Source: Camellia lanceoleosa (lineage: Eukaryota; Streptophyta; Magnoliopsida; Ericales; Theaceae). Taken from it: a DNA stretch of 64,000 bases. The DNA lies in the NCBI GenBank assembly GCA_025200525.1, contig CM045761.1, positions 57,375,438 to 57,439,437 of the forward strand. The letters are read 5' to 3'. A program made the translations under genes and the position numbers. Every line of letters begins with the position of its first letter. Position 1 is the stretch's first letter. This document shows positions 1-64,000 of the stretch, one piece after another. The notes under the pieces are model-generated. The model did no database searches. It saw nothing but the letters and a program-made list of their open reading frames with translations, and was not told where the DNA came from.

Positions 1-378
1 CACTCGCAAAACTCCATCTTCGATGTCAAGCATCTAAAACATCTTCGTCATCTGCTCCAATGACTCATCAGCCTTCAGTGGCTCCTTAAGATCACCCAAA
101 AACTCGTCCGGATTCGACCGGAAGAACTCCCTCTTCAGAAAAGGCGGCCCTGCTTCAGCTACTTGGGCCTAGACTTGATTATCAGCCCTGAGAATGTCCA
201 TAGATTCCCTAAATGCTCTGGCCATTTCATGGGCTAAGGCGCCCATGGCCCGCTTACCTACTGGCTCGGTCACGTTGGCCTGACCAACTCCTTCCTCTTG
301 TGACGAAATCTCATTTGGTATAGGCATCTCCTGCCTCCTAGGCCTACCATGCCTACCACCACGACCTCATCCTGACAT
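1..378 (-). pseudogene. gypsy gag, N-terminal part, truncated by window edge
   Basis: The minus strand reads from an ATG at 378 (MSG, then an Arg/Gly-rich stretch) into an ALA.EMA..FRESMDIL block and on to RSNPDEFLGD and MFxMLDIEDG. The same order of blocks is seen in the gag at 62828-64000 and at 41177. Gag forms the capsid of the retrotransposon particle. Three in-frame stops are visible: TGA at codon 4 (from CGA), TAG after NQV, and TAG after MF. All fit C-to-T change. The capsid core and zinc knuckles lie outside the window to the left. The frame is clear by comparison with the two other copies; the product is dead. Confidence 0.85.
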
Positions 379-768
379 CCTAATAAAGGCAACAAAGGGA
401 TTAGCATATTTACAAATGTGCCGAAGCTATCTCACTCGCGTCCTAATACAATGGACAACTGTAATTTACTCCACATAAGCACATGATCACATAAACACAT
501 ACGAATCTCATTTCTGGATAAGGATCATCCCGTGGCGTTGCTAGAGTTCCAGTTAGAAATGGCAGTGATCAAGTGCCTTTCCAATAGGACTTCTAGAAAC
601 CCATGGACCCAAACAACATCCTAGAAACTAAATTCCAAACCTATATAGTCACATAAACATGTTATCACATAAGCAGATAACATTATACTTAAGTCTCTAA
701 TCAAGCGAGACAAACCCATTGTGGTACTAACCACTTCCCACGTACCCAAAGTATTCAAGCCCGGTACG
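379..768 (-). other. Untranslated leader between primer site and gag
   Basis: About 390 bp between the primer binding site and the gag ATG of the minus-strand gypsy element. The minus strand contains the landmark 'gaagtggttagtaccacaatgggttt' in broken form, also present at 62471-62493 downstream of LTR D, so this is element leader and not host sequence. No open frame of interest is seen. Confidence 0.7.
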
Positions 769-780
769 CTCTGATACCCA
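769..780 (-). other. Primer binding site, initiator tRNA-Met type
   Basis: Minus strand TGGGTATCAGAGC, directly inside the LTR end. It matches the plant gypsy/copia PBS TGGTATCAGAGC with one extra G. The PBS pairs with the 3' end of initiator tRNA-Met to start reverse transcription. It fixes the inner boundary and orientation of LTR A1. Confidence 0.8.
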
Positions 781-782
781 GT

Positions 783-2911
783 TATAACGCCCTCAATTCA
801 AGACATAAATCATTCATTCACAAGCTCCATGAACTTAAGGAAAAGAATATATTTTCATTCATCAGAGTCTTCTTTACAAAAATATTGCATGTTACCAACA
901 AAATATATGCTCTACGGGATTACAGCTTTCCAAGTTATCACTCGGTTACAACAAAAGAAGAGTTCTAACTCTATACATGAAAAGCCCTCGTCTTGAATAT
1001 ACATTCAATCATCAAAACAAATATCAAAAGGGAGTCTTCAACTCCTAAACCTCCCAAGCTAAGACCTTGGAGGCGGCATATTACATGTACCTGAAAAAAT
1101 GGTATCTCATATAGGGTGAGCCAATGCCCAGTAGAGATATGCTAAATAGAATATGAGGATTAACTAAAACATTAGCATCTGATAAGTTTTAAACATTTAT
1201 GAACCATCTTAAACCTTTTCCATAGTTAATCAACATTGATACCCATATTTCAATTCACTTCCAATTATTACCCAGGTCAATTCATTGACATAATTCATTA
1301 TCATATAAACAATTCAAAATGAGATTACAACTCATTTATTAACACTTCAATCATAAACATAATTCATACACTTCCATATCTTGCCATTTTACGGAACTAT
1401 GTTCGAGGGAACCGGCACCCAAATATATATAAGATTCCGAGACTTTCACCCTGGACACTCCGGCCAACTTAATTATCCATGGAGTCCATCCACTATCTCC
1501 TCCTACACAATGGAGTACATCCCCTATCTCCACCCAAACAAGATACATATACAATGTATTTGACACGTCGTCATATACAATGACCAATTAAATCACATAT
1601 TCTATGTTAATATCTAACTGTCATATTCAATGACATATTCCAATTGATTAGTTTCAATTTACCTAATCAACATACAGTTTCTACAACAATCATGGCTATC
1701 CTCCACCGATAGCCCAAAACGGACATATCTAAACAGATAAATAAAATTTTCAACAGATGATATATCACATTTTCCATAGGTGAGTGATTCATCAATCCAA
1801 CTACACCATTTAATCACAATCTCCTCCAATTTCAATATTTTCAAACCAATTTCATATTTCCATAATGATTTCGTCATTTACACAGATTATATATATAATT
1901 CAAATTAGGGCATTTTTTCCCTTTTTCTCAAATAGTGCACCCAAGGCCAAAGCTCACCATTTCAACAATTATACACCATTAACCCCATTTTCAAGGTCTT
2001 ACATACACATATGGAGCCCAAACGAGTAAACCCCTCTTTCACATTTCCAAACTCAAACCGTAACTTTACCCCAACCAACCATTTATACAAAATGACCAAT
2101 ATTTATGTTAAAACTCATAATAGTGACTACATTATCCCTACCTCAAGAAGAGAAGATGAGCCAAGCAAGGGATGAACTCCAAAGATGACAAAACCAACTT
2201 CCACTCGAATGGAAATGGAGATCTTGAAGAGCTCAAACTTTTTATGAAAGGAAGGAGGGTGAGAAGATCAATAGATCTAGGTCAAAATGTAGAGAGAGAG
2301 GGTATTTTAGAGAAAGAAGCTCTCAACTTAGGGTTTCGAAAAGTTTTAGAGAGAGAAAGGACAGAAAAAGTGATTTAAAATATCACTTTCACGATTTGAT
2401 ATATGTACAGTCTGCTCAAGCGGAGAGTTTGACGCTCGAGCATTAGACACAAAAATTATACCCGCTCGAGCGCAAAGACTCAACAGCAAGGCACTACTCG
2501 CTCGAGTGCAAAGATACCCGCACGAGTGTAGAATACACTCGTCCAGTATTTTGCAGACTTCAGACAGTCGCTCAAGCGCAAGAAAGGCCGCTCAAGCTCA
2601 GACCCGCTCGAGCGTATGAAATGTCGCTCAAGCGTGAAAAACACTTCTATAGTATTTCTTTCAGATTTACAAAGTACTGAAGGATTGCAAACCCCGCTCG
2701 AGCGCAAAAGGACCTGCTCGAGCGGGAGACCAAAATTCTGGGCAACAAGGTTCTAGACCAACCACCAACCAACCTGTTCTGAACACGCCCAAGACATCCC
2801 AAAACTCAAATTAAAAGAGTAAAAGGAAGAAGAGACATAATAATAACATCAAACCATAAGACCCGAGTCCGAAACACCACAAAGGTCGAGTTAGAAACTG
2901 GGATCACTATA
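783..2911 (-). mobile_element. LTR A1: 5' LTR of minus-strand gypsy element
   Basis: About 2.13 kb, read on the minus strand from TATAGTGATCCC at 2911 to GGGCGTTATA at 783, followed by PBS, leader and gag. It is collinear with LTR A2 (49091-51230) and LTR A3 (58213-60022). Shared marks include a U3 cluster of CTCGAG palindromes, the 'TTGAGGTAGGGAT' block at about 2140, the 'GGGCTATCGGTGGAGGATAG' block near 1700, and a short tandem repeat near 1480-1560. U3 should hold the promoter. Base T-A at the 5' end replaces the usual T-G, as in the other A copies. Confidence 0.85.
2412..2726 (-). promoter_or_regulatory. CTCGAG dyad cluster in U3 of LTR A1
   Basis: About ten copies of CGCTCGAGCG or one-base variants (CGCTCAAGCG, CGCTCGAGTG). 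Starts at 2569/2589, 2605/2625 and 2695/2715 form pairs exactly 20 bp apart. The motif CCAGTATTTTGCAG at 2543 (minus: CTGCAAAATACTGG) sits among them, as it does in families E and B. The function is not known to me; U3 position makes a transcription-factor or silencing target plausible. Confidence 0.75.
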
Positions 2912-5640
2912 GGGGAAACAAAATTTTCGGAAGCAAGCCCATGGGGGTTGCCTCCCCACTAACTCCACTTTTGCCTTTCATCTTTTCATTCTTTTTTTAT
3001 TCAATTGTTGTTGGGTTGGAGAAGAGAGCTCCTCATTCTCTTTCCCTCTCTGTCCCTCTCTCTTTTCTCTCTCTCTTTTTGGCCTCCATTGTTGGCTTAA
3101 GCTTTAAGCTTAGAGTGGGAGCTTTTAGAGTGAGATTTTTGCGAAAGTGTTGTAAATGAAAGTCGAAGAGCTCATCGTGATCTTCACAATGGTAGCCTCG
3201 GATTCATGATCAGGCAAGATTTGCCTTCTAGATATGCTCTTCTTTATTATTTGAGGCGGGGACTTTATTCATATTTTTACATTAAAGCTATGTTTTTTAG
3301 AAAATATATCATTATAAGAGGTATTGCATATATATATTTTTAGATTTTTGTTTGGTAATTTTTGGAAGAAAAAAATTATGTTAAAATGTTAAGAATGTTG
3401 GCATTTTGAGATTGATTTGGAAAAATCATTTTGTGTTGATAATTTTGCAAAGAAATCCGAAAATAAATTTTAATAGTTGTATGGATTGTATCTACATCAT
3501 ATTATGGTTAGATAATTTATTTTGAGAAATTAATGTTAAAATATTTATCTCATCCTTGAGTTTTGGAATTTATTTTTGAGAAAAATAAATTTATATTGAG
3601 AAATATTGTGTAAATTGTTAAGTAGGAATTTTCCCTACACTTCTTTATGTACTTTTATTTGATTATATAGAGCTTAGAGTTGTATATAATTTAATTAGAA
3701 TTTTTAGAAAATTTGTGATTTATTTGCTTAAAAGAGAAATTTTGAGAAAAATAAAGAGTTGATGTCCAAATTGCGAAAGTGTAAACATGGAATATGTTTG
3801 TAAGGTTGTGGAAGAGCTATATTTTAAATTTGAACAAAAAACGGACTTCAATTCAATCAATTTTGAAATTTTTACCGTTTTGCGACCAAAAGAGCATTTT
3901 TAAATAAAACAAAGGAATTACGCTTAACTTTTGAGGCTTTTGATCAAAATAGAATGTCATAGTTGAATAATACTTGGAGAATGAGTTTGGAAAGAAAATG
4001 ATGTTTTTTTTTTTTTGGCATTAACAGTATTATTTTCCTTAATGTATTTGTTGGAATAAAAGCGATATGGTTAGAAATGGACCTTGAGAGGTTACCAGAC
4101 GTGATTGTGATATGAAAACTAGTGCAGTTGTTAATATTTGATAAAATGTGGAATATGATTTGTTTCTAAATGTTGGGAATCATAAGAGATTCCAGGTTAT
4201 GGTTATTGTAGACGCGCCCCTGGAGAGAACTCCCGAGAAAATCTCGTTTTGTTCTCTAAGCTACTACAGTTCGGACTCAAATGTCACAGTTCTGAATCTA
4301 ATCTTACAATGTGCGATGTAAGACCGATAAATCACCAAAGAGTCCAAATTCGGCAAATCGTTTTGGAAAACTGATTTTTATAAAAAAAGTGCCAAACATG
4401 GACTGCTTTGCCAGATACAGAGTCGCCACCTAAATATTTTATTTTGGAGAAATTTAGGAAACCCTAACTCGTGCCTAAGGCCACGTGTCCGTCATCACCA
4501 AAGTTGCCTCGGCTCGGGAACTTGGGTACGATTGGGGAAGGTCATCTATGAGCACCCTCATTCGCCCGATCAAAGATCGACTTGTACTAAGCATGATATC
4601 TTATTTTTGCAAACACATGTGCTCTTATTCCGGTTAATTAGCTAAGCTTACTACGTGATGCGCACAACAAACAAGTATAGACTAGATCGCCTAATTTGGA
4701 ACAAAGCATCGCATATCCGTTTGTTTGGAAAATGGTTTGAAGTTTACTACTCGCAAGTAGGCTAAAATGTAGATTTCGATGAATTGTTCCAATTCAAGTA
4801 ATCTAACCTTCACCCATAGACATTCAGGCAGTTAATCACATAAGCAATTAGCCTCATGGAAAGCATGCTCTCATGGCAACATTAACACACGTGCAATATG
4901 CTAAAGCGTAAACACTCACAGTGTACTCCGAGCCAAAACAAAAAACTAGTTAGAAATCATGCATGATCCTAGTTCATGTTAAGATGGCTAATGCAACACA
5001 TGCGAAAATGGAATTAAAATAGGCTCGGCTATTCTAGAATGGCATGTGAAATGCGACTTGATACATGTATTCAACTTGGTATTGAAATACAATGCAGTTA
5101 GTATGATGCGCCGAGCCCGGTGCATGCAATACAGATGAATGGATGCACGCATGTGAGCATAAGGTATGCTAAATTAAACATGCCCTAAAACTAACCATCA
5201 TAAGCGGTTAAGTAAAAAGGAGAAAGAAATGGAGGTTGGAAGACATGCATCATACACACGCACGCTTATTACAACAATACGCCCTCTCGAAAGAGGGATC
5301 GAATAAGAAGCTAACTAGCTAATCTAAGCTAATGAAACTAATTATTACACAACAAATTAATTAACTAATCCTAGTTAACTAATTATTACAGAACGAATTG
5401 AATAGCTAACGCATTAACTAATTAAAGTACAAACCAAAGCAAAACCTAGCTATCTAAGCATGGCAGCTAAGGAAAGCAGTAAAAGCAGGAGCTTTAGAGG
5501 GAGAGGAATGCATGCAAGCCTGGTCGCCTTGTTCGGAAATCCAATGCGATGCCCCGATTTGCCTATGTTTTCATTTGTTCTCAGAAACTTGCACGAACCT
5601 CCAGAAAGCTGAAACTTCACCTTGGGAATCCTGTGGGAGG

Positions 5641-5733
5641 GTGGCCGACCACTTTTGGTCTCTAAAAACACCTGCCAGCCACTTTTGGTTGTTGAAAAAC
5701 CAGAAAAGCTACTTTTTCTGGCTGGCCGGCCAG
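5641..5733 (-). promoter_or_regulatory. Second palindrome cluster in LTR C1
   Basis: GTGGCCGACCACTTTTGG at 5641, CTGCCAGCCACTTTTGG at 5672 and CTGGCTGGCCGGCCAG near 5718. The core is the same as that of the cluster at 8801-8945, 3 kb away in the same copy. LTR C2 shows the same pairing of two clusters with its own core. Confidence 0.6.
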
Positions 5734-6959
5734 TTGTTGCTGCTGAATCCCAGTTTTCTGCAACAGAGAGCAAGAAAGGGCATGGCAATGTATTTGCAAG
5801 ATATGTGTGCACAACCACCCTCCCTATCATGTCATGAACTTAAGGGAGTGTAGGTTCTCGACCCTCGGGCCACCAATCGCGCATTTTCATGCATGATGGC
5901 CGAAAGGCGAAGTTGCACAATTTAATATGAAATGAATGCACAAGTAAACACATAAAGCCTAAAACTCTATCATGTATGATCAAGAGCGTCGGCGACCGGG
6001 AATTAAGGCACGTTTCATCACTTTAAGTATGAAACGTCCCTCATTTCTCGTGTTTGGACTAACTCCTATTCCAAACACAATGCAAGCAAGCATGGCATAC
6101 ACAATGTGACTCGATCATGCAAGTATGCAATATGACTTAAGCATGCAAACATGCAATGCAATGTGAAAAACCTAATAAGGCTAATGGCATGCACAATGCT
6201 AAAGCATGTAACAACTAGTATACACAATGCTAAATACTAAAAACTAGATGGCATACTCAATGCAAGGCATTCATAAGGTTCTAAGCATAATGTAATGCAT
6301 GCATGCACAATGCAATGCAACAAGGGCAACTAATGTAATATACCAAGCATGGCATGCTCAATGTAATATACATGGTATACTCAATGGACTTAAACCAAAA
6401 GGGTAGACCTCAATCATGCCCAAATCAGTGGCCATTGGTGATGAAATGAAGGCACATAAAGCAAGGCATGCATGCACAATGCATTGGCTATCAAAGAGGC
6501 CAAAGAGCACAACTCTCAAGAGTGCTCAATGAGTGATAGAAGTAAAAGTGTAACAACACTAAGTGCACTGAAATGAAGCAAGAAATGATGCCAAATCATT
6601 CAAACAACATAAGCAAAGCATGCTAGGGTCCTAAGGCATGAAAGCTAGCAAAGAGCAACACAAAGGAGGCATGCAATACATGGCACAAATGCATGAACTA
6701 AGCATGGACAGAGCTCAAGTAGGTCAAAACAAGGACCAAAACATGCTGAGATAAGGGCCCAAAGGCCTAGGCATGCAAGCATACGAGCTAAGCCATAAGT
6801 TAGGCAAACATGGACAATATTTAGAGGCATTCAAAGCATGAATGAAGTAGGAACAAAAGCATGCTATAAGCTCTGAAATGTCATGTTAGATGATGCTAAA
6901 TCATGTACACAACACAAATGAAGCATGCAATGCTGCTCAAAGCTTGAAGCAAGCAGGAA

Positions 6960-7960
6960 CACTTGTACTACAAGTATACAAAACATGAAGCATGTGACCA
7001 AGGCAACCCAAAATAGTCCTAGAACATGTTAAAATGTGTCTAAAACATGCATGGAAGGAGGCCAAAACATGCTAGCATGAGGGGCATGAGACATGATACA
7101 TACAAGGCAAATAAGGTGGATTACACTACACCTATTAAGACCAAGCATGGGATGACTTAAGCAATAAAAATCAGAGTTATATCATGGCATAATAACCCCT
7201 CCAAAAAAATCAAAGTTATATCATGGCATAATAACCCCCAAAAAAACCATTGAAATGGTGGCTCTTAAGCTATGGCATGAAGGCATACGCAACGGTTCAT
7301 GTTAAGGCATAAAGGGGTAAACCCTCCAACGCATTGAATGAGTAACAAATGTGAATGCATGGCCATGAAACATGGACTGAAATCACATAACAAGTGATGC
7401 CAAATCATTGAAATAAGCCAAGTAATGCATGCTAGAGGATTCAATACACAAAGCTAACAAGCTAGATTGAACCAAGGCTATACAAAGCAAGTCATGCATG
7501 ACCAATACAACAAAAATCAGACCTTAAACATGCTAAAACATGAACAAAGTCTTCTTTAAGCTAAGCCAAAAGCATGCTAAAATGACATGTTACAACATGA
7601 TGCATGTTAGGCTATTTCATGGGATTGCACTACAAGTGCATAGAGCATGCAAAGGCTAACCAAACCAAATCCTAACAAAGGTATGACATGGAAAAAAATC
7701 ACCAAAAACATGCTGAAATGGAAAGAAAACAAGCTAGAATGACATGCTACTTCATGAAGCATACAAAGCTAGTTTAAGGGATTTACACTACAAGTGTATT
7801 AGGCATGCAAGAGCCAACCAAACCAACCCAAAATAGATCTAAGGCATGTTAAAAAAACACCAAAAACCCACTAAGATGGCTCCAAAACAAGCTAGAAAGA
7901 CATGCTCAAACATGAGGCATACAAGACTAGATTGTGTGATTTACACTACAAGTGTATTAA
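6960..7960 (-). repeat. Degenerate 150-170-bp tandem repeats in LTR C1
   Basis: Repeated blocks rich in CATGCTAAAACATG-like words, each carrying an inverted repeat around ACA: TGCACT-ACA-AGTGCA at 7626-7640, then TACACT-ACA-AGTGTA at 7794-7808 and 7942-7956. A weaker version is at 6962. The stem change TG..CA to TA..TA is compensatory. The surrounding 5.0-8.1 kb is saturated with GCATGC and ACATGC words. Confidence 0.7.
7162..7242 (-). repeat. Short tandem duplication with inverted ends
   Basis: The word GTTATATCATGGCATAATAA occurs twice, about 47 bp apart, followed each time by CCCC. The same word occurs once in LTR C2 near 20012. The element GGTTAT..ATAACC is itself weakly palindromic. A local duplication specific to C1. 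Confidence 0.75.
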
Positions 7961-8150
7961 CCATGCATGGAGTGACCAAAGCAAGCAAAAACAGTGGTAT
8001 GCCACAGCGAAATAACCACAAATACAAGCTAAGATATGGTCAACATACTCTTAGTAAAGATGCTCAAACATGAGGCATATTAAGGCATGTATTGAAGATG
8101 CAAGGAGAGGGGATGGCCCTCCCCTTCTTAGAACCTTAAAACACCATCCC

Positions 8151-8182
8151 CACCACTGAAATCCCTCTGGATTTCAGTGGTG
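8151..8182 (-). promoter_or_regulatory. 14-bp perfect hairpin in LTR C1
   Basis: CACCACTGAAATCC (8151-8164), loop CTCT, GGATTTCAGTGGTG (8169-8182). All 14 pairs match. LTR C2 has the same hairpin at 20167-20198 with the loop-closing pair changed from C-G to T-A. It is preceded in both copies by a GC-rich GGGGA..TCCCC inverted repeat. A structured RNA or DNA element of the LTR is likely. Confidence 0.8.
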
Positions 8183-8710
8183 AGAAGGCCAAAACAAGGT
8201 GGTCCCGAAGCTCACAAAAAAGGCTCAAAAATAAGGCCAAACAAGGCCTAAAAGGGGGTAAACAACCCCAAACATGAAAGTGATCTTAAACAAAGATCAA
8301 AAGCATGCCAAAAAAAAAATTGTCAGTTATAAGTCAAGCTTAAAACAGCATGCAAGATAGGCTAAAAGCTTAAGCAAAAAAGGGGGATTTAAAGGTCAAA
8401 AGCTCACCCTTGAAGACCCTCTTTATAACTGCAACTCCAACAGGTTTTCCAAGCTCAAGACAACCCAAGAACACCAAAATCAACCCCTAAGCACCTCAAT
8501 AGCAAAAGGATGGTGTTTGAGTGTGTGTTTGTGTGTTAAAGTAAGACAAATCTACACTTTAAGGCATGAAAATGAAGCAAACAAGGTAATATAGATACAA
8601 CACTATATCTATCCTCTTCCCTCAGATTTTCTGAACCTGGAGGAGGGAGGAGAAGCCTCCCTCTTATAGAAGAGGAAAGCCAAAGCTTCTTGGAGAAGCT
8701 AAGCTTGAAT

Positions 8711-8741
8711 GCCATCCCTCCATACGTGTATGGAGGATGGC
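8711..8741 (-). promoter_or_regulatory. Near-palindrome with ACGTGT core in LTR C1
   Basis: GCCATCC and TCCATAC on the left match GTATGGA and GGATGGC on the right, with one bulged C and GT at the centre. The equivalent in LTR C2 (20757-20780) is a perfect 24-bp palindrome with CACGTG at its centre, the G-box core bound by plant bZIP and bHLH factors. It lies beside the phased palindromes. Confidence 0.7.
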
Positions 8742-8800
8742 TTAAATGCTCTCCAGCTGTGCCAGCTGTCCCAAAATATCTCCAAAAAGGTGTCAAAAAG

Positions 8801-8945
8801 CAGCCGACCACTTGAAATGGTTGGCCTGCTAATTTAAGTGGTCGGTCGACCACTTTAAGTGGTCAACCAGAGCAAAAATTGGTCAGCCATAGGTGGGAGA
8901 GGTCAACACACTAAATGCAAGGTGGTGGTGTGGTGGCCGACCAGA
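8801..8945 (-). promoter_or_regulatory. 20-bp phased palindromes in LTR C1
   Basis: GCCGACCA, TTGGCC, GGTCGGTCGACC, GGTCAACC, GGTCAGCC and GGTCAACA fall at about 8801, 8821, 8841, 8861, 8881 and 8901, a strict 20-bp step, followed by GGTGGCCGACCAG at 8933. The 10-bp spacers are not conserved. A second cluster with the same core (GTGGCCGACCAC, GCTGGCCGGCCAG) lies at 5641-5733 in the same LTR, without 20-bp phasing. Confidence 0.75.
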
Positions 8946-10076
8946 AAAAATGGTCCAAGGACCAAGAAAGCCAGTTATCTGACAAGAAAACTAGCTAGAA
9001 AAAGGAAAAGTGGCCTTCAAGGAGAAATACTGGTCTCCCACCCTTGTACCACCTTCCAAACAAGGAAAACAAGGTTTGTGCCAAAAACAAACCAAAGCGG
9101 ATGCAAGACGAGAAATCGGGAGGCAAAACACGCGACCAAAAGCCCCGAAAACTAGTTGACGAGCATCAAAACTGGTATGCAACCACAAAAGTGGTCTCCC
9201 GGACCACAGTGTTCCTCTAGGCAGAGGCAACAAGGTGTGGTTCAAAAACCACACCAAACGGAGAATGTTAAGCATTCCCGAGACAAGGCGCGCGGCCAAA
9301 GGCTCCAAAAATCGGAAACTAGTCTCCAAACGGGAAAAGTGGCCTATGACCATGAAAAGTAGTCTACGACCGCAGAGAGATGGTCTACAAGACCACTCCC
9401 TCCCTTCGAGAAGGGAAAACAAGACTTGGTCCGCAAACCGAGCCAAAGCACAAAAAGTTTCGAGGCCCGAAGGCAAGGCTCTCAGCCTAAACTCCGAAAC
9501 CTCAAAATGAGCACAACATTCACCATCACTGAGCGCTCAATCGATGACGTCTGAGTCTTAAGGTCAGTCAAAAATGGGGTGTCTACAATTATATGTTGGA
9601 TTGTATGTCCATGTTGTTATCTTTTAATTAATATATTAGAGATAACTATTTTGACTATCGGTGAAAATTTACCAGGTTGCATTTAAATGAGGGATTTCTT
9701 GAAAGGATGAGAAATGATGGAACTTTGGAAGTTTGATATATAATATGTTATAAATTTGTCTTGAAATGACTAAATTGAGAATGTTGATTAACATGTGGAG
9801 ACTATACGAATATGGATATGGTTGTATTATCTCTTGGAATTGTATTAGAAATTTTATTGAAATGAGAAATGGGAATTTTGATCACAATGGGAATATTGTG
9901 TGGAAGTATTGAAAGTGAAAGAAATATTGCATTGTATTATTAATCATTGCATTGGCATATCAATTCATTTGATAATGATGAGCTTTGAAATTTGATTTGA
10001 AAACTTTACATTGAGAAAGGAATGCAGGGAAGCAAGTTTTCATGAAATGATTTTGGGGTAAATACGGTGGTAAGTC

Positions 10077-10288
10077 TTGAAAGGTGGTGTAGATGATAGG
10101 TGTCGAGCCTTCCAGTTAATACTGGTAAAAATGACAAATTGGTAGTGCCTGTATAGTCTACTTGCAGACACCAGCCAAGGGATTGAAAGGTGGTGTAGAT
10201 GATAAGTGTCGAGCCTTCCAGTTAATACTGGTAAAAATGACAAATTAGTAGTACTTGTATAGTCTACTTGCAGACACCAGCCTAGGGA
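10077..10288 (+). repeat. Tandem duplication, 106-bp unit, in LTR G
   Basis: Two nearly identical 106-bp units, the first starting at 10077 and the second at 10183. Each carries GTCGAGCCTTCCAGTTAA, TACTGGTAAAAATGACAAAT and CTTGCAGACACC. LTR B1 has a shorter duplication of the same block at about 40054-40130, so this piece of the LTR is repeatedly unstable. Confidence 0.85.
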
Positions 10289-11061
10289 TTACCTGAGTCG
10301 TATTTACCACCTTGGAATTTTATTGAAATTGATGGATTAATGTGTTTTCAAATTGGCATTGTGCATAAGATTTTCAAAAAATGAGAAAAATATTTTGAGC
10401 ATAACATGGCATATGCATTCATCTCATAAGACTGTATAAAATGCATTTGATACTTTGTTAGATGTCATTATGAATTGTTTAATTATTTGATTCAATTGAT
10501 AATGAGATAATTGAATGGATTGAAAAGGACATCCTGCTGCTATCGAAACATGTTTATTTATTTAAGTTAACTTGTTGTGGTTAATTAAATAAATTGGATT
10601 TAAGAGATTATGTAAAAAAAAAATCATATGGTTTTGACATGATATGATTTCATATATATGTATGAGTATTTTGGTACTTGCATATCTTCTAATGTTTTAA
10701 TATGAGATTGCTTGGTCAGCTAGTGGTTGCTCACCCCCTACCTATACATGTGTACAAGGAATGCTTTTTGGATTTGAAGATCAAACAATGGTTTTTACCT
10801 ATACATGTAGTGATGGATTGTACTACTTCACTTGTTGTTTGGCTGAGTGCCATTTTTTTGTAAAGAGTAGTGTCCTCTCTTTTATTGTAAGCCTCAGGGC
10901 ATTTCTTTTATTTGTATATAAATGTCATTGTTGTATAACGAGAGGGAATATGTATATTTAATTATTCATCATTTCATCCAAGGATGAAATGTTATTTGTA
11001 AATGGACTTAATTAATGAATATTGGTAAGATTATCCGAGTAATAAAATACGGGGCATGACA

Positions 11062-11807
11062 GTCCAAATATCGATCCGTAGGGACAAACGGAAAATTAAG
11101 CTAATTTAATTGTTAAATTCCTAAATTAATTTTGATAAAAAGATTGAGGGATATCATGACTAAATGAGAATTAAATAAAATTAAAATTTTGAATTGACAA
11201 TTAAAAGTAGGGTTTGAGATGCTGATTTTTGGGAAAATCCTAGGGCAAAGAATTCACCTCTAACCACATAAATAAGACTTAACATCGACCATCAAATGCA
11301 ATTCGATTTAAACTACCTAATATTTCACAACTACAAGTTTGAAACATTGATCAAGAGGATCGTTGCATTCAACGTACAAGCACGAGTCGTTTGCTCTAAA
11401 CTATAGTAGCAACATGACCCTTCTCTCGTAACATGACTTGTCTCATACTTTGAACAGAAACACAAAGAAAACTAATGTATGGAAAGCATTAAACAATCAC
11501 AGAGAATAAATACTTGAAGAGATGAAAAGGAAAATTATTATAAACTTCTAAAACATCCATACATTTATTCAAACTGTTTCACAATCAAAGCCTAAGAAAA
11601 ATCTCTTTACATGACTAGGGTTTCATCAAAACCCTAAAAATAGTAGCCTAGCCACTCATGGAGGAGTGGGAAGAGGTGGAGGAAGAAGAAGCCACCATGG
11701 GAGACATTCTTCAAACTTCAAGTTCTTTTTCTTCCAAACCCTAGCCTCTCTCCCACTTTTCTCTGAAATATTTTCGAACCCTAAGAGCAACCTCTTTTCT
11801 TCCTTTC
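11062..11807. other. Unassigned sequence left of the CACTA shell
   Basis: AT-rich non-coding sequence between solo LTR G and the CACTA terminus. It has a GATCCGTAGGGAC motif at 11074 and many stops in all frames. The block could be the remains of another LTR element, but I cannot name it. No gene is supported. Confidence 0.5.
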
Positions 11808-12617
11808 CACTATAACAAATATCAACTTTTATAGCATCCAATGAATGCTATTGAAAGTAAAAAATTGCATTCATTGGAATGCTATCTTAGCCCATGTTAT
11901 TAAAAGTGTATCATTTTTTATAACATTCATGAAATCTTATCGATGAATGCTATGAAAAATATATTGTAATAGTCCATGAATGCTATGAAATAGTTGCATC
12001 TAACTAAAAGTATCGAACCGTTGCAATTTGTGCATGCTATGAAATTGATTTTATAACAATCTAGCAACATTATCAAATACGCATGTCATAGCTATTCAAA
12101 AATGCTATAATAAAGAATGCCAGCATATTTTCTGAAACAATTTTTGAAAGTTAAAAATTTATTGCTTTGTCTAAATGTTGTGTCATTTACAATATTTATT
12201 AAATATACATATTTTTTAATATATATATATATTCTTTTGCATTCAACACCATTATTGAGAAATCTGAATATTGCTAATATGATAAAAAAAATTTCGTTCA
12301 TAACACACAAAACTGCATATTATCAAGGAAAAAAAAAATAATCCCACAAATTTCATTGAAGTACAAAATTTAATAATTGCATCATCTTAAAGAATCAAAA
12401 TGCAATCCTTATGTCCATAAAAGATAGCTTATAAACAAGCTAGATACAAAATTTAACCATGTACAAGTCATAATATCTAACTCCTTCAAATATACAAGCT
12501 ATTCACCTACAAAACTTCTAATCTTTGAGCTTAGTTACATGATAAGTTTGGTCAACTCGACTTCCAAAAGCCTATAACTGCAAAACAATAATTAAATCTC
12601 TCAGTAGGCATAATTAG

Positions 12618-12945
12618 TTTACAAAAGAAAGGGTTGATTGTTGTGCTTATGAGTCAAAAAACAATCACACACAAACACACAAGCAAGAACACACAAGTAT
12701 TTGCGTGGTTCGACAAATCGCCTAGGTCCACGGGCAGCGGATTTACTACATGGACAAAAATACAAAATTACAACAATGGAGGAGAAGAAGAAACTACTCT
12801 CACTCAACTCTTGCTCACACTCTCTCTTGTTGCTTACACTTTGTAATTCTCACACTCTTTGATTTCACCACACCTGAACCTCTCCCACTCTTTGATTTCA
12901 CCACACCTGAACCTCTCCCATTCACTGCCCTTTTATAGATCCAAT
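12618..12945. repeat. LTR-like fragment inside the CACTA shell
   Basis: Contains TTTGCGTGGTTCGAC followed by TCCACGGGCAGCGG, word patterns I associate with copia-type LTRs of plants. A 31-bp tandem duplication (CTCTTTGATTTCACCACACC twice, about 12856 and 12887) lies at its right end. No boundaries or target duplication could be fixed. Confidence 0.4.
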
Positions 12946-13211
12946 GAGAGAGCCAAAGTCTCCATAGCCATTAACAAGTCACCGACAGCATTTACAGCAG
13001 CCACCAACAAGATCTGAAGATTAGCCACCCTACCATGGAGTAGCTTGGTTGAATCATTAGCCCAAAACTTCAACTCTTTTATTTGTTTGAAATTAGTAGC
13101 TATTGTTGACTTTGGTGAATCAAAGCCAATCTTCAACATTGATATCATTAAACAATTCATAAACAAAGCGATTTAACTCTTAAAAGAATAGAGAAAAAAA
13201 AGAATAAGAAG
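12946..13211. other. Unassigned spacer in CACTA shell
   Basis: About 265 bp up to the target duplication of LTR C2. Minus-strand reading of 12933-13166 is open for 77 codons but resembles no family I know and has unremarkable composition. Nothing else is seen. Confidence 0.4.
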
Positions 13212-14500
13212 ATTACTGTAACACGTCCCGCGGGGGACCTCGCTACAGTTCGGACTCCCTTTTGTTTGTTGCGGTTCGTAATCTGAACCAAAGAGTCCAA
13301 CTCTGGCAAATCGTTTTGAGAAAAATAGATTTTGAAAAGAAGTGCCAAACATAGACTGCTTTGTCAGATACAGAGTCGCCACCTAAATATTTTTTATGGG
13401 GAAATTTAGGAAACCCTGACTTGGTGCCGAAGGCCACGTGTCCGTCATCACCAAAGTTGTCTTGGCTCGGGAGCTTGGGTACGATCGGGGAAGGTCAGCT
13501 ATGAGCACCCCCTCTCGCCCGGTCCAAAGACCGGCCTCTACTAACCATGATATCCGATTTTGAAAACGTTATGTGTTCTTATTCCGGTTATTCGCCTAGA
13601 ATTACTATGTTATGCGCACAGCAAACAAGTATAGACTAGATTGCCTAATTTGGAAACAAGCATTGCATATCCGTTTGTTTTGAAAAGCGCTTCGGAATTT
13701 GCTACTCGCAAGTAGGCTAAAACACGGATTTCAACGAGTTTTTCCAACTCAAACAATCCAACCTTCACCCACATGTATTCAAACAGTTTATCTCATATAA
13801 GCACTTAGCCACATGGTAAGCATACTGTCATGGCAACATTCACACGCATGCGATATGCTAAAGCATAAATACTTACATCGTACTCCGTGCCAAAACAATA
13901 AACTAGTTAGTGAACATGCATGTCCTAGTTCATGTTAAAGTGACTAATGCAACACATGCAGAATGTGATTAGGATAGGCTCGGCTAATCTACGATGACAT
14001 GTGAAATGCTACAACTAACACGTATTCAATTTGGAAATTGAAATACAGATGCAGTTAGAATAATGCGCCAAGCCCGGTGCATGTAAGACAAATGAATGGA
14101 TGCACGCATGCATTGCATGAGGTATGCTAATTTAAACGTGCCCTAATACTAACCATCAAAGCAGGTAAGTAAAAGGGAAGAAAGAAGTGGGGGTTGGAAG
14201 ACATGCACACCACTCACCCACACTTATTACAGATTTGCCCTCGCCCGGAGGGACCAAATAAATAATACAAATTAATTAACTACGCAAGCTAATTAAATAT
14301 TACAAATTGCCTAATCAGTTAACAAACTAATTAAACTAGGAAAAGCAGTAAACCGCCTCGGGAGGAGGGCCAGATGCAGCGCATGCTCGGGTCTTGCTCG
14401 GAAGTGCACGGCCATGCATAGTCTGCCTCTGTTTTCCCTGCTCTGCCTCTCTGAAGACTGCCAAAGTCTCAAGGATGCCTCTCTGGATACTGGGAATCAC

Positions 14501-14590
14501 CACCGGCTGAGTAGAATTACCACCGGCAGTGAATTGTGGTCACTGGCACAAAATGAATCCATCGGCCGGTGATTTACTGCCGGTCGGCAA
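14501..14590 (-). promoter_or_regulatory. 20-bp phased palindromes, mid-LTR C2
   Basis: CACCGGC or its relatives start at 14501, 14521 and 14541, then CATCGGCCGG at 14560 and TGCCGGTCGGC at 14579. The step is 19-20 bp over five sites. The core is that of the second C2 array (20836-20945) and differs from the cores in C1 and C3. Confidence 0.7.
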
Positions 14591-15830
14591 AGAATGCCTG
14601 CAGAACCTGCAACTCACAGCAGCAGAGGACAGAACTTTCATGGCAATACAATTCAAGCAATGTATGCACCAATCATGTCCCCTATCATGTTTGTGACTCA
14701 AAGGGGCATGTGTCTCGATTCTCGAATCACCAATCACGCGTTTCCATGCATGATGGCCCAAAGAATCAAGTGTGCAACTTTCATGTCAAATGAAATGCAA
14801 ACCAAACAAACAAACCAAGGCCCAATTCCTATCACCAAGTCAAGGAACAAGGCATGCATGCAAGATGCAATGCAACCTAGGCATGCAAGCTAAGGATGCA
14901 ACATGGCATGGCAAGACACTTATACAAGCATACAAGCAAACATGAGGCAATGCAAACTGATGAAAAGGTGGACTTAGACATGATTTAGGCAACTCTAAAT
15001 AGGCCTAAAACAGTGGCCAAAAACCAAGGAATTGGGATCAAACATACATACACACATACAAGTTGGACCAACACTCAGGCATTAAATAAGCAACTCTAAG
15101 GCACACTTGTGTAGACACCCCATTTTTGACCGACCCTAAGACTCAGACGTCACCGATTGAGTGCTTGGTGATGTTGCATATCGTGCTCGCTCAGAAGTTT
15201 CAGAGTCTCAACCGTGAGCCCTACCTCCGGACTTCCGGGCTTTTCTGTAGTTTGACTCGGTTTGCGAACCAGACTCGATTTTCTCTGTTTATTTTCCCTG
15301 AGGGGAGGGAGAGGTCTAGTAGACCATCTCTCAGTGGCCGTGGGCTACATTTCGTGGCCGTAGGCCATTTTGCCCATTTCGGAGCCCGATTCCCGGTTTT
15401 CGAAGCCGTCAGGCCAAGCGCCTCGGTTCGGGACTACCTAACTACCTCCGTTTGCTCCGATTTTTGGCATGCATCCTATTTACTCCCTTTCGAGGGACAC
15501 TGTGGTCTGAGAGACCAACTTCGTGGTTGAACATCACTCCCGGTGCCTAATAGTCGGTTTTTGGGACCTCGGACTGCGTGTTTCGGCCCCGAAACCTTTG
15601 TTTTGCATTGGTTTTCGTTCATTTTTGGTAGGTACCTCTGTTTCATCACCAGGAAGGCCGTAGAAGGGTGGGAGGCCAGCAATTGTTTCAGCAACCAGTT
15701 ATATTCCATCATCGCCCTCCGACGCCCGTTTTTCTCACTTCCAAGCCAATGTTGACCACCCTAGGGTCACTTTTTTTCAATCCTAACCCCCATATTTGTG
15801 TTGTATACACATGGGAGGACACCAAAAGTT

Positions 15831-16065
15831 GGTGGCCGGCCAGTAATTCCACCTGACCCTTTTGAACCCCTTTGAAAAATGGCTTGTTCTCTCTCCTGTT
15901 TCACTTTCTCCAATTTTGAACCACAGGGTTGTGTTGAGGGCACCTGGGAGGACACCTTTTTGTGATGGTCGGCCAGAAATTCAACTTGACCATTTTGCCC
16001 CTTGGCCGGCCGGCCATGGAGGGTGGCCAGCCGGCCACCTGCAACTCAGAAAACTAGCCGGCCAG
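15831..16065 (+). promoter_or_regulatory. GGCCGGCC palindrome cluster in U3 of LTR C3
   Basis: GGTGGCCGGCCAG at 15831, GGTCGGCCAG at 15968, GGCCGGCCGGCC at 16004, GGTGGCCAGCCGGCCACC near 16022 and TAGCCGGCCAG at 16055. Spacing is about 17-21 bp within 15971-16063. It occupies the same U3 position as the arrays of C1 and C2 but has its own core sequence. Confidence 0.7.
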
Positions 16066-16439
16066 CTTCCTCAGGGTGAGTACATTACAGCTGTGCATTG
16101 TTTTTCCCTCTAAAACCTGTATCCGAAGGGAACCTTTTTGAAGGGAAACTTGATGCAATTTCCCTCCCCTTTTTCCCTCCTTCTCTCCCTCTCATTTGTC
16201 TAGATAACCAGCTGCAAAAACCTGGTTTTAGGGTTACAAAAAATTGCTTTGAGCTCTTGCATGCATATCTCCCTCCATCTCTCTCATTTCCTTCAAAAAA
16301 ATTCCCAAGTTCTACACCCTTTCTTCATCACCACCTAGCACCACCACCACTACTTCATTTCCAGCAGCTTGGGGAGTTTTTCAGAGGCTAGGAGGCAACA
16401 TTTTTGGTCCAAGAGGCAGCAAAAGGGTTGGTCTACAAG

Positions 16440-17120
16440 GGTACGTTCATTTCCTCTCTTTTTGGTCTCATTTTTGCAACATTTCTTAGCCCTCTTTGCT
16501 TACTGTTTTGGGCTCCGACCCTAACTGGAATGAGACTTATTTTGAGCCATTTTTCATGTTTGTTTAAGGTCTCAACACTGTTTGGGACCTCCATGTTGCA
16601 CTTGCTTCAATATCCCCTTGAATGCCATTAATTTGCATAGTATTTTTGGCTTATGTGTGATCTGTTTTGGAGCCTGATGTAAACAGTAAAAAGGCCTATT
16701 TTGAGCCCCTATTCAACATTGAAGAAGGGCTCAACACTGTTGGGGACTTCCATGTATCACTTGCCATTGTACCCCTCTTTGGTCCCCATTTTTGCATGAT
16801 TTATTAGCTTATTGAGATTCTGTTTTTGGACCTTTATTAGAAGTGAAAGTGGCCATATTTTGACCCCCTTGTCATTTTTCATTAAGGGTATTTGGCTTTT
16901 TGATGAATATTTTGTATACTTTGTGTTATAGCCTCCTTTGAGCCTCATCTTGCATGACATTTTGAGTGTGTTTGTATATTGTTTTGGGGGCTGCCATAAA
17001 CTGTAAGTAGTCATATTTTTGGTCCCTATTCAGTGTTTTAGAAGGGTCTTTTTCTTTTTGGGCTTTGCATCTACCACTTGCTTCATTGCCTCCCTTGCAG
17101 AGCCATTTTTGTATGCTAAT
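16440..17120 (+). repeat. Degenerate tandem repeats in LTR C3
   Basis: About four diverged units of roughly 160-190 bp. Each contains TATTTTGAGCC/TATTTTGACCC, a GGGTCTCAACACTGTT-like word, CCATGTTGCACTTGC or a variant, and TTTTGCATGAT. They correspond in position to the ACACTACAAGTGTA repeats of C1 but have drifted far. Confidence 0.6.
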
Positions 17121-20100
17121 TTAGTCCCATGTGTACTCACTTTCTTGCCACACTTTGTACTGTAAAAATTCTTGTCTTGGGGCTGCCTTGATTCTTATTT
17201 TACACTTCATGTCCTAATTATGCATGCTTTGTATAGCTGTAAACCATTTCATGTACCTAGTTTTGCATTTCGGGAGTGATTCCATGCATCGGGTGTCATT
17301 TTGCCTTGTTTCGAGGCTGTTTTGCATGTCATTTTGCCTCTAAAATTTGCATGTTTTCATATCATATTCCATGTCTTCCATGTCTCATTAGAGTGGCATT
17401 CCGTGCCGTAGATTCGGTCCTCGATTTGCGTGCACGCGTGCACGTATTTCGAGTTGTCTCATTTTCATCTAATGGCCTCCTATGTGAGTGTGGCTGAGGC
17501 TCTCTCATGTTGGTGTAAGCCCATTATTGCATTGCGTATGTCATTTCATCCATAGCATTGTGTATGCTCGGTTGTGTATTACCTCGTGCATCGTGTTTGT
17601 CATTTCATAGCATTGCGCATGCTAGGTTGTATATTAGTTGCATTTCATGCATATCATGCATATCGCATTGTGTTCGGGATAGGAGTTAGCCCGGGCACGG
17701 GAAACGAGGTGCGCTCCGTACTCCGAGTGACGGAACGCGTCTCAATTCCCAAGTCACCGACACTCCGGATTATCCATGATGGAGTTAGGTTTTGTTGTAG
17801 TGTTCATATGCATTCATTCTATATTGAGTTGTGCAATTCGGCTCCTCGGCCATCATGCATCGAGATGCGTGATTGGTGGCACGAGGATCGAGGCATGCAT
17901 ATATTTGTGAAAATACATTGCTATACCCCTCTCCTGCTCTCTGGTGCAGCAAAATCAAGAATCAGCAGTCTTCCGAGACTTGGCATGCATTTCAAGAACA
18001 GGTGCAAACAGAGGCTAATTGGGGCATCGTCATGGATTTCCGCACAAAGGCAACCCGAACATGCATCATTCATCACCCGGAGTGGAATCAAGGCAGTCCC
18101 TGGCTTGCATGCCAATTTTACAGCTTTCTTAGTTAATTTGTTAATTAATTAGGAATTTGTACATTATTTGGACTGTATTATTTGGACTGTACTATTCTTT
18201 TATTCGGGACTGTATATTTATTCGGACCCTCTGTGCGAGGGCAAAATTGTAATAAGTGTGGGTGAGTGTGATGTATGTCTTCCAATCCCACGTCTTTCTT
18301 CCCTTTTATTTACCTGCTTATGATGGTTAGATTAGGGCATGTTTCAATTAGCATACAGTATGATAGCATGTTTGCATTCATTCATCTGTTTTGCATGCAC
18401 CGGGCTCGGCGCATCATACTAACTGCATTTGTATTTCAATTCTAAGTTGAATACATGTTAGCTGTAGCATTCCATACGCCATGTTTAGAGTAGCCGAGCC
18501 TGCTATAGTTGCATTTTTGCATGTGTTGCATTAGGTATTTCTGTATACTTAGGATCATGCATGATTTCTAATGTAGTTTCTGTTTTGGCTTGGAGTACTC
18601 GGTCAGTTTTATGCTTTAGCATCCTTGCATGCGTGTGAGTGACTGTCATGAATAGCATGCTTACCATGAGGCTAACTGCTTATGTGATATAACTGCCTTG
18701 AATGCCTGTGGGTGGAGGTTGTGTTATTTGGATTGGAACAATTCACCAAATGTTTTTTTTGAGCCCACTAGATAGTGGCGAAATCATGTTTTTCTAAGCC
18801 CATCCGAGGGTGGCAAATCCACGTCTTAGCCTACCTGCGGGTAGCACCATCAAACCATTTTCAAACAAACAAACATGAAATGTTTTGTTCCAATTCAGGC
18901 AACTCAGTCTATACTTGTATGATGTGCGCATCACATAGTAACCTAGGCTAATAACCGGAATAAGAACGCACAATGTTTTCAAAATAAGATATCATGGTTA
19001 GTAGAGGCCGGTCTTTGACTGGGCGAGCGGGGGTGCTCACGAAGTGACCTTCCCAATCGCATTCGAAGTTCGAGCCGAGGCAACTTTGGTGATGACGGAC
19101 ACGTGGCCTTTGGCACCGAGTCAGGGTTTCCTAAATTTCCCATTAAAAAAAATATTTAGGTGGCGACTCTGTATCTGGCAAAGCAGTCCATGTTTGGCAC
19201 TTCTTTCAAAAATCTGTTTTCAAAATCGATTTGCTGGATTTGGACTCTTTGGTTCAAGATTAAGAACCGTGACATTTGAGTCCTTGAACTGTAGTGACCC
19301 CAATATGAACAGAACGGGACTTAACCCTCCCGGGGCGTTCAGGGACGTCTACAACTTGAAAGGGGATATTATGGACAATTAGCATGCAATATAAGCTCTG
19401 AAAATCATGTTAAAACATGGTGTCAAACCAAGCAACAAGGCAAGCTAAACATGCAACAATGGTCCAAGCATTCAAGGCTCACCAAAGAGGCAATGGACTA
19501 CACTTAGTACAACCACACATGGCAAGACTTAGGCAACCAAAAACAGAGTTTTAACACATGAAACTAAGCCCAAAAGACCAACTAGATGGCATCTAGATGG
19601 TTTGAATTTAAAGGCATGCATAAATGCTAAAACATGGAGCATGCAAGGCAAGCTTCCAAAGCTTCAAAGAGGCATCCAAGGCAAACATATGAGCATGTCA
19701 AAGGGACTGAAATAACATGTAGGGTGGTTCCAAACCACCAAAATGATGCAAGCAACACATACTACACATTCACATACTTGAAGAATACAAGCTCAAATAC
19801 GAAGGAGCTATACTAAGCATGCCAAGATCGACCCAAACAACTATGGACAGACCTAAAACATGGCAAAATGGGCACAAAACCTTCACAAGGCTAAGCCTAA
19901 AACATGCTAGAGCAAAGGCTAACAACCTAAGGCATATTAAGGCAATAACAACGCATTACATGGTAGGTATGCTAAGTATGCATGGTGTACCAAAACCAAC
20001 ACACAACAAGGTTATATCATGGCATAATAAGCATGGAAAACAGCCTAGACATGATCAATACACATTCTAACATGATGCTCCCTCAAGAGGCCAAAAAAGG

Positions 20101-20166
20101 TCCCTTTCAAGGACAACAAGGAGAGGGGGTGGCCCTCCCCTTTTGGAGACTTCAAGGCACCATCTC

Positions 20167-20198
20167 CACCACTGAAATCTCTCAAGATTTCAGTGGTG
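20167..20198 (-). promoter_or_regulatory. 14-bp perfect hairpin in LTR C2
   Basis: CACCACTGAAATCT (20167-20180), loop CTCA, AGATTTCAGTGGTG (20185-20198). It is the counterpart of 8151-8182 in LTR C1 with a T-A pair in place of C-G next to the loop, so pairing is kept although the sequence changed. Confidence 0.8.
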
Positions 20199-20756
20199 AA
20201 GAGGCCCAAACACCAAAGTCTCGAAACTTGCACAAAAATAGCACAAAAAGGAGCCTTACAAGGCTTAGGAGGGGTCAAACAAACCCAAACCACAAAACAC
20301 TCTAAATAAACAATCAAGAGGGCTAAAAAAAAGAACTTTTTTGTATTATACACTAAGCACAAAAATAGCTCTAAGATAGGTAGAAAAGCAATGCAAAAAT
20401 GGGGAATAAAAGGGAAGTTTCTCACCCTTGTAGACCACCTTCACAAATGATGCTCCAACAGCCTTCCTTGGCTTGAATCCAGCTCCAAAACACCAAAACC
20501 AGCCCCTTAGAACCTCAGTAGCCAAAGGAAGGTGAAGCACTAGGTGTTTGTGTGCAATAGTATGGACTAAAACACCTAGAACACAAAGAGAGAAAAAGGG
20601 AGATAGGAGATATGTATGAACCCTAACCCTAAAACCAGAGCTTCTCTCTGTGATTTTCTCTCCAAAATTCTCTAACCCCTATGCTAAGAGAAGAGACCCT
20701 TTTCTTATAGGCAACAAACTTGTAAAGCTTATACAACAAGCTTACAAGGAGGGCAT

Positions 20757-20780
20757 CCCTCCATACACGTGTATGGAGGG
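20757..20780 (-). promoter_or_regulatory. Perfect 24-bp palindrome with CACGTG core in LTR C2
   Basis: The sequence from CCCTCCATAC through GTATGGAGGG is self-complementary over all 24 bases and centred on ACACGTGT. CACGTG is the plant G-box. Its place next to the phased array and upstream of the leader suggests a promoter element. Confidence 0.75.
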
Positions 20781-20835
20781 GAACCAAATGCCACACAGCT
20801 GTCCTAAAATATCTGCAAAAGCAGATGAACAGTAG

Positions 20836-20945
20836 TCGGCTGGCCAAAAATGACTGCCGACCGGCAACAAAGAGTGCCGACCGGCCACATACATTGCCGG
20901 TGGCAACAAAAACTAGCCGGTGGCCTCTAGCCACTGCCGGTGGTG
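20836..20945 (-). promoter_or_regulatory. Six palindromes at exact 20-bp steps in LTR C2
   Basis: TCGGCTGGCC at 20836, GCCGACCGGC at 20856 and 20876, then GCCGGTGGC at 20896, 20916 and GCCGGTGG at 20936. Every step is 20 bp, while the spacers between them differ (for example AACAAAGAGT and CACATACATT). Conservation of core and phase with free spacers points to sites for a DNA-binding protein. Confidence 0.85.
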
Positions 20946-21794
20946 TGTGGGGATGCCTCACAAGGCATTCCCTGCCCCTCCAAGGCAAAACACAAGTGTT
21001 TGGTGCAAAACCAGACACAAAACGGTCGAGTTCAGAGATCCTGAGGCAGGGCGCGTAGCCGAGACCTCCGGGAACTCCAAAAGAACACAAACATGGATAA
21101 TCACCGAGTGTTCAAACGGTGACGTCCAAGTCTTGAGGACGGTCAAAAATGGGGTGTCTACAATTATGTGACAAAATAAAATATTCCTACCTAGCACTGC
21201 CAACCAAGGTTTATAAAAGACTAAAATCTTTAAATCAATAATAGTTGATATAATACAGAGGTCCTACAACAAAATTAGATTCTAAGGTTTATAAGGCTTA
21301 CAAGTTTTTCATATTATATAACTTAATTTTTTTACTGCTAGCCCTTATTTGCATATAAAAAGGTGAAAGCACATGTAATGCGTGTAATCACATCATAGGA
21401 ATTACTATCAACTCCCAAATAAATACAATATATATATATATCAAAATCATACTCAAAACAAAATCATAATGGAAGATAATATTATGTGCACTCTTAAAGG
21501 TGCAAATGATATGGTTTTCATAATAATGCCATAAAGATTTATAACTTAAATTATAAAATGAAATAACTTTTCTCACCGAAAAAGAGAATAATATTCACCA
21601 CAAAAAGTATTACCTTTACTTTAGAGTGCGCAGCATAAATTTGTTAGTCATAAGTTTGACCACAAATTAGCATAAAACACCACAAATATTCATAATTTTC
21701 ACAACAAAAAATTGTAAATATTCTTATGATATACCCTTTTTAGGGGTGCACACACATTGTAGATTTCTCCTAGTAATTACTATATCCAATAGGA

Positions 21795-22045
21795 GTTGCT
21801 TAGAACAAATAAATGAATTCCCAAATTTTCTAAGCATAGATCAGAGTTCAAAATCAAAGGTCTCAAGACTAATGAAAAGAATAACCTAAATCTATATCAA
21901 ATAAAATTTCTTGGAACAAATAAATGAAGACCCAATTTTCCTAAAGCATAGATCAGAGGTCAGTCAAGGATCTCAAGACAATTGAAAAGAATGACCTGAA
22001 TCTATATCAAATACTTCTTAGAATAAATAAATGAAGACACAGATT
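21795..22045. repeat. Tandem repeat, about 115-bp unit, in CACTA shell
   Basis: Two full copies and part of a third. Each contains GAACAAATAAATGAA, AAGCATAGATCAGAG, TCTCAAGAC, TGAAAAGAAT and AATCTATATCAAATA. Interior CACTA sequence of unknown role. Confidence 0.75.
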
Positions 22046-22534
22046 TATGAGGAGCAAAGAAACTTACCTTCATATATGTAATCTATGTGATACATATATA
22101 TATATATATAAACAAGTACGTAGATGACAAAAAAGAAGAAATTGATTGAGAGAGTATCCACAAAACACAAACATTAAAAAAAGAAAATATAAAGTAGATC
22201 GTTATTATTATTTTTTAACTCCACAAATGAAGCACAGTAATTCATACATAATATTTATAAAAAAAAAAAATCAAGAAAGTAAATCACATAAGGCACATTC
22301 GACTTCAATCTGATCACATTTAGATATAAAACATAAAGAGCAGAGGTAGTATTAGGGCATGTACAACGTATTTATATATAGGTGAGAATTCTTTCCTAGA
22401 TTTCATCCAAAAAAATCTCAAGAGCATTCATCAAAAATCTAGAAGTTGCAAAACCTATTTAATTTAATAAAGAGACTATGGGAAGAGAATAACTGCCCTA
22501 CTCAAACTTGTAGAAACCCTAGTAGTAATACTGG

Positions 22535-22582
22535 AAAAAAAAAAAAAAAAAAAAAAAAAAGAAGAAGAAGAAGAAGAAGAAG
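22535..22582. repeat. Poly-A run followed by (GAA)n
   Basis: 26 A residues followed by about seven GAA units. Simple-sequence expansion; it may mark the old tail of a retroposed insertion, but no duplication around it was found. Confidence 0.8.
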
Positions 22583-22937
22583 TTAGCCACAAGAGAGAAT
22601 GTCAAGATAATCGATGAAAGCTTGAAACCAATGAAAAAAAAAAAGAGAAAGAAAGCAGGGACTTTAAGCACCATCTTTTTAAGATTTTTTTTATAAAAAA
22701 AAATTAGCATTACTCTAATGCTATAAGATGTATGCTTAAATGTTTGAATTGTGCATTATATTACAATATTTTTAAAGTGCTATCAAACATAAACAAGACT
22801 GCTATGAAAATATAATGTCATAGTGCGGGAAATTTTTCTAGCATTTTATTAGAAAACGCAACAGATATCTCTTATTTTATAACATTTTTAAAAAGTGCTA
22901 TAAATAAATGTTATTAAATATTGTTTTTGTTGTAGTG

Positions 22938-23215
22938 TTTATTCCCAACAGAACAGACAGAAATTTTTGAGCATCCAACCCTAGGAGCGGCCCTAATTTC
23001 TGCTCGAGTAATGGTGGGCCACACGTACGGTGGATCCTGGCCACACGTGCATTAAGGTGGTAGGCTGGGGATTTTCGATACTCGCACAGAGAATCTGCTT
23101 TTGCGCTATTTTTTGCTTGAATTTGCGTGTTGCCTGCCAAATCTGTACGAGTGCACAAAACACATCATCTCCACCAAATAAACAAAATTTAAAGACTATA
23201 AATGTAACTTAAACG
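22938..23215. other. Spacer between CACTA shell and GRAS pseudogene
   Basis: About 280 bp with a relatively GC-rich patch (22980-23070: GGAGCGGCCC, CCACACGTGC). Its better base composition suggests former host sequence, perhaps upstream of the GRAS gene. No motif is decisive. Confidence 0.4.
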
Positions 23216-23734
23216 GCCTCAATGTGGTACCTTTCGGTCTACATTATTCCACCACTGTTTGCCTATCCGAGCTACTGAAATATCATTCTATCATATCTTT
23301 AATGGAAGTCATTCCCATTCATCCAATCAAGTCTCTCTATTTGATCAAGACAATTATGAATACTTTTACACAAACTCTGCTTCTTGCCCACCCATTTGAG
23401 TCTGCTTTACATTCTGATTTATCCTTCGACACTGCTGATCTCAAGATAGACAAAGATGAAATGCTTGTTGTGGATGCTTCATACCAGCTAAACAAACATA
23501 TTTGATGAGACAGTAGTCACAAGCAAGCCAATAGATGTTGTTCTGAACTTGATCAAAGTAATTAATCTTGATATTTCAACTATGGGATTGCTAATGGAGC
23601 TTACAATTCTCTGTTGAAAAATCTAAAAATCCCCTAGATGTTGATTTGTGATTATGTATCAATTTTAAACAGTATATAACAATCCCAATCAAACAATCAA
23701 GACAAATCGACACAACGATTTTACGTGGAAAAAC

Positions 23735-23759
23735 CACAATTGGAGCACCTCCAATTGTG
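23735..23759 (-). promoter_or_regulatory. Hairpin in LTR E1
   Basis: CACAATTGGAG, loop CAC, CTCCAATTGTG: a perfect 11-bp stem. LTR E2 keeps the arms CACAATTGG/CCAATTGTG at 26632-26655 with a changed loop, so the structure has been retained. Confidence 0.7.
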
Positions 23760-24192
23760 ATAAAAAAAAAAAAAAAAAAACACGGGCAACAGCCACAAAA
23801 CAATCCAATAAGAAGATATAAAGGAATTACACAGGTATACTCTCAATTACCTAGCGAATCCACACCCGAATTGAACCAACCCTTATGTGCCTCTTCCAGC
23901 CCCGTCTTCACCTCGGAATTGTCTTGACGATGAGCCACTCCAGAATCCACCAAAGCTTCAGGCTCAAATTCTTCAGAATCCACCGAAGAACAACTCTCTC
24001 TTTTGTATAGAATGAACAAACAATCCTTTGATGTATTCTCCTTAAACCATGAGTTGAATACTCAATGAAACATCAAAGAAAACTAGCAAAATATCCCCAG
24101 ATATAAACCCTAGAACCCAAGAAGAAGATCTGGAGAAGTAATCCTAGATTTGGACTAAAACACGTATTTACAGAAAACTATCCCACAATCTC

Positions 24193-24347
24193 CGCTAGAG
24201 CGTCAGATTGGCCACTCAAGCGGACCTACGCTCGAGCGCGGAAAGTGTCGCTCGAGCGATAAAAAACAATATCCAGTATTTTTGCAGGCGAACAAACTTC
24301 TGAAACCCAGCATTCTCCGCTCGAGCGGGGGAATGTCCGTTGGAGCA
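24193..24347 (-). promoter_or_regulatory. CTCGAG dyad cluster in LTR E1
   Basis: Three pairs, all with 20-bp steps: 24193/24213, 24229/24249 and 24318/24338. The best copies read CGCTCGAGCG. CCAGTATTTTTGCAG at 24273 separates them, as in LTR A1 and, in forward form, in LTR B1 and E2. Confidence 0.8.
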
Positions 24348-24981
24348 GACAGGCAACTTTGAATGCATTTTTGCATTTTGCTTCGGCGGTGCTGCCCCTC
24401 GACCTCGCCTGGGTGCTGCCCCGGACCCGCCAAGGGGCGCTGCCCCCTAGGCCCCCGTGAGCTGACCAGGCAGCTCGATCCCCGTAATAATCAGTGAAAT
24501 GGCAATCTTGAAAGAATTAAACACCACAAACTTCTCTACAAAGCACGATTCGGGTTGGATTCGCATCTAACAACTCATATCCTCACTGAAATGAAAATGC
24601 AAATAAAATTACAACTCAAAGGAGTTTTTTCAAACTGGATTGCCAAGAAATAAAACCTAACATCCGTTCTTCAACACACGATTCCAGAAGGCATTCTTCC
24701 ATTTCTCAACATTATTCAATATGCTCGACACGAATGTACCCCGTGAATATCAAGAGAGTTGGAACCTCAAAGGCCAGATACATACAGGAGGTGGCAAATC
24801 AGGAAACTCAAAGCTGGGCTTAGACAGCTTCCATTAGACCAAGAGATAATGAAGAAAGCGAAGATAAAGTTACAGTTGGATTACCACGAAGATTTTGTGG
24901 TGTACGAGGCCAGCTACTGATTTGCTACAGGGATTGAAAGGTCGGGCAATCTATGCTCTTTTCTATTGGAAATCAATGTGA

Positions 24982-25698
24982 GAAAAGTCCAAACATTGGA
25001 TCAAATGGGTTTGCCTAGCAACTAAATGCAAATATTTTTATGTTGATTTAACTTATGTATTTTATTATTTTTGTAGTATTAATTGGAGGTGGTTACATTT
25101 TGCTGCAACAAAGGTGTTGGACAATTCTCAACACATGTCAGACACTCTTCCAAACATATCATATTATTCTTTTAGTTGTTTTAGAACCAAACACCCATCT
25201 AAAACTTGTGTGACACAAATCGATTGCATATGACTTTGTAAAAAATAACTTAGGATACAATGATAAAAACAAAAACAAAAAAAAAAATTTAAAAATTAAA
25301 AGTAAGAAGAAGAAAAAAATAATGTAGATCTAAGAATTCGTGTTATGTTGTATTTTTTTTTTTTTTTATTCTCTTCGAATAATATATTCATATATTGTGC
25401 ATATAACAAATATATAAAATTAAAACAACTTGTCACTTGCTATATGATGATTAACATATCACTTACAAGAATGTTATCTCTGTCGTCTGAAAGAACCGAA
25501 GCAGCTAGTGGCAATTATCATTTGAAAAAGATCTAGCTTCTTCTGCTTGGGGATCTAAAATTTAGACCAACCAAATAACTAGAATGCATGTTAGCACCCA
25601 TATGGTCAAATATGTTTAACATAGAATAAAAGTGTATTTCTAGTTTTAAGAAACACTACAAACCCTTGCTGTGAAATAATACATTATTTACTACTACT
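24982..25698. other. Spacer downstream of GRAS pseudogene
   Basis: AT-rich sequence with several homopolymer runs (25270-25370). It may include the 3' untranslated region of the former GRAS gene. Nothing else is recognised. Confidence 0.4.
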
Positions 25699-25703
25699 AA
25701 TAG

Positions 25704-26776
25704 TATTAGGTGTTTATTCTTGACAATCCTATTTGACAAAACTCCTTTCTGTTGTAATTGTATTCGACCTTTTATTTCAATGTGGCTATGAGTTTTTATA
25801 TGCGAATCCAACCCGAGTTGTGCCTTGCAGAGAGGTGTTTCAGAAGTTAATTCATTCTTGTTTGCCACTTCGCTAACTATGTCGGGGATCGAACTACTTG
25901 GTTAGCTCGTGGGGGTCGAGGGAGCAATGCCCCTTGGCAGGTTCGGAGCAACGTGATGGTAGGGTCGAGGGGCAGTGCCCCCGAAGAAAAATGAAAAAAT
26001 GCATTCAAAATTGCTTGTCCGCTCGAGCGGCCGTTTGTGCGCTCGAGCCAAGAACATTTGGTTCCAGAAGTTTGACCTGTCTGCAAAAGTACTGGAAGTT
26101 GGGATTTTACGCTTGAGTGAACTTTCCTGCGCTCGAGCGAGGTCCGCTCGAGCGACCATTCCTACACTCAAGCGGAGAACACGGATTTGTTTTCTATAAA
26201 TATGTGTTTCAGTCTGTTTTTAGGGTTACGGCTTCTAGATCTTTTTCTTGGATATTAGGATTTATATCTAGAGCTTCTTTGCTAGTTTCTTTGATGTTTA
26301 TTTGAGTTTGAATCTGGTTTGAAAAGTATACATCAAAGGATTGCTTGTTTCCTTTAATACAAAAGAGAGTGTTGTTCTTCGGTGGATTCTGTGGAATTTG
26401 AGCCTGAAGCTGTGGTGGATTCCGAAGTGGCTCATCGTTGTGATTCAACATCGGTCTTGTGGATTCAATGTTGGGCAAGACTATTCCCAGGTAAATACGG
26501 GGCTGGAAGAGGCACATAGGGATCAGTTTGATTCGAGTATGGATTTGCTAGGTAATTAAGAGTGCACTTGTGTAATTCCTTTTGTCTTCTTAGTGGGTTG
26601 TTTTGTGGCTTTTGCCCATGGTTTTTTTTATCACAATTGGCGGCGCTCCAATTGTGATTTTTCCACGTAAAATCGTTGTGTCGATTTATCTTGATTGTTT
26701 GATTAGGATTGTTATTTACTGCTTAAAATTGGTACATAATCACAAATCAATATTTAGGGTATTTCTAGGTTTTACA
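25704..26776 (+). mobile_element. LTR E2: solo LTR
   Basis: 1073 bp from TATTAGGTG to GGTTTTACA, flanked by a perfect target duplication AATAG (25699-25703 and 26777-26781). It matches LTR E1 in inverse orientation throughout. Its U3 start (GTCGGGGATCGAACT, CAGTGCCCC, AAAATGCATT) and dyad block also match LTR B1, although the rest of the two LTRs does not. The first bases should be TG; TA here fits a G-to-A change. Confidence 0.85.
26020..26174 (+). promoter_or_regulatory. CTCGAG dyad cluster in LTR E2
   Basis: Pairs start at 26020/26040, 26110/26130 and 26145/26165, each 20 bp apart. CTGCAAAAGTACTGG at 26081 lies between the first and second pair, and AGAAGTTTGACCTGT precedes it. The same order is found in LTR B1. 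Confidence 0.8.
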
Positions 26777-26781
26777 AATAG

Positions 26782-27628
26782 TGTGCTTTTTCAATGCTTG
26801 TTTCAACGACAAATGATTAATTGGTGTTTATCACCAATATGTAATAAAATAACACCACTGCATTACTTCTGCATCAATTACAAAAATACAATTGCTTTGT
26901 TAAATTGTGTTAAAATTATAGTGACCTAGCATCAAACACTAAACAGACTAACAAAGGGATTGCAAAGATGGAGCTTAGAAAAAAAATAGCATCCAACAAT
27001 TGGTGGGATCGTGAATAAGACAATAGGAAAACAATTTAACCCTTCAAATAAAATAATTCAAGAATCATAACTACAGAAAACTAATTGAATGATAATGATG
27101 TGCTTACAAGAAGGTTACAGGTTACAGCAATTCTTAGAATCTTAAAAGCATATAGAAATTAAATTCACATGACTCTAAAAGTAATCACCTGATAGTACTC
27201 AATCTCCTTTCTTTCGACCTTTTGGAGGTCTTAGAACACTCTTATCCAGCTTTTCACGCTTTGTTTGCTTGTGAGAACTTCTACCATTATTTGGCGATGA
27301 TTCTTGATCAACTTGAACATTTTTCTACGATTTATTTGGATACTGTGTTTTAGAAACTACTTCAGCTTACTTCCTTTTTAGTTCTCCGTTGGCATCGTCT
27401 TCTTTGTAATAATTAAAAGAGAGACTATTCAAAAGATGTGTTGGTAAAAGATGGAATGACATAACAAAACTTGGGTTCGTGTGTGTGTGAATTACATATG
27501 TATTCAATGATCTGTGTGCAATGTATCCATCATCAACGAGCTCAAAGTATCAACCATAACTCTATTCTAAATTGCTTTGAATAGGTGATGAAATCATAAA
27601 TTTTATGGGATTTAACATTTATCGTCTC
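26782..27628. other. Host-like spacer with a possible decayed exon
   Basis: Between LTR E2 and the copia element. Most is AT-rich without signal. The stretch 27205-27420 reads well on the minus strand and is listed separately. The last bases, GTCTC, are the copia target site. Confidence 0.4.
27206..27409 (-). pseudogene. Possible exon remnant of an unknown basic protein
   Basis: One minus-strand frame gives EDDANGELKRK, then KTQYPNKS, then NVQVDQESSPNNGRSSHKQ and TKREKLDKSVLRPPKGRKKG. Two stops break it (TAA after LKRK, TAG after NKS), both explainable as C-to-T. Composition is strongly protein-like (charged, Ser/Asn/Lys-rich), unlike the AT-rich surroundings. It could be a piece of a nuclear or RNA-binding protein. 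I do not recognise the family. No splice sites were confirmed. Confidence 0.35.
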
Positions 27629-27818
27629 TGTTACCTATAGTATATTCTATAGCATATTCTCTATATAGATATGCCTTATCTGTGTAATACAGTATATTCT
27701 CTATATATACTTATCTTCTCTCCTACAGAAAGGAGTTTGTACTATTCATTGATTATCAAATTGAATACAAGAGTTTTCTCTTTTCTCTTCATTTCTCTCT
27801 CTTTATAATATCATAACA
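27629..27818 (+). mobile_element. 5' LTR of copia element
   Basis: TGTTACCTATAG to ATCATAACA, 190 bp. Repeated TATATTCT words occupy the first half. The equivalent of the TATA-like TATATAAAGG seen in the 3' LTR reads ACAGAAAGG here, so the promoter of this copy may have been lost. Confidence 0.95.
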
Positions 27819-27829
27819 TGGTATCAGAG
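27819..27829 (+). other. Primer binding site of copia element
   Basis: TGGTATCAGAG abuts the 5' LTR with no gap and is complementary to the 3' end of initiator tRNA-Met. Confidence 0.9.
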
Positions 27830-28700
27830 TCAATGCTCTCTTCTTCAATCGTATCCGGCTCACCACCTTTATTTTCCGCTATTCCAAATAGCCTTTGGCG
27901 CACCACGTTCTCCTTCAAATAATTGTGTGTCTTTGTTCCTAGTTTTTTCCGCCTAAAACCCAAAATAACTGGCGCAAAGACCATCACTCCATGAATCTAT
28001 CGCCACCAAACCGACACCAAAATCACTTCTAAAGCGCTCTTATGCGCCTCCAGAAGCCTCGACGCATCATTTTCGGCATCACCATGCGCACATGCGCTCT
28101 AGGGAATATGTTTGATCTGTCATACGCTCTTATGCGCGCATCTCAACTGCATCTTGCTAACCTCAACATGACATCAGCCTTATGTTCAACCATCTGTCGC
28201 TGCTTCCATCAGCTACTAACATGCGATGTGCCTTCTTTGCTACACTACGCCATGCCATAGCCATGCTAACGTGAGTCGCGCCTCTACTGACATTAGCTTC
28301 CCTCATGCTGACGTCAGCCATGCACCTTGTTTGGCCAAAATTCAATTTTTGGCTTGTTTTACCTATTTTTTTACACATTTTGGGATCATTTTGGCCTGGG
28401 TTCTAACTATTTTCGACGTTCCAGATTCACTGGTGCACTCTGTTTTATCCAGTTCTACTCCGCCATCACTGGTTCCCCTTTGGGATTCATTATTTAATCA
28501 CCTCATGGCTTGTTCAGATAGTTACCCTCAGTACGGTAACTATTCTAGACCCTCCACAATATACAGCCGAAATCAGTCTTCAGCACATTTTTCATCTACT
28601 ACAGTTGCCTCTGGTTCATCATCCGCAGTTTCCTCATCACCACCCTACACTCTTCAAAACATTGAAGCTATTGTAAAAAGGTTACTTCTACCTCTGGTAC
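27830..28700 (+). other. Leader of copia element lacking gag
   Basis: The region where a gag of about 300 residues should lie shows no capsid motif and no CX2CX4HX4C zinc knuckle in any frame. It has stops throughout and two related TGACGTCAGCCATGC-like words near 28305 and 28265. Part of the PR-proximal linker (Ser-rich, 28507-28700) is open. Gag has been deleted or replaced by unrelated sequence. Confidence 0.7.
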
Positions 28701-31700
28701 ACCCTCTACTGTCCTCTCAGTTACTCCAGGTACCTCTTTTTGGTATTTTGATTCCACTTGTTGCAACCATATGACCACTAACCCTACACTTTTCTCGTCT
28801 ACTACATCTTCTTCTACGTTACCTGTTATTTACACTCCTGATGGCTCTCAAATGCATGTTAGTCATATAGGTCATATTTTCACCTCTACTGTTTCTCTAT
28901 CCCACACTTATCTGATCCCCAATCTTATACTTACTCTTGTTTCAATTGGTCAACTCTATGATCTTGGCCTCACTGTTTTCTTTTCTCTAACTAGTTGTGT
29001 TGTGTAGGATTCGAAGACGAGACAAACTCTTGGGATTGGTCGTAGACATGGACGTCTGTATGAGCTTATCTACCATCGTATTCCCTTCTCTAGTCCTTCC
29101 ATTGTCCAGACTACTGCTCCTACTACTCCTAGTTCTCCTCTTGCCTTATGGCATTCTCGGGTAGGTCATGTTTCTTTTGGACGTTTATGGTCTCTAGTTT
29201 CTAGCGGTCAGTTAGGTCCTGTTTATAATGATAAAGTAGACTGTCTATCTTGTCAACTAGCAAAACAATCTGTTTTGCCATTTCTATCCAGTACTTCTAT
29301 ATCTCATGCACCTTTTGATCTCATACACTCTCATATTTGGGGACCAGCACCTAATCCCACTATGGGGAGATCTAAATACTTTGTCATTTTTGTAGATGAT
29401 TTCACTCATTTTACCTAGTTATTTTTTATGAAGTCTCACTCTGAGTTACCACAAATATACTATGATTTCTCACAAATGGTCAAAACTCAGTTTTCTTCCA
29501 CCATCAAAGTTTTCCATGCTAATAATGCCCAAGAATACAAAGAAACAATTTTTTTGAGATTTCTTTGTCAAAATGGCACACTTTCTCACTATTCTTGTCC
29601 TGGTACCTCCCAACAAAATGGTCGTGCTGAGCGTAAACATTGCCATCTTTTAGATATTGTCCATGCTCTTTTAATTTCCTCTTCTTGTCATGAGCGCTTC
29701 TAGGGGGAAACCGCTCTCACAGCTGCCTATACTATCAACCGTGCTCTTTCTTCTACCATCAACAATCACACCCCATATGAGCACTTATATGGCCAACCTC
29801 TTGTTTATTCTTATCTCTGTGTGTTTGGATGTGCTTGTTTTGTCCTGTTTCAACCACACGAGCATTCCAAATTAGGACCTCGAGCCTGTTTGTGTTGCTT
29901 CTTGGGGTATAGAATTGAACATAAAGGCTATCGTTATTGGGATCCTATTTCTTAACATCTTTGTGTCTCTCGTCATGTGGTATTTTGGGAAGACAAGATA
30001 TTCTCTTCCATATCTAAGTTTCAGTTGTTCACTCCTTCCACTACATCATTCTTCACAGATCCCTCTTTTTTGTTTGATGAGCTTGATACAGACACTACTT
30101 CTACCATGCTACCTTCGGCTTATCTTGAGGATCTTGCTCCGCCTCTTGATCCTGCGGATGCTCCACTCCTTGATCCTATTCCTAGTCCTGCCACACTGCC
30201 TCCGACCCATCCTGAGGATCCTACTTTGCCCCCTAGTCCTACTTATGAGGTACCTCTTCCTCATTCTACTTGAGTAACACACCTTTCTATCTTTCTTCGT
30301 GATTTCATTATTGGTTCTGCTGCATTTTCATTCATGACCCTACTTCCTATCAAGAGGCTTGTTTTAACCCTCTTTAGCAGCAAGCTATGATTGATGAACT
30401 ACAGGCTTTTAATAAAAACTCATACTTAGGATGTAGTTGATCTTCTTCCTAGCAAAAGTGTTGTTAGTTGCGAATGGGTTTACAAGCTCAAGACTCATTC
30501 TGATGGTTCTATTGAGTGTTACAAAGCTCGTCTTGTTGCCTAGGGATTTACTCAAGAATATAGGATTGACTATGAAGAAACCTTTGCTCCTGTTGCCCGT
30601 CTAACTTTTGTTCGTAGCTTACTTTCCGTTGTTGCTGCTTGCCATTGGAAACTTTGTCAGATGGATGTGAAGAATGCATTTCTCAATGGAGATCTCACTA
30701 AGGAAGTTTATATACAACCTCCTCCTAGTTCCACTGTTCCGCCCTCCAAAGTCTACAAAGTCCGTCATGCTTTGTATGGTTTGAAACAAAATTCGCATGC
30801 TTGGTTCGCCAAGTTTAGCTGGATGATTCATGATTTTAGATTCTCCTCTAGTGCCTATGATTCTTCCTTTTTTATTCGTAAGACAGAGCGTGGTACTATT
30901 CTTCTTCTTCTCTATGTGGATGATATAATAATCACTGGGGATGACACAGTGCATATCTCTACTCTCAACCAATTTCTCAGTCGCCAATTTGAGATGAAGG
31001 ATTTAGGTCTTCTCAGTTATTTTCTCAGCTTAGAAATCTCTCATGATTCGTTTGGTTACTTTCTCTCTGAGGCCAAGTATACTTCTAATCTCTTGGCTCA
31101 TGCTGGTCTTATCGATTGCAAGACTGCCTCTACTCCCGTTGATCCTCATACTCGTCTTATACCTCTTGACAGTCACCTATTGTCTGATGCTACTTTATAT
31201 CGTCAACTAGTTAGCAGTCTTGTCTATCTCACGGTTACTCGTCCAGACATTGCTTATGCTGTTCACGTTGCTAGTGAGTTCATGGATCCTTCTCGCTCTC
31301 TATACTATGATGCTCTAGTTCGCATTTTATGTTATCTCAAACGCACTATGTTTCATGGTCTTCACTACTCTGCTCACTCTTCCCTACAGTTACATGCATT
31401 TTCTGATGCTGATTAGATAAGAGACCCTACTGATCGTTGCTCTACTACAGGGTTCTGCTTCTTCTTGGGTTACTTTCTCATTACCTGGCATAGCAAGAAG
31501 CAAACTCTTACTGCTCGTTCTAGTGCTGAGGCTGAATATCGTGCTCTTGCTGACAATACTCAAGAGCTTGTATGTCTTCTTTGGCTTCTTTCTGATATAG
31601 GAATTCCTTATCCTGTTGCCACTAGTCTCTATTGTAACAATCAAAGTGCTATTCAAATTGCCCATAATGATGTCTTGCATGATCGCACCAAGCATATTGA

Positions 31701-31866
31701 GATTGATCATCACTTCATACGGTAACATGTTATTAGTGGCACTGTTCGTCTTATCTTTATTCCCTCCACTGATCAGACAGCTGACATCTTCACCAAGGCT
31801 CATCCTCTAGGACGATTTTCTGATTTGCTTTACAAGCTCAACTTGGTATATGCATTGCCACCTTGA
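28701..31866 (+). pseudogene. copia pol (PR-INT-RT-RNase H), inactivated
   Basis: Mostly one frame, from the PR region (WYFDST at 28741; the usual Asp-Ser-Gly reads Asp-Ser-Thr) through GAG-pre-INT (LWHSRVGH near 29148), the INT core, RT (LLYVDDIIITGDD near 30910, intact) and RNase H, to TGA at 31864. INT lacks two catalytic acids: HSHIWGP for HSD.WGP, and ANNAQEY for the DNGGEY type. RNase H has CNNQSA for CDNQSA. Stops at about 29006, 29419, 29701, 29953, 30271, 30541, 31414 and 31722 are mostly TAG or TAA from Trp or Gln codons. Polymerase and integrase functions are therefore lost. Confidence 0.95.
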
Positions 31867-31867
31867 G

Positions 31868-31888
31868 CTTGAGGGGGGGGGGGGGAGG
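31868..31888 (+). other. Polypurine tract of copia element
   Basis: A purine run with about 14 consecutive G bases, ending directly at the 3' LTR. It primes plus-strand DNA synthesis. The long G run is probably a late expansion. Confidence 0.9.
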
Positions 31889-32078
31889 TGTTAACTATAG
31901 TATATTCTATAGCATATTCTCTATATAGATATGCCTTATCTGTGTAGAACAGTATATTCTCTATACATACTTATCTTCTCGCCTATATAAAGGAGTTTGT
32001 ACTATTCATTGATTATTAAATTGAATACAAGAGTTTTCTATTTTCTCTTCATTTGTTTATCTTTATAATATCATAACA
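31889..32078 (+). mobile_element. 3' LTR of copia element
   Basis: TGTTAACTATAG to ATCATAACA, 190 bp, followed by the target duplication GTCTC. It contains TATATAAAGG about 100 bp in, a good TATA-box candidate. Roughly a dozen mismatches separate it from the 5' LTR. Confidence 0.95.
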
Positions 32079-32083
32079 GTCTC

Positions 32084-34205
32084 ATACCAATTATTGGTGC
32101 ACTCATGCATGCTACAGCCCCTGGAGAAAGATTTGTGGACTGGACTAGAATAACATGAATCATTCTAAAATTATGATTCAGCTCAAAATTCTACCATGTG
32201 TTGTTTGTCGACATATTCGGGTAATTAAAGTTTCCAGAAGCCTTATCATCTACATACTGGGTAGACTAAAACGCTATGACCCCATAAAATTTATGGATAG
32301 ACTTTACAAATTAAGTAGAGAGTCCAAATCAACTCAACACAGGTCAAAAAGATGAAGATATTACTTCAGTTAGCTAATTAAGTCCTGCTCTGCCAATTAC
32401 CACTTTATCTGTAGCCACAATCTCTGTTACTAATGCCTTGGCACAAAAGATTGGAGCCTTCTTGGGTTTGATTCAACAATCCCATTTCGAAAGAAGGTTG
32501 AAAAAATTACAGTTTGGAGTGAATTATTTTTCAAGCTTAAGATTTTCTTTCCCTCACCAAGTGAATAGATGATAGTAATAAACTATGAAGAATGAAATCT
32601 TATGAAGCCAACCAAGTAACTTTGCAACTACCAAGAGAAGAATTACCAGAAGAATAATATGTCAATAGAACTTAAAGGAGCTAAGCACGCACCTATCAGA
32701 CATTCTTCCATTTTGATTGCCAGCACATGTGGTAGAGGCTTCTGGTTGAAAAAGGTTTCCTACTTCTTCATTCAATTTCTACCAAGACAAGGCTTTGAAA
32801 TGAGGAGAGCAAAAACCACAATAGCACAAAAAAGTGAAATAGCCTTTGAAAAAACTTCCATACCACTCAATCCTTATACTCACATCAATAGAAGGGTTAA
32901 AACTTTGAAATAACATCCGACCTTTTATTGCCCCTAGATGGGGATCACCTTCTACAATCACTTTGTTGTATACTGAGATAGCCATGGAAATTGGTTGGAA
33001 TAAGGCATCATTGATAATATTAATAATTTCAATTACAATTAAATTTAATGACTTCTATTGACAGAATGGATTTAGATACACAACTCTTAACAAGCAGAGG
33101 ACAAAAAATTAAGACATGCCAAAAGAAAATTAGTTGGCCTTCATGGTGTTGAAGTGATCTCAATCTTGGTAGGGGCGGAGTTGACTAAAGAATATGAAAT
33201 GCATCAATAAACAACAAGCAATGCTCAAAAATATCCCAAAAAACACAAAAAAACAAAAATAATGGAAAGGATATATAGAAACAGTATAAGTAATTGCATG
33301 GTCCAAAAGCCATTACAGGCACTATCGAGTTTGTTAACTAGTAGGAAACAAACAGTGTGTTGATGGAAATACCAGAAGAATTATATTTTACTGATAAATA
33401 ATGCAAAGAAAATGAGATACAAATAGATCAAGCTAAGTCACAGATACCTCGTTTTCTTTAAGGAGATCAAACCCACTGCGGTAGTAAGAACCCAAATACC
33501 GATGCAGCAGTCACTAAACTATGACTTATCCCCTCCAAGATACAATAGCCCGACCACTTATCATATGGTTCAGGCCAACTCTGCAGAAGATGGTGCACCC
33601 AAAGCTCCACCAAGAAAAACACCCTTCTTTGGCTAGTAATCTCTCAAGTGTAAAAATAGTTACTCTAGAAAAGAGTAGAAGAGAGGAACAATTTATAGGC
33701 CACTAGAGCCGAACAATTTATACCAAAAAATAATGACCACTAAACTAGAGAAAAGGGAGAATCCCAAAACCTCCAAATATGAACTCACCACCAAGCCCGT
33801 GACCTTCCAATTAATTTTCATCCATGAACAAAACAAAAGGCCACCAAAAAAAATAATAATAATAAGATTCATGAATAAGACTAAAGGTCATTCAAAAAAA
33901 AAATAAATAAATAAAAGATATTAAAATGGTCTAGCGACTAATAACAATCTATGTCATGCAAGTTACTGCAACATGATATGTAGTACCAAAAAATAAAAAA
34001 ATAAAAAATAATAATAATAAGAAGGGAAGAAGAAGAGAGAGAAAGGAAAGAAACGGGGAAGAAGAATATTAGATAGAGAGGGGAAAGAATTGTTCGAGAG
34101 AAGAGAGAGGTATGCTAAGTCCTGGTAATTCAATATTATGTCCAAAATCTCTACCAATCACAATATAATCCAACCTTCGGTTCATAAGTGAATTTGTTTG
34201 ATTGC
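32084..34205. other. Host-like non-coding interval
   Basis: AT-rich sequence with no clear domain. A minus-strand frame at 32779-32985 starts AISVYNKVIVEGDPHLGAIK and has a protein-like look, but I cannot place it and it loses that character downstream. 33840-34060 holds runs of AATAATAA and GAAGAAGA-like words. It formed the target site of the copia element on its left. Confidence 0.4.
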
Positions 34206-34209
34206 AATT

Positions 34210-37200
34210 ACTTTTTAACTAGCATATCACCCATAGTATACACGAGATAAAATAATATATTATTTATTAAAAATATGATAATTGTATTTAATTTTTTTAC
34301 ATTTTGTCTCTTGTAAATAAAATTTTATATAGAAGTTTAAGGATTTTCTTTCAAATGTTTCTTTACTATAATATATGTTTATATAGATAGATTAAAATTG
34401 TTGTATTGACAATTGATGATTAAAATTATGCTTTGTTATAAAAAAAAATGACATAATTATAATACTTCACAATTTTAGAATAAAAATATATGAAGTTTAT
34501 AAAATTATCATATTGGTTTTTTGAAAAGAAAATAATTAAAGAAATTTAAAAAACATAATCAATACGAAAGAATCATTGTAACATATAAAATCGTTAAAAT
34601 TATGGTTAAATCAGAAAATGATTTAAACCAAAAATGGTTTAGCTTAATCAGTCAGGTCAAAACACTAACCAGCTTACACAAAAATTAATTAAATAAAATT
34701 TTTAAATTTTTTTTATTAAAATCTAAACTGTCACTAAATATTGAAAATAATCTATTAATTTAAATTTAAAAACGACACAACATAAATTAATAGATTTTTG
34801 GTTTAAATCATAATTTATAAGTTTTAAATATAAATTTAAAATTATCATAATAGATTATTTTCAATTTTAAATTTATGTTGATACTTTGAGCTCGTTATCA
34901 TAATAGATTATTTTCAATTTTAAATATAAATTTAAAATTATCATAATAGATAATTTATAAGTTTTAAATATAAATTTAAAATTATCATAATTATCTCATA
35001 ATGTTTGTATTGAGGAGCAGTAAGAGTGATATTGAGATTATCGATATATCTATATATTTTATAAAAGAATACTTTTAAGCAGAGATATTATGAGAGTTTC
35101 AAAATCCCATGCAAAATTATTTTTACAATCAAAACCTCTATGTGGGATTGTAAAGCAAAAGTTAAAGAGAAGCTAGTCAATCGGGATTTTCTTAATTGTT
35201 TAAAATTAAGAAAATCAAAAAAAAAAATAGTATAAGATATTAATTATAAGTCTTCCCAATAAAAATCTCATTTTGCTTATATAAATGAGAGTATAAAATT
35301 TACTTTATGTAAGTAAAATAATTCACTTTTTTCTTTTTTTTTTTCTCGATGTAAGATTATAAAATAAAATTTAAATGAAAGCTATCCGATGGGGATTTTC
35401 TTAATTGTTTAAAAGTTAACAATTGTTTGGGCGGGAAGTTTATTTCGAATCAAGGTAAATCTTTAATTTTTTTCGAATCAAACAAATTTAACCAACATAT
35501 TTTGATAAAACCGCTAAAATCACAGTTAAACTAGTAAATTAGTCAAAGCGAAAATGGTTCACCCTATCGGCTAGGTCAAAGGACCAACCAACTTATACAA
35601 AAATTAATTAATTAAAACTTTTAAATTTTATTTTAATTTTAAAATTTAAACTGTCTTGAACTGAAATATACACAACACTAAAATATTAAATGGGAGCATA
35701 TATAGTAAAACAACTCATTTTTTTCCTCCTTTTCCTGATTTGAGATTGTAAAATAAAAGTTAACAGTTGTTTGGACGGGAAGTTCATTTCTAATCAAGCA
35801 ATTTCAGTCGTTCAATTTTTAATAAGGTCAATCTTAGTTTATTTCAAATCAAACAAATCTAAGCAATATATTTTGATAAAACAGCTAAAACCATGATTAA
35901 ACCAGTGAATCAGTCAAACCAAAAACGATTTAGCCTAATCGGCTAAGTCAAAAGACGAACCAATTTACAACAAAATTAATTAATTAAAACCTTTAAATTT
36001 TATTTTAAAATTTAAACAATCTTTAACTGAAATATGTACAATGTTATATGTACAATGTTATAATATAAATGAAACAACTCACTTCTACTTTCTTTTCTCG
36101 ATGTGGGATTGTAATTATTTTAAAGTTAAATATTATGAGAGTTTCAAAATCTCATACAAAATTATTTTTAAAGTCAAAACATCTATGTGGGATTGTAAAA
36201 TAAAAGTTAAATGGAAACTAACCAATGGAGATTTTCTTAACTGTTTAAAATTAAGAAAATTTAAAAAAAATGGTATTAATTATAGGATTTCTTACTAAAA
36301 ATGTTCTTTTGCTTATATAAATGAGAGCATAAGATTCACTTTATATAAGTAAAACAATTCACTTTTTCCTTTTTTTCCTGTGTGGGACTAGAAAATAAAG
36401 TTAAATGGAAACTAATTAATGGGGATTTTCTTAATTGTTTAAAATTAAGAAATTTTAATAATTTATATAAATTAGAGTATAAGATTCATTTTATATAAAT
36501 GAACTAATTCGCTTTTTTTCCTTTTTTTCCCGATTTGGGATTATAAAATAAAAGGTAAATGGAAGCTAACCAATAGAAATTTTCTTAATTGTTTAAAATT
36601 AAGAAAATTCAATAATTTTATAATGAGGATTTGGAGCTTCTAGAAGGCTTATTTCTTAAAACCCCCTTTATAAGATTCACTTTATATGAGTGAAACAACT
36701 CAGTTTTTCTTTCTTTTCCCGATGTAGAATCATAACACTTTATATAAGTGAAACAACTCACTTTTTTTTTTTTTCTCGATGTGGGATTATAATTATTTTA
36801 AAGTTAAAAATTATGAGAGTTTCAAAATCTCATAGAAAATTATTTTTAAAATCAAAACGTCTATGTAGAATTATAAAATAAAAGTTAAATGGAAGTTAGA
36901 CAATGAAATTTTTTTTAATTGTTTAAAATTAAGAAAATCAAATAAATGAGTATGAGATATTAATCATAGGGTTTCTCACTAAAAATCTTATTTTACTTAT
37001 ATAAATAGGAACATAAAATTCACTTTATGTAAGTGAAACAATTCACTTTTTTTTTTTTCTTTTTCTGATGTGAGATTATAAAATAAAAGTTAAATTGAAA
37101 CTAGCCAACGGAAATTTTCTTAATTGTTTAAAATTAAAAAAATTCAATAATTTTATAACAAGGATTTGGAACTCTTAAAAGACTTCTCCCTAAAAATCTC

Positions 37201-37230
37201 ATTTCCCTTATATAATATATAGATATCAGT
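34210..37230. repeat. Degenerate AT-rich tandem array
   Basis: Roughly eight diverged units of 200-350 bp. Each carries, in order, CTTATATAAAT, GATTCACTTTATATAAGT, a T-rich run, GATGTGGGATTGTAA, AAAGTTAAATGGAA and TTTTCTTAATTGTTTAAAAT. GATGTGGGATT-like cores lie near 35145, 35347, 35740, 36100, 36187, 36385, 36530, 36778 and 37065. The left end begins ACTAGCATATCACCC, which returns at 48288. It is probably part of a non-autonomous DNA transposon or a satellite-like expansion of one. No coding potential. Confidence 0.6.
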
Positions 37231-37639
37231 CACCTCAGCAATGTATTAGTTGACGAAGCCAGCTAATGGAATTCTAATCTTTGTGGTGCTAGAGCTACAT
37301 TTAAGTGATCACTGTGTTAAAAAAAAAAAATCAAATTTTTTTCTTTTTTTAAAATTTTAAGGTTGACATGTGTTTTATACTTAAATTTTCCCCCCAATAT
37401 TCTCACTAAGTAAAAATCTAGATTATTGTTGTTCTCTAATTGTTCCATCTAGTGTTATTAATCTGGTCCTAAAGTGTGTGTTTATTAGCTGATTTGTGCA
37501 TTGGCACACTCATTTGAACTTAAATATTACAAAGTTAACTACCATAAACTAAAAATAAAAATTAAGCACCATGGATGAGCATTAAATTGGACACACAAAG
37601 AATCAAAATAATGACTGTCCTACATAACCAAAGATAAAA

Positions 37640-37641
<2 letters not shown>

Positions 37642-37686
<45 letters not shown>
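37642..37686. repeat. (GA)n microsatellite
   Basis: About 22 uninterrupted GA units. Confidence 0.95.
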
Positions 37687-37688
<2 letters not shown>

Positions 37689-38762
37689 TTTTTTTTTATA
37701 AAAATAAAAAAGGAGGGAAAGATCACCATTTGTTTAGGGTACCAGATGATAGGAAGTTCCCATCAGGTGACCTATTCTTCCTTCTTACTTTTCTCTTCTC
37801 TCTGAACTGCCGTTTGCATGAACTGAGACAAATAATAAGAAAAACCCAAAATTGAGTTGAAAATTTTCGAAAAATTAAAGATTACCCAGATAAATTTAAG
37901 CCAAACCCAGTCCAAATATCTGGGAATTAAAATTAACTGCACAAAGGAGTTAAAGATTAATGTGGGTGTGCTGATTCTTTTACCTTCAAGTTCTTTAAAG
38001 TGTTGGATAGCTCACGCTTGGCCATTGTAAATTCTGAGAATCCCTTTGAAAACCACTATGGAGCTCAAAAAAATATTTTGACCATCTCGCTATATATATA
38101 TCCGCCACAAGAGAAGCTTTCTGTAATCTGTAGCAGAAGAGAGGCCGAAATTTTCGACCTAAAATGACTATTCAATGATTCGACCTAAAAATTAAAGAAT
38201 ACCCAGATAAATTTAAGACAAACCCAGTTCAAATATCTGGGAGTTAAAGATTGGTGTGGGTGGGAGATGAACTCGTTAGGCAAATAACCACAATTTAAAC
38301 ACATTTTAAAACTCATTAAGTTTTTAAGTTAAATTTAAACAATCTACTATTCTACTCGATATGTATATATATATATATCTACTACAAAAAATGAAATTAC
38401 TCAAGTTTGACTTGTGCTCGAATCGTTAAAAGTTGGTTCAAGATTGACTCGTTAAGGTAATTTTTGGTACAGCTTATTGTAAATAAAAAGTTTATAATCT
38501 ATAAGTAAAAACCAAAAGCATCTTGTACCTAATTTTTAAAAATGGGAAATTTAGCTAAAATCCCCTTGGCCCAATATGTTAGTGTGTAAAAAGGACAATC
38601 CAAAATATTTTACTTTCTAAACCCCCTGAATATGAAGCGTGTTCTTCATGAAGAACAAATTAATATTTTTTCTTCTTTTTTTCTTAATAATCTTACCCTA
38701 GATATATATATCTCAGTAAAGAACGTAGACAATGATCACACTAGGAAGTTTACTGCTAAATC

Positions 38763-38764
<2 letters not shown>

Positions 38765-38809
<45 letters not shown>
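38765..38809. repeat. (GA)n microsatellite next to LTR B1
   Basis: About 22 GA units ending 22 bp before the LTR start. Confidence 0.95.
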
Positions 38810-38812
<3 letters not shown>

Positions 38813-38831
38813 TTGGATGGAGAAGAGCCAT

Positions 38832-40740
38832 TGTAGCGATCCCAGTTTTGCCACATCGCTGAGTATGTCGGGGATCAAGCTGCCCGGTCAGCTCACGAGG
38901 GTCCAGGGGACAGTGCCATAGCGGGGTTAAGGGGCAACGCCCCTTAAGCAAAAATGCAAAATGCATTAGAAGTTGATTCTCTGCTCGAGTGGCCATTTAT
39001 ACACTCGGGCAGAGAATGTTTGGTTTCAGAAGTTTGACATGTCTGCAAACGTACTGGGAAAGTGTATTTGACACTCAAGAGGGCTTTCCAAGCTCGAGCA
39101 GACCATGTTATATCAGTTTGTGAATCTAATATTTCAGATCACTTTTGTATATCTCTCTAAAAACCCTTTCCTCTCCTTTCTCTCTACATTTCCCTACGCC
39201 AAATTGGATCAAAACCTTGATTTCTCGAGATCCATTAGAGTTCTACTATAAGTTCTTCATCAAAGTTGGTTAACTTCTCGAGGGCTTCGTTATGTGCAGT
39301 GAAGAACGAGTTTTGACACCGTTGATTTTGGGGGTTTCATCTCATTTCTTCTTCAAAACTTGAGGTAGGGATTTTCTTAGAGTTATATATATATATATAT
39401 ATTTGCAAGATTTATACGATTTTCAAAATCATCTTTCGATAGCTTTAAAAATTGATTATTGATTCAAGAAGTTGAGCGATTTTGAAAGTGGGTTTGTCTC
39501 TTGTTCTTTTAAAATGATCTTATGTGTTTTGATTTTCGTTGATTGAAGAAAAGATGATTTGAAAAAGTTTTCTTTCAAAAGATTTGAGTTGTATAGTTTT
39601 GGTGAGAAAACCTAGAATTTGGGAATTTTTTTTTAAAGAAACTGAAAATCCATGAATGATATTGTTATATTTATTTTGTATGTCAAAATAAATGAATGTT
39701 TGGAAATTTTGTTATTTATATTTATATAAATGATGAATTTCAGGGAATATGAGAATTGCTGTTCATTTTGGAAATTATTGTTCAAAACGTTAAAATAGTC
39801 TTGAAATGACTAATTGTTGAGGATACTTGAGAAGAGGGAATTATGTTATTCCTTGGATGATGAATTGGAATAAAAATATTTATATTCATCTTGTGTTATT
39901 AGCATGTCAATTCATTTGATTACATTAAACTTTGAAAGTTGATTTGAAAACTTGCATTGAAAAAAGAATATTGAAAAACGAGTTTCCATGAATTGGTTTT
40001 GGGGTAAATACAGTGGTAAGTGTTGACAGGTCATGTAGATGAAATTGAATAGATGTCGAGCCTTCCAGTTAATACTAGTAAACATGACAGATTATAGGTG
40101 TCGAGCCTTCCAGTCAATGCTGGTAAAAATGACAATTTGGTAGTACTTGTATAGTGTACTTGCAGACACCGACCTAAGGATTACCAAAGTCGTATTTTCT
40201 GCCCTTGAAATAAATTGTCAAGTTTTGAACAATTGAAATTGCATGACATCATTGAGCATGATGGTTTTCAAAAGATGAAAATGTGATTTATCTTCAAAAA
40301 GGGGCATAGCATGGCATGTGCATTTCATCTCTTGAGACTTGTATAAAATGTATATACTTTGTTAATGATTTCCTATAGGGCTTTATGCTCACCATACGGG
40401 ATTTTTGTACAGGAAAAGATGTGGTGATGCCGCCTAACTAAAGGCGAGAAAATGTGTGTTAAGAGCACGAGACTCTCATTTTGCTGTGACTCTGTGTGTA
40501 AGCCAATGGATGTATGTGTGTGGGTTTGAATAACTGTTTTGTATAACCAGGCTCAAGCCTTGGAAACTTGTAAACCCTTGGGGGTATTTATTTGTTTATT
40601 TGCTTGTTGTTGGATTAATGTATTGTTGCATGAAGAACTATTGTATCATGTAATGTAAGTTTGGAGATTTATATTCGGTTTTCCTTGAAAGGGCCATGAT
40701 TGTTGTATTATCATTTGGGCTAGAAATTTGGGGCATTACA
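38832..40740 (+). mobile_element. LTR B1: 5' LTR of the gypsy element
   Basis: 1909 bp, TGTAGCGATCCC to GGGGCATTACA, followed by a primer site. It matches LTR B2 (53594-55745, minus). Visible parts are a U3 with GTCGGGGATCAAGCTG and dyads, a leader with GAGGTAGGGAT at 39363, a (TA) run at 39390, and the GTCGAGCCTTCCAGT duplication near 40054-40105. Confidence 0.9.
38982..39100 (+). promoter_or_regulatory. CTCGAG dyads in U3 of LTR B1
   Basis: Pair 38982/39002 (20 bp) and pair 39072/39091 (19 bp), with CTGCAAACGTACTGG at 39043 between them. Cores have decayed (CTCGAGTG, CTCGGG, CTCAAG), but the order and phase match LTR E2. Confidence 0.75.
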
Positions 40741-40743
40741 ACT

Positions 40744-40755
40744 TGGTATTAGAGC
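40744..40755 (+). other. Primer binding site
   Basis: TGGTATTAGAGC, one C-to-T change from TGGTATCAGAGC, three bases after the LTR end. Initiator tRNA-Met type. Confidence 0.9.
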
Positions 40756-41600
40756 TACCAAGTTTGAATAGTTAGAGCTCGTGGGAAGTGGTTATTTAAC
40801 CACAATGGGTTTATTTAGCATGTTTAGGAAGTGTTATGAATTTTGTGACTATGTGATAACATGCTTATGTGACTAAATGGGTATAGGATTGGACTTTTGG
40901 GATGTTGTTTGCACCTATTAAATTCCTTGAGGTCTCATTAGAAGGGTACTTGATCAATACTCATTCTACTAAGAATTCTTAGTTTTTCATGGAATGGATT
41001 TCATCGTAAAAGAATAGTCCGTATGTGTTTACATGACTAAGTGTTTATGTGGAGTGAAATTGAATTGTGTATATGGTAGAGAAATATATAGAATTGTTAT
41101 AGTCGAACGTGTGAGTCAAGTTACGAGCACATATGAGTTAATGTGCTAAATAATTTCTCTTGTGTCCTTTATTAGGATGTCAGGAAGGGATCAAGTCCGT
41201 AGTGGTAGAGGCGGGAGGCATGGCAGGGCTCGCCGAGGTGTGCATGAGGTACCGGTCCATAGGGTTCAGATGCAAGAAGAAGGGTTCAGCCAAGCTAATA
41301 TGGCCAAGCAAGCAGGCCAAGCTAATATGGCCGAGCAGGTGGGACAAGCGGGTGAAACCGCAATAGGGGCCCTAGCTCAAGAAATGGCAGGGGCTTTAAG
41401 AGAGTCTATGAACTTGTTGAGGGTGGAGAATCAAGCCCGAGAGAACACCGCGGAGTCAAGGGCGAGTTTCCTCACTAGAGTGTTCTTGCGAGCCAAACCG
41501 GATGAGTTCCATAGTGGTCCCGAGCCCAAGAAAATGGATGAATGGCTCGAACAAACTGTGAAGACATTTGAAATGCTTCACATCAAAGATAGTGAACTAA

Positions 41601-44051
41601 TGTCATGACCCAAACCCACCCCTATGGGTTTAGCACCGTAACTGGCCAGTAATCCGAGATTACCGAAGGCCTACTTAACAGTAATACAGAGTACAGGGGC
41701 TGGCGGAAGCCAAAACAGTAAATAGAAGATGTCTAATGAGCTGTGACATTCTGTATGCAAAAAAACTTTTTACACATATTCACATAAACAGTACATATAC
41801 ATTCATATACAATCATCCAGGACAGGGACTTAATCCCTATTAGAACAGTACAGTACAATTATCATTCAGTCTATACAGTATTACATACGGAGACAAAAGG
41901 GGGAAACTAAAACACCCCAAACAGCCTTGGCTCGGTCAGGCTTGGAACCTCAAGGTGAGGCACAGTGGTTGGCTCGACAAAAAGGGAGTTTAACCCAACG
42001 CTTCTAGCATCAATCCGGTGTCTGTACACCTACATATATTTATGAGCAGTAAGCTAAAGCCCAATGAATAACGTATGCGTAAAGAGGTTAAAAATGAATG
42101 TCCTTTCAGTATTGAAAACAGTCAATTATCAGTACATCAGTCATTCAGTTTGTGGCTCATATTTCATGCCATAACAGTCATTCAGAAACTATAATAGTCA
42201 TATGTGGTACATCCAGTAGCAAATAGTGCAGTAGGTCTTAACAAACCGAACAGTCAGTTAATGGCCATCATATTAGTAAACAGTAGTGGTTCTAACATGG
42301 GAACCGACAGAGATCTCTGTAACAGTAGCAGTACAGTACAGTAACAGTAAATTGCTATGGATGCCACAAATACATTTCACAAATAGGACAAACATTCATT
42401 CAGTAAGAAATATCATTTCAGAAAGCAGTACAGTTATTCATTCAGAAAATATTCATGATCGAACATATCTTTACAACATTGTTACTCACAGAGTTCTAGG
42501 CTACAGATAAGCTAGTGCGCGTTCTCAGATGCCAACCCTACACAGTTACAGGATGAACACACACTAAGTCACATACTTGGGAATCGAAGACTTAGTCCCT
42601 ACTTAGACTCGGTGTGGTTCTACATCAATATCCTCATTAAGATGCCTTAAACTAGGCCTAAGAATGCCTAGAATGGAATGAGGATGCAATGATGCACTTT
42701 TAAACACTTTACAAAATTTTCAGAAAACAGGGGTCATGCTCGAACGTGTCTTTCTACGCTCGAGCGAACATGTAGACAAAGGATCCCCGCTCGAGCGTCA
42801 CTTTCTTCGCTCGAGCGGACTGTAAAACATGGCAAAAGTATTGGATGCATGAAATTCACGCTCGGCGGGCGCTCGACTCCTGCTCGAGTGTGTGACTCAG
42901 GTCCCCGCTCGAGCGTGCATTTCCTCACTCGAGCGTACAGTAAAGCAATACAAAGTGCTGGTTACCCGTATTCCGCGCTCGAGCGCCACTTTCCCCGCTC
43001 GAGCGTGAGTCCAAATTTTGGAAATTCCAGATTGAGCCTTCAAGCTCAAAATCAACTTTTAATGCATCAAACTCGATCCTTTTGGACTAATTTTCAGGAA
43101 AACACTTGTAAACTCATAGTATAACATGATTTAAAGCTCAATTTGTGAAATCAAGGCCCAAAGGTGAGTCAATTAAACACAATTTTCAAATAAACTTCAA
43201 GAACATGAAGAACAATGCAAATTCAACACATGCATGGGTTCCTTGGAACTCCAATGTGCTAAAACAAGATTGAATACAAGATTTAACTTCAAAACATGGT
43301 GAGTTCATGGATCAAGACCCAAAATATGAACATGCATGCAACAATTTTCATGAAACAACTTCAAAACTTCAATATATGCACATGCATGCATGGTCTAAGC
43401 CTTAATTCAACTCATTAAGCCAATTCTAGACTCAACTCAGTAAACTTCCATGAACCATGCAATATATGACTTAATTTAACAATTAAGAGGATAAATTCCA
43501 TACCTAGGTTCCTCAATTACAAGAATGAGAACTCAATTATGGAATCAACCTTCAATTCCTTTAATTTCCAAGCAAAACCTTCAAGTTGAACTCAATTTCC
43601 CTCACTCTCTCACTCAAATCGGTTTTAGCTCTCAAAATGGCTGAGGAAAAGGTGCTCAAACAATGTAGAGGGTGAGAGGAGGAGTGGTCTAGCATAACCC
43701 ACTAAGTGGCAATTTGTGAATAAGTCTAACTTACGTAATTAATCAATAATTAATCTAATTCAATCATACCAAATCACATTTCAATTAAATATACCATAAA
43801 ATCACATAAATTCTAATTAGCACATAACACTAATCAATTTCAGATTCGGCCGCCGATAAGGCCTTCAACTTACAGTTTAAAACATAAAACATGAACAGAT
43901 AATTTAGCAATCAAATAGATAGACGCGAAATTAAACTAATACACTCAATCAATCCGTTCAGAATTTCAGTCAATCAGTCAATTAACATGCTTAATCATAG
44001 ATTAGCATTAATCAGTGGTATTATCAGTAAACAGCGGTGAGGGTTGTCACA
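41601..44051 (-). mobile_element. LTR F: solo LTR inserted in gag
   Basis: 2451 bp, TGTCATGACCC...GGTTGTCACA, with a perfect target duplication ACTAA (41596-41600 and 44052-44056) inside the gag frame. Orientation minus is chosen because the minus strand starts TGTGACAACCC, has a GAGGAACCTAGGTATGG block near 43510 (compare GAGGTAGGGAT in A, B and D) and a GGGCTTTAGC block near 42055 (compare GGGCTTTGGCTCACC in D). The dyad cassette sits in the middle and is antisense to the LTR. Confidence 0.9.
42737..43005 (+). promoter_or_regulatory. Best-preserved CTCGAG dyad cassette, inverted within LTR F
   Basis: Pairs start at 42737/42757, 42788/42808, 42906/42926 and 42976/42996, all exactly 20 bp, plus 42859/42881. 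Six sites are perfect CGCTCGAGCG. Spacers are pyrimidine-rich on the plus strand (TCACTTTCTT, CACTTTCCC, GCATTTCCT), as they are on the sense strand of LTRs A and E. GCAAAAGTATTGG at 42832 lies between pairs. As LTR F is on the minus strand, the cassette is flipped, and lies 1.0-1.3 kb from the LTR start. Confidence 0.85.
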
Positions 44052-44957
44052 ACTAAGAGTGACTCTAGTGAGTTACTACCTTAAGGGAGACGCGGGTCAA
44101 TGGTGGAAATATGCCAAGGGTAGAGTGGAGCCAACATGGGAAGCCTTTGCAGTTGCTTTCCAAGATAAGTACATACCTCCCACTGCTATGGAGAGATAGA
44201 GGCAACAGTTTAAAGACCTCAAACAACTCGACATGCCTGTGGCTGAGTTTGAGGCGGTCTTCTCTAGTTTGTCCAGATTTGCACCAGAGTTGGTGGCAAC
44301 GAAAGAGCTCCGTTGCATTGAATTTGAAAAGAAATTGAAAACAAAAATTGTGTTCAACCTTGTCGGAAATATGATTCGAGAATATGACTGTCTTGTGGAG
44401 ACGGCGACATATGTAGAAATTTCCATACAAGTCAAAGAGGAGAGGCTTCGGAGTTTGAGGTCTAGGGGCCAAGAGTCTCAAGGAGACTATAGGCAGAACA
44501 AGAAGAGAAGTAACACCTATCCATCCTAGTCCCAACCACAGCAGTCTAGATCCACTTTTCCTTTGCCTAGTGCGGGTCTGGGAAAAAGTGCATCGAGTAG
44601 CTTCTCATGTTTTAAGTGTGGCCAACCGGGTCACAAAGCCTTCTCATGCCCACAGAAGGGAGAAGGGTAGTTAATATTACCACCACCTAACCGATCTCAA
44701 AGTTAGTCTCAGTCTCAGTCTCAGAATAAAGGTCAAGGGTTTAATTGTTATCAGTGTGGTTAGCCGAGGCATATGAAAAGAACTTGCCCACAGTTGGGAG
44801 GCGCACCTGGCGCATCAGGGTTGAGAAAGACTCGGAGCCACCAGTAGGCTCAATCAGTCCAAGCTTCGCGAGTTAATCAGGGAGTCGCTTTGGCTCAGTC
44901 AGTACAACAGGTCTATGCTCCGAGAGAGGAGCAAGTCAATCAGGGCCACAAGGGCGC

Positions 44958-45695
44958 GTGCATGTTGTTACCGTGCTAGAGCAGTTGCCAGAATCCTCAG
45001 TTGTGAGAGGTATTTTTGTTGTGTGTGATTCTTTGGCTAATGTATTGACAGACACAAGTGCGTCTCATTCATTTATATTTACTGTTTTTGCTTCTACATT
45101 GGGGTTAAAGGTAGCACGGTTAGTGCCTCCACTCAGAGTAGAGTCACCTGTTGGGGATACAGTTGATTTAGACCGGGGTTGTCGTGATTGTGAAATAGAA
45201 GTTGCCGAGAGTCGACTTTCGTTTGCTTTTGTATTGCTAGATATGTCGAGTTTTGATGTCATTTTTGGCATGGACTGGTTGTGCTCTTATCAAGCTGTGA
45301 TTGATTGTTACCGTCAGAGAATTACAGTGTGCACTTCGGGTCATGATCATTTCTATTTTCTAGGGAACCGAGTTGATAGGGCCTTGTCGCCAGTTGTTGA
45401 CCCTCATAGTTGGAGCAAGCTTAGTGGCCTTCTTGCAACTCTCTTGGATAGTGAGAGTGACGGGACTCGTGTTAAGTTACTAAGGGTAGTTTGTAAATAT
45501 TTAGATGTCTTTCCAGAAGATCTTATTAGTTTACCACCTCACCAGGAGATCAAGTTCTCCATTGAATTAGTGCTTGGCACGGCATCGCTTTCCATGTCAC
45601 CGTATAGATTTGCACCCGCTGAATTGCATGAGTTGAAGATTCAACTCCAAGAACTTTTAGACAAGGGCTTCATTCGCCCTAGTACATCGCCTTAG
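44958..45695 (+). pseudogene. gypsy protease and start of RT
   Basis: Opens in a frame shifted against gag. The protease motif reads LTDTSASHSFI where LIDSGASHSFI-type is usual, so the Asp-Ser/Thr-Gly active site has lost its Gly. The later word FDVIFGMDWL is typical of retropepsin C-terminal parts. The final section (VFPEDLISLPPHQEIKFSIE and PYRFAPAELHELK) is the start of RT. It ends at TAG (45693), a Trp codon in relatives, after which the same frame continues. Confidence 0.9.
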
Positions 45696-46735
45696 AGAGC
45701 GTCGGCTCTCTTTGGAAAGAAGAAGGATGGGTCATTGCGGTTGTGTATTGATTATCGCAAGTTGAATAGAGTTACAGTTAAGAACAAGTATCCTCTACCC
45801 AGAATAGATGATTTGTTTGACCAACTTAGAGGGTCTCGTTGCTTCTCAAAATTAGATTTGAGGTCGGGATACCATCAGTTGAGAGTCCGGGAGGAGGACA
45901 TTCAGAAGACGGCCTTTCGTACTCGTTATGGCCACTATGAATTCCTTGTAATGCCTTTTGGGTTAACCAATGCACCGACTTCCTTTATAGATTTGTTGAA
46001 CAGAATTTTTCGGGAATACTTGGACCGTTTTGTAGTCGTCTTTGTGGATGACATCTTGATTTATTCAACCTCTGAAGAGGAACATGAGACTCACTTGCGG
46101 GTAATGCTGGGTTTACTTAGTGAGCACCAATTGTATACCAAATTTGAAAAATGCAAGTTTTGGTTAACAGAGGTGAAGTTTTTAGGGCATGTAGTGTCTA
46201 GAGAGGTAATGACTGTGGACTCCTCAAAGATAGATGTCGTACAAGATTGGGAACAACCCAAGAATGCTTTTGAAATCTGGAGTTTTGTGGGATTAGCGGG
46301 GTATTACCGATGTTTTGCAAGAGACTTCTCTAGACTAGCTGCACCTTTGACTAGGTTGACTAGAAAGGGTATCAAATTTGTGTGGAGTGAGGCTTGTGAA
46401 AAGTCATTCCAAGAGCTTAAAACTAGATTGACTACCGCACTGGTTTTGATAATTTCGGAAAGGGGTTTGAATTACACTGTCTATTGTGATGCATCAGGAG
46501 ATGGAATTGGTTGTGTCTTGATGCAAGAGGGAAACGTTGTGGCTTACGGTTCACAACAATTGAAAACTCATGAAAAAAAGTTACCCCACCCATGATCTAG
46601 AATTAACAGTGGTGATTTTTGCTTTGAAAATTTGGAGACATTACTTGTACGGTGAGAAGTTTGAAATCTTCTCTGATCATAAGAATCTAAAGTATTTGTT
46701 TTCTTAAAAAGACTCGAATTTACGACAACGGAGGT
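45696..46735 (+). pseudogene. gypsy reverse transcriptase and RNase H
   Basis: Same frame as the previous block: [45 protein letters not shown] and FVDDILIYS (from 46041) are RT palm and finger motifs; the Asp-Asp pair is intact. RNase H follows with [15 protein letters not shown] frameshift near 46588 and TAA at about 46706 (from CAA) break the reading before the integrase linker. RT copies the element RNA and RNase H removes it. Most of the catalytic chain is still readable. Confidence 0.92.
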
Positions 46736-47705
46736 GGATGGAATTTATGGAGGATTATGACTTTGAGTTACACTATCATCCAGGGAAGGCCAATGTGGTG
46801 GCCAATGCTTTGAGTCAAAAATCTGTGAGTAGTTTGGCAAGTGTGGCCATTCGGGAATGGGATATGCTAGATGTTATTGGAAAGTTTGATTTGCACTTGG
46901 GTGCGTCTGAAGAGAGTATTACCTTGTTTACTTTGAATGCTCAACCTACCTTGGTCAGTAAGGTCATAGAGGCACAACGAGGAGACCGTGATGTGGAATC
47001 AATCCGTGTTAAGATTTCCAATAGGAAGGAAGCGAAAGGTTTGAACGTTCACTCGGATCTGAGTGTACGTTACCTAAACTATTTGTTTGTACCAGAATCT
47101 TGTAGAGAGGAAGTACTTCGGGAGTTCTATCACTCACGCCTTACGGTACACCCGGAAGGCACTAAAATGTATCATGATCTTAGTCGTCAGTTTTGATGGA
47201 GGGGTATGAAACGGGATGTCGCTTTATTTGTATCGAAGTGCTTACTTGTCAACAAGTGAAGGTCGAACACCAAAGACTAGCGAGTTTGTTACAACCTTTA
47301 CCGATAGTCGAGTGGAAATGAGAGCGTGTTACCATGGATTTTGTAGTTGGGCTTCCTAGAACACAACGAGGCAATAACGCCGTTTGGGTGATTGTTGAAA
47401 GGTTGACTAAGTCTACCCATTTCATTCTGATGTGCACCAACGACTCAATTAAACGTTTGGCAGAGTTGTACATTAGAAAGATAGTTCGACTTCATGGAGT
47501 CCCTATGGCTGTTGTGTTGGATAGGGATTCTCGTTACTACCTGGTTATGGAAAAGCCTTCAAAAGGCGTTGGGAACTAAGTTGACTCTTAGCACCGCTTT
47601 TCATCCTCAAACCGATAGACAATCGGAACATACCATTCAGATTTTGAAGGACATGCTTAGAGCTTGTGTTCTTGATTTTAAGGGGCCTTGGGAAAGGCAC
47701 TTACC
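46736..47705 (+). pseudogene. gypsy integrase, N-terminal and partial core
   Basis: 46738-47196 gives YHPGKANVVANALSQKS and the zinc-binding part (REFYHSRLTVHPEGTKMYHD). Next comes a frameshifted segment with VTMDFVVGLPRTQRGNNAVW and VIVERLTKSTHF, then HPQTDRQSEHTIQ and [11 protein letters not shown]. At least three frameshifts or stops occur. The frame is lost at 47705, where AT-rich non-element sequence starts, so the last third of INT and any chromodomain are absent. Confidence 0.9.
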
Positions 47706-47785
47706 GTAAAATGTTACTGTCAACCAGAGTAACATTTTACATGAAAAAGAGTAACATAATACTGTCAAAAAGAGTAACATGTTAC
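47706..47785. repeat. Hairpin and palindrome cluster at the truncation point
   Basis: GTAAAATGTTAC (47706-47717) pairs perfectly with GTAACATTTTAC (47729-47740), with an 11-base loop. A further perfect 12-bp palindrome, GTAACATGTTAC, lies at 47774-47785. The word AGAGTAACAT recurs. It starts exactly where the gypsy pol ends. Confidence 0.8.
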
Positions 47786-49085
47786 TGTTTACGTCAATTT
47801 TGAAGGTGATTTTTTTTTAAAAAAAGAATTTCATAGTTAACATGGATTTTATTTAATAGATCTTGTTGAGAGGATTCTAAAAATCCTAATTTTTATTAAA
47901 AATCAACATCTAGATTAAAAGTTATATTATTTTAAAGTTTAAAATATAATTATCCACTAATGATATTTTGGTAATAGTAGTATGTGTTAGACATTTCAAA
48001 GAAAACTTTTTATACTTATTCTTAATGCATTAAATTTTTATTATGAGAGGGTTTTAACCAAAATTTCCTTTCAAAATCAACTTTTTAAAGCATAGACTAA
48101 CCGAATAATCTCACACAAACTCCCAAAATAAAAATTTATAAGCAATTCAAATAAACAGCACTAAACAACCCCTAAGTGAACAAGTCAAAATTGAATACCT
48201 TTTAAAACTCATTTTTAAACAACTTATTACTCGGCTCCGTTCGACTCATTTATTATCCTAATCTCTTAGTTTATAGTGCACTAGCATGTCACCCGTACTA
48301 TACACGAGATAAAATAATATATTATTGAGATAATTATCTTATTTTTTTGTATTTTATATCTTTTAAATAAAATTTTATATATAACTTTAAGAGTTTTGTT
48401 TTAAATATTCCTTTACTATATATTAAATTAAAATTGTTGTATTGACAATTAACAATTAAAATTATGTTTTGTTATAAAAAAAAATGACATAGTTCTAATA
48501 CTTCACTATTTTACAATAAAAATATATTAATTTTTTTTTAAAATTTATATTGGTTTTTGAAAGGAAAATAATTAAAGAAATTTTAAAAACTTAATGAGTA
48601 AGAAAGAATTATCGTAACATGTAATTTAAAATATCAAAAAAAAAAGTTAAAAAAATGAATAAAGACTTTAAAAAGATGTGATTACAATTAAAACTAACGT
48701 TATATTTATTAATAAGTATAATTTTATTTGGATATCTATTTATACTTTAACATGCTTATTTCAAACAAATATAAAAATAATTAAAAATATTAATAATTTT
48801 GAGTTTTAAAACATGATTTTGTAGACTTGCTATATTAATTTTTGGAAGGAATATATTGGAATATTTTAAAATTAATATATTTTTATTGTAAAATAGTGAA
48901 GTATTAGAACTATGTCATTTTTTTTTTATAACAAAGCATAATTTTAATTGTTAATTGTCAATACAACATTTTTAATTTAACTATACTATATATTACAGTA
49001 AAGGAATATTTAAAACAAAACTCTTAAAGTTATATACAAAACTCTTAAAGGAATATTTTTACAAATAAGAAGAAATTCATGATTC
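47786..49085. repeat. AT-rich repeat with internal inverted repeat
   Basis: From 48288 the motif CTAGCATGTCACCCGTACTA and following ACACGAGATAAAATAATATA match the left end of the 34.2-kb array. The segment 48370-48540 reappears inverted at 48880-49035 (ATGACATAGTTCTAATACTT against its complement, plus AAGGAATATTTAAAACAAAA). It probably represents one or two non-autonomous DNA transposons. No coding sequence. Confidence 0.55.
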
Positions 49086-49282
49086 ATGATTATAGCAACT
49101 CCGGTTTTGACCCTACCTATTTGATATTCTGGGACTCGAGTTTTATAGTTTCCAAATGTTATTTATATCATTTTCCCCTTTATTCTTACTTGAGTTTGGC
49201 TCTTGAGTTAGTTGGAGTATGTTTGGAACAAGTTGGTTGCTTAATTTTCAAACTTGTGTTGCCCAAATTTTTGCTTTTCAGC

Positions 49283-49615
49283 TCAAGTGGCACTTCTTGC
49301 ACTTGAGCGGGCTTTGCAAATTCTCAGTACTTTTGCAGGTTTGCAAAATTACTAAGAGAGTGTATTCTATGCTCGAGCGGTGTTTCTTATGCTTGAGCAG
49401 GTGGGCGCTCAAGTGGCCTTTCATGTGCTCGACCGTTGGCTTTGTTGCTTGTAAAACTGCTGGATGTGTGCTTTCTACGCCCGAGCGTCACTTCTTGCAC
49501 TCGAGCGATGTGTGCCTCTTTCATTGTGTCTTGTCGCTCAAGCGTCACTTCTTGCGCTCGAGCAGAATAACTTATTGTGTCTTGGCGCTTGAGCGTCACT
49601 TCTTGCGCTCGAGCT
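49283..49615 (+). promoter_or_regulatory. CTCGAG dyad cluster in U3 of LTR A2
   Basis: Pairs at 49478/49498, 49535/49555 and 49586/49606, each 20 bp apart, with the spacer TCACTTCTTG repeated. Further degenerate sites are at 49283-49430. AGTACTTTTGCAGG at 49326 is the same interior word as in the other LTRs. Confidence 0.8.
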
Positions 49616-49710
49616 GACTGTGCGTATATAAGTTCGTGAAAATGAATTTTTACATCACTTTTTCAAATCTTTTCTTCCTAAACACTAAAGTTGAAACCCT
49701 CTCTCTCTAA

Positions 49711-49746
49711 AACACACACACACACACACACTCTCTCTCTCTCTCT
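49711..49746. repeat. (AC)n(CT)n microsatellite in LTR A2 leader
   Basis: About ten AC units followed by about eight CT units. Pyrimidine-rich leader, as in other LTRs of the window. Confidence 0.9.
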
Positions 49747-51235
49747 ACATTTTCACTAAGTTCTAGTGATTTCTCCACCCATTTGCCTTTGTTAAAAAGA
49801 GTGAGCATCTCTAGATCTCCATTTTGATCCAAATAGAGTTGGGTTTGAGCATCTTTGAAGTTTTATCCTTGCTTGGCTCATCTTCTCTCTTTGAGGTAGG
49901 GATTTTCTACACCTTCTTATATTTTTTAACTTAGTTATTTTTTGTTGTGTAATAATTGGGGGTTTTGGGAGTATTTTGGACAAACCTAGGGTTTGGGATG
50001 TAAAATCAAAAGAGGGGTTTCTAGTGAATGTGATATAAATGGTCATGGGGTTTGAAAATGAGGTTATATTGTATCACAATTGTTGATTTTGGCATTTGGG
50101 TTGACATTTGGGAAAGAGAGAAGTTAACTTAAAATGGTTCAAATATTTATTTTATATAAATAAATGAAATTGGTATTATAAATACAAAATCGGATGAATG
50201 TTGATGTAAATGGTGCAATTGGATATGTATTACCTCACATTTTTGGAAATTTGAATAAATTATCTGTCTTGAGATTGAATATCTGTTTAAAAATATTTGT
50301 ATTGGGCTATCGGTGGAGGATAGCTATGACTGTTGTAGAAATTGCATGAGGATTAGATGAATTAAAACTAATCTCTTGTGGGTTGTCATTGAGTATGACT
50401 ATATTTTAAATACATTGTATATGTATGATTATTTGAGAGGAAAAAGAAGATGTACTTCATTGAAATTAAGTTGGCCTGTGTATCTAGGGTGAAAATCCAA
50501 AAACCATGCATATATATGGATGCCAATCCCGCAGACAAAATTTCCATAAAATGACAAATTAAAGTGTTTGTGTGATAATTGTGTTAATTTGGGAACCACT
50601 AAGTTGTAGTCTCAGATGGGTTGTCTGAAAAATAATGAAATTAGCTCATGAAGTGAGATGAAATGAATTAACTTGAATTAACGCGAAGGAAAGAGGATTG
50701 AGATGTGAATTTTGGTACTTTATGATTATATAGAATATGGATGTTTTATTACTGGCATTGCAAATAGACATTATACTTATATCTTTGTTAAGATCCATAT
50801 ACTGTGTTAGATTGTTTCTACTAGGTTTTGGCTCACCTTATTTGGGAAAAACCATTTTCAGGTGTTGATGATATGCCTCTGTCGAGGCAATAGCTTGGAG
50901 GGACTTTGAAGCAAGAGCTTCCTTTTGTTGCATTTTCTTTTGTATAGCCTAGGACTTTATTTGTAATGACCTAATCTCGCTTTGGTTGTAACCAAGTAAT
51001 GACTTGGAAAGATATAAGCCCATAGGGCATTTAAATATTTGTTTAACTTTCATTCCTCTTTACTACTTGTAGCACATGCTATAGATTCAGAATGAACTAT
51101 TTATGAATATATAGCGCATGTGTCACTTTTGTATATCTATTCAAATTAATGAAAGTTTATTATTTCGATTATGTTGTCATGCGTTAATTGTGTTGGATTG
51201 GATTATTATAATTATTTTCGGGGCGTTACAATGAT

Positions 51236-53588
51236 ATTGCAACATATGCATTTTAACAATTTTAAATTTTGAAAAAAAATAGATTAAGACTTTGAATTTC
51301 AATTATCATACAACGTTTTTATTTATATAATAATGTAAATAAGGATACGTAATAGATTGGTTAAAATTAATTATAAATATAGTTATATTTAAAATGATAT
51401 GGTTTTGTATAGCTATGTTTTAAATTCTAAAATTTATTTTTAACTTCCTATATAAAAAGATTCAAAATTTTAAATTACATATGATTTTTTTTTTCTAAAA
51501 ACCTATGAATTCGTAGTGGAATAGAGAGAGAAGTACCATAAAGGAAGAGATGAGCAACACATATTAAAGATAAATAATTAAATAATTGACTAATACTTTT
51601 AATAGTTTCAAAAAAATTGATTAAAATTAATATTTTCTTTTTATAGCTTTGAAAAACTATTATATGCCTTTGAAATAATGTTGTGCACTAACTGTCAATT
51701 AATACATATCATGATATCAAAAAAATATTAAAGTAATTTAAAAAAAAAAAAAAAAAAGTAATGGTACACAAACATAAAATCAATACAAAAAAACTTATTA
51801 ATAATGATTTTGTTTAGATTTTGATCTATCACTTCATAATGAATGACATGTTTTTTATTATACAAGTGACCCTATTATACCACTTTAGTATAAAAATTCT
51901 AGTAAAATAATATTAACTAACAAAAAATAGTTATAAAAAAATGAAAACAAAAAAGGGAAAAGGGTTGGTAGCGAGGAGGGAGAAATGACATACAAAATAT
52001 ATAATACAAAATCAAAAAAATGGTCACATATAAAAATAAAATAAAATAAAAAAGAAGAAAAAATGGTATACCTAAAAAATAAAAGAGTATGTTTAAAGAA
52101 TGCAATAGATTAAATATAAACTAACTTCCAAATTGTCTCATAAAAAGAAAGTTAAAAAACAGTGAGTTTCACCATTCCATGAATGTAATATTTAAAGGGC
52201 GAGGAAGACATGAATAGCTTGGAAAAAGTATAATGTACGATGGCTAAGATTTTTGGATAGAAGAAAAGATTGGTTAGAGAAAGAGTGCACAATAATAATT
52301 TTTTTTTATCTTTCCTTTTCTAAATTATAAATCATGGAATCATTATAAAAAATAATAAATTATGAAATTTTTAAAAATATATATACAGTATAGATATGCT
52401 TAAATTTATTTGGGAAGAGAATTGTGTTTAATTATGGAATAGAGAGAATCTAAATATAAGGTTTAATTTTTATTTTATTTTATGTTATGTTTAATTTTAT
52501 ATTTATATAGATCTGACCAGTTGTGAAATATATTAATAGTATACATTTTATGGGAAGTGAGAGAGTTTTTTTTTCATTAGACTTATTTTATGAGAGAAAA
52601 GATTGTATGAGATTTATATTCTTTTCAAATAAAAGTTCGATTTATTTTGAGAAAGAATGGGAGGTTGAGAATTGTGTGTTTTTTTCTTTCTTTCTTTCTT
52701 TTTTTGGGCAATATATTTGCATTAAATAATTTTGAAAGTTAATATTTATATCATTGGAATAGCCAACAAATGTTTTAATTTTTTTTATTATAAAAATCAA
52801 AATTTCAAAAAATTAGATTTAATGTTTTGAAACACTTAGGGCCTCTAAGATAAAAAGTCACTTTGGTATAATATATAGCATAGATAGATATATTATGAGA
52901 TTTAGGAAAGAGATAAATATTAGGGAAAAATTTTTTGGAACTTGTAATTCAATTATTATTTTTTAAATCTATAGTTGCTTTGTTAGCCAATAATATTATT
53001 TTTAAATATTTTTAAAATTACAAAAATTAGCAATTTTAGTTTTTTTTTTTTTTTTTAATCTGTAGTTACTTGGTTAGCCAATAGTACTATTATTAAATAT
53101 TTTCAAAATTACAAAAATTAACAATTGTGGTTTTAATTTTTTTAATCTATAATTTATTTATTTTTTTGGTAATTTGTGTTTTTTTTTTAATGTATAGTTA
53201 CTTTGTTATAAGATGAGATTCAGAAAAAAGAGAAATATTAGGGCGGAGGTTTTAGGAACTTGTAATTCAAAATTTTAGGTGATTTCTTATTTTTTTAATT
53301 ATTATTATTTAGGTAAGTTATGATACGAGTTAAATATGTGATAGATATGTGAGTTTTATTGATTTAAAATATGGTAGTGGGAAATATTTTCAAACCAGAT
53401 TTGTTTAGATAGACTTTATAGATTTTTAAAATTTAAAATTGGATATTGAGAGGCAAATGAAATATTTTAACTGGATAAATAAAAATCAAATTTATTAATT
53501 TATTTGTTTATATATCTGATTTTTAATTTTTTTTTTTTTTATGTTACAATATAATATATAAGATATAGATAGATAGATATCCACAACT
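51236..53588. other. AT-rich non-coding interval
   Basis: Very AT-rich, with many homopolymers. A repeated block (ATCTATAGTTGCTTTGTTAGCC at 52970, near-identical at 53060, broken form) shows local duplication of about 90 bp. ATATAATATATAGCATAGAT-like words at 52868 and 53550 may be ends of the AT-rich transposon family seen at 34.2 and 48.3 kb. No gene is supported. Confidence 0.5.
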
Positions 53589-55266
53589 TTCATTGTAACG
53601 CCCCAAATTTTTAGCCTAACTGATAATGCAACAATCATGGCTCTCTTAAAGGAAAACCAAATATAACTTCTCGTACTTGCAGTACATAATAATAATAGTT
53701 CCTCACGCGATATTACATTGATTCAACAACAAGTAAATAACCAAATAAGCACCCCCAAGGGTTTACAATCTTTCAAGGCTTAAGCGCAGTGCACAAAATG
53801 GTTATTCAAACCCACACATACATAGCCATTGGCTTACAAATAGGATCACAACAAATGAGAATTTTAGTGCTCTCAACACACACATTTCCACGCCCTCAAT
53901 TAGGCGGATTCACCACATCTTTTCCTGCACAAGAATCCGGTAGGGTGAGCATATAGCCCAGTAGGAAATCATTAACAAAGTATATACATTTTATACAAGT
54001 CTCAAGAGATGAATGTACATGCCATGCCATGCCTTTTTGAAAATAAAACACATCTTCATATTTTGAAAACCATCATGCTCAATGATATTATGCAACTTCA
54101 ACTGTTCAAAATTTATTAATTTAATTAAAGTGGGTGGTAAATACAACTCTCGTAATCCCTAGGTCGGTGTCTGCAAGTAGACTATACGAATACTACCAAT
54201 TGTCATTTTTACCGGTATTAACCGGAAGGCTCAACACCTGTCCGCGCAACTTTCTGGTCTTTCACCAAGGACACTCAGGCCAACTTAAACAATTTCGTCT
54301 ACACCATTTATCAAGACTTACCACCGTATTTACACCAAAACCATTTCATGAAAACCTATTTCCCAACATTCTTTTCTCAATGCAAATTTCCAAAGCTTAA
54401 CATAGTCCAATGAATTGAAATGCCAATGTGTGCTTAATAATGCAATGCAACATTATTTCCATATTCAATTGTTCCACACAATATACCATTGTGATCAAAA
54501 TTCTCAATCCTCTTTTCAACACAATTCCACAAGATGAATATATATATATATATATAAATACTTTTATATCCAATTCACTCAAGAGAATAACATAATTTTC
54601 ACATTTCGAGCAATCTCAACAATTTAGTCAATTCAAGACTAAATTAACATTTTAACAACAATTTCTAAAATAAACAACATTTCTCATTTTTTTCACAAAA
54701 TTCGTCATTTATACATAAATAAACAATTTTCAAAACATCCATTTATTTTGGTATACAAAATAAATATGACAACATCTTCCAAAGATTTTCAATATCTTTC
54801 AACGAAAAGACCCAATTTCTAGGTTTTCTCACCAAAACCATTCATCTCCAAAATATTTAGAAGAATCTGCCTAAAATCATCTTTCTTCAATCAATATGCT
54901 TCAAAACCTTCAATTTCTATTTTAAAAGGAAAAGAAATTAAACCCTCTTTCAAAATCACTCATCTTCTTGAAATCAACAATCAATTTCTCAAAGCTATCA
55001 AATGATAATTTCGAAAATCATTTAGATCTTGCAAAAACATATATATAAATCTAAGAAAATCCCTAACTCAAGTTTTGAAGAAGAAATGAGATGAACCCCC
55101 AGAATCAACGGTGTCGAAACTAGATCTTCACCGCACACAACGAAGCCCTCGAGATGATAACCAACTTTGGTGAAGAACTTAGGTCTAAATCCAAATGAAT
55201 TTGGAGAAATCAAACAGAGAAGATGACTTTTAGAGAGAGAAACTCATGATCTGGAATTCTAGAGAG

Positions 55267-55269
<3 letters not shown>

Positions 55270-55300
<31 letters not shown>
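55270..55300. repeat. (AG)n microsatellite in LTR B2
   Basis: About 15 AG units in the leader part of the LTR (CT-rich on the sense strand). Confidence 0.9.
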
Positions 55301-55306
<6 letters not shown>

Positions 55307-55369
55307 AAAGGTGATATGAAATATCAGATTCACGAACTGATATAACATGGTCTGCCCGAGCATGGAATG

Positions 55370-55475
55370 CCCCGCTCGAGCATCAAATACACTAACCCAA
55401 TACTTTTGTAAACAGGTTAAACTTCTGAAACCAAACATTCTCTACTCGAACGCATAAACGGCAGCTCGAGCGGAC
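55370..55475 (-). promoter_or_regulatory. CTCGAG dyads in LTR B2
   Basis: CCGCTCGAGC at 55372, CTACTCGAACGC at 55441 and AGCTCGAGCG at 55462 flank an ACTTTTGTAAAC word. This is a decayed version of the cassette in LTR B1. Confidence 0.6.
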
Positions 55476-55745
55476 AAGCACCTTCGACTGCATTTTGCAT
55501 TTATGTTTTGGGGGCACTGCCCTTCAACCCCGCTAGAGCGCTACCCTAGGACCCGCCAAGCGGCGCTACCCCTTGGACCCTTGCGAGCTGACTAGGCAGC
55601 TCAACCCCTACCAGGGCGCTACCCTTGGACCCGCCAAGACACACTACCCCCTAGACCCCCGCGAGTTGAACGGGCAGCTCGACCCTCGACCGGCCCAGTC
55701 GAAGTGGCAAAACATGAAAGAAGGATCGAAACCGGGATCACTTCA

Positions 55746-56060
55746 ACCTTCCCCTCTTAAAGAATTTCGTCCCTGAAATTTTAAATCAAACTACCCAAAC
55801 AAAGGGGTTTCTAGCGATCAAAGCCACACTATTTCATTTTCAAATCACAATACTAACTCTCAACCAAATTCTACCATTTCTACCATGGTTATCTCATTAA
55901 CAACAACCTCCTAAATATGCATAAACATGAAATTTCCCAAAAAGTAATGGCAACTTTAAACAATCTTATGCTTAAAACAACAACGAACATATCAACATGT
56001 GGTTAACAACTTTAAATTTGTTTTCCCTCAACACTAAGGAATATTACAAACAAAAGCAAC
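55746..56060 (-). other. 3' untranslated part and polypurine tract
   Basis: Between the pol stop (56061) and LTR B2. The minus strand ends with GGGACGAAATTCTTTAAGAG and GGGAAGG, the polypurine tract, at 55747-55775. The rest is AT-rich and non-coding, as usual for chromovirus elements. Confidence 0.7.
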
Positions 56061-56111
56061 TTAAGCATTTTCAAATAAATCCGGATATTTGGAGTGGACT
56101 TCTGCCTCCCA

Positions 56112-56553
56112 CGGCCCTTCCACGTGGTACCGTCGGATCACTAAGGCCGACTTTCATCCCTGCTCAACGGGTGGGTCCTACAATCAAGCTCCCTTATGCC
56201 TTTGCACCCGACGACCAATCTCTGTCCGGCCCAAGGGAACCTTTGCACACCTCCGTTACCTTTTGAGAGGCCTACGCCCCATAGAAACTGTCTACCTGAG
56301 ACTGTCCCTAGGCCCATAGGTCCTGACACAAGGTTAGAATTCTAGCTGTTCCAGAGTGGTATCTCACTGATGACTCGGGCCCCCCGGGAAGGGGGCCTTC
56401 TTCACCCTCCACCTAAGCTGCGCAAGAAAGGCCCAAAGCCAATCCCAAGGAACAGTAAAGCTTCATAGGGTCTTTCTGTCCAGGTGCAGGTAGTCCGCAT
56501 CTTTACAGACATGTCTATTTCACCGAGCCTCTCTCTGAGACAATCCCCAGATT

Positions 56554-56627
<74 letters not shown>

Positions 56628-56972
56628 ATCGTTCACCGGGGCTTCAGTCGCCGGCTCCCCTGTCATCAAGTCACCAACTTCTTTGACTTTCTGGCACTAG
56701 GCAAGTGTCAGCCCCTATACATGGTCTTACGACTTTGCGAAGACCTGTGTTTTTGGTAAATAGTCGCCCGGGCCTGCTCACTGCGACCCCCTTTGTGAGA
56801 AGGCACCCCTTCTCTCGAAGTTATGAGGCTATTTTGCCGAGTTCCTTAGAGAGAGTTGTCTCACACCCCTAGGTATTCTCTACCTACCCACCTGTGTCGG
56901 TTTCGGGTACAGATACCCTTTTGTTGAAGGTCGTTCGAGCTTTTCCTGGAAGTATGGCATGGGTTACTTCAG
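56112..56972 (-). pseudogene. Plastid 23S rRNA fragment (nuclear plastid DNA) inside pol
   Basis: About 860 bp matching, on the minus strand, part of the 3' half of chloroplast 23S rRNA. Recognisable words (plus strand, antisense to rRNA) are GGTCTTTCTGTCCAGGTGCA, ACCGTTATAGTTACGGCC, GAGTTCCTTAGAGAGAG and TGTTGAAGGTCGTTCGAGC, the last typical of plastid rather than mitochondrial rDNA. It differs from the plastid gene I remember mainly by C/T and G/A changes and lacks both rRNA ends, so it is not functional. The short open frames inside it are shadows. Confidence 0.93.
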
Positions 56973-57013
56973 CGACACTTTTACCCCCATGGTGTCTCCA
57001 CGACACTTTTACC
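56973..57013 (-). repeat. 13-bp filler repeat at the plastid DNA junction
   Basis: CGACACTTTTACC occurs at 56973-56985, between plastid DNA and pol, and at 57001-57013 inside pol proper. The junction copy is not expected from either partner and looks copied from 28 bp away, as in template-switching end joining. Confidence 0.8.
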
Positions 57014-58212
57014 AACGGTATAGTTTTGCCCCGTAGCACTTGCTCCCGGGTATCTAATATTTGAACCGGTCGTTCTTCGTAAGAGGCATCCTCATCTACC
57101 TCCAAGTAAACCCAATCAAGAACATGGAAAGGGTCGGGTTCATACTTCCTAAGCATAGATACATGAAATACGTTGTGAACTCCCAAAAGTTGTGGTGGTA
57201 AAGCTAACCGGTACGCCACTTTCCCAATTCACTCTAAGATCTCAAAAGGCCCAATGAACCTTGGAGATAATTTACCACTCTTACCAAATCTCATCAAACC
57301 CCGCCTTGGTGAAATCTCATCAAACCCAGTAACGGTGCATCACCCACTTCGGCCCAACAAACCGGCGATCTACAAGGTCGGCTATATAAGGCCTCAAATG
57401 GTGCCATCCCAATATTAGCTTGGAAACTATTGTTGTAAGCAAACTTAATCAATAGTAAGTGTCTTTCCCAAGGCCCCTTAAAATCAAGGACACAAGCTCT
57501 AAGCATGTCCTCCACGGTCTGAATGGTACGTTCCAACTGTCCATTGGTTTGAGGATGATAAGCGGTGCTAAGAGTCAACTTAGTACCCAACGCCTCTTGA
57601 AGGGTTTTCCATAACCGGGTAGTAAAACAAGGATCGCTATCTGACACAATAGTCATAGGGACTCCATGAAGTCAAACTATCTCTCTAATGTATAACTCTG
57701 CCAAGCATTCAACTGAGTCGCTGGTGCACATCGGAATGAAATGGGTAGACTTAGTCAACCTATCAATAATCACCCAAACGGCGTCATTGCCTTGTAGTGT
57801 TCTAGGAAGCCTAACTACAAAATCCATGGTAACACACTCCCATTTCCACTTGGCTATTGGTAAGGGTTGTAACAAACTTGTTGGTCTTTGGTGTTCGGCC
57901 TTCATTTGTTGACAAGTAAGGCACTTCGATACAAATAAAGTGACATCCCATTTCATACCCGTCTACTAAAACTGACGACTAAGATCATGATACATTTTAG
58001 TGCCTCCTGGGTGTACCGCAAGACGTGTGTGATGGAACTCCCGAAGTACTTCCTCTCTACAAGATTCTGGTACAAACAAACGATCTAGGTAACGTACACT
58101 CAGATCCAAGTGAATGTTCAAACCTTTCTTTTCCTTTCCATTAGAAATCTTAACACAGATTGATTCCACATCACGGTCTCCTCGTTGTGCCTCTATGACT
58201 TTACTAACTAAG

Positions 58213-58650
58213 GTATTAAAGCATATAACCACATATGGAGTACATCCCCTATCTCCTCCCAAACAAGATAGATATACAATGTATTAAAGCAAATAACCAC
58301 ATATGGAGTACATCCCTATCTCCTCCCAAACAAAGATACATATACAATGTATTTAAAACATATAATCACATTTGTACTACATCCCCTATCTCCTCCTAAA
58401 CAAAAATACATGTACAATGTATTTAAAGCATTTAATCACATATGGAGTACATCTCCTATCTCCTCTCAAACAAAGATACATATACAATGTATTTAAAGCA
58501 TTTAATCACATATGGAGTACATCTCCTATCTCCTCTCAAACAAAGATACATATACAATGTATTTAAAGCATTTAATCACATATGGAGTACATCCCCTATC
58601 TCCTCCCAAATAAAGATACATATACAATGTATATAAACACTTTATCATAT
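58213..58650 (-). repeat. 70-bp minisatellite, six units, in LTR A3
   Basis: Six units of about 70 bp, each with CACATATGGAGTACATC, CTATCTCCTC, CAAACAAAGATACATATACA and ATGTATTTAAAGCA. Units 4 and 5 are almost identical. LTR A1 has about two shorter units (1470-1560) and LTR D three 33-bp ones (61640-61715). Copy number therefore varies between LTRs. Confidence 0.9.
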
Positions 58651-59463
58651 ACAATGATCAATTAATGCGCATATTCAATGTGTTATTCCAACCGTCATAT
58701 TCGATGACATATTCCAATTGATTAGTTTCAATTTACATAATCATCATGCAATTCTACAACAATAATGGCTATCCTCCACCGATAGCCCAAAATAGTTATT
58801 TCTAAACAGATAAGTAAATTTACCAAACAGATAAGTTATTATATTTTATCACCGGTGAGTAATTTATCAATCCAACTACACCATTCAATCTCATGTTTTC
58901 CCAATCCCATAATTTCCAAACCAATTTCATATTTTCCCAATGTTTCATAATTTACACAAATAATTTATATAGCTCGAATTATGACATTATCCTCCCTTCC
59001 TCAAAACTTGCAATCAAGGCCAAATTCCTTTCATTTTACCTACCTATTTCCACTATCAAGACCTCATATACACATTGGAACCCAATCATGGAAAACCCTT
59101 CTTTCAACATTTCAAATTTCAAGCCCTAACTTTCCAAAATTTTCAAATCTCACCATTTATACAAAAAAGCTAATATTTATGTTAAAACTCATAAGAAGGA
59201 GTAGTTTATCCCTACCTCAAAGTTAGGAGCCCAAAGGAGAAGAAGAAGAAACTTGAAAGTGCTCCAAATCAACACTTTTTTGGATCAAAACGTAGCCCAC
59301 GCAAAGCTCAAGCTTTTATACAAAGGAGGTAGGGTAAGAGAACTATAGATCAAGAGCATCTGTAGAGAGAAGGGATATTTTAGAGAGAGTGTGTGTTGGA
59401 TCTAGGATTTGGAGATAAAAGAAATCAAAAAGTGAAGAAGAAAACCGCTGCTGTGATCTGATA

Positions 59464-59840
59464 TATGCGAGGCTCACCCAAGCGAAAGACTTGTCGCTCG
59501 AGCGACCAGACACAATAAACACCTCGCTCGAGTGCAAGAAGTGTCGCTCGAGCGAAAAATGAGAAGTTTCAGGTCTGCAACCCAACTGCACGCTCGAGTG
59601 CACGAGTGCTCACTCGTGCAAAGGAACACAAAACATAGAGCTAGCTCGCTCGCTCAAGCGAAGAATACCAACCTTCAGGTTTTTCAAAGACGCAGACGCA
59701 TGCTCGAGTGCAAGAGTGCTCACTCGAGCGAAGAGACATACCACACAAACCTTGCTCGAGCACAGGAAACCTAGCTTGAGCGAAGGAACTAAAACCCAAG
59801 GCTCGCTCGAGCGACAAAAGCCTCACTCGAGCGAAGAAAC
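59464..59840 (-). promoter_or_regulatory. CTCGAG dyad cluster in U3 of LTR A3
   Basis: About 14 sites. Pairs at 59525/59545 and 59591/59611 have the 20-bp step. Variants include CGCTCGAGTG, CACTCGTGCA and GCTTGAGCG. On the LTR sense strand the spacers are T/C-rich (ACACTTCTTG), as in LTR A2. Confidence 0.8.
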
Positions 59841-60022
59841 CAAAATCTAGACAACAACCATCTATTTCCACACCTAACCAACCTATCGCAAATCCGACCA
59901 ACACATCCCACAACTCAAATAGAAAGAATTTAAGGCTGGAAACAAGAATAAGACAACAACATACAACCACTACACCTGAGTCTGGAACACAAAACATGAT
60001 AGGGAAAATCGGGATCGCTATA

Positions 60023-60133
60023 CTTAATTTCATCAATTGTACACAATTTACCCATTTCCAAAGTCTCATATACACATATGAAGCCCAAAAAAGAAAAACC
60101 CTCTTTTATAATTTTCAAATCAAACCTTATCTT
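60023..60133 (-). repeat. Fragment of another family-A LTR
   Basis: Matches the leader of LTR A1 (1960-2050) and A3 (near 59040): ATTTACCCATTTCCAA, CTCATATACACATATG, AGCCCA and ACCCTC. A 110-bp remnant caught between LTR A3 and LTR D. Confidence 0.7.
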
Positions 60134-60320
60134 TGTAGCACTTAAGCCCTTTAAAGCTTTTGGTAAATGTATTTGAACCCTTTATTTTATTTTGGGAATC
60201 TTTGGTGTTGTTGTACCTTAGTTTTGAAGGTGTACAAATTGATTTAAACTTGTTGGGATTGCTCGTTCACACTCATTCGCGTTGAAAAGTTGTTTGGAAA
60301 CTTGAAAATCATGTTCTGGG

Positions 60321-60650
60321 GTCGACACTGGTCCTGGTGGTGTCGACACCTTCTCTTTTGTTTGCCACAAGGGTCGACACCAAAGCTGGGAAGGGTCGAC
60401 CCTTGTTCTGAATTTGTTCACTACATTTTGGTGTCAACACCAACCTAGGTGGTGTCGACACCTTCTCTTTTTGGTTGGCCGCAAGGGTCGACACCAATCT
60501 GTGGAAGGGTCGACCCTTGTTCTGAAATTACCCACTACATTTTGGTGTTGACACCAGCCTAAGGAAGGGTCGACACCTATAGTGCAATCACACTTAATGT
60601 TCCAGATTTCTTCTTGGGTGTTGACACCTGTGTTGTGAAGGGTCGACACC
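60321..60650 (+). promoter_or_regulatory. GTCGAC dyad cluster in U3 of LTR D
   Basis: Six pairs of GTCGAC or GTTGAC/GTCAAC cores: 60321/60342, 60373/60395, 60433/60454, 60487/60509, 60547/60569 and 60621/60643. Steps are 21 or 22 bp. Best palindromes are GGTGTCGACACC and AGGGTCGACCCTT. Pairs recur every 52-74 bp. It sits where family A carries CTCGAG dyads. Confidence 0.85.
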
Positions 60651-60762
60651 TGCGACTTTTTCCCAGATTTTTCTCACGGTTTGGACCTACTTTTTGGAGA
60701 TATTTTGACTAGATATTTTGAGTTGACTTTGGGGCTTATATCTATTTTTGACCTAGTACTAT

Positions 60763-60772
60763 ATAAAGGCCC
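60763..60772 (+). promoter_or_regulatory. TATA box candidate of LTR D
   Basis: TATATAAAGG, between the GTCGAC array and a pyrimidine-rich leader (TTTTCTTCCCTTTCCTCTC). It is well placed as the core promoter of the element. Confidence 0.65.
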
Positions 60773-62427
60773 TCACTTGACCTTTTCTCTTACTTTTTCT
60801 TCCCTTTCCTCTCTCTAAACCGTGAAACACCTTCTCTCTCTCCCAAAAGGCACTTTTCACTCAAAGATCCTTAGATCTACTTCTTTGAAGACCTCTACTC
60901 ACCTTACTCCTTTGAGATAAAGTGTAGAGCTTGTCAAGGACTTCATTTTGATCGGAGCAAAGCTTGGTTTCTCCTCCGTCAACTTTTGGGTTTTTCTTCT
61001 TTCTTCCCCTTTCTAAGCTTGAGGTAGGGATAAACTACTCCTTGTTATGAATTTTAACATAGATGTTTGTCATTTTGTATAAATGGTGGGTTGTGATGAT
61101 TTTGGGAAGTTAGGGTTTTGGAATTTGAAATTACAAAAGAGGGGTTTTCAAGTATTGAACTATATGTGCATGTAAGACCTTGGAAAATGGGGTTGTTGGT
61201 GTGAAATTTATGAAATTGAGCCTTAGGGTTAAGGTTTGAGAAAAATGGGCAACATGTCTAACTTGAATGTAACTCATTAATTTGTATAATTAATGTAGTA
61301 ATTGTGGGAATATGAAATTGAGTTGGAAATCATGAAATTAGATGGAATTGAGATTGAATGGTGTAGTTGGATTGATTAATCGCTCACCTATGAAAATGTT
61401 GATAGTTTATTTGTTTGATGAATTTACTATCTGTTTAGAAATAACTGTTTTGGGCTATCGGTGGAGGATAGTCTTGATTGCTGTAGACAATGCATGATGA
61501 TTAGAGAAAATTGAAACTAATCAAATGGGAATATGTCATTGAATATGACGGTTGGATTAACACATTGAATATGTGCTTTAATTGATCATTGTATATGATA
61601 AAGTGTGTAAATACATTGCATGTGTATGTTGTTTGGGAGGAGATAGGGGATGTACTCCAGTGTGTGGGAGGAGATAGTGGATGTACTCCACGGTTTGGGA
61701 GGAGATAGGGGATGGACTCCAATGATAATTAAGTTGGCCGGAGTGTCCTTGGTGAAAGTCTCGAAACCTTATATACGTTTGCATAACGTAGATGACTGAA
61801 GTATTGAAATGTTAATAATATGAGTTGTAGTCTCATTTTGAATTGATTATGATTGAAGTGTTGATAGTATGAGCTGTAGTCTTATCTTGAACTGTTCGGA
61901 TAAACAATGAACCATATCTATGAATTGATTTGGATAATGAAACGGAAAGGAATTGAAATATGGTTATGAATATGGATTGGTTATGAAAGAGATGTACGTT
62001 GGTTTATATGAGTTAAACATTTATCAAATGCAAATGTTTTAGTTAATTCTCATATTATGTTTAGCATATCTCTACTGGGCTTTGGCTCACCCTATATTGG
62101 ACATCATTTTCAGGTACAGGTGATATGCAGCCTCCAAGGATGTGGTTTGGGAGGTTTAGAAGCTGAGGGCTTATTTTTTTGTAGTTATCTTTTGTATTAC
62201 ATGTAATTCAAGCCAAGGGCTTAATATGTTAAGACTTAGAATTCTCTTTTGTTGAAACCAAGTGTTGACTTGGAAAGTTGTAAGCCCATAGGGCATTTAC
62301 TTTTGTTGTCAGCATGTAATATTTTTGTAATTAATACTCTAATAAATGAATACATGTTTATTTCTCCTATGTCTATGGATGTCATGAATGATTGGTTTAT
62401 ATTTGTTATTTTGAGAGCGTTACAACT

Positions 62428-62439
62428 TGGTATCAAAGC
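62428..62439 (+). other. Primer binding site
   Basis: TGGTATCAAAGC, one G-to-A change from the initiator tRNA-Met site TGGTATCAGAGC, three bases after the LTR end. Confidence 0.9.
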
Positions 62440-62827
62440 GTACTGGGTTTGAATACTTTGGGTACGTAGGAAGTGGTTAGTACCACAATGGGTTTGTCTC
62501 GCTTGTTAGAGACTTATGTATGATGTTATGTACTTATGTGATGACATGTTTATGTGACTATATGGGTATGGAATTTAGTTTCGAGGATGTTGATCGAGTC
62601 TATGGGTTTTTGGGAGTCCTATTGGAAAGGCACTTGATCACTGCCATTTCTAACTGGAACTCTAGCGACGCTACGGGACGGTCATTATCCAAAAATGAAA
62701 TTCGTAAGTGCTTATGTGACTATGTGCTTACATGGAGTGACTTACAGTTGTCCAATGTATTAGGACGCGAGTGAAATAGCTTCGGTGCATTTGTGAATGT
62801 GCTAATCCTGTTGTTACCTTTCTTAGG
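62440..62827 (+). other. Leader between primer site and gag
   Basis: About 390 bp, homologous to 379-768 on the other strand, including the GAAGTGGTTAGTACCACAAT word. The 84-codon open frame at 62520-62774 has no support. Confidence 0.65.
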
Positions 62828-64000
62828 ATGTCCGGACGAGGACGAGGTGGTAGGCGTGGTAGGACTAGGAGGCAAGAGGTGCCTATATCGGATGAGATTC
62901 CGGCACAAGAGGAGGGTGTTGGTCAGGCCAATGTGGTCAAACTGGTTGGTTAGCAGGCCATGGGAGCCTTAGCCCGTGAGATGGCCGGAGCTTTGAGGGA
63001 ATCTATGGGCATTCTCTGAGCTGAGAATCAAGCCCAGGCCCATGTAGCCGAAGTATGGCCTTTTTTCTTGAAGAGGGAATTTTTCCGGTCAAATCCAGAT
63101 GAGTTTTTAGGAGATCCTAAGGAGCCATTGAAGGCTGATGAGTGGCTTGAGCAGATGATGAAGACATTTGAGATGCTTGGCATCGAAGACGGGGTCTTGA
63201 AGGTGACCTTGGCATCTTTCCAGTTGAAGAGAGACGCGGGTCAGTGGTGGAAGTTCATGCGGGGTCGTATTTGAAGGACTTGGGAGGCTTTTGTTGATGC
63301 CTTCCAGGAGAAGTTTTTGCCTCCCACTGTCAGGGAGAAGTTAAGGGACCAGTTCTGTCGGCTCAAGCAGCTGAACACACCTGTGGCGGAGTTTGAGGCC
63401 ACCTTTGCTATCCTATCTAGGTTTGCACCTGAGCTAGTGGCGTCTGAAAAATGCCATTGCCTTGAGTTCGAAAAGAAGTTAAGGACCAAGCTCAAGCTTA
63501 GGGTTGCTGGGTCCATGACTCGGGAGTATGGGCATCTTGTGGAGGTTGCGGCCCATCTTGAGATTATTATACATAAGGAGGAGGAGAGAACAAGGGGCTC
63601 TAGAAGGAGTCAAGATGGTCAGGGGGACGACAAGAGACAGAGGGGTTCTAACCCTCAGCAATCCCAGGGAGTTCAGACGAGGTCTACCTTTCCAGTGCCT
63701 AGTTCAGGTTCTGGAAGAGGCGGACAAGGAGACTTCACTTGTTACAAATGTGGTCAGTTGGGCCACAAGTCTTCAACTTGCCCGCAGAGGGGAGGAGGAC
63801 AGCGTGCAACATCATCTTTGACTTGCCCTCAGAGCCAAAGTCAGGGTACAGGCCTGTCGCTTTCTTATTATCAGTGTGGGCAAGCAGGGCACCTAAAAAG
63901 GTTTTGCCCGCAGTTGAGTGGCACATCTGGTGCATCTGGTTCGAGGCAGACACAAAGCCATCAGCCAGCTCAGTTAGTTCAGGCCTCGAGGGCCAACCAG
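62828..64000 (+). pseudogene. gypsy gag, runs off the window
   Basis: Starts ATG TCC GGA CGA GG (MSGRGRGGRRGR). Then ALAREMAGALRESMGIL, SNPDEFLGDPKEPLKADEWL, LASFQLKRDAGQWWKFMRGR, NTPVAEFEATFAILSRFAPE and two zinc knuckles: CYKCGQLGHKSSTC (about 63743) and a second one beginning YYQCGQAGHLKRFC, whose first Cys is Tyr. Stops at about 62953 (TAG), 63018 (TGA) and 63272 (TGA from CGA) make it dead. It is the same family as the gag at the left edge and close to that at 41177. This copy is the most complete gag in the window. Confidence 0.92.

Follow-up and report, generated by a model that had tools for sequence, protein, structure and literature searches.

Arrays of a 10-bp palindrome, CGCTCGAGCG, whose copies lie in pairs 20 bp apart, are found in several families of LTR retrotransposon in a 3.0-Gb plant genome, and we propose that these arrays are probably promoter-proximal enhancers of the U3 region, bound by a dimeric factor together with a second factor (we put this at about 70%). 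The pattern is seen directly in the sequence and its geometry, in copy number, in the better conservation of palindrome cores than of spacers, in the TATA-like boxes that adjoin the arrays of groups A, B, E and G, and in the polarity of the spacers. The window referred to throughout is the whole 64-kb stretch that was analysed, positions 57,375,438–57,439,437 of contig C4.

Exact copies of CGCTCGAGCG in the window number 18, and the count rises to 41 when one mismatch is allowed and to 61 when two are, against means of 0, 0.3 and 2.9 in dinucleotide shuffles of the window. Sites with at most two mismatches are called near sites here, and two near sites 20 bp apart a near pair. There are 3 exact pairs at this step, 12 at one mismatch or fewer and 22 at two or fewer, and ten dinucleotide shuffles of the window per threshold gave none. 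An earlier, sequence-only reading of this DNA had listed 19 pairs, and all 19 were recovered at the starts it gave, each 20 bp apart. Both palindromes are exact in three of them (24229/24249, 42788/42808 and 42976/42996), both members have at most two mismatches in 16, and one member has three mismatches in the other three (24318/24338, 38982/39002 and 59591/59611). Six near pairs beyond that list, starting at 2413, 2499, 49406, 59701, 59753 and 59804, bring the total to 22. The pair pattern in the window is confirmed as real. Its occurrence in several LTR families also stands, but the number of four given earlier is slightly high, since E and B can be aligned (73% over 257 bp) and form one group, so that the window holds three: A (arrays A1–A3), E/B and F. 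Across 19 oriented arrays, 117 of 137 near sites sit in a 20-bp pair. The pyrimidine-rich spacer strand described earlier was found as well, with a polarity specific to the family: the spacer is pyrimidine-rich in the sense direction in 30 of 36 pairs of A, E and B, and purine-rich in 25 of 27 pairs of F, G, H and locus L015.

The sequence-only reading held that known element parts did not explain this structure. That view is not supported: the A, B, E and G arrays stand directly before a TATA-like box, where U3 promoter sequence would be expected. Array A1 (2413–2724, minus strand) is followed by TATATCA 9 bp past its last site in the sense direction, and array A2 (49300–49615, plus), three spacers of which are identical (TCACTTCTTG), by a TATATAA box at 49625–49631 (plus), also 9 bp past the last palindrome. 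Array A3 lies at 59495–59833 (minus) and array E2 at 26020–26174 (plus), the TATAAAT box of E2 (26195–26201, plus) being 20 bp past the last palindrome; past the last site of array E1 (24193–24347, minus), the TATA-like TGTAAATA stands at the same 20 bp in the sense direction. Two arrays are decayed: B1 (38982–39100, plus), with two sites of at most two mismatches, has a TATATCA box at 39109–39115 (plus), 8 bp past its last palindrome, and B2 (55353–55540, minus) has TATATCA 8 bp past its last site, which carries three mismatches. Taken together, all nine A and B arrays have a TATA-like box 8–11 bp past the last palindrome in the sense direction, and all four E and G arrays have one 19–20 bp past it; the search pattern for TATA-like boxes was drawn up after the flanks had been read, and the array register was placed by eye in A3, B2 and the loci L009, L012 and L016. 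Downstream of the boxes there is a pyrimidine-rich leader, in several cases also with a splice-donor-like GAGGTAGGG or GAGGTAAGG. The promoter-proximal place is supported for the A, B, E and G arrays, but not for F or H. A conserved TTCCAGAAGTTTGACC-like stretch, which we take to resemble a heat-shock element, was also seen at 26050–26082 and in the linkers of the E and B arrays.

LTR B1 probably spans 38832–40743 (plus), from TGTAGCGATCCC at 38832 to just before the primer binding site. The primer binding site, TGGTATTAGAGC at 40744–40755 (plus), is presumably of the initiator-Met type, to which it has one mismatch. Behind it come a gag-like region (44083–44336), homologous to 63227–63480, whose frame holds Retrotrans_gag, then a protease at 44877, then a reverse transcriptase with RNase H (RVT_1, 45696–46592, plus) that was assigned to this gypsy-type element by position. 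This order, from primer binding site to reverse transcriptase, is that of Ty3/gypsy elements, and the element carries RVP_2 followed by RVT_1 and not RVT_2. The gag-like region, protease and RVT_1 behind the LTR and its primer binding site thus place the B1 element in the Ty3/gypsy type, a class assignment made from the one element with a readable pol, whose own array is decayed. A Ty1/copia-type element is also present at 27629–32078, with LTR-like repeats at 27629–27818 and 31889–32078 (94% identical), a primer binding site at 27819 and RVT_2 at 30544; the site scan of the window found no palindrome array in it. Self-alignment further revealed local tandem repeats at 58210–58651 and 35085–37215, with units of about 70 bp and several hundred bp.

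LTR F (41601–44051, minus) is a solo LTR that runs from TGTCATGACCC to GTTGTCACA as read on the plus strand, with a 5-bp target duplication, ACTAA, on both sides as judged by eye. Its insertion point lies in the gag-like region of the gypsy-type element that has B1 as its 5′ LTR. Its sense strand is probably minus, judging from a PBS-like word that follows the LTR in copy L004, a word read by eye and absent from the PBS search listing. The F array (42737–43005, minus) has nine near sites and four pairs at 20 bp, and its spacers are pyrimidine-rich on the plus strand, hence purine-rich in the inferred sense. A TATA-like word lies 32 bp away in three of five F copies and 28 bp away in L021, and none was found in L001.

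The earlier observation of a TGCAAAAGTACTGG-like word between pairs proved real, and the word has its own fixed distance to a palindrome. The word GCAAAAGTACTGG sits in the longer linkers of the arrays, and from its end to the next palindrome there are exactly 14 bp in 14 of 18 word-bearing linkers (word with at most four mismatches; window and sampled loci); the other four have a half-palindrome at 14 bp, exact in two and with one mismatch in two. An exact copy in array E2 (26083–26095, plus) stands 14 bp before the palindrome at 26110. LTR F has the form GCAAAAGTATTGG (42832–42844, plus) 14 bp upstream of a hybrid palindrome, CGCTCGGCGG, at 42859, and a degenerate copy with four mismatches (42949–42961, plus) 14 bp before the palindrome at 42976. 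Genome-wide, AAAAGTACTGG followed by the palindrome within 30 bp was found at 4,220 places (2,098 and 2,122 by strand), and the backward control for this pattern at none. Among the first 100 of the 4,220 listed, the gap is 14 in 79, 25 in 19, and 13 and 18 once each; of the 19 listed places with gap 25, 16 have CGCTC at 14 and three have a form of it with one or two mismatches. The 14 bases between word and palindrome vary. The next commonest distance among the sampled loci is 34 (8 cases against 13 at 14), which is that to the second palindrome of a pair, and the gaps of 14 and 34 therefore define a module of word, 14 bp, palindrome, 10 bp and palindrome.

Across the genome the pattern is on a much greater scale than the window alone suggests. 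Exact CGCTCGAGCG pairs with a gap of 8–12 bp number 64,558 in the 3.0-Gb host genome, and of the 95,144 exact pairs with a gap of 0–30 bp, 68% fall in these 5 of the 31 gaps. The pair pattern read backward, which is also a palindrome and of equal composition, gave no match genome-wide. Among the first 50 matches listed for gaps of 0–30, all near the start of contig C1 and some within one array, the gap is 10 in 32, 21 in 6, 22 in 8, and 11, 13, 15 and 23 once each; the dyad step in these 50 is 20 bp in 32 and 31–33 bp in 15, near two and three helical turns. The 20-bp step seen in the window is thus present in other copies in the genome. In a sample of 25 10-kb stretches chosen by place (250 kb), 8 had at least one near pair, and the near pairs total 32, or 31 if a register artefact in L012 is left out, every one of them from the first 20 stretches and none from the last five; as copies are related by descent, such counts are not of independent events. 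Extrapolated from these 250 kb, near pairs would number a few hundred thousand genome-wide, with a wide error because sites cluster.

Neighbouring sites up to 120 bp apart (window and loci L001–L024) have a step of 20 bp in 65 of 131 cases, the remaining 66 steps being mostly 29–32, 36–37, 45–46, 50–52 and 68–73 bp. Sixteen of these 66 lie near half turns (15–16, 24–25, 36–37 and 45–46 bp), so that phasing between pairs is loose, or approximate only. A single run of three sites at the 20-bp step (L020:9390–9430) was seen among the 65 pairs of the window and loci. An exact pair in two viral-contig stretches (61% and 65% G+C) was taken as chance. Locus L008 also holds a host reading frame for a SMUBP-2-like helicase (3028–4110), the best named relative of which is from Actinidia rufa, at 90%, and this match suggests that the host belongs to Ericales.

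Copies were aligned within groups (A, n = 6; E/B, n = 5; F, n = 5) and compared by pairwise identity. With the three groups taken together, core CpG letters are 84% identical, other core letters 85% and the 10-bp spacers 55%, in a comparison that is partly circular, since the aligner may match non-orthologous cores and so push the core figure up and the spacer figure down. Linkers within the arrays are 63% identical, flanks 60% and flank CpG letters 51%. Group F (cores 89%, spacers 54%, flanks 72%) and group A (cores 84–86%, spacers 56%, flanks 56%) both follow this pattern, whereas the contrast is weak in E/B (cores 71–75%, spacers 65%, linkers 73%, flanks 54%). The expectation that palindromes would be better conserved across copies than spacers is therefore borne out overall, and weakly in E/B. 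CpG transitions make up 92 of the 163 mismatches in 179 near sites, 56% against 20% expected from even substitution, and this excess indicates that many copies have been methylated. Despite this decay, CpG letters are better kept in cores than outside; the ratio of observed to expected CpG in the genome sample is 0.60.

When up to four of the longest matches per pair of groups were compared between A, E/B, F, L001 and L016b, they overlapped the arrays, bar a few of 20–37 bp (E 0.001). F and L021 share LTR sequence beyond the array too and are distant relatives. The word runs in the sense direction in E, B and G, antisense in F and H, and is mixed in A (two sense, three antisense). Since its directions are mixed in A, and since in G it is sense while the spacers are purine-rich, the direction of the word does not always go with the polarity of the spacers. 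An enhancer would be expected to look like this, with parts that occur in either direction and recur in LTRs that otherwise differ. The shared array could stem from common descent, the other similarity having been lost, or from exchange between families.

We propose that a DNA-binding protein, homodimeric or pseudo-symmetric, would recognise each CGCTCGAGCG, and that two such dimers would lie on one face of the DNA about two helical turns from each other, with a spacer of fixed length and with a pyrimidine-rich strand (core TTYC) between them. A second factor would bind GCAAAAGTACTGG, a fixed 14 bp from the first palindrome, and several of these modules, at steps of about 31, 50–52 or 70–73 bp, would stop a short way before the TATA box and drive the element's transcription. 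From the arrangement of the DNA we infer that protein binds the arrays, that the dimer and the second factor would be of host origin and that their effect would be activating. Cooperative binding of a dimer to two dyads on one face, as the sequence-only reading had suggested, would fit the palindromic sites, the 20-bp step, the kept cores and the polarity; the dyad-symmetric core has a fixed helical spacing within pairs, but beyond the pair phasing is approximate, and there the suggestion may hold only loosely. A stricter proposal is that one rigid code (word, 14 bp, palindrome, 10 bp, palindrome, in either orientation) would have been kept, or exchanged as a cassette, among dissimilar LTR families and would be read by one dimeric host factor and its partner. 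We regard this tentatively, at slightly less than an even chance.

The arrays might instead be a functionless 20-bp minisatellite, a CpG-rich unit spread by slippage or conversion and carried along by the LTRs. This is very unlikely given the overall identity of cores (84–85%) against spacers (55%), the scarcity of triplets at 20 bp (one among 65 pairs), the varied length of linkers between pairs, a separate word exactly 14 bp from a palindrome in 79 of the first 100 places listed, and TATA-like boxes at set distances behind the A, B, E and G arrays. Local duplication does occur, as the three identical A2 spacers show, pair flanks resemble the spacer, and E/B cores are little better conserved than linkers; a plain minisatellite was nevertheless rejected on core-versus-spacer identity together with the 14-bp word gap. 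No more probable is a hairpin of RNA or single-stranded DNA (10-bp stem, 10-base loop) under selection for RNA packaging, 3′ processing or as a source of small RNA, even though two exact pairs have folding energies of −18.1 and −17.2 kcal/mol (z −4.9 and −5.7), z is −3.8 or lower in 5 of 5 folded pairs, and in maize Sireviruses the LTR regions rich in palindromes are hot spots of small RNA according to the part of the source considered here (PMC5311732). Where the first palindrome of a pair has changed, the second shows no compensating change beyond chance (2 of 48, against 3.2 with shuffled partners), C>T and G>A are equal on the partly inferred sense strand (38 against 36) although only C>T keeps a G–U pair, and the arms of a hairpin need not each be palindromic. 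Selection for a hairpin thus found no support in partner compensation or in the balance of C>T and G>A.

Somewhat less improbable, if still unlikely, is that the arrays are the target of an element-encoded, VANC-like anti-silencing protein that removes DNA methylation. Dense short motifs in non-coding regions and the large differences between copies of the arrays would agree with such a target, and a sister palindrome, CCGCCGGCGG, in similar arrays would fit a changing specificity; however, a motif found in groups that resemble each other little beyond the array agrees better with a host factor, and the CpG decay argues that methylation was not prevented in many copies. Least probable of all is that the palindromes bind a host factor that represses or silences. 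An element would be expected to shed such a target, but the cores persist where the spacers change, and in four groups they stand beside TATA-like boxes; this outweighs the appearance of past methylation at the sites and the high repetition of the copies. We retain U3 enhancers as the probable reading of the arrays.

Palindromes of maize Sireviruses were reportedly treated by Bousios et al. in Genome Research in 2016. The LTRs of Sireviruses carry palindromic repeated motifs, called RM boxes, for which a regulatory role was proposed rather than shown (Bousios et al. 2010, PMC2829016). As far as they are described in the portion of that paper considered here, RM boxes are short CpG-rich palindromes, perfect or interrupted, that recur many times within an LTR and gather in its upper half, a short way ahead of a conserved TATA box, the rest of these LTRs being very divergent (PMC2829016); the A, B, E and G arrays share this position of a palindromic motif upstream of the TATA-like box. 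An RM of Vitis, CGGTCGACCG, is the same as CGCTCGAGCG in length and form, but the RM core is CGG-CCG in all but one case and here is CGCTC-GAGCG, and RM boxes belong to Ty1/copia Sireviruses whereas the only readable pol here, that of the B1 element with its decayed array, is Ty3/gypsy (PMC2829016, same portion). Unlike the RM boxes as described there, the dyads here are paired at 20 bp and accompanied by a second word at 14 bp; neither a fixed spacing between RM units nor a second word is described for Sirevirus LTRs in that portion of the source (PMC2829016). The arrays thus resemble RM boxes in position and form but differ in two defining features that were tested, the core and, for the B1 element, the copia lineage.

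The targets of VANC proteins in VANDAL elements are likewise short motifs, densely packed in the non-coding sequence of a transposon, and evolve by formation of tandem repeats (PMC5735166, in part). Their motif, YAGTATTAY, is in the same account not palindromic, belongs to DNA transposons, seldom occurs beyond a single family and is bound by a protein that the element itself encodes (PMC5735166); the elements here are LTR retrotransposons and not VANDAL (MULE-type) elements. The heat elements of ONSEN and the W-boxes of ATCOPIA93 are similar in being host-factor sites upstream of the LTR transcription start, but they are known motifs of known factors, and the section of the source drawn on describes no palindrome pair of fixed geometry across many LTR families (PMC12786077). 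An LTR piece common to otherwise different families is found in wheat, where exchange of an LTR segment between RLG_Quinta and RLC_Gisela, with gene conversion proposed, is reported in the part of the source used; that piece is one 162-bp motif tied to centromeric nucleosomes and not a code of spaced palindromes (PMC11302176). A literature search for the letters of CGCTCGAGCG, reaching mostly journals outside subscription, gave, among the papers listed, none that concerned a plant LTR by its title, and GCTCGAGC together with LTR and retrotransposon matched text in at least two plant papers (PMC5778186 and PMC8914173). No account of this motif was met in the literature reached.

If a single factor reads the code, it would be an activator shared by many LTR retrotransposon families and would help explain why this 3-Gb genome is large, and the hundreds of thousands of exact and decayed pairs, a number extrapolated from 250 kb, would be among the most numerous regulatory sites of the genome. 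The code provides an exact 30-bp bait and exact predictions of spacing for finding the factor. It also suggests that TATA-adjacent palindrome arrays, known from Sireviruses, may be a more general solution of plant LTRs.

The hybrid site CGCTCGGCGG, which consists of one half of each palindrome type, is found at 42859–42868 and at L002:1588. A model in which half-sites are swapped (CGCTC with GGCGG halves) came from these two exact hybrids and, with the gaps of CCGCCGGCGG pairs mostly 5–8 bp among those listed, was kept as a lead only. The sister palindrome CCGCCGGCGG is rarer than CGCTCGAGCG, with 64 pair places genome-wide, and was also seen at L015:2600–2720. Its pairs have similar spacers (CACTTCC, CAAACCC), and their dyads are, among those listed, mostly 15–18 bp apart.
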